In this document: positions 1-58,549 of the stretch, in pieces
Layout: each line of letters opens with the position of its first letter
Position numbering within the stretch: position 1 is the stretch's first letter
Assembly (NCBI GenBank): GCA_017395635.1
Contig: JAFQOE010000053.1
Span: forward strand, 1-58,549
From: Lachnospiraceae bacterium
Lineage (GTDB): Bacteria; Bacillota; Clostridia; Lachnospirales; Lachnospiraceae
Length of the DNA stretch: 58,549 nt
Direction of reading: 5' to 3'
Notes under the pieces: generated by a model
The model's database searches: none
Seen by the model: the letters and a program-made list of their open reading frames with translations, nothing else
What the model was told of the DNA's origin: nothing
Made by a program: the position numbers and the translations under genes

Positions 1-136
1 GAAAGTTTTTACAACTCCTCCTACCGTGCTTTGTAGTATAGCTTCTTACAAACTATTTTACATCACGGAGAAGAAGTTTTAAATCTTTCATTACTATTTG
101 TGCCGCCAACTGAAAGGCGGCGGAATGGAGATTTTT

Positions 137-679
137 ATGAAAAACCTGAAACAAAACAAAGGAATTATTATTGTAGCCCTGTTGATTCTCACATTTGCAG
201 GAGGTTTTCTTGCCGGAAATGCATGCTTACAACATCATTTAGAGAGCAAAGTCCAGGCCAAAGTTAAGAAAAACACATCTACCAATGCTCTTACCACAAC
301 AAACGGTGAAACAAATCAAGCGTACGACATTGCAAAAAATGAATCACCAGTGGTCGAAGAAGCTACCAAAAAAGCTCATGCCCAAGCTGTAACGGAAACT
401 AGTATAGCTTTTGCAGAAGATATAATAAAAAACATGTCAGACGCACCATTATTAGAAGAAAATGCGATACCAGATGAAAATGGTATGACATATGGTGACA
501 GCTCTTTAGAAAGTTTAATTAATGATGTCAATGCAACAAAAGGAGCTCGGAATGTTATCATTCGCATTTGCGAAGATGCCGGCATCGATGCCACCACCGC
601 AAAGGTAAGCGATTTAACAGTGCAACAAATCGCCCAAATCGATCAGGAAGTATTTCAAAATTCTAAACACGGAAAATAG
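137..679 (+). CDS. small membrane-anchored or secreted protein, first gene of a two-component operon
   Basis: This is a 180-residue protein that I do not recognise as a named family. The start at 137 is chosen because GGAG lies six bases upstream; earlier in-frame starts lack a ribosome site. Residues about 9-28 form one hydrophobic segment after a lysine-rich start, so the protein is a signal-anchor or secreted protein. The sequence around the single Cys near residue 30 (GNAC) is a poor lipobox, so lipidation is doubtful. The rest is polar and Ala/Glu/Asp rich, with no catalytic motif visible. It ends eight bases before the response regulator and is almost certainly co-transcribed with the regulator and kinase. 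By position it could be an accessory or target protein of that system; this is inference. Confidence 0.7.
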   Translation: MKNLKQNKGIIIVALLILTFAGGFLAGNACLQHHLESKVQAKVKKNTSTNALTTTNGETNQAYDIAKNESPVVEEATKKAHAQAVTETSIAFAEDIIKNMSDAPLLEENAIPDENGMTYGDSSLESLINDVNATKGARNVIIRICEDAGIDATTAKVSDLTVQQIAQIDQEVFQNSKHGK

Positions 680-687
680 AGGATAAC

Positions 688-1335
688 ATGGGGAAAATTT
701 TAATTGTAGAAGATGATAAGTCAATTAACGAATTAATGGTACGATATCTTAAGATAACAGGCCACAACTGCCTTACCGCCTTTTCAGGCGGCGAGGCTCT
801 TTCTGTTATCAAGCAAGAAAAACCAGATTTAATTTTATTAGATATCAATTTGCCTGATATAAATGGTTTCGAAATCATAAAGCTAATTAGTGGAATTCCC
901 ATTATTTATGTCACTGCCAGAAGTGCCATAAATGACCGTGTCAAGGGACTCGATGGTGGTGCAGAAGATTATATTGTAAAACCATTTGACTTTCAAGAGC
1001 TGATTGCTCGTGTAAACGTTGTACTGCGACGTTACGGGAAAGAAGATCATTTACGCCATCTTGGAGAAACAACTATTGATTTGAAAAACTTTAAAGTATA
1101 CAAAAACAACAACGAATTAAATGTGACAAAACAGGAATTCGAACTTCTTCATGCATTAATCACAAACAAAAATGTTACTATGACCAGACAACAATTATTA
1201 AATGCCGCCTGGGGATGGGATTATGAAGGCGACGAAAGAACCGTAGATGTTCACATTCAAAGATTACGAAAAAAACTCAACTTAGATTCTTATATTAAAA
1301 CAATTTACAAAATTGGTTATCGATTGGAGATTTAG
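688..1335 (+). CDS. OmpR/PhoB-family response regulator
   Basis: A 215-residue DNA-binding response regulator. The receiver domain occupies about residues 1-115, with the acidic pair E8/D9/D10, phospho-acceptor D52 in LLLDINLPD, T76 and K98 in the order expected of CheY-like folds. A winged-helix domain (about 125-215) carries the usual R-T-V-D-V-H-I-Q-R-L-R-K-K recognition helix and the final GYR hairpin. Phosphorylation by the kinase encoded next would control DNA binding. AGAGG precedes the ATG, and the stop codon abuts the ATG of the kinase gene, so the two are translationally linked. The regulated genes are not evident; the small membrane protein upstream or hydG downstream are positional candidates only. 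Confidence 0.95.
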   Translation: MGKILIVEDDKSINELMVRYLKITGHNCLTAFSGGEALSVIKQEKPDLILLDINLPDINGFEIIKLISGIPIIYVTARSAINDRVKGLDGGAEDYIVKPFDFQELIARVNVVLRRYGKEDHLRHLGETTIDLKNFKVYKNNNELNVTKQEFELLHALITNKNVTMTRQQLLNAAWGWDYEGDERTVDVHIQRLRKKLNLDSYIKTIYKIGYRLEI

Positions 1336-2448
1336 ATGAAACTCTGGGAAAAGAATTATATTCTTACTATGATATTAATTATGACTGTTATATACTGTAG
1401 TTTGTTTGTCAATTCTTATTCTTCTTTTCAGATGAACTTTGAACGTGTGTGCACGCAGGCAATACAAACCGAAAAAACTATCAGCTACACCGCCAAAAAT
1501 TTTATTACAGAGACTACGCAGTACAAAAAATTACAGCTCTACTGTGAAACGATGGCGACCGAAAATATTCATTTTTCTATTTTCGAAGGGGACAATGAAA
1601 TTGTCACGAATATTCCATATGCATATAGTTTTCCACAAAGCAACGTTTCAGTCATAAAATACGAAAACAAACATTATCTATGTATATACGAAACATTCGC
1701 CCATTTACATGACAAATTCTTTTCCATATATTATATTGAGGATATTGAGGAAATATACTCCAACCACCAACGCCAAATCGTTTTATTTTCATGTGCAGGA
1801 GCATTTATTTCTGTTCTTCTTGCCATAATCCTTCATTTTGCAATGAAAAAAATGTATTACCCTGTTAACAACATCGCACATGAATTACGCACTCCCTTAA
1901 CCAGTATCCAAGGCTACGCACAATATATTTTATACGGAAAAATCAGTGAAGAAGAAATCCTATATGCAGGAGAACAAATTCGCCTAGAAGCAATCTATAT
2001 GAACGATATTATCGACCGTCTTTTGATTATGGAAAATCTTAAAAACGGACAAATCATTTATAGCAAAGTGTATACTAACGACTTGTTCGGAATAATCAAA
2101 GAGCACTATCCATCCATTACAATTGACAATCAAACAGAATATATAACAGGAGATAGAACTCTTCTTTTAAGCCTATTTCTGAATTTGCTATCGAATACAA
2201 ACCGCAACGGGACACAGATACACATTACCACTCATGATAATATCATCACCATCCATAACAAAGATGACCATATTGATAAAAAAATGTTGAAGATACTCAA
2301 CACCAACCGCACGATTCCTAAGAACAAAGTACACGGAAAAGGATTAGGCGTTTCCCTTTGCCATGAGATTGTAAAAATGCATAAAGGAACTCTATATTAT
2401 ACATCCGATTCAGACGGTGTTTACATCACCATTACTTTTTCAAAATAA
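1336..2448 (+). CDS. membrane sensor histidine kinase, HAMP-less, with degenerate ATP lid region
   Basis: A 370-residue two-transmembrane sensor kinase partner of the upstream regulator. Residues about 8-27 and 147-169 are membrane segments bracketing a roughly 120-residue extracellular sensor. The H-box (AHELRTPLTSIQGY, phospho-acceptor H182) starts only about ten residues after the second membrane helix, so there is no room for a HAMP domain. The catalytic domain has an N-box (LFLNLLSNTNRNG, about 280-292) and a G2-like KGLGVSLCHEIV, but the usual DxGxG G1 box is absent: the region reads IHNKDDHIDKKML. The catalytic domain is also short. The enzyme may bind ATP atypically or act mainly as a phosphatase; that is inference. 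It starts immediately after the regulator stop codon, using GGAG inside the regulator's 3' end. Confidence 0.9.
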   Translation: MKLWEKNYILTMILIMTVIYCSLFVNSYSSFQMNFERVCTQAIQTEKTISYTAKNFITETTQYKKLQLYCETMATENIHFSIFEGDNEIVTNIPYAYSFPQSNVSVIKYENKHYLCIYETFAHLHDKFFSIYYIEDIEEIYSNHQRQIVLFSCAGAFISVLLAIILHFAMKKMYYPVNNIAHELRTPLTSIQGYAQYILYGKISEEEILYAGEQIRLEAIYMNDIIDRLLIMENLKNGQIIYSKVYTNDLFGIIKEHYPSITIDNQTEYITGDRTLLLSLFLNLLSNTNRNGTQIHITTHDNIITIHNKDDHIDKKMLKILNTNRTIPKNKVHGKGLGVSLCHEIVKMHKGTLYYTSDSDGVYITITFSK

Positions 2449-2490
2449 TATACGTATTAAAAACAGCATTTTGAAACTTATATAAATCGC

Positions 2491-2519
2491 TTGACAATAT
2501 ATAAAATAAACATCAAAAT
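2491..2519 (+). promoter_or_regulatory. candidate sigma-A promoter of hydG
   Basis: TTGACA (2491-2496) is followed after 17 bases by CAAAAT (2514-2519). This would start transcription near 2526, about 37 bases before the hydG start. The -35 is a perfect consensus; the -10 matches four of six positions. Confidence 0.55.
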
Positions 2520-2562
2520 TGTCTTAGTTAAATTAAGTAATCAACACAACGAGGTATTCATT

Positions 2563-3981
2563 ATGTATAACCCAAAATCTTTACAAGCTGAAGAATTTAT
2601 CAATCATCAAGAAATTTTAGATACTCTTGCTTACAGCGATGCAAATAAAAGCAATACTATATTAATCAAAGAAATCATAGAGAAAGCAAAAGAAAGAAAA
2701 GGTATTTCTCATCGGGAAGCAAGTGTTTTGCTAGCCTGCGAAGACGAGACCTTGAACCAAGAAATATTCCAACTTGCAGAACAAATCAAGAAAGATTTCT
2801 ACGGAAACCGTATTGTCATGTTTGCACCTCTATATCTTTCAAATTATTGTGTAAACGGCTGTGTATATTGTCCATACCACATCGTCAACAAACACATTAC
2901 CAGAAAGAAACTAACGCAGGATGAGGTCAGAAAAGAGGTCATTGCGCTTCAAGATATGGGGCACAAACGTTTGGCAATTGAGGCCGGCGAAGACCCTGTT
3001 AACAACCCAATTGAATATATATTAGAATGTATTGATACTATATATTCTGTTCATCACAAAAACGGAGATATCCGTCGCGTAAATGTAAACATCGCCGCTA
3101 CCACAGTGGAAAACTACAGAAAATTAAAGGACGCAGGAATCGGCACTTACATTCTTTTCCAAGAAACCTATCACAAAGAAAGCTACGAAAAGTTACATCC
3201 TACCGGACCAAAACATGACTATGCATATCACACCGAAGCCATGGACCGTGCCATGGAAGGCGGTATTGACGATGTAGGCCTCGGGGTTTTGTTCGGCCTA
3301 GAACTATATCGCTATGATTTCGCAGGTCTTTTAATGCATGCTGAACATCTCGAAACTACTCACGGTGTAGGCCCACATACTATCAGCGTCCCGCGAATCC
3401 GTCACGCAGACGATATTGATGCCTCTGCCTTCGACAATGGTATTGACGATAACACATTTGCTAAAATCGTAGCCTGCCTACGCATTGCAGTTCCTTATAC
3501 CGGCATGATTGTTTCCACCAGAGAAAGCAAGGCTTGTCGTGAAAAGGTGCTTCACCTTGGAATTTCCCAAATCAGTGGTGGTTCCAAGACATCAGTTGGC
3601 GGATATTACGAAGATGAGCCGGAGGATTGCAAATCCGAGCAATTTGATGTAGATGATAATCGAACATTAGATGAAGTTGTACAATGGTTGATGAGCATGG
3701 ATTACATCCCAAGCTTCTGTACCGCATGCTATCGAGAAGGAAGAACTGGAGATCGTTTTATGAGTCTTTGTAAAAGTGGACAAATCCAGAACTGCTGTCA
3801 TCCAAATGCACTAATGACATTAAAAGAATACTTGGAGGATTATGCATCAACCGAAACACAAAAAATCGGTTTAGAATTAATTCAAAAAGAGCTCAGCAAC
3901 ATTCCTAATCCGGATGTGCGTAAAATTGTAGAGGAACGTTTGAGCGCTATCCATTCCGGAAAACGAGATTTTCGTTTCTAG
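2563..3981 (+). CDS. hydG: [FeFe]-hydrogenase H-cluster radical SAM maturase HydG
   Basis: A 472-residue radical SAM tyrosine lyase that cleaves tyrosine to supply the CO and cyanide ligands of the [FeFe]-hydrogenase H-cluster. The start at 2563 follows GAGG with an eight-base spacer and gives the usual family length. The SAM cluster motif is C96-x3-C100-x2-C103, which distinguishes HydG from ordinary CX3CX2C proteins only in context. The HydG-specific C-terminal cluster motif CX2CX22C is complete (C386, C389, C412), ruling out the thiamine enzyme ThiH, which lacks this arrangement. HydE, HydF and the hydrogenase are not in the window, so hydG stands alone here behind its own promoter. The gene implies hydrogen-evolving fermentation and strict anaerobiosis. 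Confidence 0.97.
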   Translation: MYNPKSLQAEEFINHQEILDTLAYSDANKSNTILIKEIIEKAKERKGISHREASVLLACEDETLNQEIFQLAEQIKKDFYGNRIVMFAPLYLSNYCVNGCVYCPYHIVNKHITRKKLTQDEVRKEVIALQDMGHKRLAIEAGEDPVNNPIEYILECIDTIYSVHHKNGDIRRVNVNIAATTVENYRKLKDAGIGTYILFQETYHKESYEKLHPTGPKHDYAYHTEAMDRAMEGGIDDVGLGVLFGLELYRYDFAGLLMHAEHLETTHGVGPHTISVPRIRHADDIDASAFDNGIDDNTFAKIVACLRIAVPYTGMIVSTRESKACREKVLHLGISQISGGSKTSVGGYYEDEPEDCKSEQFDVDDNRTLDEVVQWLMSMDYIPSFCTACYREGRTGDRFMSLCKSGQIQNCCHPNALMTLKEYLEDYASTETQKIGLELIQKELSNIPNPDVRKIVEERLSAIHSGKRDFRF

Positions 3982-4050
3982 ATTATAAGACAATCCTCAC
4001 AGACCGTTTTTATGTTATAGAATTCCCTCACAAAAGAATTTCTTATAACA

Positions 4051-4108
4051 CAAAATGAGCCTGGATATACAGTAGAATATTTCACTGCATATCCAGGCTC
4101 GTTTTATG
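4051..4108. terminator. bidirectional intrinsic terminator between hydG and the GGDEF/EAL gene
   Basis: GAGCCTGGATAT (4057-4068) pairs perfectly with ATATCCAGGCTC (4089-4100) around a 20-base loop. A T run follows on the + strand and an A run precedes it, so it can end both converging transcripts. The stop codon of the minus-strand gene lies in the T run. Confidence 0.9.
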
Positions 4109-6020
4109 ATGCCTGCTGAATTATCTGCATAAATTCATCTTCCGGAACTGCTTTGGAATAATACCAGCCTTGCAAGTAGTCACATCCAATTGCTTCCAAA
4201 TATGATTTTTGTTCTTGTGTTTCAACACCCTCTGCTACAATCCGCACCTTTAATTCCTTCAACATTCCAACCGTATACTTCAAAGTAATACCCGCCTTTT
4301 CATTAGCAAAAGCATCCCATACCATAAGTCGGTCCAACTTGATAATATTAAAAGGAAACTGATGAATATAGCCTAGTGTCGAATATCCCGAACCGTAATC
4401 ATCCAAAGAGAATGAAATCCCTTTCGTGTAAAGCGAATCAATATTTTCTTGTAAAATCACTAACGAATTTGCCGCTGCAGTCTCCGTTACTTCTAAATTA
4501 ATCTGATCCGTTCCTACATTATAACGTTTCATAATCTGTAACAACTCATCCACAAAGTTCTGTTGCATACATTGTACTACCGATACATTAACTTCTATGT
4601 ATTCAATCGACGTCTCTCGCAAATTTTGCTTTGCTATAAAATGACACACTTTTTCAAATATCATCAATCCCAGTTTAATAATCGTTCCATTCTTCTCTGC
4701 TATCGGAATAAAAATATCTGGTGGAATACTGCCAAGATCTTCATCCGTTAAACGTACCAAAGCTTCCGCAGAAGTATAACATTGTTTCTCAGTATTAAAA
4801 ATCGGCTGATAATATACTTGGATTGTATCATTTGCAATAGCTTTTTCCACCGCTTTTTCAATTCTTTTTTCCTCACGCAATGTATTCAAATTCAAATCCT
4901 TCGCATACACAACCGTGCCTCTTCCATTCGTCTTGGCAGAGAGGATGGAATAATCAATTACGTCAATAATATTAGCCATCGTCGCACCATCTTTCGGATA
5001 AGAAACACAGCTTATAGTTGTCGAAAGCATTACCGAAACATCCTCTGTAATCCAAGGATGCCGAAAACGTTCTTGTATTCTCCTTAATGCGGTATCGACA
5101 TACACATCCTCCGATTCAATTTCTAACACAAACTGATCCGCACCATATCGATATACTTTCCCTTTTTCTGTAACCGTTGTCAGAAAATAAGCAACTTGAA
5201 TCAACATCATGTCGCCCACAGTTACTCCAAAGGTCTTATTGACAAACTTAAAATCATCTAACGCCAATATAACCAAATCAAACTTTTTTTCGTGGGTAAT
5301 ATTGCTGCGCAACAATTCATCCAACATATTACGATTCAATACTTGTGTACTATTATCCATCATATCTGATTGATTCTGTGCCACAAGGTACAGCACCAAC
5401 AATGCCACTGTAACAATAAAACTTACAAACTCATCATGTGACCTATTGTATTGTATCAGCATTTCCACTGCAATTGTTGCCTCCGCAATAGCAATAATCA
5501 CCAACTTGCTAAACGCCAATTTACGAATATGCATTGATGCATATACTATGCCATATGTCATAGAATATATCGTTGTCAATACCAGCACCCAGACTGCTTT
5601 CGTTTTCAAAAAGCCATATTGCGCATCCCATGCATATAACCCTTTTGTAAAGATATTCCACAAAATAGTTACTGCATAGATAACAACCGGTAGCAAAAAT
5701 AAAATCTTAGCCTTTACATCAACTTTCAAGCTACGACCGGACCACACCACCATATATTCCATAAATACAATCGGTACCAAATACTGCACCGCGTAAAATA
5801 TGTTTACCAACACGGTAGACCACAAACCTGATTCGAAAGCAAAATCAATAAGTAACGTTCGAACCGTCAAGCTACATATTACTGCTATTATCTGTAATAA
5901 TACCATAGCCAAAAACACACGACTGCGCTTAATCGAAATACAATTTTTAGAACACTGAAATATACCGATTAATACCAATATAATTAGCGTGCATATATCG
6001 ACATCATTACTCCACTGCAT
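4104..6020 (-). CDS. membrane GGDEF/EAL protein, probable c-di-GMP phosphodiesterase
   Basis: A 638-residue protein with about seven hydrophobic segments in the first 215 residues, a GGDEF domain (about 225-375) and a C-terminal EAL domain (about 385-630). The start at 6020 is set by GGAGGAG five bases upstream. The cyclase signature is degenerate (GADQF instead of GGDEF), so synthesis of c-di-GMP is unlikely. The EAL domain keeps its catalytic motifs: EALVRL, EVNVS, the E in LEVTET, DDYGSGYS and VAEGVET. It should therefore hydrolyse c-di-GMP to pGpG, with the GGDEF-like part perhaps sensing GTP, as known for other such hybrids. The membrane part presumably senses an unknown signal. It lies 75 bases downstream of the GH25 lipoprotein gene and is probably in the same transcript. 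Confidence 0.92.
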   Translation of the reverse strand: MQWSNDVDICTLIILVLIGIFQCSKNCISIKRSRVFLAMVLLQIIAVICSLTVRTLLIDFAFESGLWSTVLVNIFYAVQYLVPIVFMEYMVVWSGRSLKVDVKAKILFLLPVVIYAVTILWNIFTKGLYAWDAQYGFLKTKAVWVLVLTTIYSMTYGIVYASMHIRKLAFSKLVIIAIAEATIAVEMLIQYNRSHDEFVSFIVTVALLVLYLVAQNQSDMMDNSTQVLNRNMLDELLRSNITHEKKFDLVILALDDFKFVNKTFGVTVGDMMLIQVAYFLTTVTEKGKVYRYGADQFVLEIESEDVYVDTALRRIQERFRHPWITEDVSVMLSTTISCVSYPKDGATMANIIDVIDYSILSAKTNGRGTVVYAKDLNLNTLREEKRIEKAVEKAIANDTIQVYYQPIFNTEKQCYTSAEALVRLTDEDLGSIPPDIFIPIAEKNGTIIKLGLMIFEKVCHFIAKQNLRETSIEYIEVNVSVVQCMQQNFVDELLQIMKRYNVGTDQINLEVTETAAANSLVILQENIDSLYTKGISFSLDDYGSGYSTLGYIHQFPFNIIKLDRLMVWDAFANEKAGITLKYTVGMLKELKVRIVAEGVETQEQKSYLEAIGCDYLQGWYYSKAVPEDEFMQIIQQAS

Positions 6021-6095
6021 AATTCTCCTCCAATTTTTCCTAAGAACCGAGTCTTCCCTGTCAACACTTCTATATCTCCACAATCTATTTGCGCT

Positions 6096-7022
6096 CTATT
6101 CCGGCGACTTCATTTCAATATTCATGTCAACAGGTCCATAAATACCCGGAACCTCTCCGCTTTCACTATACTGCCATATTGAAAATTCATAAGGCCAAAC
6201 CGGCTCATTCGCATACTGCGCAAACCAGATTGGATACTTATAAATCCGCTCCAAATCCAAATATAAGGCATAATACATCTGATTTGTATATACCATCGCC
6301 AAACGACCTGCTGCTTCAATTGTTTCCAAGAAACCTAACGCCGCCTGTGTGTGCTGTTCTTTCGATAAATTATTGGTTCTCGCACTCTCCTGCATCGGAT
6401 CCTCCCTATCCAGTACAATAGGATATGAGAGAGCATAATCCCCCAACATATTCAATACATAATTTGCTTCTTCCACACCTTCTTCGTAAGTAATTGCCTG
6501 AGAGTAGAAATAAACACCCACAGGAACCCCATTAGCAAGAGCCCCCTGCATATTCGTCGAATAATAAGCATCTGTCACAATATTACCATTGGTATATCCA
6601 CGATATCCCAAACGAATAAATGCAAAATCAATCTCTCCTGCAACAGTATCCCAATCAATCACTCCCTGATGCTCCGATACATCAATACCTACACGCCTTT
6701 CAGTGCCGTCATCTTCCACATAATTTTTAAATGTAGTACCATCTTCCAACTTGCTAAAATCCCAGTTGTGACGAGGTATATTCGGACTAATCTTAATCTT
6801 TTGTAACACTCCAAACTTATCTACAATACGAATATAACTGGCATCCATAAAACGTTCGTAATTCTCCGCACTCAACGCGCCAATAGCATCATTACTATAT
6901 CCCGGAAGCTTAGAAGTACTCATTTCAAAAGGCAATCCTTTTCCATAATAGTCCCTCTGACAACCAGACAGGCATAGCATCACCAAAATTACCATGCCAC
7001 ATAAAGTGATATATTTTTTCAT
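6096..7022 (-). CDS. GH25 (lysozyme/muramidase family) lipoprotein
   Basis: A 308-residue lipoprotein: a basic start, a hydrophobic stretch and the lipobox LSGC (Cys near residue 20) give membrane anchoring outside the cell. From about residue 110 it matches the GH25 muramidase fold: GIDVSEHQGVIDW, then FAFIRLGYRGYTNG, VGVYFYSQA, and the acidic DRED near YPIVL, which stands where GH25 enzymes have their catalytic DxE. The C-terminal WQYSESGEVPGI is also typical. It probably cleaves the MurNAc-GlcNAc bond of peptidoglycan. The start at 7022 is preferred to 7028 because GAGG then has an eight-base spacer. It is the first gene of a likely two-gene operon with the GGDEF/EAL protein, hinting at c-di-GMP-linked wall remodelling (inference). 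Confidence 0.9.
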   Translation of the reverse strand: MKKYITLCGMVILVMLCLSGCQRDYYGKGLPFEMSTSKLPGYSNDAIGALSAENYERFMDASYIRIVDKFGVLQKIKISPNIPRHNWDFSKLEDGTTFKNYVEDDGTERRVGIDVSEHQGVIDWDTVAGEIDFAFIRLGYRGYTNGNIVTDAYYSTNMQGALANGVPVGVYFYSQAITYEEGVEEANYVLNMLGDYALSYPIVLDREDPMQESARTNNLSKEQHTQAALGFLETIEAAGRLAMVYTNQMYYALYLDLERIYKYPIWFAQYANEPVWPYEFSIWQYSESGEVPGIYGPVDMNIEMKSPE

Positions 7023-7140
7023 TTGCATTACCTCATTATTATTCTAAAACATTCTGTCATTTTCTATATATAAAATCTATTGATTCACTCCAAAATATGC
7101 ATAGCACAAAAATACTTTTTCCGCACAAATAGATATTATA

Positions 7141-7169
7141 ATTATACTATAAATACACGTATTATTCAA
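7141..7169 (-). promoter_or_regulatory. promoter of the GH25/EAL operon
   Basis: On the minus strand TTGAAT (7169-7164) and TATAAT (7146-7141) are separated by exactly 17 bases. The predicted leader is about 110 bases. Confidence 0.7.
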
Positions 7170-7188
7170 TGTTTTTTCCTTTCTTCCA

Positions 7189-7217
7189 TTGACTTCCATT
7201 TTCAATAGTGCTAAACT
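7189..7217 (+). promoter_or_regulatory. promoter of the cold-shock gene with a long leader
   Basis: TTGACT (7189-7194) and TAAACT (7212-7217) have a 17-base spacer. Transcription would begin near 7224, leaving a leader of about 98 bases before the gene. Long structured leaders are typical of csp mRNAs; I did not fold this one. Confidence 0.6.
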
Positions 7218-7321
7218 CTATCTTGTATTATGAAAGCGTTTAATGGTACCAACACTCTCGCTATGTTTTGGTATTCACAGCACCTCTATGATACACAGAA
7301 TTTATAAGGAGGTACTCTTTT

Positions 7322-7528
7322 ATGAACAAAGGTACAGTAAAATGGTTCAATGAAACAAAAGGTTTTGGATTCATTACCAACGACGAAACTGGCGAGGATG
7401 TATTCGTACATTTTTCAGGTATTGTTGCAGAAGGTTTCAAGACCCTTAAAGAAGGACAAGCTGTAACATTCGACATTGAGCAAGGTGCAAAAGGTGCACA
7501 GGCAGTTAATGTAACTGTAGTAGCTTAA
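7322..7528 (+). CDS. csp: cold-shock protein, CspA/CspB family
   Basis: A 68-residue single cold-shock domain, the full family length. The nucleic-acid-binding motifs RNP1 (KGFGFI, residues 13-18) and RNP2 (VFVHF, residues 27-31) are intact. These proteins bind single-stranded RNA and DNA and melt mRNA structure during cold or growth transitions. AAGGAGG precedes the ATG. The gene is monocistronic: it has its own promoter and leader and a strong terminator directly after it. Confidence 0.97.
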
Positions 7529-7542
7529 TTATTGAACAGACT

Positions 7543-7570
7543 AAAGGACTACCAAAAGGTGGTCCTTTTT
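7543..7570 (+). terminator. csp intrinsic terminator
   Basis: GGACTACC (7546-7553), an AAAA loop and GGTGGTCC (7558-7565) form an eight-pair stem (one G-T), flanked by AAA and followed by five T. Confidence 0.9.
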
Positions 7571-7593
7571 CTATTTTCCCATAATCTCTAAAC

Positions 7594-7640
7594 AGACAAG
7601 TGCACGCAGGCATGTTTGTCTACTTGATTCATTGCGCACA
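7594..7640. repeat. possible partial copy of the CATGCAAGCATG/CTTGACTCATTG structured repeat
   Basis: AGACAA (7594-7599) and TTGTCT (7616-7621) form the base of a hairpin whose right arm holds GCAGGCATG. It is followed by CTTGATTCATTG (7623-7634), which differs by one base from the 3' motif of the element at 58385-58477. It sits between two convergent gene ends. The 5' half seen in the other copies is not recognisable here, so this may be a decayed copy. Confidence 0.45.
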
Positions 7641-7667
7641 CAAAAGGGACACCAATACGATGTCCCT
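7640..7667 (-). terminator. nrdD intrinsic terminator
   Basis: On the minus strand AGGGACA (7667-7661) pairs with TGTCCCT (7651-7645) around a nine-base loop and is followed by TTTTGTG. Confidence 0.75.
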
Positions 7668-7692
7668 GCTTTTACAATATTGTGTTCTTCCT

Positions 7693-9852
7693 TTACAAAT
7701 GCAATACTCTCTCCTGAATCTCTTGGGTGCGTCCCTGATTCCAAAACTGTGTTCCTATATATCCGCAAGTACGTCTCGCAACATTCATAGTGTCCTCATC
7801 CGTATTACCACAATTCGGACACTTCCAAATAAGCTTTGCCTGCTCCTGTTCAATCTGAATCTCTCCATCAAAACCACACTTTTGACAGTAATCACTCTTA
7901 GTATTCAACTCCGCGTACATAATATTATCATAAATGTGTTGCATAACTGCAATGACCGCATCAATATTATTCTGCATATTTGGAACTTCTACGTAACTTA
8001 CCGCACCACCCGGCGAAAGTTCTTGGAACTTTGACTCAAAGGACAGCTTCTTAAACGCATCTATCTCCTCTGTCACATGGACATGATAACTATTAGTAAT
8101 ATAGTTGCGGTCTGTCACACCCTCAATCAATCCAAAACGCTTCTGTAAGCATTTTGCAAACTTATAAGTAGTAGACTCTAACGGTGTACCATAAATACTA
8201 AAATCAATATTCGTAGCCGCTTTCCATTTGAAGCATGCTGCATTCAATCTCTTCATGACTTCCATAGCAAACGGTGTTGCTTCCGGATTCGTGTGAGAAA
8301 GACCTGTCATATAACGGGTACACTCACAAAGTCCTGCATATCCAAGAGATATAGTGGAGTATCCATTATACAGTAATTTATCTATTGTTTCGCCCTTTTT
8401 AAGACGTGCTAATGCACCATATTGCCAAAGGATTGGTGCTACATCCGAAGGCGTACCCTTCAAACGTTCGTGTCTGCACATCAAAGCTTCATAACAAAGC
8501 TGTAATCTCTCCTCCAAAATATCCCAAAATTTCTCCATATCACCTTCTGAAGAACAAGCCACATCTACCAGATTCAAAGTTACAACACCCTGGTTAAAAC
8601 GACCATAGAACTTAGACTTCTTATCTGCATCATGATACACAGTCAGGAACGAACGACATCCCATACACGGATAGCAGTAACCCTGCTTTAAGTTCTTCAT
8701 CACCTTCTCTGAAATATAGTCCGGCACCATACGTTTTGCCGTACATTTCGCAGCAAGCTTGGTAAGTTCCCAATACTTACTACCTTCTCGAACATTATCT
8801 TCTTCTAACACATAGATTAACTTTGGAAATGCCGGGGTAATATATACACCTTTTTCATTCTTAACACCTAAGATTCTCTGTGTTAACATCTCTTCAATCA
8901 CTAATGCCAAATCATCTCTTGTCTGGCCTTCCGGCACCTCGTTCAAGTACATAAACACGGTAACAAATGGTGCCTGACCATTCGTAGTCATCAATGTGAT
9001 TACCTGATACTGAATCATCTGTACGCCACGTTTAATCTCCTCACGCACACGAAGCTCTGCAATCTTGGCAATCTGCTCATCATCTATTTCTAATCCAGCC
9101 TCTTCAAACTCTTCACGAACCATAATTAAGTATTTCTTACGGCTCACATCCACAAACGGTGCCAAATGAGAAAGCGTAATACTCTGTCCGCCATACTGCG
9201 AGCTGGCAATCTGTGCGATACTCTGGGTTGCAATATTACAAGCTGTCGAAAAACTCTTTGGACGATCAATCATAGTTTCGCTAATAACTGTACCATTCTG
9301 CAACATATCCTCCAAATTCACCAAACAGCAATTATGCATGTGTTGCGCAAAATAGTCTGAATCATGAAAATGAATAATACCTGCTTCATGTGCCTTTACA
9401 ATCTTATCCGGAAGAAGAAATCTCTTAGTAATATCCTTGCTCACTTCTCCAGCCATATAATCACGCTGTACACTATTCACAACAGGATTCTTATTCGAGT
9501 TCTCCTGTTTCACTTCCTCATTATTACATTCAATCAAGCTGAGAATCTGCTCATCCGTCGAATTAGCCTTACGAACCAAAGCACGCTTATATCGATATGT
9601 GATATACTTTCTGGCAACCTCAAAAGACTGGGTCTCCATAATCTCATTCTCTACCAAATCCTGAATCTCTTCCACACTAAAAGTACGATTCATGCTACCA
9701 CAAGTCAAAGTAACCTTCTTAGCGATCTCCTTAATCTGATCCGATGTCAAACGATCTGTTTCAGCTACCTCCTTGTTCGCCTTCTCCACCGCTGCAACAA
9801 TCTTCGTAATGTCGAAGTCCACTTCCGTTCCACTTCGTTTGATAATTCTCAT
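7693..9852 (-). CDS. nrdD: anaerobic (class III) ribonucleoside-triphosphate reductase
   Basis: A 719-residue glycyl-radical enzyme that reduces ribonucleoside triphosphates to dNTPs without oxygen. An N-terminal ATP-cone (about residues 1-90, beginning MRIIKRSGTEVDF) gives allosteric control. The catalytic barrel contains conserved segments such as SDYFAQHMHNC and CMGCRSFL. The C-terminus has a four-Cys zinc site (CQKC and CPNC) and the radical loop RRTCGYIG, with the radical glycine predicted at G697. The activase gene nrdG, often next to nrdD, is not present downstream, where a terminator follows. Upstream are two candidate promoters each with an NrdR-box-like palindrome, so control by the NrdR repressor is likely. 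The length and motifs indicate an intact enzyme. Confidence 0.97.
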   Translation of the reverse strand: MRIIKRSGTEVDFDITKIVAAVEKANKEVAETDRLTSDQIKEIAKKVTLTCGSMNRTFSVEEIQDLVENEIMETQSFEVARKYITYRYKRALVRKANSTDEQILSLIECNNEEVKQENSNKNPVVNSVQRDYMAGEVSKDITKRFLLPDKIVKAHEAGIIHFHDSDYFAQHMHNCCLVNLEDMLQNGTVISETMIDRPKSFSTACNIATQSIAQIASSQYGGQSITLSHLAPFVDVSRKKYLIMVREEFEEAGLEIDDEQIAKIAELRVREEIKRGVQMIQYQVITLMTTNGQAPFVTVFMYLNEVPEGQTRDDLALVIEEMLTQRILGVKNEKGVYITPAFPKLIYVLEEDNVREGSKYWELTKLAAKCTAKRMVPDYISEKVMKNLKQGYCYPCMGCRSFLTVYHDADKKSKFYGRFNQGVVTLNLVDVACSSEGDMEKFWDILEERLQLCYEALMCRHERLKGTPSDVAPILWQYGALARLKKGETIDKLLYNGYSTISLGYAGLCECTRYMTGLSHTNPEATPFAMEVMKRLNAACFKWKAATNIDFSIYGTPLESTTYKFAKCLQKRFGLIEGVTDRNYITNSYHVHVTEEIDAFKKLSFESKFQELSPGGAVSYVEVPNMQNNIDAVIAVMQHIYDNIMYAELNTKSDYCQKCGFDGEIQIEQEQAKLIWKCPNCGNTDEDTMNVARRTCGYIGTQFWNQGRTQEIQERVLHL

Positions 9853-9916
9853 AACAACATTCCCTTTCCTTCTCTTGCTACTAAAACTGCTATAATGTGT
9901 CAGTCATCTTTCTCCA

Positions 9917-9962
9917 ACACAACATCTTGTGCTATTGTAATCCATGCCACAACAAAAAGCAA
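9917..9962 (-). promoter_or_regulatory. nrdD proximal promoter with an imperfect NrdR box
   Basis: Minus-strand TTGCTT (9962-9957), a 17-base spacer and TACAAT (9939-9934) form a good promoter. Immediately downstream, 9932-9917 reads GCACAAGATGTTGTGT on the minus strand, which matches 13 of 16 positions of the known NrdR consensus (ACACwATATATwGTGT). A repressor there would cover the start of transcription. Confidence 0.65.
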
Positions 9963-9987
9963 GGGTGGATTTCTGCCAAATCCACCC
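9958..9987 (-). terminator. terminator or attenuator inside the nrdD leader
   Basis: A perfect ten-pair stem, GGGTGGATTT/AAATCCACCC with loop GGCAG on the minus strand, is followed by TTGCTTTTTG. It lies downstream of the distal promoter and just upstream of the proximal one, so it could end the kinase transcript or attenuate distal-promoter transcripts. Confidence 0.7.
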
Positions 9988-10077
9988 AATTATAACGTAT
10001 TTTCAACCTGCTTATACAAAATACACAATCTTTTTCAGCAATATGACAATTTTTTCTAAGAGTCACGGTTATATTCT

Positions 10078-10124
10078 ACCATATTTTTACATACATATTC
10101 TGTCAAACACAATATATTGTGTTT
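10078..10124 (-). promoter_or_regulatory. nrdD distal promoter overlapped by a perfect NrdR box
   Basis: AAACACAATATATTGTGTTT (10105-10124) is a perfect 20-base palindrome whose core (10107-10122) matches the published NrdR consensus at every position. On the minus strand it runs directly into TTGACA (10106-10101), followed after 17 bases by TATGGT (10083-10078). Repressor binding would block the -35. Confidence 0.75.
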
Positions 10125-10127
10125 CTC

Positions 10128-10727
10128 TTAACCTCTCGTACGTTCCTCAATATAACGCTCAATCAACTCAACTGTCTTCTCAATTCCTAACTTGCTATCA
10201 TTGATACACAAATCATATCCGCGGGAATCGCCCCATTTAACTGCCGAATGACGATTATGATACGCCTTTCTCTTAAGGTCATGGCGTCTCATTTTCTTGA
10301 GAGCCTCTTTATCTGACAAATTAAATTTCTTTTTTACATCTTGCAGTTTTGTCAACTCATCACCAAGAATAAAAATAGTAATCAATCCTTCTCTGCCCTT
10401 CAATACAGACTCCGCACAGCGTCCTACTACTACAAAGGACTCGCCCGAATCAGCTTTCTTTTTCAAAAATTCTGACTGCATATGAAACAATGCATCTTCC
10501 ATAGAGTTTGAATGTCCTCTAACCTTTCTGGAAATAATCGGTATTTTAGGTCTCTCATCATATTTTTCTAAATGTTTCGCATCAATACCATTCTCTTCAG
10601 CAATCTCATCTAACAACGCTCTGTCATACAAATTGATACCCAAATCTTCAGCAACCATCGCTGCAATATGATGTCCGTACGTTCCAAACTCACGACTGAT
10701 TGAAATTATCAACTGTTTATCTCCCAT
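10128..10727 (-). CDS. cytidylate kinase-like family protein
   Basis: A 199-residue P-loop-type nucleotide kinase-like protein of the family seen widely in Clostridia (cytidylate kinase-like, AAA_26 type). It begins IISISREFGTYGHHIAAMVA, where the usual P-loop GxxGxGK is replaced by SREFGTYGHHIA, as is characteristic of this family. It then has INLYDRALLDEIAEENG and VVVGRCAESVL, which are family landmarks. The true substrate of these proteins is not established; CMP phosphorylation is only suggested by homology to Cmk. The start at 10727 is preferred because GGAGG then has a seven-base spacer. The gene ends just before the nrdD distal promoter, so a nucleotide-metabolism link is conceivable but may be chance. 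Confidence 0.85.
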   Translation of the reverse strand: MGDKQLIISISREFGTYGHHIAAMVAEDLGINLYDRALLDEIAEENGIDAKHLEKYDERPKIPIISRKVRGHSNSMEDALFHMQSEFLKKKADSGESFVVVGRCAESVLKGREGLITIFILGDELTKLQDVKKKFNLSDKEALKKMRRHDLKRKAYHNRHSAVKWGDSRGYDLCINDSKLGIEKTVELIERYIEERTRG

Positions 10728-10797
10728 TCCCATTCCTCCTACCTTGTTATACTAATCAATATAATACCATTTAAAGCTATTACAAATCACTACTTTT

Positions 10798-12153
10798 TTA
10801 AAAATATCTCACAAAAATAACCGCCATAGAAATCAGTATAACAATAATCGTGGCCGGCGCTGCTGTCTTACAGTATTTTCCCCATCCGATGGGATAACCA
10901 TTTTTCGCCGCAACCGCTGTTCCTACAACATTAGCAGATGCACCAATCGGAGTTGCGCTACCACCAATATCCGTACCCATTGACAATCCCCATGCAAGTA
11001 CAGATAAATCTGCTCCTGTTGTTGCCGCAAGGCTCTTAATAACCGGTATCATCGTAGCTGCAAACGGAATATTATCCACGAATGCACTGGCAACAGCTGA
11101 TATCCATATAATAATGGCAATCATCACCTTATAGTTTCCACCACTGACATTTCCAATCCATTCAGCAATCACTTCCAATACCCCAGTCTGTTCCAGCCCA
11201 CCTACAACCATGAACAAACCAATAAAGAAAACTAATGTCTTATAATCTACTTTTTTCAAAAGCATGATTGCATCTTTGCCTGCCGTTAACAACGTGGCAA
11301 CCGCAACCACTGCACCAATAAATGCTACCGTCAGATGTGTCATGGCATGCGTAACCAGCAAAACAATCGCAACAGCAAAGATGATAACACTAATCGCCAA
11401 ATCCTTCTTACTCTTAATTGCTTCTTTCGGATTAGGCATCGTCGCCGGATCAATCACTTTTCCATCTTTTGGAATCAATGCTTTTCGATAAACAATATAA
11501 AAATACACCAATATTACAATCAAACTAATTCCCGCAATCACACCTGTATTCATCACAAAATCAGCAAAGGAATACCCAAGAGAAGTACCGATAATGATAT
11601 TGGGCGGATCACCACACATAGTCGCAGAACCACCAAGATTGGCACAGAAAATCTCTGCCAAAATCATAGGAACCGGATTCAATTTCAATAGTTTGGCTAG
11701 TTCCACGGTCACCGCCGCCAAGAACAAAATAACAGTAATACTGTCGATAAACATAGACAAAACTGCCGACATAATCATAAATACAACAAACAAAGGAACC
11801 GGCTTGTAGTTAACCATCTTTGCCAACTTCATACAAAGCCACCTGAAAAATCCCGCTTCTGCCATTCCTTCTACCATCACCATCATACCGGCAATAAAAA
11901 TGATGGTTGCCCAGTTAATTCCTGCTGTGGATTCTTCCGCTCCAACACTATACCAGAAACCAACTGTAAAGATACTGCGCAGATTCAATGTCTCCATAAC
12001 TGCGCTCATGCTCTGCATTCCCACTCCGAACACAAGAACCAGTGTCATAAGTCCACACGCCAAGGTAACAATATGTCTTTCAATCTTATCCATTACCACT
12101 AGCACGAACATTGTGACGAAAATAAGTACTGCCAAAATTTGTGCTGTCAACAT
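10798..12153 (-). CDS. NhaD/ArsB-type (ion transporter superfamily) membrane transporter
   Basis: A 451-residue protein with about twelve hydrophobic segments. Repeated family motifs are visible in both halves: GTSLGYSFADF after GGSATMCGDPPNIIIG, and MGTDIGGSATPIGASANVVG in the second half, as in the NhaD/ArsB/citrate-transporter group where such helical hairpins line the ion path. The substrate could be Na+/H+ exchange, arsenite or a dicarboxylate; the sequence alone does not decide, and no arsenic genes lie nearby. An ATG at 12153 with GGAGGA seven bases upstream is preferred to the GTG two codons earlier. The gene is monocistronic, lying between the cytidylate-kinase-like gene and the tRNA pair. 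Confidence 0.88.
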   Translation of the reverse strand: MLTAQILAVLIFVTMFVLVVMDKIERHIVTLACGLMTLVLVFGVGMQSMSAVMETLNLRSIFTVGFWYSVGAEESTAGINWATIIFIAGMMVMVEGMAEAGFFRWLCMKLAKMVNYKPVPLFVVFMIMSAVLSMFIDSITVILFLAAVTVELAKLLKLNPVPMILAEIFCANLGGSATMCGDPPNIIIGTSLGYSFADFVMNTGVIAGISLIVILVYFYIVYRKALIPKDGKVIDPATMPNPKEAIKSKKDLAISVIIFAVAIVLLVTHAMTHLTVAFIGAVVAVATLLTAGKDAIMLLKKVDYKTLVFFIGLFMVVGGLEQTGVLEVIAEWIGNVSGGNYKVMIAIIIWISAVASAFVDNIPFAATMIPVIKSLAATTGADLSVLAWGLSMGTDIGGSATPIGASANVVGTAVAAKNGYPIGWGKYCKTAAPATIIVILISMAVIFVRYF

Positions 12154-12356
12154 ATGCACGTCCTCCTACCCTCGTACCGTCACTTATGAAACACTAGTAT
12201 GCTAATTTCCCTGTTTCGGGCGGTATGTAATTTGTAATTATTCGTTAGTTATTATATTCCTGTGGTTCCAAAAATAATAGATTAATTTTCCCTAAATTTA
12301 AAGAAGATTTCTATATAAATTTATGCAATTTTTTAATGTTTTTTATTTCTCTAATC
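12154..12356. other. intergenic region upstream of the NhaD-like gene
   Basis: AT-rich. A minus-strand TATAAT at 12256-12251 is a possible -10 for the transporter, but no convincing -35 stands 16-18 bases before it. I see no riboswitch or repeat. Confidence 0.5.
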
Positions 12357-12397
12357 AAAATGAGCGAGCCTTGAAAAATCAAAGACTCGCTCATTTT
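12357..12397 (-). terminator. terminator of the tRNA-Tyr/tRNA-Leu transcript
   Basis: AAAATGAGCGAG (12357-12368) and CTCGCTCATTTT (12386-12397) are perfect complements around a 17-base loop. The symmetric A/T flanks make it usable on both strands. It follows tRNA-Leu by nine bases. Confidence 0.9.
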
Positions 12398-12405
12398 ACA
12401 ATTAC

Positions 12406-12492
12406 TGCCGGCGACCGGAATCGAACCGGTACGGGAGTATAAGTCCCGCAGGATTTTAAGTCCTGTGCGTCTGCCAGTTCCGCCACGCCGGC
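12406..12492 (-). tRNA. tRNA-Leu(TAA)
   Basis: The acceptor GCCGGCG (from 12492) pairs with CGCCGGC, with discriminator A at 12406. The anticodon stem-loop GGACT-TAA-AATCC gives anticodon TAA. A long variable arm (GCGGGACTTATACTCCCGT) and the TTCGATT T-loop are present, as expected of a class II leucine tRNA of 87 bases. No CCA is encoded. Confidence 0.96.
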
Positions 12493-12575
12493 ATTGTGAT
12501 GCCACACCTAGCTCCATAAGCTTACGGTTTCCGTTTCAGGCTACGTCTTACAACTAACCATCATCTGGCATTCAA

Positions 12576-12657
12576 TGGATGGAGGTGGATTCGAACCACC
12601 GAAGCAATATGCAGCAGATTTACAGTCTGTCCCCTTTGGCCACTCGGGAATCCATCC
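12576..12657 (-). tRNA. tRNA-Tyr(GTA)
   Basis: GGATGGA (from 12657) pairs with TCCATCC (12583-12577), with discriminator A at 12576. The anticodon arm CAGACT-GTA-AATCTG gives GTA. There is a variable arm with the bacterial tyrosine pattern and a TTCGAAT T-loop. It is probably co-transcribed with tRNA-Leu, about 80 bases downstream. Confidence 0.95.
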
Positions 12658-12737
12658 ATTTGTTCAGTTCAGTCATCAAATGACCGACTGTCATTATATC
12701 TCAACCACAATTAAATTGCAAGCGATTTTTACTCAAA

Positions 12738-14843
12738 TCACTCCGCCTTCAAAACAATAGCCGAGATCTTAGGCACAGAAACAAATAACTGATTATTCTC
12801 TACTGTATGAATCTTAGGTTCCAGAATATAGCCCTCTTCTGTTGTAAGAATCAACTGTTTCAGTGTATCTCCATTCATCATACCGAGGCGATCTACATTG
12901 AGGCTTAAGTTAACCTCTTCATAGTTGTTGTTCATCACAATGACCATCTTATCCTTACGGTTGAATCTTCCATAAGCAATCACCTTGTGTCCACCATGAA
13001 GAAACAACACAGAACCACGTTTTAACACTTCATTTTCCTTATGAATACGAATAATATCGCGATGGAACAAAATCAAATCTCTGTCCTCATATCCCCAAGG
13101 ATAGGTTCTTCGGTTATCCGGATCCGTCCATCCACACATACCAGCCTCATCACCATAATAAATGGTAGGTGCTCCCGGCCAAGTCATCTGAAACACAACC
13201 GCCTCACGAAGCACACCCTTATTCACATTCTCATTAGCCGCATCCGGTCCCATTGTATGGGTACGTCCCACACGACGATTGGTACGTGTCAAAAATCTTG
13301 AATGATCATGATTCGAAAGCTCATTCATAGCCACTTCCAAAGATTGTCTATGGAATCGACTCATATGGTGCCTCAAAGATCCAATAAATGCATCCGGATT
13401 ACCAAGCAAATCACCACGGAATTCGTCCGAGTGTTTTTCTACACCCGTCAAAAACCATGTGATTGGTTCCATAAATGCATCATAATTCATAACCGTATCC
13501 CACTGATCGCCCTTCAACCAATTATATGGATCTCCGTAATGCTCTGCCAAAATAATGGCATTCGGATTTGCTTCCTTTACCACATTTCTAAAATCTCTCC
13601 AAAACTTGTGATTAAACTCTTCTGAGTGTCCCAAATCCGCAGCAACATCCAATCTCCAACCATCTACATTATAAGGCGGAGAAACCCATTTGCGCCCTAC
13701 TTCTAATATATACTGATAAAGTTCTTCCGAACCTTCGTAATTCAACTTTGGTAATGTATCATGTCCCCACCAGCCATCGTAGGTTGGGTTATAAGGAAAT
13801 GCATACTCATCATGAAACTTGAAGAAATTGTGATAAGGACTATCCTGTGCCGGATAAGCTCCCTTTTCATATCCTTCCTGATTCTCATAAATCAATTCTC
13901 TATCCAGCCATTTATTAAAGGAACCACAGTGATTGAATACACCATCCAAAATAATTTTCATCCCGCGACGATGTACTTCTTCTACAAGTTCACGGAACAA
14001 TTCATTACTGGCTTCCAAATTCTCTTTATTGGTAACACGAGTAATATATCTGGTAGAATTCTTATTCAGCGTATCACCATTTTGCAGGCATTCGCCTTCA
14101 TCCTTCACAATACGGCCAAAATGTGGATCAATATAATCATAATCCTGAATATCATACTTATGATTCGAAGGAGATACGAAAATCGGATTCAAATAAAGAA
14201 CTTCAACACCCAAGTCCTGCAGGTAATCTAACTTATTCATAATACCCTGCAAATCACCACCGTAGAAACATCTAACATCCATGGAATCCGGATATTTGCC
14301 CCAATCCGTAACACGTTTAGTTCCCTCACCAATATAATAGTACTCATTATCTAACACATCATTGCTTTCATCACCATTACAGAAACGATCCACATAAATC
14401 TGATAGAAAATGGCACCTTTCGCCCAGTCAGGTGTTGTAAATCCCGGTGTAATCGCAAAATTATAAGTCGGATTCACACCTGTCTGCACACCAAGTTTAT
14501 TATAATAGCAAACAGAATTACCGGACACGATTTCAAAATAATACTCTATTCTTTCGTGTCCAACCGGAGGTAACGTATAGGCATAATAGTCAAACGCTTT
14601 GTCTGTTTCTTTTATTTCCATTTCATAACGTTCCCCATTACAAATTAAATATACAATATCCACATTGCTCTTTGCTGTACGGAATTTCAAAGTCACTTTG
14701 TCTTCCGGCATCGGCTCCTGCGGAATACAATAATCTCCTGTCCCATCACAAAACAGACATTCCGGACGTAATACCGGCTTATTATTAAAAACGTAATTCA
14801 ATATTTTTTGTGCTTTACTAGAACTCTTAAATGAGTAACTCAT
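12738..14843 (-). CDS. cytoplasmic GH13 alpha-glucan hydrolase (neopullulanase/maltodextrin glucosidase type)
   Basis: A 701-residue GH13 enzyme without a signal peptide, so it acts inside the cell on imported maltodextrins. Residues about 1-130 resemble the CBM34-like N-terminal domain found in neopullulanases. The barrel begins at AIFYQIYVDRFCNGD; the catalytic nucleophile lies in DGWRLDVA, the acid/base Glu in ILAEHYGD and the third acid in LSNHDHSRF. The C-terminal beta domain starts around residue 610. It likely hydrolyses alpha-1,4 (and perhaps alpha-1,6) bonds of dextrins, complementing MalQ and the phosphorylase at 26-34 kb. It is a single gene with its own promoter (14948-14976); the leader contains a GTAAC hairpin repeat 29 bases before the start. 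Confidence 0.93.
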   Translation of the reverse strand: MSYSFKSSSKAQKILNYVFNNKPVLRPECLFCDGTGDYCIPQEPMPEDKVTLKFRTAKSNVDIVYLICNGERYEMEIKETDKAFDYYAYTLPPVGHERIEYYFEIVSGNSVCYYNKLGVQTGVNPTYNFAITPGFTTPDWAKGAIFYQIYVDRFCNGDESNDVLDNEYYYIGEGTKRVTDWGKYPDSMDVRCFYGGDLQGIMNKLDYLQDLGVEVLYLNPIFVSPSNHKYDIQDYDYIDPHFGRIVKDEGECLQNGDTLNKNSTRYITRVTNKENLEASNELFRELVEEVHRRGMKIILDGVFNHCGSFNKWLDRELIYENQEGYEKGAYPAQDSPYHNFFKFHDEYAFPYNPTYDGWWGHDTLPKLNYEGSEELYQYILEVGRKWVSPPYNVDGWRLDVAADLGHSEEFNHKFWRDFRNVVKEANPNAIILAEHYGDPYNWLKGDQWDTVMNYDAFMEPITWFLTGVEKHSDEFRGDLLGNPDAFIGSLRHHMSRFHRQSLEVAMNELSNHDHSRFLTRTNRRVGRTHTMGPDAANENVNKGVLREAVVFQMTWPGAPTIYYGDEAGMCGWTDPDNRRTYPWGYEDRDLILFHRDIIRIHKENEVLKRGSVLFLHGGHKVIAYGRFNRKDKMVIVMNNNYEEVNLSLNVDRLGMMNGDTLKQLILTTEEGYILEPKIHTVENNQLFVSVPKISAIVLKAE

Positions 14844-14871
14844 ATCTATCCTCCACCATGATAGGTATCTT

Positions 14872-14900
14872 CGTAACCATTCAGTACCTTCATAGTTACG
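14872..14900 (-). repeat. GTAAC hairpin repeat, copy in the GH13 leader
   Basis: CGTAACCAT (14872-14880) and ATAGTTACG (14892-14900) form a stem with one mismatch around TCAGTACCTTC. In the transcript (minus) the loop reads GAAGGTACTGA. It starts 29 bases 5' of the GH13 start codon. See the copies at 21863, 41407 and 42093. Confidence 0.75.
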
Positions 14901-14947
14901 ATATCTTCTTAATTTTATTCATGTAACCTAACGCTCACACTTTTGTT

Positions 14948-14976
14948 ATTTTACCTTATTTTTACAAATATAGCAA
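14948..14976 (-). promoter_or_regulatory. promoter of the GH13 gene
   Basis: Minus-strand TTGCTA (14976-14971) and TAAAAT (14953-14948) with a 17-base spacer. Predicted leader is about 98 bases. Confidence 0.65.
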
Positions 14977-15044
14977 CCATCTGTCCGTGAGCAGGTCCCC
15001 ATCATCCAATTTGCCTCTTCCATGCATGGCGTATTTACAAACAA

Positions 15045-15150
15045 GTAAAAAGGACAGCCAACCGATCGACTGTCCTTTCTGGAGAAGGTATTTTTTTGTT
15101 ACTTATGGGGTGTAGCAAAAAAACTATATAATGTATTGGGGGGGTTACAA
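15045..15150 (-). ncRNA. candidate small RNA of about 105 bases with C-rich tracts
   Basis: There is no gene in 14844-15420. On the minus strand TATAAT (15161-15156) has TGAACA 18 bases upstream, which would start RNA near 15149. About 70 bases later a nine-pair hairpin (AAAGGACAG/CTGTCCTTT, 15078-15049) followed by TTTTACTTG forms a clean terminator. The predicted RNA contains seven consecutive C, then CACCCC and CCTTCTCC; such C-rich tracts are how several Firmicute small RNAs pair with Shine-Dalgarno sequences. The alternative is that this is simply the long 3' end of ftsH with its terminator. Confidence 0.4.
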
Positions 15151-15420
15151 GTATTATTATATCCATTTCACTTAAAAAGTGTTCACAAACATTCATTTAT
15201 TTTTAAGAAAGTTTTGTGCAAAACATCAAAAGCAGTTGGGAATAACCCCTTTTCCTCCTCTTTTTTTGTACACATTGCTCAACCACAGCATTTTACTCGT
15301 CTTTTTTTATCAAAATGCACAATACTCTCCAGCCAAAATAGCTGTTGCAATTTTAAAAAATAATCATTTTTTATAAAATAATAACGTCCATTCCTTGCAT
15401 AACCCTACAAATTTTGAAAA

Positions 15421-17265
15421 TTATGCCTGTACTTCATCAAACAGAGACTCAAACTCTTCTCTATCGATACGTTCCTTCTCAAGCAAACGTTCCGCACAAA
15501 GATGCAATACCGCTACATTGTCTTCCAAAATCTTTTTCGCTGCAACATAACACTCATCCACAATACATTTTACCTCTCGGTCAATTGCAGATGTTGTTTG
15601 TTCACCTAAGATCTTACGATGTCCGATATCTCTTCCAACAAATGTTTCCTCTTCATTCTCTGTTTCATAGTTAACCAAGCCCAACTCATCCGACATACCA
15701 TATTGTACAACCATAGCCCTTGCTGCCGCTGTTGCCTGCTTAATATCCTGATATGCACCGGTTGTAATATCGTCCATAACCATCTCTTCCGCAATACGTC
15801 CACCAAGACTCACCTTAATATCCTGTAAAATCTTACCCTTTGTATTGAACACATTATCATTTTCCGGAAGCGGCATCGTATAACCTGCTGCACCCTGTCC
15901 TGTTGGAATAATTGACACAGTATACACCGGTCCAACTCCCTCTAGTAAATGGAACAAAATCGCGTGTCCAGCCTCATGATAAGCAGTAATACGGCGTTCT
16001 TTCTCCGGTACAAGACGTGACTTTCTCTCCGTACCGATACCAACCTTAATAAATGCTTTATCCACATCTTCCTTGATAATAAACTTACGATTATCCTTAG
16101 CAGCACTAATCGCTGACTCATTCATCAGATTCTCCAAATCAGCACCCGCAAAACCTGCGGTTGTTCTTGCAATCTCATGCAAATCTACATCTTCACTCAA
16201 TGGTTTCTTCTTAGTATGAACCTTAAGAATCTCTTCTCTTCCTTTCACATCCGGTCTGCCAACATTAATCTTACGATCAAAACGACCCGGACGAAGAATT
16301 GCCGGATCCAAAATATCCACACGGTTAGTTGCTGCCAACACGATAATTCCTTCGTTAACTGAGAAACCATCCATCTCTACCAACATCTGATTCAACGTCT
16401 GCTCACGCTCATCATGTCCACCACCAAGACCGGTACCTCTTCTTCTTGCTACTGCGTCAATCTCATCAATGAAAATGATACATGGCGCGTTGCGTTTTGC
16501 CTCCGCAAACAAATCTCTTACTCGAGATGCACCAACACCAACAAACATCTCCACAAAATCAGAACCCGAAATTGTAAAGAATGGCACATGTGCTTCTCCT
16601 GCCACAGCCTTTGCAAGCAAAGTCTTACCGGTTCCCGGAGGACCCACCAATAAAATGCCCTTTGGAATTCTTGCACCCAACTCAACGTACTTACCCGGAC
16701 TCTTCAAGAAATCAACCACTTCTTCCAAATCCTCTTTTTCTTCTCTAAGACCTGCAACATCTTCAAAAGTAATCTTGTTATCTGCTTCTGATGTCATCCT
16801 TGCACGACTCTTTCCAAAGTTGGCCATGGCACCACCACCATTACCGGCTCCCTGCATGCCAACCATTAACACCATAAACACTATAAACGCAATCAAACCT
16901 ACAATATATGGCAACGTTTTCTCCAGAAGGGTCGGACGAGCCACGTCACTCATCTGGAATTTTATATCAGAATCTTTATCCACCAACTCATTGTAGAAAT
17001 CTTGAAACTCATTCACATCTGTGATATAGAAGATTACTTTGGAATAATCTTTCATAGCAACTTCTACTGTACCCGTCGGTACCTCTGCGTTTTGTCGAAC
17101 ATAAACACTTGTTACATTACCTTTTTTCACATCTGTTGCGAATTTCGTTTCTGTATAAGTCATGTCTACATTTTGATTTCCATTCTGAATCAGTATAATC
17201 ACACCAAAAATAAGTGCAAAGAGAATCAGATAAGATATCAAACTTCTTTTCACGTTCTTATTCAT
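15421..17265 (-). CDS. ftsH: ATP-dependent zinc metalloprotease FtsH
   Basis: A 614-residue membrane AAA+ protease that extracts and degrades membrane and short-lived regulatory proteins. Two membrane helices (about 10-27 and 117-137) flank an extracytoplasmic domain. The AAA module has Walker A GPPGTGKT (208-215), Walker B IIFIDEID (263-270) and the second region of homology ending RPGRFDR. The protease domain has the zinc motif HEAGH (430-434). The Gly-rich [10 protein letters not shown] after the second helix is typical. It is the last gene of the spoIIE-tilS-hpt-ftsH run, an order conserved from Bacillus. No missing residues were noticed. Confidence 0.98.
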
Positions 17266-17289
17266 AATTTAATAGTCTCCTTTTTCTTT

Positions 17290-17811
17290 CTATGCCTTTA
17301 CCACGCCGATGTAAGGAAGATTACGATATTTCTGTGCATAATCCAATCCATATCCAACTACAAACTCATCCGGTATTTCAAAACCACAATAATCCGTAAT
17401 CACATCTGTCACTCTACGATCCGGTTTATCTAACAATGTAATAATTTTAAGACTTGCCGGGTTTCTTCCTTCTAATAAATTTCTCAAATGGAATAGTGTA
17501 TTACCGGAATCCACAATATCCTCTACGATAATAACATCTTTTCCTTCTATATCTTCATCTAATTCCTTCTTAACCGTAATATGCCCTGCAGACACCATTC
17601 CATTACCATAAGAGGAAACGGACATAAAGTCCATTGTAACCGGTACGGTAATTCTTTTCGCCAACTCACAGGCAAAAAATACACTACCTTTCAAAATAAC
17701 AATCAAATGCAACTCTTTGCCTGCATAATCTTCACTAATTTGTTGTGCCAGCTCACAAATTCTCGCATCCACTTTCTCTTCTGAAATCATTACGTCGATT
17801 TGATGTTCCAT
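17290..17811 (-). CDS. hpt: hypoxanthine phosphoribosyltransferase
   Basis: A 173-residue purine salvage enzyme converting hypoxanthine (and usually guanine) plus PRPP to IMP or GMP. The PRPP-binding signature VIIVEDIVDSGNTL is complete, and the flexible loop region (DFMSVSSYGNGM) and the C-terminal DEFVVGYGLDYAQKYRN are typical of HPRT. It lies two bases downstream of tilS and 25 bases upstream of ftsH, the same tilS-hprT-ftsH order as in Bacillus subtilis, so it is cotranscribed with both. Confidence 0.97.
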   Translation of the reverse strand: MEHQIDVMISEEKVDARICELAQQISEDYAGKELHLIVILKGSVFFACELAKRITVPVTMDFMSVSSYGNGMVSAGHITVKKELDEDIEGKDVIIVEDIVDSGNTLFHLRNLLEGRNPASLKIITLLDKPDRRVTDVITDYCGFEIPDEFVVGYGLDYAQKYRNLPYIGVVKA

Positions 17812-17813
17812 GT

Positions 17814-19319
17814 TTACTCTCCTTCGTACATTATCTTTAAAATCATTTTACTGTGTTCTGAAACTTTATACTCTTCACATCTGCGTCGACCGATAATCCA
17901 TAGTACGTCAGACCCCTCGGCTAACACTAATATCTTATTACGCTGCTCTGTCGGAACTTTCTCATCAATATAGTAACGAGATAGCTTTTTGCGATCACCT
18001 TTTGCATTCATCACAAAGGAGTCCTCAGGCTCGCCAACTCTTACGCGCAACGCAAACTTCATTCTATCACATTCAAAGAATTTAGTATAGTTATTTTTGG
18101 AATTTGAAGCTTCATTTACCAATGTATTCCATTGTTGCTCTGTACATTGATTTTTCATATATAAATGAACTTTTAACTTTCCATAATCCGACAAAGAAAA
18201 ACAATGTTCTCGTTCTTCGTTTTGCATCATCTGTAGCCAATCAATGTGTATGCCACACGCAGATAACGCCTCAACCTTTTCTAAGCTTTTCCGAATTTTT
18301 AACTTTTCATACGATATTTCTGCTATCATTGCATATGGCAGCATAATTTTCTTACCACTTTGATTATCCAACAAATCATATACAGCCTGCACGTGTACAC
18401 TGCCAATGTCCTTTTTCTTCCCACACACCTTTGCCATCATCTCATACAGAACAGCTTTTGCCAAAATCTCTTCTTGTTGCATCAAACGATTCCGATTTGT
18501 TTCACAAACACCTTCCGCAGTCATTACCACTTCCTTCGCAATGCAGTTATCTACCGCATGCTGAAAGAATGTTTTGTACTCTCTCATCTCATCCGCATAT
18601 TCTGCAATATGCCTTACCGCCTGTGCATTCACCTGTTCTAACACCGGAAGCACTTGATTGCGGATACAATTACGGGAATACGTATTATCTTCATTGGTAC
18701 AGTCTTCCATCCACATAACATTGTTTTCTTGTAGCCAATGTAGCAATTCTTCTTTTCTGCAATTTAATAACGGACGGATAATTTTCTTCTCCTGTTTATC
18801 ACTCAAGCATTTTTTTGTTGATACGTCATTCTCGCCTTGTCTGTTCCACAACTCTGTCACCGGATGAATCCCTTCCAGTCCGGCCATCCGGCTACCACGA
18901 ACAAGATGAAACAATACTGTCTCAGCCTGGTCATCCATATGATGCGCTATTGCCAGTTTCTTTGCTCCAACCTGATTCATCACATCATCAAAACACCGGT
19001 AACGATAAATGCGTCCCATTTCCTCCTCGGACACACCTTGTTCCTTCGCCATAGCAGGTATATCAGCTTCAAACAAGTAAAATGGTATCTCCAGCTCATC
19101 ACTCAGTTTCCTTGCGTATTCCGCGTCTTTAGAAGCCTCCATTCGAATCCCATGATTGATGTGAACCGTAAATAATTCCAGCGCATATATTTTTTTCAAA
19201 CTCTGTAACACAAGAAGAAGAGCTACCGAATCCGCACCTCCGGATAATCCCACTACGATTCGATCACCCTTTTCCATCATATTCCACTTTTTTGTATATT
19301 GCTCTACCTTAGTTACCAT
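17814..19319 (-). CDS. tilS: tRNA(Ile) lysidine synthetase TilS
   Basis: A PP-loop ATPase of about 501 residues that converts C34 of the CAT-anticodon tRNA-Ile to lysidine so that AUA codons are read as isoleucine. The PP-loop SGGADSVALLLVL and the following HINHGIR and HHMDDQAET motifs are all present, and a substrate-binding C-terminal domain ends in the RRRCEEYKVSEHSKM region. The start at 19319 matches the usual N-terminus (KVEQYTKKWNMMEKGDR); a longer frame opens at 19352 and overlaps spoIIE, so the start is uncertain by eleven codons. Confidence 0.95.
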   Translation of the reverse strand: MVTKVEQYTKKWNMMEKGDRIVVGLSGGADSVALLLVLQSLKKIYALELFTVHINHGIRMEASKDAEYARKLSDELEIPFYLFEADIPAMAKEQGVSEEEMGRIYRYRCFDDVMNQVGAKKLAIAHHMDDQAETVLFHLVRGSRMAGLEGIHPVTELWNRQGENDVSTKKCLSDKQEKKIIRPLLNCRKEELLHWLQENNVMWMEDCTNEDNTYSRNCIRNQVLPVLEQVNAQAVRHIAEYADEMREYKTFFQHAVDNCIAKEVVMTAEGVCETNRNRLMQQEEILAKAVLYEMMAKVCGKKKDIGSVHVQAVYDLLDNQSGKKIMLPYAMIAEISYEKLKIRKSLEKVEALSACGIHIDWLQMMQNEEREHCFSLSDYGKLKVHLYMKNQCTEQQWNTLVNEASNSKNNYTKFFECDRMKFALRVRVGEPEDSFVMNAKGDRKKLSRYYIDEKVPTEQRNKILVLAEGSDVLWIIGRRRCEEYKVSEHSKMILKIMYEGE

Positions 19320-19339
19320 ACTCTCACCATTTAATTTTA

Positions 19340-21436
19340 TCACTTCTCCCATATTCCAGCTATGAGAATTGTACTGTCATCACGCAGATTTCCTCTCTGC
19401 ATGCGTTCTACTTCCGCCATGATATTCTCAGCCATAACTTGTACATTGCTGGTTTTCTGTTTAGCAATCACATCTGCCACATATTCCTCTTTGTCTTCAA
19501 AGACAATTCCATCCAACACGCCATCACTTACCATAACGATAATATCACCATGATATAGCTTTCTCGAGCATGTGTCAAACTCCACTTGTTCTAAAACTCC
19601 AACCGGAAGCGAAGTAGAACAAATATATTCCACTTTATCATCCCTTTTAATAAATGTGGTAGACGCACCAAGCTTTATAAAATCCACATTGCCATTATAC
19701 AAATCCAATACCGCTAAATCCAACGAAGAACTGGCATTTCCATCTGACAAAAAACTAACAAAGGAATTCAATAATTCTATTGCAAGTTCTTTACAAAAGC
19801 CGGCAGACAATAGTTGTTCCAACAGTTCCACCACCTGCCCACTTTTTTTATATGCATTTTCTCCAGTTCCCATTCCATCCGACAGCATCAAAACCGCTTT
19901 CTGCTCATCCATTTTGCTTATAGAAAAATTATCCCCACACAGATTCTCACCTTTACGATTTCTCCTCACAACACCTGTTGTAACCAAAAATCTCCCCTCT
20001 TCCACAAAGCAATACTTTGTCTGTGTTGAACACACCGGCTCTTGGCCACGTTCCACACAAACCATAGCCTTACCTAATATTCCACTCAATCTTTCTGCAA
20101 GTTCTTCTCCCATTACAAGTTTTTCACGATGAAGAAAACAACTAACATAGACCTTGACCATATCATTCTTATCTTTAATCAATATTGCCTTCGACACTCC
20201 CACACCTATACGTCCAAAGCTTTCTACAATCCTTCCTTCAAAAAATTCGCTCTGAGCCGAACAATCCACCATTTCTGCAGGAAACGTGGTAATAACGTCT
20301 CCAATCTGCCCCAACTGGCGAATAAAATTTTTACGTAGTTCTGCCAAACGATTGCTTTGGAATTCCACCACATTCAACAATGAAATCCCATCTCCACTAA
20401 GATAAATATTACTCAACCCATGCGGTTCAAATGTATTTCTCTCTTCTTCATGATCTTGTAACATTTTCTCCATGGATAAAAATGCTTGTCCGAAATTTTC
20501 AATTCTACTTTTAGTAGCTTCCTGGATTAAAATATCTTGAAAAAAATCTGTACCACACTCTCTAACAGCGGAAATCTGCTTAAGCCATTTGCGTGGAGTT
20601 ACAAGGAAAATCCCGGCAGAAAGCAATGTTGCAAACAACATTTCTTTTTTTAGCAAACTATTATCATACATGTATGCCAAGGAAATATAACCGCTAAAAT
20701 AGGCTAACAAAACTCCAACCTTGCCCATATCCTTCAGCAGAATCATCAAGCCTGATAACAAAATCATAACTGCCAAAAAATTCACATTTGCAGTCTGAAA
20801 TGCCAACACCAGGCCAACCAACGCACCGGTTGCCATACCAACGCCACCATCAAATCGATAGTTGTTATACAACAAAATTATGCTACATAATAACAGTAGC
20901 AAATGAAACGGCTTTGTAATAAGCGGACACCCAAACAAAGCTACCACCAAAATTGCAAACAGGCCGATAAAACGCTCATTATTAGCAAACATCCGACTCG
21001 TTCCAACCCTCAAAGCAACCAAACCTTCTTTAAATATAATTACAAAACAAGTTACAATAATACCCTCCAGCAACACATACACCACACTGATATCCTGTCG
21101 AGTAATCAGATATTGAAAAGGCATACTAATCGCCCAAAGTACCATACCTGCCGCCAAAGCTATCTGGTTATTGGTTGAAAAGAGCATCTTGCGGTCTGTA
21201 CGCTTTAACATAACCATGAGAAACAGAATTACCATGGAGTATCGAAGCGCCGATTCCATCCCCATTTTACTTAAAACTCCAAGTATCATAATGACATACA
21301 TTCCAACCGAACTTTTATTCTGTATATATGCTGCCATAAAAAATGGCACAACAAAAGGATACAATCCCAGCATTTGACAACGTGCCACAAAAAACGCCAG
21401 AATATGTATCCCTATTTTTTCTATCGAATAACGCAT
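19340..21436 (-). CDS. spoIIE: stage II sporulation protein E, membrane PP2C phosphatase
   Basis: A 698-residue protein with about ten hydrophobic segments in the first 290 residues, a central FtsZ-interacting-type region, and a C-terminal PP2C phosphatase domain (about 480-698) with DGMGTGENAY and SDGVLDGI metal-binding motifs. In the forespore SpoIIE dephosphorylates SpoIIAA and so releases sigma-F; it also acts at the polar septum. GGAGGG precedes the start. It is somewhat shorter than the Bacillus protein (about 827), as is common in Clostridia. Its 3' end overlaps the longer tilS frame. Its presence, with spoVT, yabP and yabQ, indicates a sporulation-capable lineage. Confidence 0.96.
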   Translation of the reverse strand: MRYSIEKIGIHILAFFVARCQMLGLYPFVVPFFMAAYIQNKSSVGMYVIMILGVLSKMGMESALRYSMVILFLMVMLKRTDRKMLFSTNNQIALAAGMVLWAISMPFQYLITRQDISVVYVLLEGIIVTCFVIIFKEGLVALRVGTSRMFANNERFIGLFAILVVALFGCPLITKPFHLLLLLCSIILLYNNYRFDGGVGMATGALVGLVLAFQTANVNFLAVMILLSGLMILLKDMGKVGVLLAYFSGYISLAYMYDNSLLKKEMLFATLLSAGIFLVTPRKWLKQISAVRECGTDFFQDILIQEATKSRIENFGQAFLSMEKMLQDHEEERNTFEPHGLSNIYLSGDGISLLNVVEFQSNRLAELRKNFIRQLGQIGDVITTFPAEMVDCSAQSEFFEGRIVESFGRIGVGVSKAILIKDKNDMVKVYVSCFLHREKLVMGEELAERLSGILGKAMVCVERGQEPVCSTQTKYCFVEEGRFLVTTGVVRRNRKGENLCGDNFSISKMDEQKAVLMLSDGMGTGENAYKKSGQVVELLEQLLSAGFCKELAIELLNSFVSFLSDGNASSSLDLAVLDLYNGNVDFIKLGASTTFIKRDDKVEYICSTSLPVGVLEQVEFDTCSRKLYHGDIIVMVSDGVLDGIVFEDKEEYVADVIAKQKTSNVQVMAENIMAEVERMQRGNLRDDSTILIAGIWEK

Positions 21437-21535
21437 ACACTATCCCTCCCACTTAATAAAGTGGGAAAATTATATTTCATATATCAAAAGAAAAATGTCA
21501 TATATCGCAACCATCCCTCGCAAAATACGACATTC

Positions 21536-21841
21536 TTAATCATTGGATGGCTCTATTAGAATTTCGTCCGGATATACCAATCCAAGTTTCTCCTTTGCCA
21601 CTTCTTCCATATATTTCTTTGTCTGCATATATTTTTTCAACTCTTCCAATTCCTTGGTTCTCTTTTCCTCTTCCTGAATCTGTTTCTCGATGGATGCTTT
21701 TTTCTCTGCCAATTCTTCACTTTGACTCTTAAGGTTCTGTACCCGGACAAACAATACAAGACAGAACACTACTACAACAAACGCGATCATAGAAAGACCT
21801 TTATTATTCCCTTGTCTCTTTTTTCTTCTTCTCTTACTCAT
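21536..21841 (-). CDS. divIC: DivIC/FtsL-family septum formation initiator
   Basis: A 101-residue bitopic protein: basic cytoplasmic start (KRRRKKRQ), one membrane helix (about 18-33), then a coiled coil rich in K/E/L (residues about 36-75). It matches the septum-formation-initiator family that forms the FtsQBL-type divisome complex. Its position between yabQ and spoIIE is the same as divIC in Bacillus, which supports the name over FtsL. A GTAAC hairpin repeat lies 22 bases before its start. The S1-domain gene yabR usually found next is absent. Confidence 0.92.
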   Translation of the reverse strand: MSKRRRKKRQGNNKGLSMIAFVVVVFCLVLFVRVQNLKSQSEELAEKKASIEKQIQEEEKRTKELEELKKYMQTKKYMEEVAKEKLGLVYPDEILIEPSND

Positions 21842-21862
21842 ATTGTCTCCTGTTTCTTTATC

Positions 21863-21891
21863 TGTAACTATTCATTACATTCATAGTTACA
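21863..21891 (-). repeat. GTAAC hairpin repeat, copy between yabQ and divIC
   Basis: GTAACTAT (21864-21871) and ATAGTTAC (21883-21890) are perfect complements with the loop TCATTACATTC, flanked by T and A. It fills most of the 53-base gap between two operon genes, 22 bases 5' of divIC. Confidence 0.75.
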
Positions 21892-21894
21892 ATT

Positions 21895-22317
21895 CTATCT
21901 TCCTTTAATTGCCATTGTAACTTGTGAAACTATATTTTTCAATGCTTTTCTTATCCAAATCGCCATCACCACAAATGGTCTTTTCCAATAAAATTTCATT
22001 TTTTCCCAATAAGGAAGTATACACTTTATCACTCGTAACAGCAAGCCGCTTAAAGTAAGCAGATACAGTACCACACCTAAAAACATCCCCAAAAAAGCAT
22101 AACCACGCAATACGCCCTGATTGTAACGAAAAAGCGTCCGAAACACAAGCCCGGCAGTGAAAATCCAATAAATCAAATCTTCTATGTCAACCAACCAATC
22201 CTTATGCCGAAACAAGAGTCGCAATATTCTTACCGCATCATAAATCATTGCAAGCAAAGCCCCAAGAGACAGGCATATCATAAACAAATGTGCTTCGTCA
22301 TATATCAAATCCGCCAT
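21895..22317 (-). CDS. yabQ: spore cortex biosynthesis protein YabQ
   Basis: A 140-residue integral membrane protein with about four hydrophobic segments. The pattern with ALLAMIYDAVRILRLLFRH followed by VDIEDLIYWIFTAGLVF is characteristic of YabQ, which is required for spore cortex formation in Bacillus and sits in the outer forespore membrane. It starts eight bases after yabP, and the order yabO(rqcP)-yabP-yabQ-divIC is the conserved one. The C-terminal 25 residues are basic. Confidence 0.92.
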   Translation of the reverse strand: MADLIYDEAHLFMICLSLGALLAMIYDAVRILRLLFRHKDWLVDIEDLIYWIFTAGLVFRTLFRYNQGVLRGYAFLGMFLGVVLYLLTLSGLLLRVIKCILPYWEKMKFYWKRPFVVMAIWIRKALKNIVSQVTMAIKGR

Positions 22318-22325
22318 AAGTCCAC

Positions 22326-22610
22326 CTACTTAAACAAACGGTCAAAAAATCCATTCTCGCCTTTTAAACCCGGTTTCATATCGGAATAGGTAAAAGAGTC
22401 CACTCTTCCATCCACTTCCACTTCCCCCTTGTCCATGGCTAATTTTGTAACATTTAATTCCTTACCCTTAATTAATAACATGCCCTGTTCTGTCTCTAAC
22501 AAGACTTCATTCGGATCAAATGATATTACTGCATTCACTCCCGTCACAGTTCCTGCGCCACGATTCATCAATGTAATTCTTTGTCCTTTGGTCGTACGAA
22601 CCTCTTCCAT
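22326..22610 (-). CDS. yabP: sporulation protein YabP
   Basis: A 94-residue protein of the YabP/YqfC family: RITLMNRGAGTVTGVNAVISFD, then LLETEQGMLLIKGKELNVTKL and GEVEVDGRV, which are the expected short beta-strand repeats. It works with YabQ in assembly of the spore coat or cortex. In Bacillus, yabP and yabQ are under sigma-E; no promoter was identified here. It is adjacent to yabQ with an eight-base gap. Confidence 0.93.
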   Translation of the reverse strand: MEEVRTTKGQRITLMNRGAGTVTGVNAVISFDPNEVLLETEQGMLLIKGKELNVTKLAMDKGEVEVDGRVDSFTYSDMKPGLKGENGFFDRLFK

Positions 22611-22736
22611 TTTTCATCCCGCCTTTCTCTGGGTTAGTTTTTACCTATACACCTCTATAACCAGTTTCAACCGGCAGCTCATATGCATAACCTAACCTTC
22701 TAGCTCTATCCTATGACGGAACAACAAAATATATGA

Positions 22737-22976
22737 TTATAAGTATTTGAACATTTCCTTTGCGTCTTCCTTTTTGGTAGATTCCACAATCTGCGTAACC
22801 TCTACCGCTACATTCTTGTTTCCAAAAGAGATATCGATACGATCACCAACCTTGACATCGACAGACGCTTTTGCAACACGTCCATTTACCATAACTCTTC
22901 CTGCATCACAGGCCTCATTGGCAACCGTGCGTCTTTTGATTATTCTTGAAACCTTTAAATATTTATCTAGTCTCAT
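22737..22976 (-). CDS. rqcP: S4-domain RNA-binding protein RqcP (YabO)
   Basis: A 79-residue S4 domain protein, [27 protein letters not shown] being split across the first 27 residues with the classical S4 helix-turn pattern, followed by [20 protein letters not shown]. This is the RqcP/HslR family, known in Bacillus to assist RqcH in C-terminal alanine tailing on stalled 50S subunits. The start at 22976 is supported by AAAGGAAAG upstream; the longer frame adds 16 residues before the S4 fold and is unlikely. It follows hup after a strong hairpin. Confidence 0.92.
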
Positions 22977-23022
22977 GTCTGAATCTTTCCTTTCATTTAT
23001 TCTCTCAACAATATCATAACGC

Positions 23023-23055
23023 AAGAAGGCTGTTACGAAACGTAACAGCCTTCTT
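23023..23055 (-). terminator. strong hairpin between hup and rqcP
   Basis: AAGAAGGCTGTTACG (23023-23037) and CGTAACAGCCTTCTT (23041-23055) are perfect 15-base complements with a three-base loop. There is no T tract on the minus side, so it may stabilise the hup mRNA 3' end or terminate only partly, allowing readthrough into rqcP. Confidence 0.75.
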
Positions 23056-23073
23056 AATATTTAACAAAATCTA

Positions 23074-23349
23074 TTATTTGTTAACAACGTCCTTTAAAGC
23101 CTTACCAGCTTTGAACTTAGGTGCCTTAGAAGCAGCGATCTTCATAGACTCACCAGTCTTAGGATTTCTACCCTCGCGAGCTGGTCTCTCAACTACTTCA
23201 AATGTACCAAAACCAACTAACTGAATCTTCTCACCCTTTGTTAACTCCTCAGCTACTACATCTGTGAAAGCCTTTAATGCCTTCTCTGCATCTTTCTTAG
23301 ATAATTCAGTCTTCTCAGCCATTGCTGCAACTAATTCTGTTTTGTTCAT
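23074..23349 (-). CDS. hup: HU-family DNA-binding protein
   Basis: A 91-residue histone-like protein of exact family length. The DNA-binding beta-arm with RPAREGRNPKTGE and the core GFGTFEV are intact. HU bends and compacts DNA as a dimer. AGGAGGAA precedes the start, and a near-consensus promoter lies about 85 bases upstream, consistent with high expression. Codon use is strongly biased compared with neighbours, as expected of an abundant protein. Confidence 0.97.
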   Translation of the reverse strand: MNKTELVAAMAEKTELSKKDAEKALKAFTDVVAEELTKGEKIQLVGFGTFEVVERPAREGRNPKTGESMKIAASKAPKFKAGKALKDVVNK

Positions 23350-23429
23350 AGGAATAGTTCCTCCTCTTAAATTATATTATATAGTATTTCTTTTATTTCC
23401 TCGCCACCGTAAGGCAAGTCCTAACAGTA

Positions 23430-23458
23430 GTTATACTCGTTTGCCCCATATTTGTCAA
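23430..23458 (-). promoter_or_regulatory. hup promoter
   Basis: Minus-strand TTGACA (23458-23453), 17-base spacer, TATAAC (23435-23430). This is one of the best sigma-A matches in the window. Confidence 0.8.
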
Positions 23459-23666
23459 GCAAATACCTATATTATTGGTTTTTTTGTATAAAATAGTAGA
23501 AATTTTCAAGAGAGGATTCGACAAAATCTATTCATTTTGCCTTTTCACATTGTGCATTTTTCACATTTTTCTTCTTACATTTTTATACAATTTTACCTCT
23601 TGCATTTTGACTCTTTTTCCATCTAAAAAGCCCTCAAGCCTTTGATTTCTCTATATTTTCTGAAAA
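23459..23666. other. intergenic region between hup and spoVT
   Basis: AT-rich with many pyrimidine tracts (TTTTCACATT-like repeats). No gene, convincing terminator or repeat family was seen. Confidence 0.5.
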
Positions 23667-24212
23667 TTAGCCTTCCATTTGCTTCCCAAGGAAATTAGCA
23701 GCTATCACCGCTGCCTTTCTTTCTGTTTCTGTCAACGGATTACGACTATCTTTATTGAGAATAATTACTGACCCAATTGCGTCTCCTTCACAGATAATTG
23801 TTTGAACAATCTGACCTTCATATACATCCTCATCGCCTGTAATCTTAATATATTTTTTCTCGCCCTTCTTTGCCATAATGGCTTCTCTGTCATTAATAGC
23901 CTCTTCTAATTCTTTATGAAGTGGTTTACCAAGCAAATCTTTTTTGGCTACACCGGACACCGCAATAATCTGATCTCTATCCGTCACACAAACCGGACAT
24001 CCAAGAATCTGTGCTGTCGCATCCACATATTCCTGCGCAAAAATACTAAGCTCACCAATAGGCGAATATTTTTTTAACACAATCTCTCCATCCTTGTCAG
24101 TAAAAATTTCCAACGGATCACCTTCTCGGATTCTCAATGTTCTACGAATCTCTTTCGGGACCACAATTCTTCCCAATTCGTCGATTCTTCTTACAATACC
24201 TGTTGCTTTCAT
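23667..24212 (-). CDS. spoVT: stage V sporulation protein T, AbrB-type regulator
   Basis: A 181-residue transcription factor. Residues 1-50 form the swapped-hairpin AbrB/SpoVT DNA-binding domain (GIVRRIDELGRIVVPKEIRRTLRI), followed by a GAF-like domain (about 60-178). SpoVT modulates sigma-G dependent genes in the forespore. The family length is exact. In Bacillus it heads the same cluster (spoVT-yabM-yabN-yabO); yabM and mazG/yabN are missing here and hup takes their place. Confidence 0.96.
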   Translation of the reverse strand: MKATGIVRRIDELGRIVVPKEIRRTLRIREGDPLEIFTDKDGEIVLKKYSPIGELSIFAQEYVDATAQILGCPVCVTDRDQIIAVSGVAKKDLLGKPLHKELEEAINDREAIMAKKGEKKYIKITGDEDVYEGQIVQTIICEGDAIGSVIILNKDSRNPLTETERKAAVIAANFLGKQMEG

Positions 24213-24352
24213 ATGTTATTCTCTCCTTTTTACAAATATTTTTGATATACGAATAATTCGTTGCAATACAACTCTCGTAATTCTACCGTGAAAGTAGTAT
24301 CTGTAAAAAGTGTGAGAATATACCAACAATAATGTTTTATTGCTGTTTTGTT

Positions 24353-26200
24353 TTATTGTTGTTTTGCTTTTTTATTGTCATACATACATTGATCTGCCAT
24401 ATTCAAAAATTCCTGCAATGGTCTATTGTCATTCCAATCAATCATATGAGCACCGATACTGATATCGATTTGTTCTTGTACAAATTGTCTGCTCAGTTCA
24501 TCTATAATCTCTGTTGAACTCTCGTTTGACTCTAACGGATATATGACAACAAATTCATCGCCGCCAAAACGAAATGCTCCACCTTTATCATCGCATACTT
24601 TTGCAAGTATTCTACCGACTTTTTTAAGTATTTCGTCTCCTGCATCATGTCCTTGTTCATCATTGATTTCCTTAAAATTGTCACAATCTAAAAACGCAAT
24701 CAAACAACTCTTTTTATCTGCTTGATATGTTTCAACCATAGTCTCTGCCATTTCAAAATACGCCATTCGATTATATATACCAGTAAGCGCATCTCTCTTA
24801 TACAAATAATCCAGTTTTCGATTAGCATCAACATAACATTTTCTTTGGTACGTTTCCCAAATGACACGATTAATCAAGCTCTGAATATCATAAAAATATG
24901 GATTGTCATATAAAAATTTGCCATTTTTTAATATAGTAAATCCAATTGTTTTATCTCTATAATGAAACGGTGTAAACATATATACATCCTGATTCTCTTC
25001 ACTCTCTATTCTTCTCCAATATGTATCAAAATCCTCGGATTCTTCAAAAGATTTGACATTATTTCCATACACAACCTTCAAATGTTTTCTATCAAATCCC
25101 AATACCGGAAAATCGCTCTCATTCCCTAAAGACATAATTCTCTCATCAATAACAAGTGTAATTCCATCACAATCCAACTGTTCAAAATATTCTCCGGCAT
25201 CAATGAATATTTCTTCAAATTCAGTTGCACCAACCAATTTTGCTTCCAACGTCACACGCTTTTCTTCAAACAATCGACGATTCTCTTTTTCAACAATATT
25301 CCTCTGTGCTGCCGCACGGAAATCAATCGGAATAGAAAAAGGACATCCACAACTCTCTGTATAAGATATTTCCGGCTCAATATAATGACACACCTCTACT
25401 GATTCGTTATTCCAAATCTTTTCAAAGATTTTCATACAAGTCTCGCCCATCAATTCTCTCTTATGAGAAACCGTAGTAATCTGCGGAATAAAACAAATTG
25501 CCTTGTCCAAATTATCAAATCCTGTAACCGCAAAATCACGAGGCACACTATATCTCCTCTTTTGCGCTTCATAAATCAAGCCTGCTGCTATATTGTCATT
25601 CACACATACAAATGCATCCGGTAAAGAACACCCTTCTTCTATCATTCGGCAAAAATACTCTTGTCCTGCTGACATTTCAAATGTGCCATAGGAAACTGTA
25701 TTTTCGTCTTCATCCAATCCCCACTCCCGAATACACTCCAAAAATGATTCCACTCTTTCCTGATTTTCTTTATTATCTACAGGGCCTCCAACAAAGCGAA
25801 AGGAATTACAATCATGCTCTTCCCTTAAATGTTGCATCATCAATCTTATAGCCTTTTTATTGTCAACTCCAACATAATAAAAACCATCTATATAATGTCC
25901 TAAATTGACAGCCGGAACACCACTTTGCTTAACAATGTCCATCAAATGATTCCACTGACGTTTGTCTTTCATAGTGTTTACATCAAGGATAATTCCATCA
26001 TATTTCTCTAATTGTGGCAAATTAAATATATTATATTCCCCCTGGTTAAACACCGCATCGTCATTCCAATTTCCCATACAATTATAATGGTCTAATTCTA
26101 TTCTCTCTGAACAATTGTTAATATAATTTTTTATTCCTTTAATCCAATCATATGTTATTAATCGTTCCCATCCATCAGCCAACAAAGCAACTCGCTTCAT
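24353..26200 (-). CDS. LacI-like sugar-sensor domain fused to an active-looking GGDEF diguanylate cyclase
   Basis: A 615-residue soluble protein. Residues about 1-270 form a periplasmic-binding-protein-like (LacI/GalR effector) domain without a helix-turn-helix and without a signal peptide, ending near FIPQITTVSHKRELMGE. A middle region of about 150 residues resembles a GAF-like linker with a CGCPF motif. Residues about 450-615 form a GGDEF domain with an intact FRFGGDEF; no RxxD inhibitory site is visible five residues upstream. It should make c-di-GMP in response to a cytoplasmic ligand. GGAGG upstream of 26200 decides the start. It is the last gene after malQ, so the ligand may be a maltodextrin-derived sugar (inference). 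Confidence 0.88.
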   Translation of the reverse strand: MKRVALLADGWERLITYDWIKGIKNYINNCSERIELDHYNCMGNWNDDAVFNQGEYNIFNLPQLEKYDGIILDVNTMKDKRQWNHLMDIVKQSGVPAVNLGHYIDGFYYVGVDNKKAIRLMMQHLREEHDCNSFRFVGGPVDNKENQERVESFLECIREWGLDEDENTVSYGTFEMSAGQEYFCRMIEEGCSLPDAFVCVNDNIAAGLIYEAQKRRYSVPRDFAVTGFDNLDKAICFIPQITTVSHKRELMGETCMKIFEKIWNNESVEVCHYIEPEISYTESCGCPFSIPIDFRAAAQRNIVEKENRRLFEEKRVTLEAKLVGATEFEEIFIDAGEYFEQLDCDGITLVIDERIMSLGNESDFPVLGFDRKHLKVVYGNNVKSFEESEDFDTYWRRIESEENQDVYMFTPFHYRDKTIGFTILKNGKFLYDNPYFYDIQSLINRVIWETYQRKCYVDANRKLDYLYKRDALTGIYNRMAYFEMAETMVETYQADKKSCLIAFLDCDNFKEINDEQGHDAGDEILKKVGRILAKVCDDKGGAFRFGGDEFVVIYPLESNESSTEIIDELSRQFVQEQIDISIGAHMIDWNDNRPLQEFLNMADQCMYDNKKAKQQ

Positions 26201-26301
26201 CCAAACACCTCCGATTACGATTTTCAAATTATTTCCTCATATACAGAAAATGCCCCAGCTTATTATACTGGGTGCATTTCTGTACAAGTAAAACAACTTT
26301 A

Positions 26302-27804
26302 TCAATCTTCAGCCAAACGTCCACAACGCATGGTCATTTTTTTAATTTGACGTGCCTTCGCAACATTCAAATCTGTATCCTTAACTCTCCACTTCCAGTT
26401 TTGACCCACCGTAGAAGGAGTATTAATTCTAGCATCATTCCCTAAGCCCAAATAATCTTGCAATGGTATGATACAAATTTTAGCACAACTACGCATAATC
26501 AAGCTAACAAGAGGAAGATGTATACTATCATCTGGTGTATAATAATCACAAATATAATCTCTTACACTTTCTCGTACTTCCTCATCTATATCCTTCCACC
26601 AACCAATTAATGTCTCATTATCATGTGTTCCTGTATATGCCACGCAATTATAATCATAATTGTGAGGCAGATAATCATTTGTAGAGCCTGTATCTCTCGG
26701 ATCAAATGCAAACTCCAATACCTTCATTCCTGGGAATTCAGTATCCTCTACTAATTTGCGCACAGTATCTGTCATAAATCCAAGATCTTCTGCAATTACA
26801 GGTTGTTTACCAATTGCTTTTTCAACTGCCTTAAACAAATCGATACCAGGACCTTTTTCCCACTGACCATTGACAGCAGTCTTTTCACCATACGGAATCG
26901 AATAATACTCATCAAATCCTCTAAAATGATCAATACGTAACACATCATATAAACCAAACGAAAATGACAATCGTTTAATCCACCATGCATATCCGGATTC
27001 AGCATGATAATCCCAATCATATAATGGATTACCCCAAAGCTGTCCATCCTCGGAAAATCCATCAGGTGGACATCCCGCAACTGCAATTGGCAAACAATCC
27101 TCATCAAGTTGGAACAATTCCGGACTCGCCCATGCATCTGAACTATCCAATGCTACATATATAGGAATATCTCCAATAATCTGTATTCCTTTTTTATTGG
27201 TATATTCTCTCAGCATCTGCCATTGTTCAAAAAACAAATACTGCATATACTGCTGAAATCTTATATCATCCTCAAGAAGTTCCTGATAACTCTTTATTGC
27301 CTGTTCAGAGCGGGTACGAATATCCTCCGGCCACTCTGTCCAAATAATACCGCCAAAATGATTCTTAATTGCCATAAACAGTGAATAATCATATATCCAA
27401 TCCGTATTGTCATCTAAAAACTTCTGAAAATCTTCCTTTTCAAAAATATTACTTCTTTCATAAGCCATTCTCAACAACCCGTATCTGCCGTTGTATAGCT
27501 TTTCATAATCTATCTGTTGCTCATCATTCCCAAAATCTACACAATTACATTCTTCTTCTGTAACTAAGCCTTCGCTAATCAAAGCTTCCAAATCTATAAA
27601 ATATGGATTTCCCGCAAATGTTGAAAATGACTGATATGGCGAATCACCAAATCCAGTCACACCCAAAGGTAAAATCTGCCAATATTTTTGTCCGGCATCT
27701 GCCAGCCAATCCACAAAGCGATACGCTTCCTTCGAAAAACAACCAATTCCATACTTTGATGGTAAACTCGAAATAGCGAACAAAATTCCTGCTGTTTTAT
27801 CCAT
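26302..27804 (-). CDS. malQ: 4-alpha-glucanotransferase (amylomaltase, GH77)
   Basis: A 500-residue GH77 enzyme that transfers glucan chains between maltodextrins, releasing glucose and longer dextrins for the phosphorylase. Motifs: GILFAISSLPSKYGIG at the start, ILPLGVTGFGDSPYQSFS, the nucleophile region LRIDHFRGFDEY, the acid/base in PVIAEDLGF, and YTGTHDNETL. It has no signal peptide. It follows the LacI regulator gene and precedes the GGDEF sensor gene, within the maltodextrin operon region. Confidence 0.96.
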   Translation of the reverse strand: MDKTAGILFAISSLPSKYGIGCFSKEAYRFVDWLADAGQKYWQILPLGVTGFGDSPYQSFSTFAGNPYFIDLEALISEGLVTEEECNCVDFGNDEQQIDYEKLYNGRYGLLRMAYERSNIFEKEDFQKFLDDNTDWIYDYSLFMAIKNHFGGIIWTEWPEDIRTRSEQAIKSYQELLEDDIRFQQYMQYLFFEQWQMLREYTNKKGIQIIGDIPIYVALDSSDAWASPELFQLDEDCLPIAVAGCPPDGFSEDGQLWGNPLYDWDYHAESGYAWWIKRLSFSFGLYDVLRIDHFRGFDEYYSIPYGEKTAVNGQWEKGPGIDLFKAVEKAIGKQPVIAEDLGFMTDTVRKLVEDTEFPGMKVLEFAFDPRDTGSTNDYLPHNYDYNCVAYTGTHDNETLIGWWKDIDEEVRESVRDYICDYYTPDDSIHLPLVSLIMRSCAKICIIPLQDYLGLGNDARINTPSTVGQNWKWRVKDTDLNVAKARQIKKMTMRCGRLAED

Positions 27805-27843
27805 ATATCCTCCATAATATATCAGGACAAAACAAAAACCATC

Positions 27844-28857
27844 TCAATTGCGAATCCATTCTCGAACACTTTCTCCTTCTACCAACCTATACGGCGCGAT
27901 ATCATGTTCATTCCCTAGTGTGTTTTGCATATGTTTAAATAGTAACTCCACACTTCGTTTCGCAATATTGTCTGTGTCCTGACTTATTGTTGTTATCCTC
28001 GGAATGCAGAATTTGGACAATTCTATTCCATCAAATCCTACTACCGAAATATCATCCGGAACCTGTTTTCCGGCATCTTTTATTGCACGCATCGCTCCAA
28101 CCGCAATGGTGTCACTTAGTGCAACAATCGCCGTAACGTCCGAACTACTTGCTAATATTTTCTTTGTAACCTCATATCCTGCTTCCATCGAATATCGACA
28201 GGCTACATAGTTCCGTTCTGAATCAAACTCCAGTCCATTTTCCTGAAATCCTTTTTTACATCCCATATACCTTGCGTAACTAATCTGTTTTTCAGAAATA
28301 GAACCTCCTATTACGACAATATTTTTGTGTCCTCGAGATGCCAAGTATCTTACTAACTCTGATGCAGCACTCTCATCATCCACAGACACAGAAGATACAT
28401 TCTTCCAAGGAAGATCTGTTGCGCTTGTCGTAGTTATAATACACGGAATATCTATTTCCTTCATTCGATCATCAAAAAGTGCAAGATTTGCTCCCAGAAA
28501 AATCAAACCCTTTAGATTCTTATCTCGTATAAACCGCAGTGCCTCTGCAACTTCATCTTCATCTTCATCAATAATTTGCACAATACTTCCCTCTTGCATA
28601 GATGAAAGCATATATGTCAAGCGCTCGAGAATATCTATGAAAAGACCATTTCTGCGTCCTTTCATAATAATAGCAATCACATCTCCTGCTCGTTTCTTTA
28701 ATTGCCGTGCATTTTCATTCGGTTCATAATTACTTTCTTCAATTATCTTTAGTATCTTTTCTCTGGCTTTATTACTCACACCGGATTGCTTATTAATTAC
28801 TCTGGATACGGTACCTATACCGTATCCAGATAATTCAGCTATATCTTTAATTGTCAT
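27844..28857 (-). CDS. malR: LacI-family regulator of maltodextrin genes
   Basis: A 337-residue repressor. The N-terminal helix-turn-helix (TIKDIAELSGYGIGTVSRVINK) is followed by a sugar-binding domain ending near IPRITTISQDTDNIAKRS. In related Firmicutes such regulators release DNA when maltose or maltodextrins bind; the likely operator is the palindrome upstream of malE at 32103-32137. The start at 28857 has GAGGTGG upstream and yields the canonical LacI N-terminus. It lies between malG and malQ in one orientation. The coding sequence contains a perfect 13-pair inverted repeat in the helix-turn-helix codons (28801-28830), reported separately. The name is by context and could be another dextrin regulator. 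Confidence 0.9.
   Translation of the reverse strand: MTIKDIAELSGYGIGTVSRVINKQSGVSNKAREKILKIIEESNYEPNENARQLKKRAGDVIAIIMKGRRNGLFIDILERLTYMLSSMQEGSIVQIIDEDEDEVAEALRFIRDKNLKGLIFLGANLALFDDRMKEIDIPCIITTTSATDLPWKNVSSVSVDDESAASELVRYLASRGHKNIVVIGGSISEKQISYARYMGCKKGFQENGLEFDSERNYVACRYSMEAGYEVTKKILASSSDVTAIVALSDTIAVGAMRAIKDAGKQVPDDISVVGFDGIELSKFCIPRITTISQDTDNIAKRSVELLFKHMQNTLGNEHDIAPYRLVEGESVREWIRN
28801..28830. repeat. perfect inverted repeat within the malR coding sequence
   Basis: TCTGGATACGGTA (28801-28813) and TACCGTATCCAGA (28818-28830) are exact complements with the four-base loop CCTA. It encodes SGYGIGTVSR of the helix-turn-helix, about 30-60 bases after the start codon, so the mRNA would form a stable hairpin near the ribosome entry region. 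Confidence 0.85.
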
Positions 28858-28890
28858 ATAACCACCTCTATATTGCAAAATGTGATTACA

Positions 28891-29727
28891 TCAACCCTTA
28901 ACAGCTCCGGCTGCAACACCTCTAATAATATATTTCTGTGCAGAAAGATAGAATACTACTACCGGAATAATCGCCATAATCAAACAAGCCATAATTGCGC
29001 CCATGTCGACACGTCCATAACTACCCTTCATATACTGGATAACAATCGAAATTGTCTTGAACTCCTTGATATCCAAAACAAGATATGGTAACAAGAAGTC
29101 ATTCCAAATCCACATAGCCTCTAATATACCTACTGAAATAAATGTAGGTTTCATCATAGGAATAACTACCAAAAAGAAGTTCTGAATTGGTGAACAACCA
29201 TCAATCAAGGCTGCCTCTTCAACTTCCGTCGGAATTGATTTTACAAATCCCGAAAACATAAACACAGCCAATCCTGCACCAAATCCAAGGTAAACTATAA
29301 TAATACCCCAAGGTGTATTCAAGTGAAGGGAATCAGCAGTACCAGCTAATGTAAACATTACCATCTGGAACGGAATTACCATAGAAAATACACATAACAA
29401 ATAAATTGTTTTTGTTATTGCATTCACTACTCGTGTTATGTACCATGCGGTCATAGAACAGAATAGCAAAATAACTGCAACAGAAAATACTGTTATGAAC
29501 ACAGTCCATCCAACTGCCTTTACAAAATCATATTGTGTAATTGCAGTCTTATAGTTATCAAGTCCGATATAACTATCTGCTGATGGTAACTTAAATGTTT
29601 CATAGTTAATGTAAGTCTTCGCCTTAAATGAATTAATCAAAACAATAAAAATCGGAGAAACAAACACGATAGATATAATTGTAAAGAATAGTGTTGCTAA
29701 TACACCAAATGCCTTTTTATTCATCAT
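28891..29727 (-). CDS. malG: maltodextrin ABC transporter permease, MalG type
   Basis: A 278-residue permease with about six membrane helices. The cytoplasmic EAA loop reads EVEEAALIDGCSPIQNFFLVVIP, the coupling site for the ATPase. It ends in AAGAVKG, as is usual for MalG proteins. It overlaps malF by four bases (ATGA). No MalK/MsmK ATPase is encoded in the window; sugar ABC systems of Gram-positives often share one encoded elsewhere. Confidence 0.95.
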   Translation of the reverse strand: MMNKKAFGVLATLFFTIISIVFVSPIFIVLINSFKAKTYINYETFKLPSADSYIGLDNYKTAITQYDFVKAVGWTVFITVFSVAVILLFCSMTAWYITRVVNAITKTIYLLCVFSMVIPFQMVMFTLAGTADSLHLNTPWGIIIVYLGFGAGLAVFMFSGFVKSIPTEVEEAALIDGCSPIQNFFLVVIPMMKPTFISVGILEAMWIWNDFLLPYLVLDIKEFKTISIVIQYMKGSYGRVDMGAIMACLIMAIIPVVVFYLSAQKYIIRGVAAGAVKG

Positions 29728-30566
29728 TGCTGTACCTCCTTTTCCTGTGTTACTTTCAATTGCAACAATCCGATTGCAACCACAACAATAAAGAAAACAA
29801 CCGCCTTAGCCTGACCAATACCTTCAAATCCTACTCTTCCATAGAAGGTATCGTAAATGTTAAGAGCAACCATCTCTGTCTTGTGAAGTGGTTCACCACC
29901 GGTAAGTGCAAGGTTCTGATCAAACAACTTGAACGAGTTGGTAATTGTCAAAAACGTACAAATTGTAATAGCCGGCATCATATTCGGAATCGTAATTTTG
30001 AATAATCTCTGTGTTTTGGTAGCACCATCTATCATAGCTGCTTCCATAATATCCACCGGAATAGCCTGAAGACCAGCAATATAAATAATCATCATATAAC
30101 CAACCTGCTGCCAGCAAACCAAAATTACCAATCCCCAAAAGCCTAATGTTTCATCTAACTTAAGTGCTGTATCAAACTTTTGGAATATTGCATCAAATAT
30201 TAACTGCCAAACATAACCCAAAACAATACCACCGATTAAGTTTGGCATGAAGAATACAGTTCTAAAAATATCTTTACCTTTAAGATTCTGTGTCAATGCC
30301 AATGCAACAAGAAACGCAAGTACGTTAACAAATATAAGTGTAACAATTGCAAATACTGTTGTAAACTTAAACGCTCCTAAAAAATTTGCATCCTGAAATG
30401 CCGCAATATAATTCTTAACTCCTACAAATTCTGCATCCTTGATAGTCGTGAATTCGCAAAAAGATAAATATATACCCTCTACAAACGGAACAATAAAACC
30501 TATCACGAAAGCAACCATAGTAGGTAGTACAAATACTGGCCAATATCTTTTTATCGACTTTTCCAT
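29724..30566 (-). CDS. malF: maltodextrin ABC transporter permease, MalF type
   Basis: A 280-residue permease with about six membrane helices and the EAA loop DIMEAAMIDGATKTQRLFKITIP. It lacks the extra large periplasmic loop of enterobacterial MalF, as in Gram-positive homologues. GGAGG upstream of 30566 decides the start; the longer frame adds seven residues without a ribosome site. It forms the channel with MalG. Confidence 0.95.
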   Translation of the reverse strand: MEKSIKRYWPVFVLPTMVAFVIGFIVPFVEGIYLSFCEFTTIKDAEFVGVKNYIAAFQDANFLGAFKFTTVFAIVTLIFVNVLAFLVALALTQNLKGKDIFRTVFFMPNLIGGIVLGYVWQLIFDAIFQKFDTALKLDETLGFWGLVILVCWQQVGYMMIIYIAGLQAIPVDIMEAAMIDGATKTQRLFKITIPNMMPAITICTFLTITNSFKLFDQNLALTGGEPLHKTEMVALNIYDTFYGRVGFEGIGQAKAVVFFIVVVAIGLLQLKVTQEKEVQQ

Positions 30567-30606
30567 ATTATACCTCCTATGCCTCAATTATATTTCTACT
30601 GTTAGA

Positions 30607-30636
30607 AAAAAGGGAGAAAGCATCTCCTCCCTTTTT
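30607..30636 (-). terminator. hairpin between malE and malF
   Basis: AAAAAGGGAG (30607-30616) and CTCCCTTTTT (30627-30636) form a ten-pair stem; on the minus strand it is followed by CTAAC after the T run. Such a partial terminator would let the binding protein be made in excess over the permeases, a known arrangement in sugar ABC operons. Confidence 0.75.
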
Positions 30637-30676
30637 CCAAGAAATATTCATCTGTTTAAATTAATACTTCAACTTA

Positions 30677-32056
30677 TTAATTCTGTGCAGCTGCTACTTC
30701 TGATGCCCATCCATCAACAAATGCCGCCTTTACAAGATCCCAGTTAGCATCTGTCTGATCTGCTGCGTAAACTGTAAGTGCAGAACCAACTTCGTTCTTC
30801 CAGTTCTCTGAAGGCATTGTTGTGAAGTTCCAGCTTACTGGAGTCTTACCATCTGCAACATACTTGCTTGCAATATTTACAAGAAGGTTATCTGACTCAA
30901 GAACGCTCTTGAATGGTGTTACGAATCCCATTCCGTCTGCACCTGAAGGCATAGCTCCTGTTGAACCACACATTGCCTTAACTGCAACCTCATTAGTTGC
31001 TAACCATGCCATGAAGTCCTGAGTAGCCTTAATATCAGCCTCAGAAGCCTTAGCATTTACACACCAGTAGTTCTCAGTACCTGTACAAAGACCCTGATTC
31101 TCTTCACCTTCTCCACCAATGTAGATTGGAAGCATTCCAAGGTTCTCATCGCCAATTTCCTTAACATCTGAGTATGCCCATGTACCATTCTGGTAGAACA
31201 CACCCTTACCCATAACGAACTCTGCCACAGCATCATCACCAGTCTTAACACTTAACTGCTTTGGATCTGTTGTAGAATTGTTAACATATAAATCCCAAAT
31301 CTGACGATAGTTGTCTAAGTATGAACCCTTGATAGCATCTGTATTGTTGATACCGTCTGCCTTGTACTCATAGTAAATAGGAAGGTTTGCAAGGTGTGTC
31401 TTAAATCTCCAGTCAGAAGAACCATCCATACCTGCAGATGTGAATGCTGAGAATCCAAGTTCAGCACTTCTTGCTGTAATATCTTCTGCTACCTTCTTCA
31501 AATCTGCGAAGTTAGTAATATCAGCCTCTGAATATCCAGCTTCGCTTAATAACTTCTTGTTGTAAATAATTCCGTATGACTCGATAACATATCCGATACC
31601 AGCTACCTTATCTCCATCCTTCAATGCAAAATCTTCAGATGAAAGCTGATTGTAAACTTCTGTACCAGACAAGTCAGCACAGTAATCTGTCCAAGAAGCA
31701 AGACCTACAGGACCATTAACCTGGAATAATGTTGGAGCATCAGACTTACCCATCTCACTCTTAAGTGTTGTCTCATACTGACCTGATGCAGCTGTTACAA
31801 CAGTCACCTCAACACCAGTCTCCTCTGTGTAAATCTCTGCCAACTCCTGCCACTGAGCATCTGCTTCCGGCTTAAAGTTCAAGTAATATACAGAACCCTT
31901 CTCGCCTGAATCTTTGCTAGCACCATCATCAGTAGCTTCAGAAGTCTTGTCACCTCCATCAGAAACAGTCTGACCTCCATCTGAATCTGAACAACCTGTA
32001 AACATAGATAACATCATTGCGGTTGCTAAACCTAATACTGCGAATTTCTTCTTCAT
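30677..32056 (-). CDS. malE: maltodextrin-binding lipoprotein, MalE type
   Basis: A 459-residue extracellular solute-binding protein (family 1). The signal peptide ends in the lipobox FTGC (Cys at about residue 22), followed by an acidic Ser/Asp/Gly linker of some 30 residues, so it is lipid-anchored outside the membrane. The mature part has the family 1 pattern, including GKGVFYQNGTWAYSDV and ANEVAVKAMCG. GGAGGAAAAATATC precedes the start. It is the first gene after a promoter with a large operator-like palindrome, and its gene order with malF-malG-malR-malQ points to maltodextrins as substrate. Codon bias is strong. Confidence 0.94.
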   Translation of the reverse strand: MKKKFAVLGLATAMMLSMFTGCSDSDGGQTVSDGGDKTSEATDDGASKDSGEKGSVYYLNFKPEADAQWQELAEIYTEETGVEVTVVTAASGQYETTLKSEMGKSDAPTLFQVNGPVGLASWTDYCADLSGTEVYNQLSSEDFALKDGDKVAGIGYVIESYGIIYNKKLLSEAGYSEADITNFADLKKVAEDITARSAELGFSAFTSAGMDGSSDWRFKTHLANLPIYYEYKADGINNTDAIKGSYLDNYRQIWDLYVNNSTTDPKQLSVKTGDDAVAEFVMGKGVFYQNGTWAYSDVKEIGDENLGMLPIYIGGEGEENQGLCTGTENYWCVNAKASEADIKATQDFMAWLATNEVAVKAMCGSTGAMPSGADGMGFVTPFKSVLESDNLLVNIASKYVADGKTPVSWNFTTMPSENWKNEVGSALTVYAADQTDANWDLVKAAFVDGWASEVAAAQN

Positions 32057-32102
32057 GATATTTTTCCTCCTCTTTCATGATAATAATATGCTTATTCGCT
32101 TT

Positions 32103-32179
32103 GAAAACGATCCCGAATTATTTTCGGAATCGTTTCCATCTCATGAAATAATGATACATCCATATGTGATATTTTGCAA
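32103..32179 (-). promoter_or_regulatory. malE promoter with a 15-base inverted-repeat operator
   Basis: Minus-strand TTGCAA (32179-32174), 17-base spacer, TATCAT (32156-32151). Just downstream lies GAAAACGATCCCGAA (32103-32117) / TTCGGAATCGTTTCC (32123-32137), an inverted repeat with two mismatches and a TTATT centre, covering roughly +7 to +41. The position suits repression by the LacI-family protein encoded downstream. Confidence 0.75.
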
Positions 32180-32258
32180 GCAAAATCATCGTTTCTTTTG
32201 TGTATTTAGCAAAATATTACAACGTTTTTCTTTTTTTATTATGCATTTTGCACAATTC

Positions 32259-34517
32259 TTACTTTTCTATCTTCCAGATATCCTTGTTATATTCTGCAAT
32301 CGTTCTGTCAGATGAGAAGAAGCCTGCTTTCGCAATATTAACAACCATCTTCTTAGCCCATGCATCGCGATTTTCGTATTCTTTATACGCAAGTTCCTTT
32401 GCTGCAACATAAGAATCAAAATCAATGAATGTCATAAACCAGTCTTTATTCAACAACTCATTATACAAACGATGAAGCATTTCTGAATTTCCAACTTTGA
32501 TAACCTCATCACTAACGATAAAGTCAACCGCCTTCTTCAATACCGGATTGTTCTCATAATATGTTCTTGATACATAATCTGCTTTTGCATAATGCTCAAT
32601 AATCTCATCACTGGATGCACCGAAGATAAAGATATTGTCATCGCCAACAAGCTGATGAATCTCAACATTCGCACCGTCTTCTGTACCAAGTGTAATTGCA
32701 CCGTTTAACATGAATTTCATATTTCCTGTTCCACTTGCCTCTTTAGACGCAAGAGAAATCTGCTCAGAAATATCACATGCTGGAATCAACTTCTCTGCAA
32801 GTGTAACGTTGTAGTTCTCAACCATTACTACATTCAAGTATGGGCTTACATCCGGATCATTGTTAATAATCTCCTGAAGACATAAGATTAAATGAATAAT
32901 ATCCTTTGCAATTGTATATGCAGGAGCAGCCTTGGCACCAAAAATAACTGTAATAGGAGTTGTAGGAATCTTACCAGCCTTAATCTCCAAATACTTATGA
33001 ATTACATATAATACATTCAACTGCTGACGCTTGTACTCATGCAAACGCTTCACCTGAATATCAAAAATAGAGTTCTCATTCAATTCGATACCCTGTGTTC
33101 TCTTGAAATATTCCTTCGCGTTCAATTTGTTCTGATGCTTAATTGCAAGAAGTGCATCCCACTTTTCCTTATCATTCTCAAAGGCAAGTAGCTTTTCCAA
33201 CTCCATAGCATCTTTCTTATATCCATCACCAATCCAATCAGTAAGTGCATTGGTAAGATTCTCGTTACAGTACAATAACCAACGACGGAATGTGATACCA
33301 TTTGTTTTATTATTGAACTTTTCAGGATAAATGTTATAAAAATGATTCAATTCTGAATCTTTCAAGATTTCTGTGTGTAGGTAAGCTACACCATTAACAC
33401 TATATCCATAGTGAATATCGATGTGCGCCATATGTACCAAATCATTCTTGTCAATGATTGCTACTCTCTCATCATCGAAACGTCTTCTTACCTTGTCATC
33501 CAATACTTCAATAATTGGAACAAGTTGTGGAACAACTTCCATCAAATAATGTCTTGGCCATTTCTCCAAAGCTTCTGCAAGAATTGTATGGTTAGTATAC
33601 GCACATGTCTTGCTAACAACATCGATTGCAGCATCCATATCCATTCCTTCTGCAACAAGCAAACGAATCAATTCAGGAATAACCATTGTAGGGTGTGTAT
33701 CATTAATCTGAATTACAGCATAATCATACAAATCAGACAAATCGCTTCCCTTAGCCTTACACTCATCAATAATCAATTGAGCTGCATTGCTTACCATGAA
33801 ATACTGCTGATATATTCTAAGCTTTCTTCCATCTTCATCACTATCATCCGGATACAAGAATAATGTTAAATTCTTCTCGATATCTGTCTTATCAAACTGA
33901 TTCTTATCATCAACAATTGTATCATCAACTGTATCTACATCAAAAAGACAAAGCTTGTTTGTTCTATTGTCATATCCGGTTACATCAATCTCATAAAGTG
34001 TTGAGTTCAATGTACATTTACCAAATGACACCGGATAAGAAACGCCTGTCTTTCTAAGCCAGCTCTTATCCTCAATCCAAGGATTTGCTTTCTCTTTCTG
34101 TGTTCTGTCTTCAAATACCTGCTTGAACAATCCAAGGTGATAGTTCAAACCAACACCAGCTCCTGAAAGACCAAGTGTTGCGATAGAATCAAGGAAACAT
34201 GCCGCAAGTCTTCCAAGACCACCATTTCCAAGAGATGGCTCTACTTCGATTTCTTCTATCTCTGCCATGCTCTTGCCATTATCTGCAAGCACCTTCTTTA
34301 CTTCATCATAGATACCCAAATTAATGAGATTGTTAGAAAGTAACTTTCCGATCAAAAACTCTGCCGAGATATAGTATACTTTCTTTTTTGTCTCTTCCTG
34401 TTTTTTTCCATCAGCAAGTTGTTTTGTTAGTTCGAGCAAAGAGTAAAACACTTCTTCATTGCTACTGCTTTCAATGCTTTTGGATAAGTACTTTTCCAAT
34501 TCCTGTTTTACGTTCAT
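32259..34517 (-). CDS. glgP: glycogen/maltodextrin phosphorylase (GT35)
   Basis: A 752-residue PLP-dependent phosphorylase releasing glucose 1-phosphate from alpha-1,4-glucans. Landmarks: [41 protein letters not shown], and the PLP-lysine segment [15 protein letters not shown] followed by [10 protein letters not shown]. It lacks the allosteric N-terminal extension of animal enzymes. It lies upstream of malE, same strand, with its own promoter. With MalQ and the GH13 enzyme it completes intracellular dextrin breakdown. Confidence 0.97.
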
Positions 34518-34590
34518 TTTGTATCCCCTTTCTTAAATACAACTTTCTTTTGTCATTTGAGCATATCTTATATATCTATGCAGCAATGCA

Positions 34591-34620
34591 ATTATACTAC
34601 AATACAATATCACGAATCAA
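34591..34620 (-). promoter_or_regulatory. glgP promoter
   Basis: Minus-strand TTGATT (34620-34615), 18-base spacer, TATAAT (34596-34591). The leader is about 65 bases. Confidence 0.65.
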
Positions 34621-34649
34621 ATCGGTTTTTCTTGCATTATAATCGCATA

Positions 34650-34682
34650 TTATGATACTATTCTATCATAATAGTATCATAA
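34650..34682. promoter_or_regulatory. perfect inverted repeat just upstream of the AraC-family gene
   Basis: TTATGATACTATT (34650-34662) and AATAGTATCATAA (34670-34682) are exact complements around CTATCAT. It ends one base before GAGG of the AraC gene and lies about 55 bases from the glgP promoter. It may be an operator for divergent control or an mRNA hairpin abutting the ribosome site. Confidence 0.7.
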
Positions 34683-34697
34683 AGAGGAAAAAACATA

Positions 34698-35567
34698 ATG
34701 AATCGCGTTGAAAACAACCATTTACATGAAAACAAAGCACATTTCGAGAGACAATACCAGTGCAACACCTACATATGCTCTATTCCGTTGGATTTTACCA
34801 ATATACCTGTCCATTGGCATAACGAAGTAGAAATTATCGTCATAAAAAAGGGGAGTGGATATGTAACACTAAATTTCCAGAAATACATAGTATCTTCAGG
34901 AGATATTGTGATTGTCCTTCCCGGAATGCTCCATTCCATTGAAGGAAACACTGTTTCTTCAATGGAATACGAAAACATTCTCTTCTCTAAACAGTTCCTT
35001 CAGTTTTCTTCGAATGACATCACACAAAAAGAGCTTTTGGAACCGTTTTTCGAAGGAAAATTACAAATAAGAAACTACCTGTCACCCGGACATTCTCTGC
35101 ACGGTGAAGTCAGAAGCATCATAGATGTTTTAGATGATAAGTGTGATGAAAAGAATTACGGATATCAGCTTTTTGTAAAAGGAGCATTAATACAGATTAT
35201 ATATTTGCTTATCGCCAACCCTCCTTCCAACAATGAAAACAGACAACCAGACAAATACGAAGACAAATTGAAAAGTATCATTCAATATATATCTGCACAC
35301 TATCACGAAGAAATTACAATCGATGAAATATCCGAATTTTGCCATTACAGCCCATCCCATTTTATGAAATTCTTCAAGGCGCATACAGGAATGAGTTTCA
35401 TTTCATACGTAAACAACTTTCGCGTTACGGAAGCTCGCGCAATGCTCGCTTCAACCAATGACTCCATTTTGGAAATCTCACAAAAATGTGGATTTACAAA
35501 CCTGTCAAATTTTAACCGAATGTTCAAAAGGAAATACGGAGTATCTCCAAGACAGATTCGAAATTAA
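34698..35567 (+). CDS. AraC-family transcriptional regulator
   Basis: A 289-residue regulator with an N-terminal cupin-like sensor (about 25-110; HWHNEVEIIVIKKGSGYV and GDIVIVLPGMLHSIE) and a C-terminal pair of helix-turn-helices (about 190-289; ITIDEISEFCHYSPSHFMKFFKAHTG and ILEISQKCGFTNLSNFNRMFKRKYG, each shown here as one family signature). It is divergent from glgP and may activate carbohydrate genes. The ligand is unknown. GAGG lies ten bases before the start. A bidirectional terminator follows. Confidence 0.93.
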   Translation: MNRVENNHLHENKAHFERQYQCNTYICSIPLDFTNIPVHWHNEVEIIVIKKGSGYVTLNFQKYIVSSGDIVIVLPGMLHSIEGNTVSSMEYENILFSKQFLQFSSNDITQKELLEPFFEGKLQIRNYLSPGHSLHGEVRSIIDVLDDKCDEKNYGYQLFVKGALIQIIYLLIANPPSNNENRQPDKYEDKLKSIIQYISAHYHEEITIDEISEFCHYSPSHFMKFFKAHTGMSFISYVNNFRVTEARAMLASTNDSILEISQKCGFTNLSNFNRMFKRKYGVSPRQIRN

Positions 35568-35583
35568 AAATAACTACCAAAAT

Positions 35584-35625
35584 AAAAGGTGCTTGATATA
35601 ATCAATCCATATCAAGCACCTTTTT
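35584..35625. terminator. bidirectional terminator between the AraC and DUF1846 genes
   Basis: AAAGGTGCTTGATAT and ATATCAAGCACCTTT form a perfect stem of at least 15 pairs (35585-35599 with 35609-35623) with T runs on both strands. Confidence 0.9.
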
Positions 35626-35630
35626 CCACT

Positions 35631-37115
35631 TCATCTCTTTTCAATATTCTCTAAATTAGTATAGACAGGCTCACTTGTCAAATCCACATTTAACTTCTTA
35701 AAAGTCTTAATGTCCACATCCGAAAGCATATCAGAAGTATGAACCTGACATCCGGACAACTTTGGCAGTTGTTCCATCGCAATGCGGGCATCATTATCAC
35801 TCAATGCAGAAAGTGCCAATGCAATCAACACCTCATCGGAATGAAGACGTGGATTTTTTGCCCCTAAATAGCTTGTCTTAAGCTCCTGAATCGGCTCAAA
35901 CGCACTCGGTGCAATCAAATGTGCATCGTCATCAATCCCACCTAAATACTTCAAAGCATTCAAAATCAACGCTGCAGATGCACCTAATAATTCACTAGTC
36001 TTCGATGTGATAATCGTTCCGTCTTCTAACTCAATCGCCGCTGTCGGTACGCCAAGCTTTGCTGCACGTTCCTTAGCTGCAACCGTAACCTTACGATTAT
36101 CTGTTGTAATTTTCGCCTGTTTTAACAAAAGTTCCAGCTTATAGATTTCATTTTCAACATCTTCGCCCTCTGCCATAGCCTTCAAAGCTTTATAATATCG
36201 GCGAATTATCTCCATTCTGGAAGCTTCCGAAACAATCTCATCATCAAAAATACAGTTACCAACCATATTAACACCCATATCTGTTGGTGACTTATATGGA
36301 TTCTCACCATATATTTCTTCAAACACCGCATTTAACACCGGGAAAATCTCAATATCGCGATTATAATTAACCGTCGTTTCACCATAAGCTTCCAAATGGA
36401 ACGGATCAATCATGTTTACGTCATTCAAATCAGCCGTAGCCGCTTCATAGGCAAGATTCACCGGATGTTTTAACGGAATATTCCAAATCGGAAAGGTCTC
36501 AAATTTCGCATATCCGGCCTTAACCCCTCGTTTGTTCTCGTGATAAAGTTGAGAAAGGCAGGTTGCCATTTTACCGCTTCCGGGACCCGGTGCCGTCACC
36601 ACAACCAACGGACGTTTCGTCTCAATATAATCGTTTTTACCAAATCCGTTATCACTTACAATGTGCGAAACATTGGTTGGATATCCCTCAATCTTCACAT
36701 GACGATATACCTTGATTCCCTTTTTCTCAAGCTTATCCTTAAATGCATCCGCAGCCGGCTGTCCCTTATACATGGTTACCACCACACTGCCTACATACAA
36801 ACCGCAGCTTCTGTATTCCTCAATCAAACGAAGAACATCCTTGTCATAGGTTATACCCAAATCTTCACGTTTCTTATTCAACTCGATTGCATCTGCTCCG
36901 ATTACGATTATAACTTCTGCATGCTCTGATAATTGCAATAACATTTTTAATTTACTATCCGGTTCAAATCCCGGCAACACTCTGGATGCGTGCAAGTCAT
37001 CAAATAATTTGCCACCAAACTCCAGATATAACTTATCTCCAAACTTATCAATTCTCTTCATAATATGTTCAGACTGAATTTTCAAATATTTGTCATTATC
37101 AAATCCTATTTTCAT
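35631..37115 (-). CDS. DUF1846 family protein
   Basis: A 494-residue protein that matches the conserved DUF1846 family common in Firmicutes: KIGFDNDKYLKIQSEHI at the start, FGGKLFDDLHASRVLPGFEPD, and VVTAPGPGSGKMATCLSQLYHE, which resembles a P-loop. Structural members are known but no function is firmly established; a nucleotide-binding role is suggested by the GPGSGK motif. The ATG at 37115 is chosen over a GTG four codons upstream because that GTG overlaps the GGAG ribosome site. It is expressed alone, downstream boundary set by the 35584 terminator. Confidence 0.9.
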   Translation of the reverse strand: MKIGFDNDKYLKIQSEHIMKRIDKFGDKLYLEFGGKLFDDLHASRVLPGFEPDSKLKMLLQLSEHAEVIIVIGADAIELNKKREDLGITYDKDVLRLIEEYRSCGLYVGSVVVTMYKGQPAADAFKDKLEKKGIKVYRHVKIEGYPTNVSHIVSDNGFGKNDYIETKRPLVVVTAPGPGSGKMATCLSQLYHENKRGVKAGYAKFETFPIWNIPLKHPVNLAYEAATADLNDVNMIDPFHLEAYGETTVNYNRDIEIFPVLNAVFEEIYGENPYKSPTDMGVNMVGNCIFDDEIVSEASRMEIIRRYYKALKAMAEGEDVENEIYKLELLLKQAKITTDNRKVTVAAKERAAKLGVPTAAIELEDGTIITSKTSELLGASAALILNALKYLGGIDDDAHLIAPSAFEPIQELKTSYLGAKNPRLHSDEVLIALALSALSDNDARIAMEQLPKLSGCQVHTSDMLSDVDIKTFKKLNVDLTSEPVYTNLENIEKR

Positions 37116-37365
37116 AATCGCAATCACTCCTTTACAATCGTTTTTAGTTATTTAAAACCATATAAAATCTCAATCACTTGCTTGTAGACAACACAGCAAA
37201 TGCATTGTTCTGTATGAAACAGCAAATACACATTCTACATAATTAGAAACCACATTTATACACAAAAACATTAAGTAGTTTACCACAAAACAATATGAAT
37301 CACAACAACGAAAACGCCCTCTTGATTCCGTCTTTGAACAAATAATATAACCACTCATAAAATAC

Positions 37366-38103
37366 TTATACAACAATCTCCACAAAACTTCCTTGATGCA
37401 CTTCCTTTGTCACTACAATCTGTTTATCAATCCAGTTCTTCAAGTCTGATACATGAGAAATGATTCCAACCAAACGATTACCCTCTGTCAATTTATTCAA
37501 TTCCTCCATAGCCTTCTTCAATGTGTCATCATCCAAAGAGCCAAAACCTTCATCCACAAAAAGAGTGTCGATACGGATACCACCTACAGTCTCCTGAATT
37601 TCATCCGCCAGACCAAGTGCCAAAGCAAGCGATGCCATAAACGTTTCCCCACCGGACAAACTCTTCACCGAACGCTCTGAGGATGTATAATGATCATATA
37701 CATTGATCTCCAAACCACTTTGACTTTTCTGATTACTTGCCTGTGTACTTCGAACCATTTCATATTGTCCGGCCGTCATCCCCAACAAGCGTACATTCGC
37801 TTTAGCCAATACCTTTTCAAAATAAGACATTTGAATATATGTCTCTAATTTGATTTTGTCTTTACCTGTCAAATCACCATTAGCCGTTTCGCACAATACT
37901 TTCGTTGCAAGATATTCCTTTTCAAAGAGTTGAAATGCACACCATTCCTTATACACACGTTCTGATAAAGTGCAATTTTTCTGATATCTCGCGTAAATAT
38001 GATTTCTTGCTTCTTCTTTTTCAGTTTTCATTCGCAACCACTTATCACGTTCTTCGACCAGAGTAGCCAACTCGTCCGTGGACTGATTTTGCAAAAGCTT
38101 CAC
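37366..38103 (-). CDS. sbcC: SbcC C-terminal part, separated from the N-terminal part by an in-frame TAG
   Basis: A 245-residue piece containing the end of the second coiled-coil arm, the ABC signature SVKSLSGGETFMASLALALG, Walker B TLFVDEGFGSLDDD and the H-loop IISHVSDL of SbcC. It is in the same reading frame as the upstream piece (38116-40134); only one TAG codon and four codons separate them. The first possible start is GTG at 38103. An AGGAGGG sits just before the TAG, 16 bases from the GTG, so reinitiation producing a separate C-terminal subunit is possible though the spacing is long. Without this part the ATPase site cannot form. Confidence 0.85.
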   Translation of the reverse strand: MKLLQNQSTDELATLVEERDKWLRMKTEKEEARNHIYARYQKNCTLSERVYKEWCAFQLFEKEYLATKVLCETANGDLTGKDKIKLETYIQMSYFEKVLAKANVRLLGMTAGQYEMVRSTQASNQKSQSGLEINVYDHYTSSERSVKSLSGGETFMASLALALGLADEIQETVGGIRIDTLFVDEGFGSLDDDTLKKAMEELNKLTEGNRLVGIISHVSDLKNWIDKQIVVTKEVHQGSFVEIVV

Positions 38104-38115
38104 AAGACTTTTTTT

Positions 38116-40134
38116 CTATCCCTCCTGCACACTAATTAGTCGTTGCATCTCCTGCAAAGCAAGTGTCGCTTTCTTTTGTTCATCCATCAATCCACTCGCC
38201 TTCTTGCGAAGCTTATTTATCTCTTCTTTTGCCAGCTCTATACTGTCAAACTGAATACCGGCACGTATACTCTTTAACTGTTGCAACAATTGTTCTAATT
38301 CTGCCTGGCAGGCAACTTTCTCCTTCTCTATTCTTTGGAATTCCACTGTTAATATTTTTATCCTGTCCGAAACTTCAGGAAGCTTAACCGACGCTTCGTC
38401 GTATTCTTTCTTCGCCTCTTTCCATTTCTCAAACTCATTTTCACATTCTACAATCTGCGTCATCAAACAATTATGTTCCACGTCCAAATCTTCATTGTTC
38501 ATATCCTCTACATCGAATAGTTTCTTAACTTTTTCAACGCATTTATTCTTATGCTGTTCCATCTGTTCTTTTTTCTGTGCCAGTTCTAAACTCACATCCT
38601 GACATCGATTTCGCACAGTCTCTAAATGTGCTTTCTCCTCATCCAATTGCTCTCTTGTGGCAACCTCTGCCACCTTAATCGCAGGACATGGATGCTGCAA
38701 AGAACCACATACCGGACAAGGTTTATCCATCTCTAACTTCTCTGCCAGAATACCTGCTTGTGCATCAAAGAATAGTTTTTCTCTTCGTGCATATCTTTTG
38801 GAAGTTTCTTCATAATCTGCACTAATCTGTTCATAAATATTCATTTTTTGTTTGTAAGCAGTTTCCATCTGACGTCCTAACGCATAGTCCTTCATCAAAT
38901 TTTCCATCTCTAATTTCCGTTCTTTAACCGCGGTTAATTTCTGTTCCATCAGAACCATCTGCTTATCTGCATCCTTGTTGCTTTCAATAATCCCCTTCCA
39001 TCGTTTCTCATTTTCTTCACATTTCTTTAATTCTTCCTGACGAGCCACCTGTTGTTTTTCAATATCTAAAACAACACATTCCTTCTCACGGATATCCTTT
39101 TTCAACACAGAAAATTTCTCATAATCCTCCAGCTTCATCTCAATGCGAACTGCTTCCGCATTCAACCCTTCGACTGCCTGGCCCTCATCTTCTGCTTTCA
39201 AAAGTCTCTTCTTTGCATCAGCCAAATCTATTTTCAACTTTTCTAATTGGTCTTCTACCTGATGTAGTTCCCCAACTGATTTTTGACGTTCATTAGCCAC
39301 ACCAATACGAGTATTCAATTGTTCCAATAAGCCCTCCATAGATTTCACATCTGCAGCATATTCATCCAATACTTTCTGATCATCCGCCATCAAACAATCC
39401 ATCAAACTCTTGAATTCTTCTTTGCCAACCAACTGTCCGTTCGTCTTAAACTGCTCAAGCTCCTCAATCCTTGCAAAATCCTCATCACATTCTAACGAAG
39501 CAATATCGTGCACAATATTATTCTTACGATTAGTATATTCCTCTCGCATTTTGGAATTTTTCACGCTCAATTGTCTTTGCAGTTTCTCATAATGCTCTGT
39601 TGCAAAAATATCACGAAATATTTTCTGTTTCTCCTCAGTAGGGGCCATCAACATCTTACGAAATTCCCCCTGCGCCAACATGGCAATCTGAGAAAACTGT
39701 TTCTGATCCAATCCTACAATTTCTTTGATTGCCTTGTCCACCTCATTGATTTTAGTCACTGGCTGTCTGTCGTCCGGATAAGTCAAAAATGCTTCTGCCT
39801 TCTGCGTTGTCTCACCTTCCCCACGATCCTTTAATCTTACATATTCCGGAATACGATGTACCACATACTGTTTTCCCTGCGAAACAAATGTAAGCTCAAC
39901 AAAGGTCTTTGTTTGTTTCTTGGCATACTTACTTCGAAACATCTTCCCATCACGAAACTCTCCACTCGGCGTTCCATATAATCCATAAGATATCGCATCA
40001 AATATGGTGGTCTTACCTGCACCGGTATCCCCTGTCACTAAATACAACCCCGAATCACTAAGCTTTGTAAAGTCAATTGTCACTTCTTCTGCGAATGGTC
40101 CAAATGCAGACATCACTAGTTTTACCGGTTTCAT
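38116..40134 (-). CDS. sbcC: SbcC N-terminal part: Walker A, coiled coil and zinc hook
   Basis: A 672-residue piece of the SbcC (Rad50-like) subunit of the SbcCD nuclease, which opens DNA hairpins and processes double-strand ends. It begins MKPVKLVMSAFGPF with Walker A GDTGAGKTT (35-43) and has the Q-loop region FSQIAMLAQGEFRKML. Long coiled coils flank the zinc-hook CPVCGSLQHPC near residue 472. The frame stops at a TAG (38118-38116) within the returning coil; the rest of the protein continues in the same frame. The start abuts the sbcD stop codon, so it is co-translated with sbcD. Joined, the two parts would be about 922 residues. Confidence 0.9.
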   Translation of the reverse strand: MKPVKLVMSAFGPFAEEVTIDFTKLSDSGLYLVTGDTGAGKTTIFDAISYGLYGTPSGEFRDGKMFRSKYAKKQTKTFVELTFVSQGKQYVVHRIPEYVRLKDRGEGETTQKAEAFLTYPDDRQPVTKINEVDKAIKEIVGLDQKQFSQIAMLAQGEFRKMLMAPTEEKQKIFRDIFATEHYEKLQRQLSVKNSKMREEYTNRKNNIVHDIASLECDEDFARIEELEQFKTNGQLVGKEEFKSLMDCLMADDQKVLDEYAADVKSMEGLLEQLNTRIGVANERQKSVGELHQVEDQLEKLKIDLADAKKRLLKAEDEGQAVEGLNAEAVRIEMKLEDYEKFSVLKKDIREKECVVLDIEKQQVARQEELKKCEENEKRWKGIIESNKDADKQMVLMEQKLTAVKERKLEMENLMKDYALGRQMETAYKQKMNIYEQISADYEETSKRYARREKLFFDAQAGILAEKLEMDKPCPVCGSLQHPCPAIKVAEVATREQLDEEKAHLETVRNRCQDVSLELAQKKEQMEQHKNKCVEKVKKLFDVEDMNNEDLDVEHNCLMTQIVECENEFEKWKEAKKEYDEASVKLPEVSDRIKILTVEFQRIEKEKVACQAELEQLLQQLKSIRAGIQFDSIELAKEEINKLRKKASGLMDEQKKATLALQEMQRLISVQEG

Positions 40135-41370
40135 TTAATCCCCCCAAATCTCTTTTATCAACCCTAACAAGGTTCTTTCCTGCTCCTCATTTATCACAAC
40201 ACCATTTTGCTTTTCGTAAAAATCTTTAAAATATTCCATCGGTTGCTTTTGCACTACCACCTCAGCTCCTCGTATATCCATAATCGTTCTCGTACGTTTA
40301 TTATCATATTCCAACATCATAATATTCGGATATACCGTACGCATTTTGCCCATCACTTCAGGAATTTCCTGTTCATCCGTCAACACCACTTTGATGTAAT
40401 CTTTCCGGTTCACATCATCATAAGAATCTCCAGCCATTAATGATGCATATTCACCTTTCAAAATTCGCATATCATGCAAGACCTCTACCGGTATCGTCTC
40501 AATGGACACATCTCCTTTTTCTCTCAGTTCTACAATTGTAATCGATTTTTTATGATTGCACTCAGAAAACGAATATTTAAGAAGCGTTCCTGCATATCGA
40601 ATTGTATCTTTCGTCATACTTTGAGGACCATGAATATGGCCTAGCGCCACATAATCAAAATCCTCAAACAACTCTGCACTCACGTTGTCAATCCCACCTA
40701 CAGATACGTCCTCGGAATCACATCTTGCCGCCCCTGTTACCAATTGGTGAGCAACTAATAAATTCCTTTCATCCGCATGAATCTCTGCAATTTCCAAAAC
40801 TTTTGCAATCGCATCATCATAAGTCTTAATTTCATCCTCTAATACTGTATCTGCATCTTTCTCATCAAAAAAGTCTTTCTCTGTCATAGATTCATTACTG
40901 TTCGTCTCATCGATATTCACAATGCCAGGTTCTTCAAGGATTTTTCGCATCGCTCTTCTCACATGAATCGGTTTTACAAAGGGTAACAGATATAAATTCA
41001 ATGGTCCATACTCGTCCTCTAATACAATGGGTTCCAACGTTCCATCATATACACCGGCAACATACACACCACTTTTCTCTATTAATTTGGCACCAAAAGA
41101 TAAGCGTTCCGCACTGTCATGATTACCACTTACCATATATACCGGCAATCTCAATTCTGCAAGCTCAGTTAAAAACCAATCAAGCAGTTGCACAGCCTCC
41201 CCGGCAGGAACAGCCTTATCATAAATATCACCTGCAAGAATTACTCCATCCAAGGATTGTTCAGAAGCAATCTTCAACACCTGCTTCAACACAAATCTTT
41301 GATCTTCCAGCATAGAAAATCCATTGACCTTTTTACCGATATGCAAATCTGCCAAATGCATCAATCTCAC
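40135..41370 (-). CDS. sbcD: SbcD exonuclease subunit (Mre11-like)
   Basis: A 411-residue metallophosphoesterase. The GTG start at 41370 has GGGAGG eight bases upstream and gives the usual N-terminus MRLMHLADLHIGK, so the longer ATG frame is rejected. Phosphoesterase motifs are complete: DLHIG, GDIYDKAVP, GNHDSAERL, VAHQLVTG and LGHIHGPQ. With SbcC it forms the ATP-dependent nuclease. It precedes sbcC with no gap. A GTAAC hairpin lies between bioY and this gene. Confidence 0.96.
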   Translation of the reverse strand: MRLMHLADLHIGKKVNGFSMLEDQRFVLKQVLKIASEQSLDGVILAGDIYDKAVPAGEAVQLLDWFLTELAELRLPVYMVSGNHDSAERLSFGAKLIEKSGVYVAGVYDGTLEPIVLEDEYGPLNLYLLPFVKPIHVRRAMRKILEEPGIVNIDETNSNESMTEKDFFDEKDADTVLEDEIKTYDDAIAKVLEIAEIHADERNLLVAHQLVTGAARCDSEDVSVGGIDNVSAELFEDFDYVALGHIHGPQSMTKDTIRYAGTLLKYSFSECNHKKSITIVELREKGDVSIETIPVEVLHDMRILKGEYASLMAGDSYDDVNRKDYIKVVLTDEQEIPEVMGKMRTVYPNIMMLEYDNKRTRTIMDIRGAEVVVQKQPMEYFKDFYEKQNGVVINEEQERTLLGLIKEIWGD

Positions 41371-41406
41371 ACCAAACACCTCCCTCATCTACATTAACAA
41401 CTACTC

Positions 41407-41433
41407 GTAACCATTCCGTAGCTTCATAATTAC
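41407..41433 (-). repeat. GTAAC hairpin repeat, diverged copy upstream of sbcD
   Basis: GTAACCAT (41407-41414) and ATAATTAC (41426-41433) with loop TCCGTAGCTTC; two stem mismatches. It lies 37 bases 5' of the sbcD GTG. Confidence 0.55.
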
Positions 41434-41444
41434 AACCCCTCTTA

Positions 41445-42029
41445 TCATTTTGTATTTTCTATCACTCTCAACGCTCTCTGTAATGGCTTTACCACAATAC
41501 TGGCAATTATACACTTCACAACATCCAACGGCACAAAAGCAACCAAACCCACAATCAATGCAGACTCCCAAGTCATTCCGGTTACAAATTTCAACCATAC
41601 AAAACCTATTACATCAATCACTAATATACCTACCAACACCGTGACCACAATGTACTGAGATAGTTTATATTGTTTTCCTCGAAACATTCCAATTAATACA
41701 ACTGCAGGCATAAATGCCATAAAATATCCACCACCGGGACCAAACAACTTTCCGGGTCCTGCCATTCCACCAAATACCGGTACTCCCACCAGGCCCAACA
41801 ACCAATAACAAAGCATGGTAACAAACGCTTCTTTTGGTGTCAGCAACAATGCAATTATATTCACTGCTAAAGTCTGTCCTGTTACGGAAGCTTCCGAAAA
41901 AGGCAGTGGAATTCTCACATACGACATTGCACTGACAAAAGCTATCATCATTGCAATTTTCGTCAATTGTCTGGTCGAAAATCCTTTTTTCTTCTTGCAG
42001 TTCACTCTTACATTCCATTCTTTCGGCAT
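41445..42029 (-). CDS. bioY: biotin transporter substrate-binding subunit BioY
   Basis: A 194-residue membrane protein with about six helices, the S-component of an ECF-type biotin transporter. Family features: RIPLPFSEASVTGQTLAV near the N-terminus, LLGLVGVPVFGG, and GGPGxLFGPxGGYFMAF-like (here GPGKLFGPGGGYFMAFM). BioY works alone or with the shared EcfAAT module; no energy-coupling genes are here. The presence suggests biotin uptake. It has its own promoter overlapping the divergent tRNA-Pro promoter, with a GTAAC hairpin at the 5' end of its leader. Confidence 0.95.
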   Translation of the reverse strand: MPKEWNVRVNCKKKKGFSTRQLTKIAMMIAFVSAMSYVRIPLPFSEASVTGQTLAVNIIALLLTPKEAFVTMLCYWLLGLVGVPVFGGMAGPGKLFGPGGGYFMAFMPAVVLIGMFRGKQYKLSQYIVVTVLVGILVIDVIGFVWLKFVTGMTWESALIVGLVAFVPLDVVKCIIASIVVKPLQRALRVIENTK

Positions 42030-42092
42030 CTTTGATTCCTTCTTAACTTCATACTCTTAATTTATCTTGTCATGCAATAATTCACTATCTTC

Positions 42093-42119
42093 GTAACTAT
42101 TCAGCACCTTCATAGTTAT
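42093..42119 (-). repeat. GTAAC hairpin repeat, copy in the bioY leader
   Basis: GTAACTAT (42093-42100) and ATAGTTAT (42112-42119), stem of seven pairs with loop TCAGCACCTTC. It would be at the very 5' end of the bioY mRNA. Confidence 0.7.
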
Positions 42120-42127
42120 CTATCTTC

Positions 42128-42156
42128 ACAATATTATTTCTTGCATTTATACACAA
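42128..42156 (-). promoter_or_regulatory. bioY promoter
   Basis: Minus-strand TTGTGT (42156-42151), 17-base spacer, TATTGT (42133-42128). It overlaps the tRNA-Pro promoter on the other strand, so the two divergent promoters may compete. Confidence 0.55.
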
Positions 42157-42168
42157 ACGTGCTATAAT
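42141..42168 (+). promoter_or_regulatory. tRNA-Pro promoter
   Basis: TTGCAT (42141-42146), 16-base spacer, TATAAT (42163-42168). Transcription would start about seven bases before the tRNA. Confidence 0.75.
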
Positions 42169-42181
42169 TATATCGTTGTAT

Positions 42182-42255
42182 CGGTGCGTGGCTCAGTTTG
42201 GTAGAGCGCTGCGTTCGGGACGCAGAGGTCGCAGGTTCGAATCCTGTCGCACCGA
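42182..42255 (+). tRNA. tRNA-Pro(CGG)
   Basis: Acceptor CGGTGCG pairs with CGCACCG, discriminator A at 42255. The anticodon arm CTGCG-TTCGGGA-CGCAG gives anticodon CGG, reading CCG. D-arm GCTC/GAGC and T-loop TTCGAAT are intact. No CCA is encoded. It is transcribed together with the structured repeat that follows. Confidence 0.96.
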
Positions 42256-42297
42256 TTTATCTTATTAAATCGAGCAGGCTGACTCCTACTCGGTTCA

Positions 42298-42390
42298 GTT
42301 AACACATCACATGCAAAGCATGCTCAGTGATGAACATTCGCTATATGGATTCTCATGCAAGCATGAATCCACTTAGCTCATTGTTAACAC
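42298..42390 (+). repeat. structured repeat element (copy A) downstream of tRNA-Pro
   Basis: Two hairpins lie between direct repeats GTTAACAC (42298-42305 and 42383-42390). Hairpin 1: CATCAC + ATGC-AAA-GCAT + GTGATG (42305-42332). Then CATTCG (42335-42340). Hairpin 2: GGATTC, CATGCAAGCATG, AATCC (42347-42370). Then CTTAGCTCATTG (42372-42383). The same ordered motifs occur at 58385-58477. Lying between tRNA-Pro and a terminator, it is probably co-transcribed with the tRNA. Confidence 0.7.
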
Positions 42391-42420
42391 AAAATGCCTC
42401 ATTACATGAGGCATTTTTTA
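42391..42420 (+). terminator. terminator after the tRNA-Pro/repeat transcript
   Basis: AAAATGCCTCAT (42391-42402) and ATGAGGCATTTT (42406-42417) form a perfect 12-pair stem with a three-base loop, followed by more T. Confidence 0.92.
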
Positions 42421-42511
42421 TTATATTTATATACAATTTTCGTAACAATTCTGATATTCATTCAAAAACACTTATCATATATTTTCAATGAAACTACTTG
42501 ATGCAAGACAT

Positions 42512-44077
42512 TTACACTTTATTTAATAATGACTGCATCCTCTCGATGATATCTTCTAAATACTGCTGATATTCCGGTGTAACCTCTAACACAGGGGTTG
42601 CATTTTCTTCGGCGCCTTCTTCCGGTTCCTTTACAATTGCATATCGTATTCCCTGCATTGCCGCCTTCCATCTCAGACTCCAATCATTCATAATATCCTC
42701 AAACTCTTCATCCGATTCACCCAATGCGGACTGCATCAGTCTTTTCTTCTCTGCATCGGTATCCAAGTAAAGACAAGATAGTTCATTCAATTCTTCATAC
42801 TTTCCAATATTTTCTTCAGTGGCGGGATTGTTAACAACAAACTCCACATCCTTAAAATTCGCTAATACATCCGGCATAGAACCTTTCCTACGAATTGAAA
42901 GTGCACCTTCACTTTTAGAAAATCCCGACTTATTTATCATATAATCAATCCAAGCCTTTGCTATTTCCTTATTGGCACTATTTTTGTTAACCGCATAGCA
43001 ATAATCCAACTCAACACTGGCATACTGTTTTCCATCTATATTATAAGGAAACGGCATTAAACTAATGTCATCCGGATTCACACCTGCGCTCTGCAATTCA
43101 AGCAAATAGTCTGAACTCAATGCCATACAACCGATTTCTCCATAATTCAACATGCGAAAAGCCGGATTTTCAGAATCGCTTTCATCATCACTTTTCACTT
43201 CTGTTTCAGCATCATTTTCCTCATTGCTTTCAAGTTGATTTTCGGCCTCATTTTCCTCACGAATTTTACTAAGACCGTTTTCCACAATATCATATAACAA
43301 CTCATGAACAATATAATTAGGAGTTCCCTTAGCAAACGGATCCTGTTCGTTTACGATTCCATTATTGCGATAATCCGCATCCGTCGAAATTGAACCCCAC
43401 GCATGCGTCTGCCATTTCCACAACCATTCACCATCGTCATAACCTATATAACACGGAATCGTTTCAGGTCTTATATTCTGAATCTTCTTTAATACAGCCA
43501 AAAACTCATCCGACGTAAGTGGCAACTCAACCATACCCGCTTGAGCAAATACCACCTCGTTGTAAGCAATTCCCTGCACATTAGCATAGCGCGGCAAACC
43601 ATATACTACATCATCCACTGTTCTGCTGTGCAAGAATGCCTCCTTATAGGTTTCTTTTAATTCTTCTACTGTTCCCAGAGGCTCAAAATATGTCACAAGC
43701 TGTTCGTTCGTTACCGAATCCGGAATCAAAAGTACATCACCATAATCGCCAGACTTCAAGCGCTTCGAAACCTCTTTTTCATAATCTGCCACTGCTTCAA
43801 TCTGAACTTCCACATTCTCATTATCCGCTTCAAATATAGCTTTATATTCCGCAAATTTGGTATCAACCAAGTGCGTCTTATCCGTCAACACGGTAATCAC
43901 AATGGTTTCGTCTTTATCTTTCTCTTCTGCCGTTGTTGCCTCTGTTTGTGCTTCCTGTGCAGCATTATTTTTATCTGAATTTTTATCCTTTTCACTCTTA
44001 TCATTACAAGCAACCATGGACATAAGCAAGGTTGCCATCATAATTAAACCAACAATCTTCTTCCAATTCTTTCTCAT
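42512..44077 (-). CDS. orphan extracellular solute-binding lipoprotein, family 1
   Basis: A 521-residue ABC-type binding protein. Signal peptide with lipobox MVAC (Cys at about residue 24), an acidic Asn/Lys/Glu linker, then a family 1 sugar-binding fold (DKTHLVDTKFAEYKAIFE, GDYGDVLLIPDSV, YGLPRYANVQGIAYNE). No permease or ATPase gene is adjacent, so its partners are elsewhere or it senses rather than imports. An unusual acidic low-complexity insert (about residues 278-312, rich in E, N, D and S) interrupts the second lobe just before the ligand-site strand; the underlying DNA is quasi-repetitive. The ligand is likely a carbohydrate but not determined. Confidence 0.88.
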   Translation of the reverse strand: MRKNWKKIVGLIMMATLLMSMVACNDKSEKDKNSDKNNAAQEAQTEATTAEEKDKDETIVITVLTDKTHLVDTKFAEYKAIFEADNENVEVQIEAVADYEKEVSKRLKSGDYGDVLLIPDSVTNEQLVTYFEPLGTVEELKETYKEAFLHSRTVDDVVYGLPRYANVQGIAYNEVVFAQAGMVELPLTSDEFLAVLKKIQNIRPETIPCYIGYDDGEWLWKWQTHAWGSISTDADYRNNGIVNEQDPFAKGTPNYIVHELLYDIVENGLSKIREENEAENQLESNEENDAETEVKSDDESDSENPAFRMLNYGEIGCMALSSDYLLELQSAGVNPDDISLMPFPYNIDGKQYASVELDYCYAVNKNSANKEIAKAWIDYMINKSGFSKSEGALSIRRKGSMPDVLANFKDVEFVVNNPATEENIGKYEELNELSCLYLDTDAEKKRLMQSALGESDEEFEDIMNDWSLRWKAAMQGIRYAIVKEPEEGAEENATPVLEVTPEYQQYLEDIIERMQSLLNKV

Positions 44078-44242
44078 TCTGATTCTTCAGACGGATACCT
44101 TCGTCTCCATCTGCACTCCTTCCTAAAATGAATCCTAAAAATCCTACTCATTATAGCAAATGTTTATAAAAATAAAAATAGGACAATTTCAACGAAATTT
44201 TCTCTATAAATACACAAAGAGGAACATTTTTGTAATAAACAA

Positions 44243-44270
44243 CAAAGGGGATACCTTAGTACCCCCCTTA
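44243..44270 (-). terminator. fba terminator
   Basis: On the minus strand AAGGGGGGTAC pairs with GTATCCCCTTT (44269-44245) around TAAG, followed by TGTTG. The T tract is short. Confidence 0.6.
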
Positions 44271-44302
44271 CCTTATTCTATCCTTTTATGAAAAACTTAT
44301 TC

Positions 44303-45166
44303 TCACGCCTTACCTACAGAACCGAATAATTCCATCTTTTCCTTAACAGTAGCCTTGATAGCCTCTGCACCTGGAGCTAATAACTTACGTGGGTCAAATC
44401 CTTTACCCTCTAAGTCCTTACCATCCTCAATGTACTTACGTGTAGCTTCCTGGAATGCTAACTGACACTCTGTGTTAACGTTAATCTTAGCAACACCTAA
44501 AGAGATTGCCTTCTTAATCATATCCTCAGGAATACCTGTACCACCGTGTAATACTAATGGCATATCACCAGTCTTAGCCTGAATAGCATCTAATGTTTCA
44601 AAGCTTAAACCTTCCCAGTTCTCTGGGTACTTACCATGGATGTTACCGATACCTGCAGCAAGCATGGTTACACCTAAATCTGCAACCATCTTACACTCAT
44701 CCGGGTCAGCACACTCACCCTTACCAACAACACCGTCTTCTTCACCACCGATAGAACCAACTTCTGCTTCAAGAGAAATACCCTTCTCTTCACAGATAGC
44801 TACTAATTCCTTAGTCTTAGCAATATTCTCATCGATTGGATAGTGAGAACCATCGAACATGATTGAAGAGAAACCAGCTTCGATACAAGCCTTAGCACCT
44901 TCATATGAACCATGATCTAAGTGAAGTGCTACAGGAACTGTAATTCCTAACTCCTCTACCATAGCAGATACCATAGCAGATACAGTCTTGTAACCTGTCA
45001 TATACTTACCAGCACCTTCAGATACACCTAAGATAACCGGACTCTTTAACTCCTCAGCTGTCAAAAGAATAGACTTTGTCCACTCAAGATTGTTGATGTT
45101 GAACTGACCAACAGCGTACTTACCAGCTTTTGCCTTTGTTAACATTTCTTTTGCTGAAACTAACAT
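44303..45166 (-). CDS. fba: class II fructose-1,6-bisphosphate aldolase
   Basis: A 287-residue zinc aldolase for the glycolytic cleavage of fructose bisphosphate to DHAP and glyceraldehyde 3-phosphate. Start at 45166 with GGAGGA six bases upstream; the longer frame is rejected. Motifs: AVGQFNINNLEW, VALHLDHGSYE (metal His and catalytic Asp), EAEVGSIGGEEDG, GNIHGKYP and LVLHGGTGIPE. Strong codon bias matches a highly expressed enzyme. It is a single gene followed by a terminator. Confidence 0.97.
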   Translation of the reverse strand: MLVSAKEMLTKAKAGKYAVGQFNINNLEWTKSILLTAEELKSPVILGVSEGAGKYMTGYKTVSAMVSAMVEELGITVPVALHLDHGSYEGAKACIEAGFSSIMFDGSHYPIDENIAKTKELVAICEEKGISLEAEVGSIGGEEDGVVGKGECADPDECKMVADLGVTMLAAGIGNIHGKYPENWEGLSFETLDAIQAKTGDMPLVLHGGTGIPEDMIKKAISLGVAKINVNTECQLAFQEATRKYIEDGKDLEGKGFDPRKLLAPGAEAIKATVKEKMELFGSVGKA

Positions 45167-45343
45167 GAATAAATCCTCCATATTCTTTAAATTAATTATA
45201 TTATGGTGTGAGTGTAAATCGAAAATTATGCCACTCACCGTCAAGTAGAAACGCATCTCCACCTGCACACTTGCCATCATTATACTCTAACCTTTCAAAA
45301 AAAGAAAGTATATTTTGCACGAAAAAGAGTATATCCATTCGTT

Positions 45344-46255
45344 CTAATTCTTTTCCCACAAGTTTTCACTGTACACACCATCTGCAACCAACTGCTTAAA
45401 TGCTGCTACAACACTATCCTTATCTTCCTGATATGTCACACCAAACCAGCGGTCTGAAGATGCCAAGACCTTAACTGTTGACTGACCCGACTTCAACAAA
45501 TCATCCATGATAATTGGCAACAAAAATTCCGCCTTCAAATCAACAGAATCCATATTCTGCAAAAACTCTTCAAACTTATCTTCCAAAATACCAATATATT
45601 CCGGTGTTACTCCCCACATATTCATGGAAACTAACGTATCATCTGAAAGTTCTAATCCCTCTTCGGAACTATAAGTTCCATCCTCTGCTCTCGCAATCTC
45701 ATGTGTTTCATTAATTGTAATCAAATTATCATTCTCATCCATCTTACAAACACCGCGAGTTACCGTACCATTCTCACTTAAAGTATTTGCAAGTTTGAAA
45801 CCTGCCATACAGTATTCATCTATTGTATTTTCATGCTCTGCCAAGAAATTATATATCTTAACAAACGCTTCCTTACCATAATAATCGTCCGCATTAATCA
45901 CCACAAACGGAACATCCAAAATGTGTCTGCATGCAAGCACCGCCTGACCTGTTCCCCAAGGTTTCGTGCGATCTTCAGGACAAGTAAATCCTTCCGGCAA
46001 ATCATTCTTATCTTGGAATACATACTCCACCGGACAAATCTTCTCAATTCTGGAACCTATTACTTCCTTGAATTCTTCCTCAATATCCTTACGAATAATA
46101 AAAATAACTTTATTAAATCCAGCTTCTAACGCGTCATGAATCGAATAATCGATAATAATCTCTCCCTGTGGGCCTACCTTCTGCAACTGCTTAATACCTG
46201 CTCCATAACGGGAACCTATTCCCGCTGCCATAATAACTAATGCGATATCTTTCAT
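45344..46255 (-). CDS. sugar-phosphate nucleotidyltransferase
   Basis: A 303-residue nucleotidyltransferase with the N-terminal signature LVIMAAGIGSRYGAGIKQLQ and PWGTGQAVLACRHIL, VINADDYYGKEAF as the metal-binding acidic site. It resembles the Lachnospiraceae enzymes annotated as UTP-glucose-1-phosphate uridylyltransferase-like, but the G-x-G-x-R-Y variant is not the GalU or RfbA form, so the sugar and nucleotide are undecided. Single gene, not directly linked to the glycan island 2 kb away. Confidence 0.88.
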   Translation of the reverse strand: MKDIALVIMAAGIGSRYGAGIKQLQKVGPQGEIIIDYSIHDALEAGFNKVIFIIRKDIEEEFKEVIGSRIEKICPVEYVFQDKNDLPEGFTCPEDRTKPWGTGQAVLACRHILDVPFVVINADDYYGKEAFVKIYNFLAEHENTIDEYCMAGFKLANTLSENGTVTRGVCKMDENDNLITINETHEIARAEDGTYSSEEGLELSDDTLVSMNMWGVTPEYIGILEDKFEEFLQNMDSVDLKAEFLLPIIMDDLLKSGQSTVKVLASSDRWFGVTYQEDKDSVVAAFKQLVADGVYSENLWEKN

Positions 46256-46414
46256 ACTGTACTCTCCTCTTCGTTATCCAATTGAATCACTATCTCACAG
46301 ACAATTACATTGATTCTGTTATCATCTAATCTAGCCAATATTAATTACGAATATGTAACTATTCTATCAGATGATGTCAAGAACCACAATGCATAAATAT
46401 AAGTTCACACCTTT

Positions 46415-47035
46415 TCAAAGAAATTTCTTCAATCCCAAACTTAACAATAGCATAATCAACACCGACAAGATGATGACCAATCCAGCTTCCTGATACACAT
46501 CTTTGTTCTCCAGGCGGTAAAAGGTACTTTCCTCATTGACCACTTCATCCATACTATCCTCTATAGAAATAGTTTCCAGCATTTCCTGTGTAGATCGGTC
46601 TTCCTCTTTTGCTGCAGTTGTCGAATCAACATTATCTGTTTCGCCTTTGGAACTTTCACCCACAGATTCAACTCCTGAATCACCACTTGAAACTTCTTCC
46701 GTTTCATCAAGTCCGGCTTCTTCCATTTCGTCATCTGCTTCTTCTTGATTATCCTCTATCACATTCGCGCCAGACTGTTCTGTTGAAGACTCCGTTGATG
46801 CCGGGATTCCATCGCCATTAACATCTATACCCAGTTCTTCATCAAATTTGCCATTCAAATAATCCTGATACGCCTGACTGGCACCACCCATATCAGGTGA
46901 ATAACCATGTGCCGACAACCATGCCTTCGCCTGTTGTTTTTCTTCCTCGGTATATGCATTCGAAGTAAACGAGAAATTCAACACCAGCATCATCAACACT
47001 ATTAATGTACTAATTATATGTATCATTCTTTTCAT
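46415..47035 (-). CDS. cell-surface protein with acidic Ser/Glu/Thr-rich stalk and C-terminal membrane anchor
   Basis: A 206-residue protein not assignable to a named family. Start at 47035 with GAGGAG upstream. A signal peptide (about 1-27) is followed by a small folded segment containing GIDVNGDGIPAS, which resembles a calcium-binding dockerin/EF-hand-like loop. About 100 residues of E/S/D/T-rich low complexity follow, then a membrane helix (about 182-203) and a short basic tail. It probably stands on the cell surface as a stalk. It is the last gene after the Rpn remnant and the XRE regulator. Function unknown. Confidence 0.7.
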   Translation of the reverse strand: MKRMIHIISTLIVLMMLVLNFSFTSNAYTEEEKQQAKAWLSAHGYSPDMGGASQAYQDYLNGKFDEELGIDVNGDGIPASTESSTEQSGANVIEDNQEEADDEMEEAGLDETEEVSSGDSGVESVGESSKGETDNVDSTTAAKEEDRSTQEMLETISIEDSMDEVVNEESTFYRLENKDVYQEAGLVIILSVLIMLLLSLGLKKFL

Positions 47036-47119
47036 CCTATAACTCCTCAAACAGAGAACTAGTTTGCCTACCAACGCCATTAAGCTAACATTGAACTCCA
47101 AACTGATTCCCTACCTCTA

Positions 47120-47473
47120 TCACATCTTCTTCATCTCTACCATAGCCTGAGCGTACCCCATCAATCTTTCCTGTTCGCCCAGACTCAAATTATGGTAATG
47201 TTCCAACAACAAACCATCTCTTGAGGTCTTATCTACAACAAGATATTCTATACTCCGTCCTCTATTGCCTTCTGCCTCTATACCGGATAACAAGTAAGTC
47301 GGAGTAACTTGTAATGTATGACATATAATCATAATCTTATCAGATGCCGGATTGGTATTCTTCTTTCTCCAATCACTAATCGTACTTTGTGGTATTCCTG
47401 TTGCATCCGAAAAATTCTTCTGAGACATACCACGTAATGCTAATAATTCAAAAATACGTTCACTTATTGTCAT
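47120..47473 (-). CDS. XRE-family helix-turn-helix regulator
   Basis: A 117-residue regulator. An N-terminal helix-turn-helix (about 1-62: ISERIFELLALRGMSQKNFSDATG, then PQSTISDWRKKNTNP) is followed by a short C-terminal region without a known domain. The start at 47473 has GGAGAG upstream and overlaps the end of the Rpn remnant by 14 bases, so it is read in the same transcript. Regulated genes unknown; autoregulation or the surface-protein gene are possible. Confidence 0.85.
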   Translation of the reverse strand: MTISERIFELLALRGMSQKNFSDATGIPQSTISDWRKKNTNPASDKIMIICHTLQVTPTYLLSGIEAEGNRGRSIEYLVVDKTSRDGLLLEHYHNLSLGEQERLMGYAQAMVEMKKM

Positions 47474-47980
47474 ACAATCTCTCCACTTTTGTTTCAATCA
47501 AGGACATCAGTTCCTTGCATATCGCATCCACATCGTAATCCGGTTCATAATTCTTCACAACATCCACAATATGCTTAATTACTTCCTCTGTCTCTTCTAA
47601 TTCTTCAGTCATCTCAGGAATTGTTTTACCTCGCTGCAACTTTTTCAAAACCTGATGTATTAAAGTCCTTAATGAACCTTCTGCTCGACCTTCTGCTCGA
47701 CCTTCTGCTCGACCTTCTGCTCGACCTTCTGCCAACCCTTCTTTTCGCGCTTCTGCCATAGTTTCATCCAGCAAAATCTGTAACGTCATGTATTCTCGCC
47801 TCCATTCATTACTTGCCTTGACTTTTTCAACCTCTTCCTGCAGTTCCTCTGCGAATGCACCTTCCGCAGCTAAGCCATTAAATATCTTGACAACCTGCTT
47901 AAACTCATCGTTCACATCACCTTGCTAAAAATAAAGTTGTCCGCTATTGTCAACTCATCAAACTTCTTCGTAGTCCTCAT
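47460..47980 (-). pseudogene. Rpn-family (PD-(D/E)XK) gene with a large internal deletion
   Basis: Full-length members are about 300 residues. Here the gene starts well (ATG at 47980, GGAGGAAGAAT upstream) with the family N-terminus MRTTKKFDELTIADNFIF, but stops after 22 codons (TGA). The sequence then jumps, in another frame from 47915, to the family C-terminus: EWRREYMTLQILLDET, a run of EGRA repeats, and a coiled tail. About 200 codons holding the nuclease domain are missing. A GTG at 47915 could still give a 151-residue fragment. Rpn proteins are known to promote RecA-independent recombination and are often in repeated copies. The leader is duplicated at 57590-57818. Confidence 0.88.
47677..47736 (-). 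repeat. 12-base tandem repeat in the Rpn remnant
   Basis: CCTTCTGCTCGA occurs four times exactly (47677-47724), followed by a diverged fifth unit. It encodes repeated EGRA on the minus strand. Such arrays vary in copy number by slippage. Confidence 0.95.
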
Positions 47981-47993
47981 ATTCTTCCTCCTT

Positions 47994-48022
47994 ATTATAT
48001 TAAATTATTATTCTCAATGCAA
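47994..48022 (-). promoter_or_regulatory. promoter of the Rpn remnant (repeat copy A)
   Basis: Minus-strand TTGCAT (48022-48017), 17-base spacer, TATAAT (47999-47994), followed by GGAGGAAGAAT and the Rpn ATG. Confidence 0.75.
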
Positions 48023-48135
48023 CCTCTGTTTTTCAAATTAAATTCTATTATACGGATTTGTTTTGTATATAATACCACTGCCGCATGTATTCGTCAATAA
48101 GTCATCATCCTATTATACGGATTCGAACGGCATAA

Positions 48136-48190
48136 TAAAAACCAATTGTATAACTCTTGTCATTCAAACACCTTAATTACACAATTGGTT
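48136..48190 (-). terminator. terminator in repeat copy A, end of the glycan operon
   Basis: On the minus strand AACCAATTGTGTAA (48190-48177) pairs with TTATACAATTGGTT (48153-48140, one G-T) around a 23-base loop and is followed by TTTTATTATG. Confidence 0.85.
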
Positions 48191-48195
48191 CTTTT

Positions 48196-48615
48196 CTACA
48201 CTTTCTTACACAACACGCAAAACACCTTCGCAAGATTTCTCGGCTTATCCACATCGCATCCCTTTGCAACCGCAACATAATATCCAAATAACTGTAAGGG
48301 AATTACAGTTAGCGATGCTGCAAATAGAGGATTGCATCTTGGAACATACACAACAAATTGTGCCGTATCCTCTAGCTCAATATGATCTTTATTGGTTACT
48401 GCAAATATATATCCGCCTCTGGATTTCACCTCTACCACATTACTGATTGTCTTCTCATAAAGGTCAGGCTGTGAAGCAATTGCAACACAGAGCATACCAT
48501 CTTCAATCAAAGAAATACTTCCGTGTTTTAATTTACCTGCCGTATATGCTTCCGAATGAATGTAAGAGATTTCCTTTAACTTTAATGAACGCGACATGAT
48601 ATACAACATTCCCAT
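48196..48615 (-). pseudogene. glmS: 3' fragment of glmS (glucosamine-6-phosphate synthase), isomerase end only
   Basis: A 139-residue open frame matching only the last quarter of GlmS (about 608 residues): SLKLKEISYIHSEAYTAGKL, KHGSISLIEDG, VIPLQLFGYYVAVAKGCDVD, KPRNLAK. The glutaminase domain and first sugar-isomerase domain are absent, so it cannot make glucosamine 6-phosphate. The native ending (SVTVE) is replaced by VFCVLCKKV, the same tail as the VanZ-like protein at 57781, because the frame runs into the direct repeat. The ATG at 48615 shares one base with the stop of the acetyltransferase gene, so it is still translated or coupled. It looks like a recombination scar. Confidence 0.88.
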
Positions 48616-49118
48616 CAAACATCAACTCTTTTTTTCACTTCGTACCAAAGATATTTTTCTATTTGATCTGTTGTATACCCTCTAATTATAGATTCTTTTT
48701 CCACATCAAATTTTTGATACCCATTCTTATCATAAAAGCGCACTGCTCTTTTATTATCAGGGGATACGCACCAAAAAATTCTTTTTAGATTTAACTCTTC
48801 CAAGCCGATGCGGATAATCTCTTCCATCGCATACTTAGAATATCCTTTTCCCATGGCAACATTTCGTATTGTAATCGCAAATTCTGCATCTATATCTGTA
48901 ATATGTTTTAAACTAACAGTTCCCATATAAATATCATTCTCATCTACAATTGCCAAATGCATATCGCTTTGGTCATTCTCCGATGCATCAATAAATCTTT
49001 CACAATCCTCAACTGTTTTTTCAGCAAAATTTGCTTGCAAGTTTTCCACAATGGATTCATCCTGCATCCACTCAAACATAAATGGTGCATCTTGTTGCTT
49101 TAGTTTTCTCAATTTCAT
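48615..49118 (-). CDS. GNAT-family N-acetyltransferase of the glycan operon
   Basis: A 167-residue RimJ/RimL-type acetyltransferase. It has KLRKLKQQDAPFMFEWM at the start, the acetyl-CoA loop VAMGKGYSKYAMEEIIR, and AVRFYDKNGYQKF near the end. In operons with a sugar 3- or 4-aminotransferase, such enzymes usually N-acetylate the nucleotide-linked amino sugar (as PseH or FdtC do), which fits the DegT-type aminotransferase at 56442. An alternative is acetylation of an aminophosphonate, less likely because the pathway here ends in a hydroxy compound. The ATPase-free fold and 55-base gap to the decarboxylase gene indicate the same transcript. Confidence 0.87.
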   Translation of the reverse strand: MKLRKLKQQDAPFMFEWMQDESIVENLQANFAEKTVEDCERFIDASENDQSDMHLAIVDENDIYMGTVSLKHITDIDAEFAITIRNVAMGKGYSKYAMEEIIRIGLEELNLKRIFWCVSPDNKRAVRFYDKNGYQKFDVEKESIIRGYTTDQIEKYLWYEVKKRVDV

Positions 49119-49172
49119 TTGTTGAATTCCTTCCTCTCAATCAGCAAACCATCCTTGTCATGCAAATTTGTA

Positions 49173-50294
49173 TTATAATTTTGCTATATATTTCATAAAA
49201 CATTCTTTATTTTCATGTGCTGTAGTTGTAGGTCTTCCCAAATTTTCTCTAGCACCCAAGGAACATTTCACCTCTATCATACTCAACGTATTTCTATTTT
49301 TAACCTTAGCAAGTTCTATATCTAAATCATCAAAATTGTCAACAGATACCGCATATGGATAACCACAAGCTTTTGCAATGGAAACCATATCAATATTGGC
49401 CGCTACAGTAGGCATTCCTCCCACCGTTTCATGAGCACTATTATTTATTATTATATGTACCATATTGTTAGGTGCATTTGCTCCAAGTACTGCCATAGAA
49501 CCCATATGCATAAGGACTGCGCCATCGCCGTCAATACACCATATTTTTGCATTAGGCTTATTAATAGCCACCCCTAATGCGATTGAGGAACTATGTCCCA
49601 TCGAACCAACGGTAAGAAAATCATATTGATGACTTTGTCCATTAGATTCTCTAATTTCAAAAAGTTCTCTGCTTGCTTTACCTGTAGTAGAAATAATAGG
49701 ATCTTCTCCTGAAAATGTAACAATATGATTAATTATATCTTCACGAAGCAACTGATTATCATTGGCATACTCTACTTTATTGTCATAAGATAACGCACCC
49801 TTTCTTATAACAAAAGCAACATTCTTTCCTTTATCAAGAACAGGCTTGAACTTCTCCATAGCAGAATTCAATTCTTCCTCTGTAGTATCTTTCCCTACTA
49901 CAAAAGTCTTGATATCCATATCCTCCAAAAGTTTCAAAGTCACTTCTCCCTGATATATATGTTGAGGCTCATCATGTACTCCAGGCTCTCCTCTCCATCC
50001 CACAACAAATATAACCGGAATTGCATATACTTTATCATTTAACAGTGATGCAATAGGATTAATAACATTACCCTGTCCGGAATTTTGCATATAAACGACA
50101 GGAACTTTATTAGTGGCTAAATGATAACCTGCAGCTATAGCTGTACAATTTCCTTCGTTCGCAGCAATCAAATGATGCTCTTTATCAATTCCATAAACAT
50201 CCATCAGATAGTCACATAGTGCTTTAAGTTGAGAGTCTGGAACTCCTGTATAAAAATCTGACCCTATAATTTCAACAAATTTTTCTACTTTCAT
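49173..50294 (-). CDS. ppd: phosphonopyruvate decarboxylase
   Basis: A 373-residue thiamine-diphosphate enzyme converting phosphonopyruvate to phosphonoacetaldehyde, the irreversible step that pulls the unfavourable PEP mutase reaction. The family N-terminus SDFYTGVPDSQLKALCDYL and AANEGNCTAIAAGYHLAT (the catalytic Glu) are clear, followed by YMQNSGQGNVINPIASL and GWRGEPGVHDEPQH. The ThDP/Mg motif is IDGDGAVLMHMGSMAVLG ending in NNSAHETVGG. No Shine-Dalgarno lies at normal distance; AAAGGAAAG is 28 bases upstream and is separated by a small hairpin. It follows the alcohol dehydrogenase gene in the operon. Confidence 0.96.
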   Translation of the reverse strand: MKVEKFVEIIGSDFYTGVPDSQLKALCDYLMDVYGIDKEHHLIAANEGNCTAIAAGYHLATNKVPVVYMQNSGQGNVINPIASLLNDKVYAIPVIFVVGWRGEPGVHDEPQHIYQGEVTLKLLEDMDIKTFVVGKDTTEEELNSAMEKFKPVLDKGKNVAFVIRKGALSYDNKVEYANDNQLLREDIINHIVTFSGEDPIISTTGKASRELFEIRESNGQSHQYDFLTVGSMGHSSSIALGVAINKPNAKIWCIDGDGAVLMHMGSMAVLGANAPNNMVHIIINNSAHETVGGMPTVAANIDMVSIAKACGYPYAVSVDNFDDLDIELAKVKNRNTLSMIEVKCSLGARENLGRPTTTAHENKECFMKYIAKL

Positions 50295-50304
50295 AATTGT
50301 CTAA

Positions 50305-50331
50305 TAAGATTCTTATATCTTACTTTCCTTT
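50305..50331 (-). promoter_or_regulatory. ppd ribosome site with a hairpin spacer
   Basis: On the minus strand AAAGGAAAG (50331-50323) is followed by TAAGAT-ATAAGA-ATCTTA (50322-50305), a six-pair hairpin, and then ten bases to the ATG. If folded, the hairpin would bring the ribosome site to about ten bases from the start. Confidence 0.5.
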
Positions 50332-50389
50332 CTTTTTAGTCATAAAACCACATTACTTAGTTAATTACTCATATCTAATAAATAAACAG

Positions 50390-51502
50390 CTATAATATTT
50401 GTTTATATAACATTTTTATCGTATCATAATCCAATGCAATAGGATTATTTTTTAATCTATCAATATTCACAGAACTACTTAACCTCTCATAATCTCCTAT
50501 ATTCACCTTTGGATTTGTAAAATTAAGACTATCCACAAATTCACAAAATTTCTTAACTGCCTTATATTTGTCCTCACATCCCATAGAAGATGCTATATCC
50601 TTAAAAACAGAATTCATATATTCTTCACCTCTAACATCTATACACTTATCTGTATTATCAAGCATATATGCCCAAAGCTTAGAAAGACAAAGCGCCGCTG
50701 CATGTCCATGAGCAATACCATATAAACTGGTAATCTTATAACACATAGCATGTCCGGCTGTAGTCTGAGTAATGTTAATTGCTTTACCAGCTATATTCGC
50801 TGCTCTCAACATATTCGCATTACCTTCATCCTGATTAGCTAAATACGAATCTTTATTATTCATAATAATATGTATTGCTTCTTGAGAATAGCATTTACTT
50901 TCCTCTGTAGAATTAACAGACCAATATGACTCGATTGCATGACAAAGTGCGTCTAACATAGTTGCTTTCTTTTGATACTCCGGTAACGTCTTAAGCACAG
51001 ACGAATCCATAAGTACTGCTGAAGGTATACAACTATAATCTGTGACCGACTGTTTCTCTCCGTTATAATATATGACCGCATATCTTGTGGCTTCACTACC
51101 TGTTCCAGCTGTAGTTGGCACTGCAAACAACGGCACATCATTAGATACTATTCTCTGTTCAAGGTAATTAATCTCAGGATTCATATTCGAATAAAGCTTA
51201 ATGCATTTTGCAACATCCATAGCACTACCACCACCTATGGCAATAATCACATCGCAACACTTTTCTCTAAACAATTCAACACCTTTAACCACCGACTCAT
51301 ACAATGGATTAGGCTGAAAGTCACTGAATTTAATAATTCTAATTCCTATACGTTCTTCTACAGTTTCAAAATATCTATTAAGTCTTAAATAAGATATCGA
51401 ACCATCACATACAAGAAAAACGGTCTTAAAACCGTTTTTCAATATATAGTCATCCACTTCCTTATAGTTTTCACTTGCAATTAATATCTCTTGTTGATCC
51501 AT
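50390..51502 (-). CDS. iron-type alcohol dehydrogenase, probable phosphonoacetaldehyde reductase
   Basis: A 370-residue group III (iron-activated) alcohol dehydrogenase. NAD(P)-binding IIAIGGGSAMDVAKCIKLY, then AVPTTAGTGSEATRYAVI, and metal ligands in LDALCHAIESYW and ITSLYGIAHGHAAALCLSK. Members encoded next to PEP mutase and phosphonopyruvate decarboxylase (PhpC-type) reduce phosphonoacetaldehyde to 2-hydroxyethylphosphonate, and that is the assignment here from context. No aminoethylphosphonate transaminase is present, so hydroxyethylphosphonate rather than aminoethylphosphonate is the expected product. GAGG with a nine-base spacer sets the start. It lies 17 bases after the PEP mutase fusion. 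Confidence 0.92.
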   Translation of the reverse strand: MDQQEILIASENYKEVDDYILKNGFKTVFLVCDGSISYLRLNRYFETVEERIGIRIIKFSDFQPNPLYESVVKGVELFREKCCDVIIAIGGGSAMDVAKCIKLYSNMNPEINYLEQRIVSNDVPLFAVPTTAGTGSEATRYAVIYYNGEKQSVTDYSCIPSAVLMDSSVLKTLPEYQKKATMLDALCHAIESYWSVNSTEESKCYSQEAIHIIMNNKDSYLANQDEGNANMLRAANIAGKAINITQTTAGHAMCYKITSLYGIAHGHAAALCLSKLWAYMLDNTDKCIDVRGEEYMNSVFKDIASSMGCEDKYKAVKKFCEFVDSLNFTNPKVNIGDYERLSSSVNIDRLKNNPIALDYDTIKMLYKQIL

Positions 51503-51519
51503 AACGGTAAACCTCTTTA

Positions 51520-53529
51520 TTATTCTTCGTCAGGAATTAATGTAATAATATCCTTAAATGGCATACATACGTCATCGCATTCCTTTGCCCTATGGTTCTC
51601 AAGAATAAGCTCAGCAGCATTCTTCATAGCCGGAAAAGCAGTTCTAGTCAACTGATTAGCATAAATGACCACATTAACTCCCCTTTCCTTAAATTCCTCT
51701 TCCGTAACCATATTAAACGAAGTAGGAACTACTACAATAGGAGTTGCTGAATCTTTTTCTCTAAATTTTTCAACAAACTCAAATATCTCTGTCGGATCTT
51801 TCTTTCTACTATGTATCATAATTGCATCTGCACCAGCTTCAGAAAAAGCAAAAGCACGTTCCAATGCATCATCCATTCCCTGTTCAAGAATCAAACTTTC
51901 TATACGCGCACATATCATGAAATCCTTAGTTTTTTGAGCTTTCTTTCCTGCTCTAATTTTCTCACAAAAATCAGGAATGGAATCCTGTGTCTGCTGTACC
52001 TCTGTTCCAAACAACGAATTCTTCTTGAGGCCTGTTTTGTCCTCTATAATAATCATCGAAACACCCATACGCTCAAGAGTTTTAACTGTATACACAAAAT
52101 GTTCTGTAAGTCCGCCCGTATCTCCATCAAAAATAATCGGTTTGGTTGTAACCTCCATAATATCATCAATAGTACGAAATCTTGAAGTCATATCAACTAA
52201 TTCAATATCCGGTTTACCCTTTGCAGTTGAATCGCAAAGCGAACTAACCCACATAGCATCAAACTGTCTGGCTTCTCCATTCTGGTATATAATAGTATTC
52301 TCGACAATTAGTCCGGTTAAACCACTATGCGCCTCCATAACACTAATGGTCCCCTTCATATCAATAACTTTTCTAAGTCTTGCCCTTCTAATGTCCGGCA
52401 AAGATAAGTCAGCCCTAGCACGTTTCTCAAGTGCCTGATACTTATCATCCCTTGAATATGGATATTCTACAAGCTGTCCACCATATGTAGCTAAAACAGA
52501 AATAACTTCATCTCTTATAGGTTTTTGAAAGCCAGTCACCCAATCATCACCGTGAACAACATAGTCCGTCTTAAGCTCTTGCAAATTTTCCTTATAGCTA
52601 AGTGTTCTCTGTTCGACAACTTTATATACTCCAACGACATTCTCAAACATTACTTTTCTCTCAGAAAATGGCATAAGTGGAAATCTTCTATAACTAACTA
52701 CAGCCTCATCTGAAAGAACACCAATAATCAATTTACCTAATTTCTTAGCTTTTCTTATAATCTCAATATGTCCACTATGCAACATATCTGTTGAAAAGCA
52801 CATATACACTGTCTTATTTTCCAACTCTGCAACTCTTTCAGAAACCATTTTTAAATCCTCAGGATTATCAATCTCATTACATAGCATATCTTCAACATCT
52901 AATATCTGAATATTACATTTATCAGATACTTCATTCAAGGCATGTTCTGCATAGCACTTTTTGTTATCATTTTCACAAAATGTAACAATATTATCTAGCC
53001 ATACTTTCCAATCTTCCTTTAACAACTTGTACAGTGGCTGTGCAGCCATAGCACTATCAAAAAACTCAATACCAACCTTGTCCACTCTACCATCATAAAC
53101 AACCGCTTTAAAATCCTTCTCAGGCAAAGGCAGAGTCGAACTAACTGTCATACAACTCGTATCACTACTTACCACTTTGTCAAAAACCTGATTATCAAAC
53201 ACCAAATCACCATGCATAAGTATTATATCGTCATTCAAATATTCCCTAGCACAATAAATCGAGTAAATATAATTAGTACGATCATATACCGGATTCTTTA
53301 CAAAAGTAATATTTAACGCCAAATCTAACCCTTTACAATAATTAACCAACACCTCATCAAAGGCACCCGTGGTCATAATCACATCCGTAATGCCTGCATC
53401 CAATATCTGATGTAACTGACGACTTAAAATTGTTTCTTTACTTGAAATTTCGGTCATACACTTAGGATGTTCTGATGTAAGGACTCCCATCCGGCTTCCA
53501 ACACCTGAATTTAAAATAAGTGCTTTCAT
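51520..53529 (-). CDS. pepM: three-domain fusion: LicC-like nucleotidyltransferase, TagD-like cytidylyltransferase, PEP mutase
   Basis: A 669-residue protein starting at 53529 (GAGGAG nine bases upstream). Residues 1-235: NTP-transferase fold of the LicC kind (LILNSGVGSRMGVLTSEHPK, NPVYDRTNYIYSIY, acid in MHGDLVF). Residues 239-365: TagD/PCYT-like domain with H251-S-G-H254 (the HxGH motif) but, where relatives I remember have YTEGISST, this one has YPYSRDD, so activity is doubtful. Residues 385-669: PEP mutase with the diagnostic EDK(x5)NS motif (E496-D-K498 ... N504-S505) and MEAHSGLTGLIVENT. It makes phosphonopyruvate and may also activate the final phosphonate with CTP through the N-terminal domain. 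The two-domain CTase-PepM form is common; the extra N-terminal domain is notable. Confidence 0.93.
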   Translation of the reverse strand: MKALILNSGVGSRMGVLTSEHPKCMTEISSKETILSRQLHQILDAGITDVIMTTGAFDEVLVNYCKGLDLALNITFVKNPVYDRTNYIYSIYCAREYLNDDIILMHGDLVFDNQVFDKVVSSDTSCMTVSSTLPLPEKDFKAVVYDGRVDKVGIEFFDSAMAAQPLYKLLKEDWKVWLDNIVTFCENDNKKCYAEHALNEVSDKCNIQILDVEDMLCNEIDNPEDLKMVSERVAELENKTVYMCFSTDMLHSGHIEIIRKAKKLGKLIIGVLSDEAVVSYRRFPLMPFSERKVMFENVVGVYKVVEQRTLSYKENLQELKTDYVVHGDDWVTGFQKPIRDEVISVLATYGGQLVEYPYSRDDKYQALEKRARADLSLPDIRRARLRKVIDMKGTISVMEAHSGLTGLIVENTIIYQNGEARQFDAMWVSSLCDSTAKGKPDIELVDMTSRFRTIDDIMEVTTKPIIFDGDTGGLTEHFVYTVKTLERMGVSMIIIEDKTGLKKNSLFGTEVQQTQDSIPDFCEKIRAGKKAQKTKDFMICARIESLILEQGMDDALERAFAFSEAGADAIMIHSRKKDPTEIFEFVEKFREKDSATPIVVVPTSFNMVTEEEFKERGVNVVIYANQLTRTAFPAMKNAAELILENHRAKECDDVCMPFKDIITLIPDEE

Positions 53530-53615
53530 TTCATCACTCTCCTCTATCAACCGGTAATATATTATATTAATTCAAATTCCTTCTTTTTTTCAAAATAACA
53601 TACCCAAATATCAAT

Positions 53616-54875
53616 TTACTTATTTCTAATTATTTCATTTATTATATTATTTGTAGAATTCTGAATATCGTTTCCAAATACTTCTGCAATTATCTTTTGA
53701 CGTTTTTCTTTCATATAATCATTACCATTTTTTAATTGTATAATACGTTCTTCAAGTTCTTCCCTATTGTTTACCACATAACACCCCTCAACTATTTTTT
53801 TTGTGTCATCTTCTAACTCGAGATTCATATTAGATATGCAAAAAATAATAGGCTTCCCTAAAACGAAATATTCAACCATCACACTAGATATATCACTAAC
53901 TAACACAGAAGATTTAGAAAACGTTGATTCATATTGTGGATTAGTATCCAATTCTACGTTATGAATTTGCTCAATCTCTCGTTTAAAACTAGTAATCTCT
54001 TCTTGTGTCATCTCACCTGTAGCCAAAAAATTTTCAAAAGTAAGTGGATGTGGTCTAAAAAGAAAATCTATTTCCGGTGTTTTTTTTGCATATTCCAATA
54101 ACCACTTGTAATAATTAAAAAAATTACTGCCACCTAGACAAGCATCCGTACACCACCTTGGTGTCCATATTACCCTAAAATTATTTTTTGAAAAGTCCCA
54201 TGAATGCTCTATATTATCACTATTTTTTATAAATAATTCAAGTGTCGGAGATCCAAGGTATTTACTAACATTAATCTTTAATATATGTCCTAATCTCAAC
54301 TGCTTAATATTATAATTCATTGTACTTTCGCTCTCTGCAAAATAATAGTCAATATATCTAAAAAATTCTTTATTTAAAGTATGTTTTTTTACTTCCTGCA
54401 TTGTATTAATTGCATACAAAAGACAACAAGTCTTTGCATATTTACTTATATTTTTACTATAATATATCTCTGGCATAAAATAATTGTATGGTCTTATAAA
54501 AAAAACATAGTCTGGTGATAATTCTCTCAAATCAACCCACTCATTCTTTCCCTTTAAAGCATTAATAGCTTTATAGCCTTTTGAGATAAAATAATCATAT
54601 GTTTCATTACTTAAATCTTCAGCATTCTCTAATACAGAGTTCTTTATCCTATTCGGAATACATACTAACTCAACATCAAATTGAGGGTTTTCTAACATTT
54701 TATAATATACATATGCCACCTTATTCCATGTTTCTACAATTTGACATAAAAAAACAACTTTAATTCGCTCATGATTTACACATTTGTTTTTTCTATATTT
54801 ATTCATCCTTAGGATTGCAATAACATCCGATGTATACCCTTTTTTATCAATTTTCCCCAAAAGACTCTTCAACAA
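53616..54875 (-). CDS. CDP-glycerol glycerophosphotransferase-family (TagB/TagF-like) transferase
   Basis: A 419-residue soluble-looking transferase. The C-terminal half has the family signature: FRVIWTPRW, FLFRPHPLTF and VSDISSVMVEYFVLGKPIIF. Teichoic-acid enzymes of this family move a glycerol- or ribitol-phosphate from a CDP-alcohol to a lipid-linked glycan. No CDP-glycerol synthesis gene is present unless the TagD-like domain in the next gene supplies it; the adjacent phosphonate genes suggest the donor could instead be a CMP-phosphonate, for example CMP-hydroxyethylphosphonate (inference). The start is a TTG with AAGGAG upstream and is uncertain by a codon or more. Very AT-rich, unlike the housekeeping genes. 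Confidence 0.85.
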   Translation of the reverse strand: MLKSLLGKIDKKGYTSDVIAILRMNKYRKNKCVNHERIKVVFLCQIVETWNKVAYVYYKMLENPQFDVELVCIPNRIKNSVLENAEDLSNETYDYFISKGYKAINALKGKNEWVDLRELSPDYVFFIRPYNYFMPEIYYSKNISKYAKTCCLLYAINTMQEVKKHTLNKEFFRYIDYYFAESESTMNYNIKQLRLGHILKINVSKYLGSPTLELFIKNSDNIEHSWDFSKNNFRVIWTPRWCTDACLGGSNFFNYYKWLLEYAKKTPEIDFLFRPHPLTFENFLATGEMTQEEITSFKREIEQIHNVELDTNPQYESTFSKSSVLVSDISSVMVEYFVLGKPIIFCISNMNLELEDDTKKIVEGCYVVNNREELEERIIQLKNGNDYMKEKRQKIIAEVFGNDIQNSTNNIINEIIRNK

Positions 54876-54881
54876 ATCTTC

Positions 54882-56390
54882 TCATCTCCTTATTACAAAT
54901 TTATTTTTTATATATTTAAATTCATCTGTATTATAAAAGATCGTAACATTTATTCCTATTACAAATATAAATATCATCACACTTTTTATAATCAAACTAA
55001 CAAGAGTAATATCAAGTGATATTACACTACATATAATGAAACAAACTATATACTCTGCCAGAAAAACACAATAATATTTTATCAATTTGATAATATATTC
55101 CTTGCAATAATCATTATAATGTACATACAGTACAGTATAAATTCTAAATATTAATGTAATAATGTCCGCTATCAACGTCCCAACAATCGGACCAATTATA
55201 CCAAACGGAGTGATCAACCCAATTGATATTATTAGATTCAATGTCATGGATATAAGTTGTTGTTTCTTTAATACACTAAAATCGCCTATCACCTCCAATA
55301 ACATAGATAATGGCTGATACATACTATGTACAAAAAAATCTAAGGTCAATATTATCAAGAAACTTAATGATAATATATATTCTTTTCCATACCAAAATCC
55401 TACAAATTCATCCAACATACAAAATAATAGCACTCCACATATGGAAGAGTAGAAAAATTGTACAAGTTGAAAACTGTTCAAAAAGAACATGTGCTGTTTT
55501 TCTTCTTTTTGCTCTTGTACAACATTCCCGAAAGAAACCTTTACAACTCCAGCAATGATTGGTGCTATCAAAAATACTTGATTAGTTATAGTAAAATAAT
55601 TTGTATAGTATACTACCATTGTTAATCCAAGAAATGCTGAAATAATAGTATTATCTGTATTATTGAAAACAAATGCACCTATCTTATTAGGAATCAATTC
55701 TTTCATATTGTCCCCTAGTACTTTCATTTCGTTCTTGCTATAACCTTTGTACTGGGACAAATACTTATATTTTCCATCACACACATAACTAACTATTGCA
55801 TTTGACACAAAAGAATAGACAACATCAATAATTATATAAAGATAATAATTCTTCCAGAAAACAATAACCAGTATCTTTGCCATAGACGAGACAATGAATA
55901 TTATACTATCTATAATATTAGTAATATATACATCCTCTGTTGCGTGCAAAAAAAGTCTTTTATGAGCAAAGAAATAGGTAGATGCATTACTAATCACATT
56001 TATAATAAAAACTAATCTAATAAACTCTAACGAATAAGGGTTATCTTTGATTAAATATTGAATGAAAAAACTTAAGATAATACCAACTACAATCATCATA
56101 AGTCCAACTGTATTATATATCTTTTTTGCGGCATTAAGAAGTTTTGCTACTTTCTCATTATCTTTTTCAGCCAATGGTTTGTATAAATTATATTGCAAAG
56201 CCATTCCTAAACCCATATCAGCCAAGTTAAGCAACCCTAACAAATCTGTAAACAATGAATTCAAACCTAAAAGCTCTGAACTTAAGTAGATTAAAAAAAT
56301 CTTTCTAGTTATAAACGACAATACCACATTAAGCATTTTATATGCCAATGTATAACCTGAGTTACGCATTATCTTCTTTGAATGAGACAT
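54882..56390 (-). CDS. wzx: oligosaccharide flippase, Wzx family
   Basis: A 502-residue membrane protein with about 12-14 helices and the Wzx/MATE-like N-terminus (SGYTLAYKMLNVVLSFITRK, then LGLNSLFTDLLGLLNLADMG). It would flip an undecaprenyl-linked repeat unit across the membrane for surface polymer assembly. GAGG lies ten bases before the start. It is followed by the TagB/F-like gene after six bases. Strongly AT-rich, suggesting acquisition with the rest of the island. No Wzy polymerase or glycosyltransferase gene of ordinary type is in the operon. Confidence 0.93.
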   Translation of the reverse strand: MSHSKKIMRNSGYTLAYKMLNVVLSFITRKIFLIYLSSELLGLNSLFTDLLGLLNLADMGLGMALQYNLYKPLAEKDNEKVAKLLNAAKKIYNTVGLMMIVVGIILSFFIQYLIKDNPYSLEFIRLVFIINVISNASTYFFAHKRLFLHATEDVYITNIIDSIIFIVSSMAKILVIVFWKNYYLYIIIDVVYSFVSNAIVSYVCDGKYKYLSQYKGYSKNEMKVLGDNMKELIPNKIGAFVFNNTDNTIISAFLGLTMVVYYTNYFTITNQVFLIAPIIAGVVKVSFGNVVQEQKEEKQHMFFLNSFQLVQFFYSSICGVLLFCMLDEFVGFWYGKEYILSLSFLIILTLDFFVHSMYQPLSMLLEVIGDFSVLKKQQLISMTLNLIISIGLITPFGIIGPIVGTLIADIITLIFRIYTVLYVHYNDYCKEYIIKLIKYYCVFLAEYIVCFIICSVISLDITLVSLIIKSVMIFIFVIGINVTIFYNTDEFKYIKNKFVIRR

Positions 56391-56441
56391 AATAACTATT
56401 CCTCTTTCTTAAAAATATATACTACTATTTTTTGCATATAT

Positions 56442-57536
56442 TCAAACATTATTAATAACATCAACAACATAACTTATCTCTTCATCGCTCATACCATAAT
56501 ACATCGGCAAGCTAAGTTCTGTTGCACTTATTTCCTCCGCTATTGGTAGCTCACCTTCAGCAATCCCCAAATCCGCATAACAGTCTTGCATGTGCATCGG
56601 AATCGGATAGTGCTTGTTAGTTCCTATACCATTATCATTTAGATATTTCTCAAAGTGAGGTCTATCTTTACATCGCACTCCAAAGATATGCCATACCGGC
56701 ATTACATCCTCTCTTACGGCAGGAAGAATAATGTCTTTATTCTTAATTTCGCTCAAATATCTATTAGCAATTCTTCGTCTTTCCTCATTCATTCTATTCA
56801 TATGAGGTAATTTGACAGATAAAAACGCAGCCTGAAGTTCATCTAATCTTGTGTTAGTACCTTTGTAAATATGATGATACTTGTAATCGGAACCATAATT
56901 TCCTAGTGCTCTAACTTTCTTGGCTAATTCTTCATTATTGGTAACAACCGCTCCTGCATCCCCTAATGCTCCCAAATTCTTTCCAGGATAAAAACTGAAG
57001 CCTGCAGCATCACCAAAACTACCTACAACTTTACCTTTGTAGATTGCACCATGCGCTTGAGCACAGTCTTCTATAACATACAATTTATCTTTCCTTGCAA
57101 TTTCCATAATTGGATCCATATCACAAGGTTGTCCATAGAGATGAACCGGTATTATCGCCTTAGTCTTATCTGTAATTTTCTCTTCAATTCTAATCGGATC
57201 AATATTAAATGTATCGATAATCGGCTCAACAAACACAGGAGTAGCACCCACATAAGTCACTGCAAGAGCAGTCGCAATATATGTATTAGAAGGAACAATA
57301 ACTTCATCCCCTTGTCCTATCCCCAATGCTTTTAAAGGGAGCACTAATGCATCCAAACCATTTCCTGTTCCTACGCAAAACTTTGTATCACAAAATTCGG
57401 CAAATGCTTTTTCAAAACATTCATCTTCTTTTCCTTCTATGTACCAGCTGTTTTCAAAAACTTTATCAAATGCGGCTCTTAATTCTTCACTTAATTCTCT
57501 TTCCATGGGTTTAAAACTTACAAAAGGTATCTTCAT
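56442..57536 (-). CDS. DegT/DnrJ/EryC1 sugar aminotransferase (FdtB/QdtB-like)
   Basis: A 364-residue PLP-dependent aminotransferase that would aminate a nucleotide-linked keto sugar. PLP lysine K186 in [17 protein letters not shown]157 and Q160 in [10 protein letters not shown], and the N-terminal [19 protein letters not shown] and NSWYIEGKE resemble FdtB/QdtB, which act on dTDP-3-keto-6-deoxyhexoses. The keto sugar synthesis genes (rfbAB, isomerase) are not here. It is the first gene of the glycan operon: AAGGAG precedes the start, and the promoter in repeat copy B lies about 110 bases upstream. The GNAT gene at the operon's end may acetylate its product. Confidence 0.92.
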
Positions 57537-57589
57537 CTTGCTTTTCTCCTTGCACTTTTCTCTATCCCTGCAATTCTTTATAAATTCAA

Positions 57590-57630
57590 AAAACTCATCG
57601 TCATCTCATCAAACTTTTTGTAGATCTCAT
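57590..57630 (-). pseudogene. 5' remnant of an Rpn-family gene in the glycan-operon leader
   Basis: The ATG at 57630 (GGTAGGAAGAAT upstream) begins MRSTK, matching MRTTK of copy A. A one-base deletion then shifts the frame, giving a nine-codon ORF ending in TGA; in the corrected frame the homology (KFDEMT) lasts about 14 codons and ends near 57590. It is an upstream mini-ORF of the operon. Confidence 0.8.
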
Positions 57631-57643
57631 ATTCTTCCTACCT

Positions 57644-57672
57644 ATTATATTAAATTATTATTCTCAACGCAA
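57644..57672 (-). promoter_or_regulatory. promoter in repeat copy B, likely driving the glycan/phosphonate operon
   Basis: Minus-strand TTGCGT (57672-57667), 17-base spacer, TATAAT (57649-57644). It is the Rpn promoter; with the Rpn body gone, the aminotransferase is the first complete gene downstream. Confidence 0.7.
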
Positions 57673-57720
57673 CTTCTGTTTACCAAGTTAAATTCTATTA
57701 TACGGATTCGAACGGCATAA

Positions 57721-57775
57721 TAAAAACCAATTGTATAACTCTTGTCATTCAAACACCTTAATTACACAATTGGTT
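57721..57775 (-). terminator. terminator of the VanZ-like gene (repeat copy B)
   Basis: Same 14-pair stem as copy A (57775-57762 with 57738-57725) followed by TTTTATTATG, five bases after the VanZ-like stop codon. Confidence 0.85.
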
Positions 57776-57780
57776 CTTTT

Positions 57781-58233
57781 CTACACTTTCTTACACAACA
57801 CGCAAAACACCTTCGCAACCAACAGATAAATCATGACTCCAACAACTACACCTGCAACATTCAACCACATTTCCTCCAGGTCAAAATGCCGTCCGGGAAT
57901 ATTCCATTTCCCTGCTTCTGTAACCACCGCCAAAAGAACTCCGGATACACCTGCCAACACCAGACATTTCCATCGCATTCTAATAAATTCGGTAGTTACT
58001 CCCATAGCAAACATACTATAAATGGCAAACAGTACCGGATGTGCTAACAAACGAAATGTCCTATGCCAATACTCCATGGTTTCATAATGGATGTCACCCT
58101 GTATAAATATGCCCAATATTAATTTGGTCAACCTCATACTGGTATCCGCCGTATCTCCTCCTGGTTGAAACGAAAGGTAGAGAATAAGAGCGATATAGAG
58201 AGCAAAAGTTATTAATAAAAGTGTTCGTTTCAT
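57781..58233 (-). CDS. VanZ-like membrane protein
   Basis: A 150-residue protein with about four membrane helices and the VanZ-family features RLLAHPVLFAIYSMF, then EAGKWNIPGRHFDLEEMWLN followed by VAGVVVG. The role of VanZ-like proteins is poorly known (teicoplanin resistance for VanZ itself); here it is more likely a general envelope protein. The last ten residues (KVFCVLCKKV) are encoded by the direct repeat and are shared with the glmS fragment; since they follow the last helix naturally, this gene is the probable original owner of that tail. Confidence 0.85.
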   Translation of the reverse strand: MKRTLLLITFALYIALILYLSFQPGGDTADTSMRLTKLILGIFIQGDIHYETMEYWHRTFRLLAHPVLFAIYSMFAMGVTTEFIRMRWKCLVLAGVSGVLLAVVTEAGKWNIPGRHFDLEEMWLNVAGVVVGVMIYLLVAKVFCVLCKKV

Positions 58234-58384
58234 AATTATCTACTTTCTAATATCTGATATATTTCCTCTGGTGGGATGTTATTCGTCTTTTCTTCTGTTA
58301 TACCTTTATCCTCCAAATTCTTTCACTGCAGTTATATATTAATGAAGTCATTATCTAAATGTTAACAGAAAAAATTATGAACCA
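58234..58384. other. region upstream of the VanZ-like gene
   Basis: AT-rich with no gene or convincing promoter seen. The region beyond it to 58384 borders a structured repeat. Confidence 0.5.
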
Positions 58385-58477
58385 GTCAACACCCCACAGC
58401 AAAGTGTGGGAGTGTTGACTCTCGCGGCATTCGTCAAATGTACATGCAAGCATGTCCGCTTGACTCATTGCTCGCGG
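58385..58477 (+). repeat. structured repeat element (copy B) near the right end of the window
   Basis: Hairpin 1: GTCAACAC/GTGTTGAC (58385-58392, 58412-58419) plus CCCACA/TGTGGG with loop GCAAAG and one bulged A. Then CTCGCGG (58421), CATTCG (58428-58433), hairpin 2 ACATGC-AA-GCATGT (58442-58455), CTTGACTCATTG (58459-58470) and CTCGCGG again (58471-58477). Motif order matches 42298-42390. The orientation assigned is that of copy A. Confidence 0.75.
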
Positions 58478-58549
58478 AAATTAAATCCCTATGAAGATTC
58501 TATAACTTTTCGTGACACTTTTTGAATAAATGTTCAAAGTTATTAACAA

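Follow-up and report, generated by a model that had tools for sequence, protein, structure and literature searches.

A probable 2-hydroxyethylphosphonate-tailoring operon with a divergent TagF-like candidate transferase in a Lachnospiraceae bacterium

Gene content and boundaries of the operon

We analysed a stretch of 58,549 nucleotides of a Lachnospiraceae bacterium (contig JAFQOE010000053.1), hereafter the window. Its minus strand carries an operon at 49173-57536 in which profile searches recovered every gene named by the first-pass annotation: PEP mutase, phosphonopyruvate decarboxylase (PPD), iron-type alcohol dehydrogenase (ADH), cytidylyltransferase domains, a TagB/F-like protein, a flippase-like protein, recognised by a weak match and by transmembrane (TM) segments, and a transaminase. 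The features are, in the direction of transcription:

57692..57818, no strand: upstream copy of the direct repeat (127 nt, 99% identical), taking in the 3' end of a VanZ-like gene
56442..57536, minus: QdtB-type DegT sugar transaminase (PF01041, E 3.3e-116; closest to QdtB 3frk, E 1.8e-147)
54882..56390, minus: flippase-like membrane protein, 502 aa, 11 TM-like segments (weak match to NF007773, MOP flippase, E 0.0097)
53616..54875, minus: divergent TagF-like putative transferase, 419 aa (C-terminal part of PF04464; no WHGxPxK; GT-B model, pLDDT 86.9)
52831..53529, minus: fusion, N-terminal PntC/LicC-like nucleotidyltransferase domain (PF12804; PntC 6pd1, E 1.2e-9; motif G-x-G-S-R...PK)
52396..52830, minus: fusion, middle Fom1-like cytidylyltransferase domain (PF01467; 5x3d, E 2.2e-38; HSGH and HGDDW)
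51520..52377, minus: fusion, C-terminal PEP mutase domain (TIGR02320, 403.6 bits; EDKTGLKKNS)
50390..51502, minus: iron-type alcohol dehydrogenase, putative phosphonoacetaldehyde reductase (PF00465; named relative in S. copri)
49173..50294, minus: phosphonopyruvate decarboxylase (TIGR03297, 457.6 bits, cut-off 312.5)
48615..49118, minus: GNAT N-acetyltransferase, distantly PseH-like (PF13302; TIGR03585 below cut-off)
48196..48618, minus: glmS C-terminal (SIS) remnant that extends into the repeat (PF01380; PRK00331 positions 474-598 of 601)
48107..48233, no strand: direct repeat, downstream copy, 127 nt, 99% identical

The GNAT gene and the glmS remnant extend the operon downstream, and the two direct repeats flank it. 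The operon was probably acquired; no empty insertion site was seen beside the two nearest same-genus VanZ relatives. Profile searches recognised no other glycosyltransferase among the operon proteins, and a search of the window for FdtA, whose presence the amino sugar would predict, found none. The flippase-like protein had no Pfam match, and PHROGs returned nothing for it or for the transferase.

Phosphonate synthesis and activation

The window combines the three genes expected for the synthesis of 2-hydroxyethylphosphonate (HEP), namely PEP mutase, PPD and alcohol dehydrogenase, and this triad recurs in related loci. The PEP mutase domain scores well above the TIGR02320 cut-off of 319.55 bits and its EDKTGLKKNS fits the EDKx5NS motif. 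The dehydrogenase matches PF00465 (E 1.2e-38) and falls below every NCBIfam equivalog cut-off; its S. copri relative (49% identity), in a cluster of the same type, is named phosphonoacetaldehyde reductase. The absence of an aminoethylphosphonate (AEP) transaminase, remarked on earlier, is confirmed within 10 kb of the fusion, where a local profile found no such gene. The operon is probably a HEP-tailoring operon.

The probable start codon of the fusion is the ATG at 53529, with GAGGAGAG upstream. The fusion combines two architectures known from other phosphonate clusters. Its PF12804 and PF01467 domains each make it a nucleotidyltransferase fused to PEP mutase, as in Pnt clusters, and the HSGH (HxGH) domain joined to PEP mutase reproduces the Fom1-type CyTase-PepM arrangement. 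Rice et al. 2019 described PEP mutases that carry one or two fused cytidylyltransferase domains, and CMP-phosphonates destined for the cell surface, with triple fusions accounting for 42 of 1485 (PMC6697681). That nucleotidyl activation of phosphonates had been described, as the first-pass annotation stated, is borne out by that paper, which also reports triple fusions. There are differences. In the excerpted text of that paper, the characterised enzymes of Pnt clusters act on AEP, whereas the partner genes in the window point to HEP, and the clusters are shown with LicD-like or glycosyltransferase genes, whereas the candidate transferase here is TagF-like. Fom1 (CyTase domain 5x3d) shares the CyTase-PEP mutase fusion and HGDDW, and its substrate is HEP (PMC6697681), but the window fusion adds the N-terminal PntC-like domain and a context of glycan type.

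We compared 82 triple-fusion loci, comprising the best 80 of 209 relatives, S. copri and the window, and partly non-independent (L073 and L097 share gene lengths), with a double-fusion set comprising 20 of the 27 same-length matches with loci (four further same-length matches were without loci). ADH was present in 74/82 triple-fusion loci and PPD in 73/82, whereas only 2 of the 20 double-fusion loci had ADH and 14 had an AEP-transaminase-like gene. Three of the eight triple loci in which ADH went undetected lie at contig ends (L061, L097, L113); in L110 a short-chain dehydrogenase adjoins the fusion, and L053, L087, L095 and L118 showed no ADH among the scanned neighbours. PPD was undetected in nine (L045, L061, L080, L084, L090, L091, L093, L097, L113), and contig ends do not explain this in L045, L080 and L084, because about 10 kb lies downstream. 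Related modules occur in S. copri DSM 18205, [Clostridium] symbiosum ATCC 14940 and Hungatella hathewayi DSM 13479, and related loci also contain glycan genes.

The motifs of both cytidylyltransferases are nearly invariant across the 82 triple fusions. The middle Fom1-like domain was rejected as sole marker of HEP loci because every one of the 20 double-fusion loci examined has it, including the 18 that lack ADH. The distinction between HGDDW and HGDNW also failed as a marker of specificity: L147 and L149 have HGDDW with no ADH found, and L151 has HGDNW with an ADH at 40%. In a sample of 15 triple fusions, the N-terminal domains form one clade with the unfused domain of L151, an ADH locus (support 99/100). 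This domain thus tracks the reductase even in one locus where it is unfused, which offers a way to test which cytidylyltransferase domain governs the choice of phosphonate. Because a profile for the stand-alone NTP drifted and took in fusions, length limits and a tree were used instead. Domain content, the resemblance of the middle domain to the CyTase of Fom1 and the recurring triad together support HEP synthesis and CMP activation, as had been proposed, and the maker of CMP-HEP would be a cytidylyltransferase of the fusion, most likely its N-terminal PntC-like domain.

HEP-tailored glycans have precedents. The phosphonoglycans of Glycomyces and Stackebrandtia are HEP-bearing polysaccharides. 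Marine dissolved polysaccharides also bear HEP esters (PMC5649143), but they come from other organisms, and the excerpted text names no transferase. With both triple fusions and HEP-bearing polysaccharides published before, this layer of the operon is not in itself new.

The TagF-like protein and its relatives

The protein encoded directly upstream of the fusion had been taken for a TagB/TagF-like transferase. It does match PF04464 above cut-off (43.3 bits against 22.1), though only over profile positions 222-366 of 367, but it is not an ordinary TagB/F, since it lacks WHGxPxK and belongs to a divergent, rare clade separate from TagB/F. The histidine of this motif has a catalytic role in TagF. 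The motif is absent from the window protein and from 11 clade members, with the reservation that some canonical sequences likewise escape the strict pattern. One homologue, in L074, scores 19.2 bits, under the PF04464 cut-off. The window protein carries RxH (RPHP, 274-277) and SDxSS-type (SDISS, 327-331) motifs. No solved structure was matched by phmmer; in the comparison of the predicted GT-B model, UDP-GlcNAc 2-epimerases head the list of structures, tied with TarL and TagF. The predicted fold alone would be compatible with an epimerase, but we do not call the protein a UDP-GlcNAc 2-epimerase because of its PF04464 match and its context.

The clade is not specific to phosphonates, as shown by members whose genomes have no PEP-mutase match and by members next to choline genes. 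Three homologues lie in genomes outside the PEP-mutase-positive group, and others stand beside choline kinase and cytidylyltransferase genes. In L207 the clade member overlaps the start of a lic-like operon in a near-complete genome with no LicD match, and in L074 it precedes a LicC-LicA-like gene. By raw count, a cytidylyltransferase gene occurs in the analysed stretch of 10 of the 11 window-type clade loci longer than 10 kb; none was seen in that of L189. These context counts leave out L187 (3.3 kb) and a match on a Rahnella plasmid (27% identity, beside prophage genes).

The first-pass annotation had called for a neighbourhood survey of the phosphonate genes and this transferase family. Without correction for ancestry, TagF-family genes are enriched immediately upstream (-1) of triple fusions (10/58 against 6/546 elsewhere, Fisher p 1.6e-7), and LicD marginally so (7/58 against 29/546, p 0.047); double fusions show no such enrichment for TagF (1/20 against 8/170) or LicD (1/20 against 4/170). 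Yet when same-strand genes up to 10 kb away were counted in the 47 triple loci that have 8 kb or more of sequence on each side, 11 had TagF only, 12 LicD only, 2 both and 22 neither. Mutual exclusion of TagF and LicD, which we had considered, is not borne out by these numbers.

Candidate roles of the transferase

The reading that we favour, with moderate confidence, is that of a probably acquired HEP-tailoring operon whose TagF-like protein moves HEP from CMP-HEP to an exported surface sugar. Judging by enzyme families and the recurring triad, PEP mutase would make phosphonopyruvate, PPD would convert it to phosphonoacetaldehyde, the dehydrogenase would reduce this to HEP, and the fusion would deliver CMP-HEP. 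The least certain steps follow: the TagF-like protein may transfer HEP to a sugar; a candidate acceptor is the QdtB-derived 3-amino-3,6-dideoxyhexose in a lipid-linked glycan that the flippase would export. Position at -1 and gene context suggest that a TagF-family protein perhaps acts on CMP-HEP.

The serious rival casts the TagF-like protein as a glycosyltransferase that handles the QdtB-type 3-amino sugar. In that case cassette assembly would have brought the HEP genes next to it, and their transferase would be encoded elsewhere. We consider this unlikely but give it weight because a QdtB-type transaminase gene accompanies the clade in 7 of the same 11 loci, and the two also occur together in stretches without PEP mutase (L185, L186, L189, L208). 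The predicted GT-B fold lies near nucleotide-sugar enzymes, and the operon has no other recognised glycosyltransferase to do the work. Against it, the fold comparison ranks TarL and TagF level with the sugar enzymes, the protein adjoins choline-type genes with no QdtB-type match in L207 and L074, and TagF-family genes are enriched directly before the fusion.

It is improbable that the protein uses a CDP-polyol, such as CDP-ribitol from host teichoic acid genes, while another enzyme attaches HEP. Contig C74 of the same genome does encode TarI-like and TarJ-like proteins, three canonical PF04464 proteins and an ABC transporter, and in L190 and L191 clade members accompany TagD-type and IspD-type genes; but the C74 cluster is already served by its own PF04464 proteins, no TagD scores above cut-off in the genome, and the nearest CTP-using enzyme is the HEP fusion, which starts about 86 bases past the end of the transferase gene. 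A small secreted phosphonate as the product is very improbable: HEP is an intermediate of the fosfomycin pathway and Fom1 shares the CyTase-PepM arrangement (PMC6697681), but no antibiotic tailoring genes were recognised among the operon proteins, the operon has amino-sugar and flippase-like genes, and related loci have glycan genes.

Under the favoured HEP-transfer reading, the clade may work in the manner of LicD, with CDP- or CMP-activated head groups that differ by host. The Lic-1 phosphocholine pathway (licABCD, PMC10434233) follows the same logic of kinase, permease, cytidylyltransferase and head-group transferase, and in L207 a clade member replaces LicD. The window differs from Lic-1 in its predicted head group, a phosphonate, and in having no PF04991 LicD match; none was found at E 0.001 in its whole genome (91.7% complete). 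It differs from TagF/TarL (PF04464) in lacking the histidine motif, in its separate clade and in a genome with no CDP-glycerol maker over cut-off. We tentatively propose, somewhat short of an even chance, a family of GT-B phospho- and phosphonyl head-group transferases that have no sequence relationship to LicD and lack the TagF histidine motif; its donors would differ by host (CMP-HEP, CDP-choline, products of NTP plus CobD-like fusions), and it would replace LicD outright in a lic-like operon.

Tailoring after formation of the C-P bond was termed enigmatic by Rice et al. 2019 (PMC6697681). Two sets of candidates for the transfer step are offered here, TagF-family proteins whose genes immediately precede the fusion and the clade that lacks the histidine motif; if the proposal holds, the family of the window protein would be the missing transfer step of part of the bacterial phosphonate-tailoring clusters. 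Among the matches listed from open-licence literature, "glycerophosphotransferase" was absent, and "phosphonate" and "CDP-glycerol" occurred together in two papers, one on a synthesis and one on an Erysipelothrix genome. Finally, because HEP retains a free hydroxyl, it is conceivable, if highly improbable, that canonical TagF relatives in sister loci polymerise HEP into a phosphonate analogue of teichoic acid.

Predicted synthesis and activation of hydroxyethylphosphonate

The operon claimed by the first-pass annotation was borne out, and all the genes it described are present in the window (49173-57536, minus strand), in the order QdtB-type transaminase, flippase-like membrane protein, TagF-like protein, triple fusion (PntC-like N-terminal domain, Fom1-like middle domain and PEP mutase), iron-type alcohol dehydrogenase (ADH) and phosphonopyruvate decarboxylase (PPD). 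The operon continues beyond these into a GNAT gene and a glmS C-terminal remnant. The predicted enzymes are likely to make and activate 2-hydroxyethylphosphonate (HEP). PEP mutase and PPD score above their curated cut-offs; the ADH reaches no such cut-off, but its relative in S. copri (49% identity) lies in the same kind of cluster under the record name phosphonoacetaldehyde reductase. Genome contigs scanned for the fusion yielded 209 relatives, and in 82 triple-fusion loci (the best 80 of the 209, S. copri and the window) tblastn found ADH in 74 and PPD in 73. In 20 Lachnospiraceae loci whose fusions join PEP mutase to just a middle-type domain, PPD was found in 16 and ADH in 2, one of them at just 30% over 214 residues, while 14 had an aminoethylphosphonate-transaminase-like gene and 15 a PF12804-type gene (one member of each of these two clusters was Pfam-checked). 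Hence, triple fusions are accompanied by the reductase and double fusions by the transaminase. One genome carries two triple-length fusions on opposite strands, about 12 kb apart (G095, contig C1, 258639 and 270290; loci L121 and L126).

The middle domain, nearest to the Fom1 CyTase (5x3d, E 2.2e-38), is common to triple- and double-fusion loci. Its HGDDW is conserved in 81/82 fusions, and the second histidine of its HxGH in all 82 (the first in 80). The N-terminal domain is nearest to PntC (6pd1, E 1.2e-9), and the PK of its motif is kept in 81/82. In a nucleotidyltransferase tree of 45 rows, with some long branches outside this clade, 15 sampled triple-fusion N-domains group with an unfused domain from L151 (99/100), and the nucleotidyltransferases of the remaining double-fusion loci fall elsewhere; the L151 locus carries an ADH at 40% identity. 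Judging from these sequences, the N-terminal domain is probably the HEP-specific cytidylyltransferase. Passages of PMC6697681 already describe phosphonate nucleotidyl activation, HEP as a substrate of the Fom1 CyTase, and the fusions themselves, with triple fusions in 42 of 1485 Ppm proteins.

The operon appears to be an acquired, mosaic cassette. Its G+C content is low (0.329 at 48240-57690 vs 0.382 at 1-48000; 0.28 in the TagF-like and flippase-like genes). Two pairs of direct repeats flank it, one of 127 nt (99% identical) and one of 92 nt (89%). Comparison with two stretches from the same genus revealed no empty insertion site. The glmS remnant runs in frame into a tail that it shares with the VanZ-like gene (FCVLCKKV). 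Nearby, a 12-nt repeat array (47664-47771) within an ORF (47460-47915) encodes EGRA repeats.

Direct repeats flanking the operon
47967-48233, window
57617-57818, window

The divergent TagF-like protein and its relatives

The first-pass annotation assigned the transferase to the TagB/TagF type, and this stands in part: PF04464 matches the protein, in the C-terminal part of the profile, but the alignment shows no WHGxPxK, the catalytic motif of TagF, and the tree places it in a 12-member clade of sampled proteins (100/99) that excludes 11 canonical ones. The clade is rare. Counting the window's own genome, it occurs in 6/391 class and 16/397 family genomes at E 1e-15 (over 200 bits in 4 of these 16), and in 2/398 phylum and 2/315 order genomes at E 1e-40. 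In the tree, the closest partners of the window protein are those of L074 and L185 (100/99) and not that of L043, the other HEP member, which is itself placed with weak support (87/49). This pattern would fit a repeated change of donor within the clade.

Eleven clade loci longer than 10 kb were compared. A cytidylyltransferase gene lies within the fetched stretch in 10 of them, a descriptive count without a background rate.

Cytidylyltransferase genes in the 11 clade loci
window, L043, L188: PEP-mutase fusion
L074: LicC-LicA-like gene (HEP triad also present, on the opposite strand)
L185, 10907-12721: nucleotidyltransferase-aminotransferase (class I/II) fusion, CobD-like (174 bits, under the cut-off of 290.55)
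L186, 1075-2907: nucleotidyltransferase-aminotransferase (class I/II) fusion, Octopine_DH-type gene downstream
L190: TagD-type
L208: TagD-like
L191: IspD-type
L207: LicC-like, in a lic-like operon headed by the TagF-like gene (5784-10014)
L189: none found within the fetched stretch

The L185 and L186 fusions possibly make another CDP-activated amino alcohol. In L207, the TagF-like and choline-kinase-like genes share four bases, and EamA-type and LicC-like genes come next; PF04991, the LicD family, has no match in this genome, which is a single contig and 99% complete. Three genomes with homologues (G105, G296 and G167) lie outside the 53 PEP-mutase-positive genomes, which counts against a purely phosphonate role of the clade. 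The TagF-like protein might instead be a glycosyltransferase for a QdtB-type 3-amino sugar, as a QdtB-type transaminase occurs in 7/11 loci (window, L043, L185, L186, L188, L189, L208); FdtA accompanies it in several of these, and was not found in the window. The L188 locus (9323-16423) combines a double PEP-mutase fusion and PPD with a QdtB-type transaminase, a GNAT-FdtA fusion and flippase-like and TagF-like genes; the stretch has no match to the window-type ADH.

TagF-family genes beside the fusion and proposed transfer to a glycan

HEP is probably placed on a surface glycan, and we lean slightly towards the candidate TagF-like protein as the enzyme of this transfer. In 58 loci, the gene directly before the triple fusion lies on the same strand and encodes 150 aa or more; it belongs to the PF04464 family in 10 of these 58 vs 6/546 other flanking positions, both triad positions omitted (Fisher p 1.6e-7, a statistic that ignores shared ancestry). 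In a 12-row alignment, the identity of these proteins with the window protein lies at 13-38%, and in S. copri a PF04464 gene lies within the same gene run. The double-fusion set shows no such enrichment (1/20 vs 8/170, same test). In the window's own genome (91.7% complete), LicD has no match and TagD none over the cut-off, its sole match being the fusion itself; both absences are provisional. Three more PF04464 proteins are encoded on contig C74 of this genome, alongside TarI-like, TarJ-like and ABC-transporter genes, so a separate ribitol-type teichoic acid system is probably present.

Marine polysaccharides carry HEP esters, according to part of PMC5649143, and the phosphocholine transferases named in portions of PMC10434233 and PMC11982090 are LicD, PptA and the LicD-family Mf1. 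An association of TagF with phosphonate fusions did not appear among the papers listed in searches of the open-licence literature.

Proteins of 630-700 aa with an N-terminal YidC-type membrane domain (PF02096) also recur beside PEP-mutase loci, and their cluster is present in 9/20 double-fusion loci.

YidC-type proteins beside PEP-mutase loci
L135, 12134-14032: PF04464 at the C-terminus
L095, 711-2741: PF04464 at the C-terminus
L059, 14318-16240: PF04464 by local profile only
L090, 7475-9571: PF04464 by local profile only
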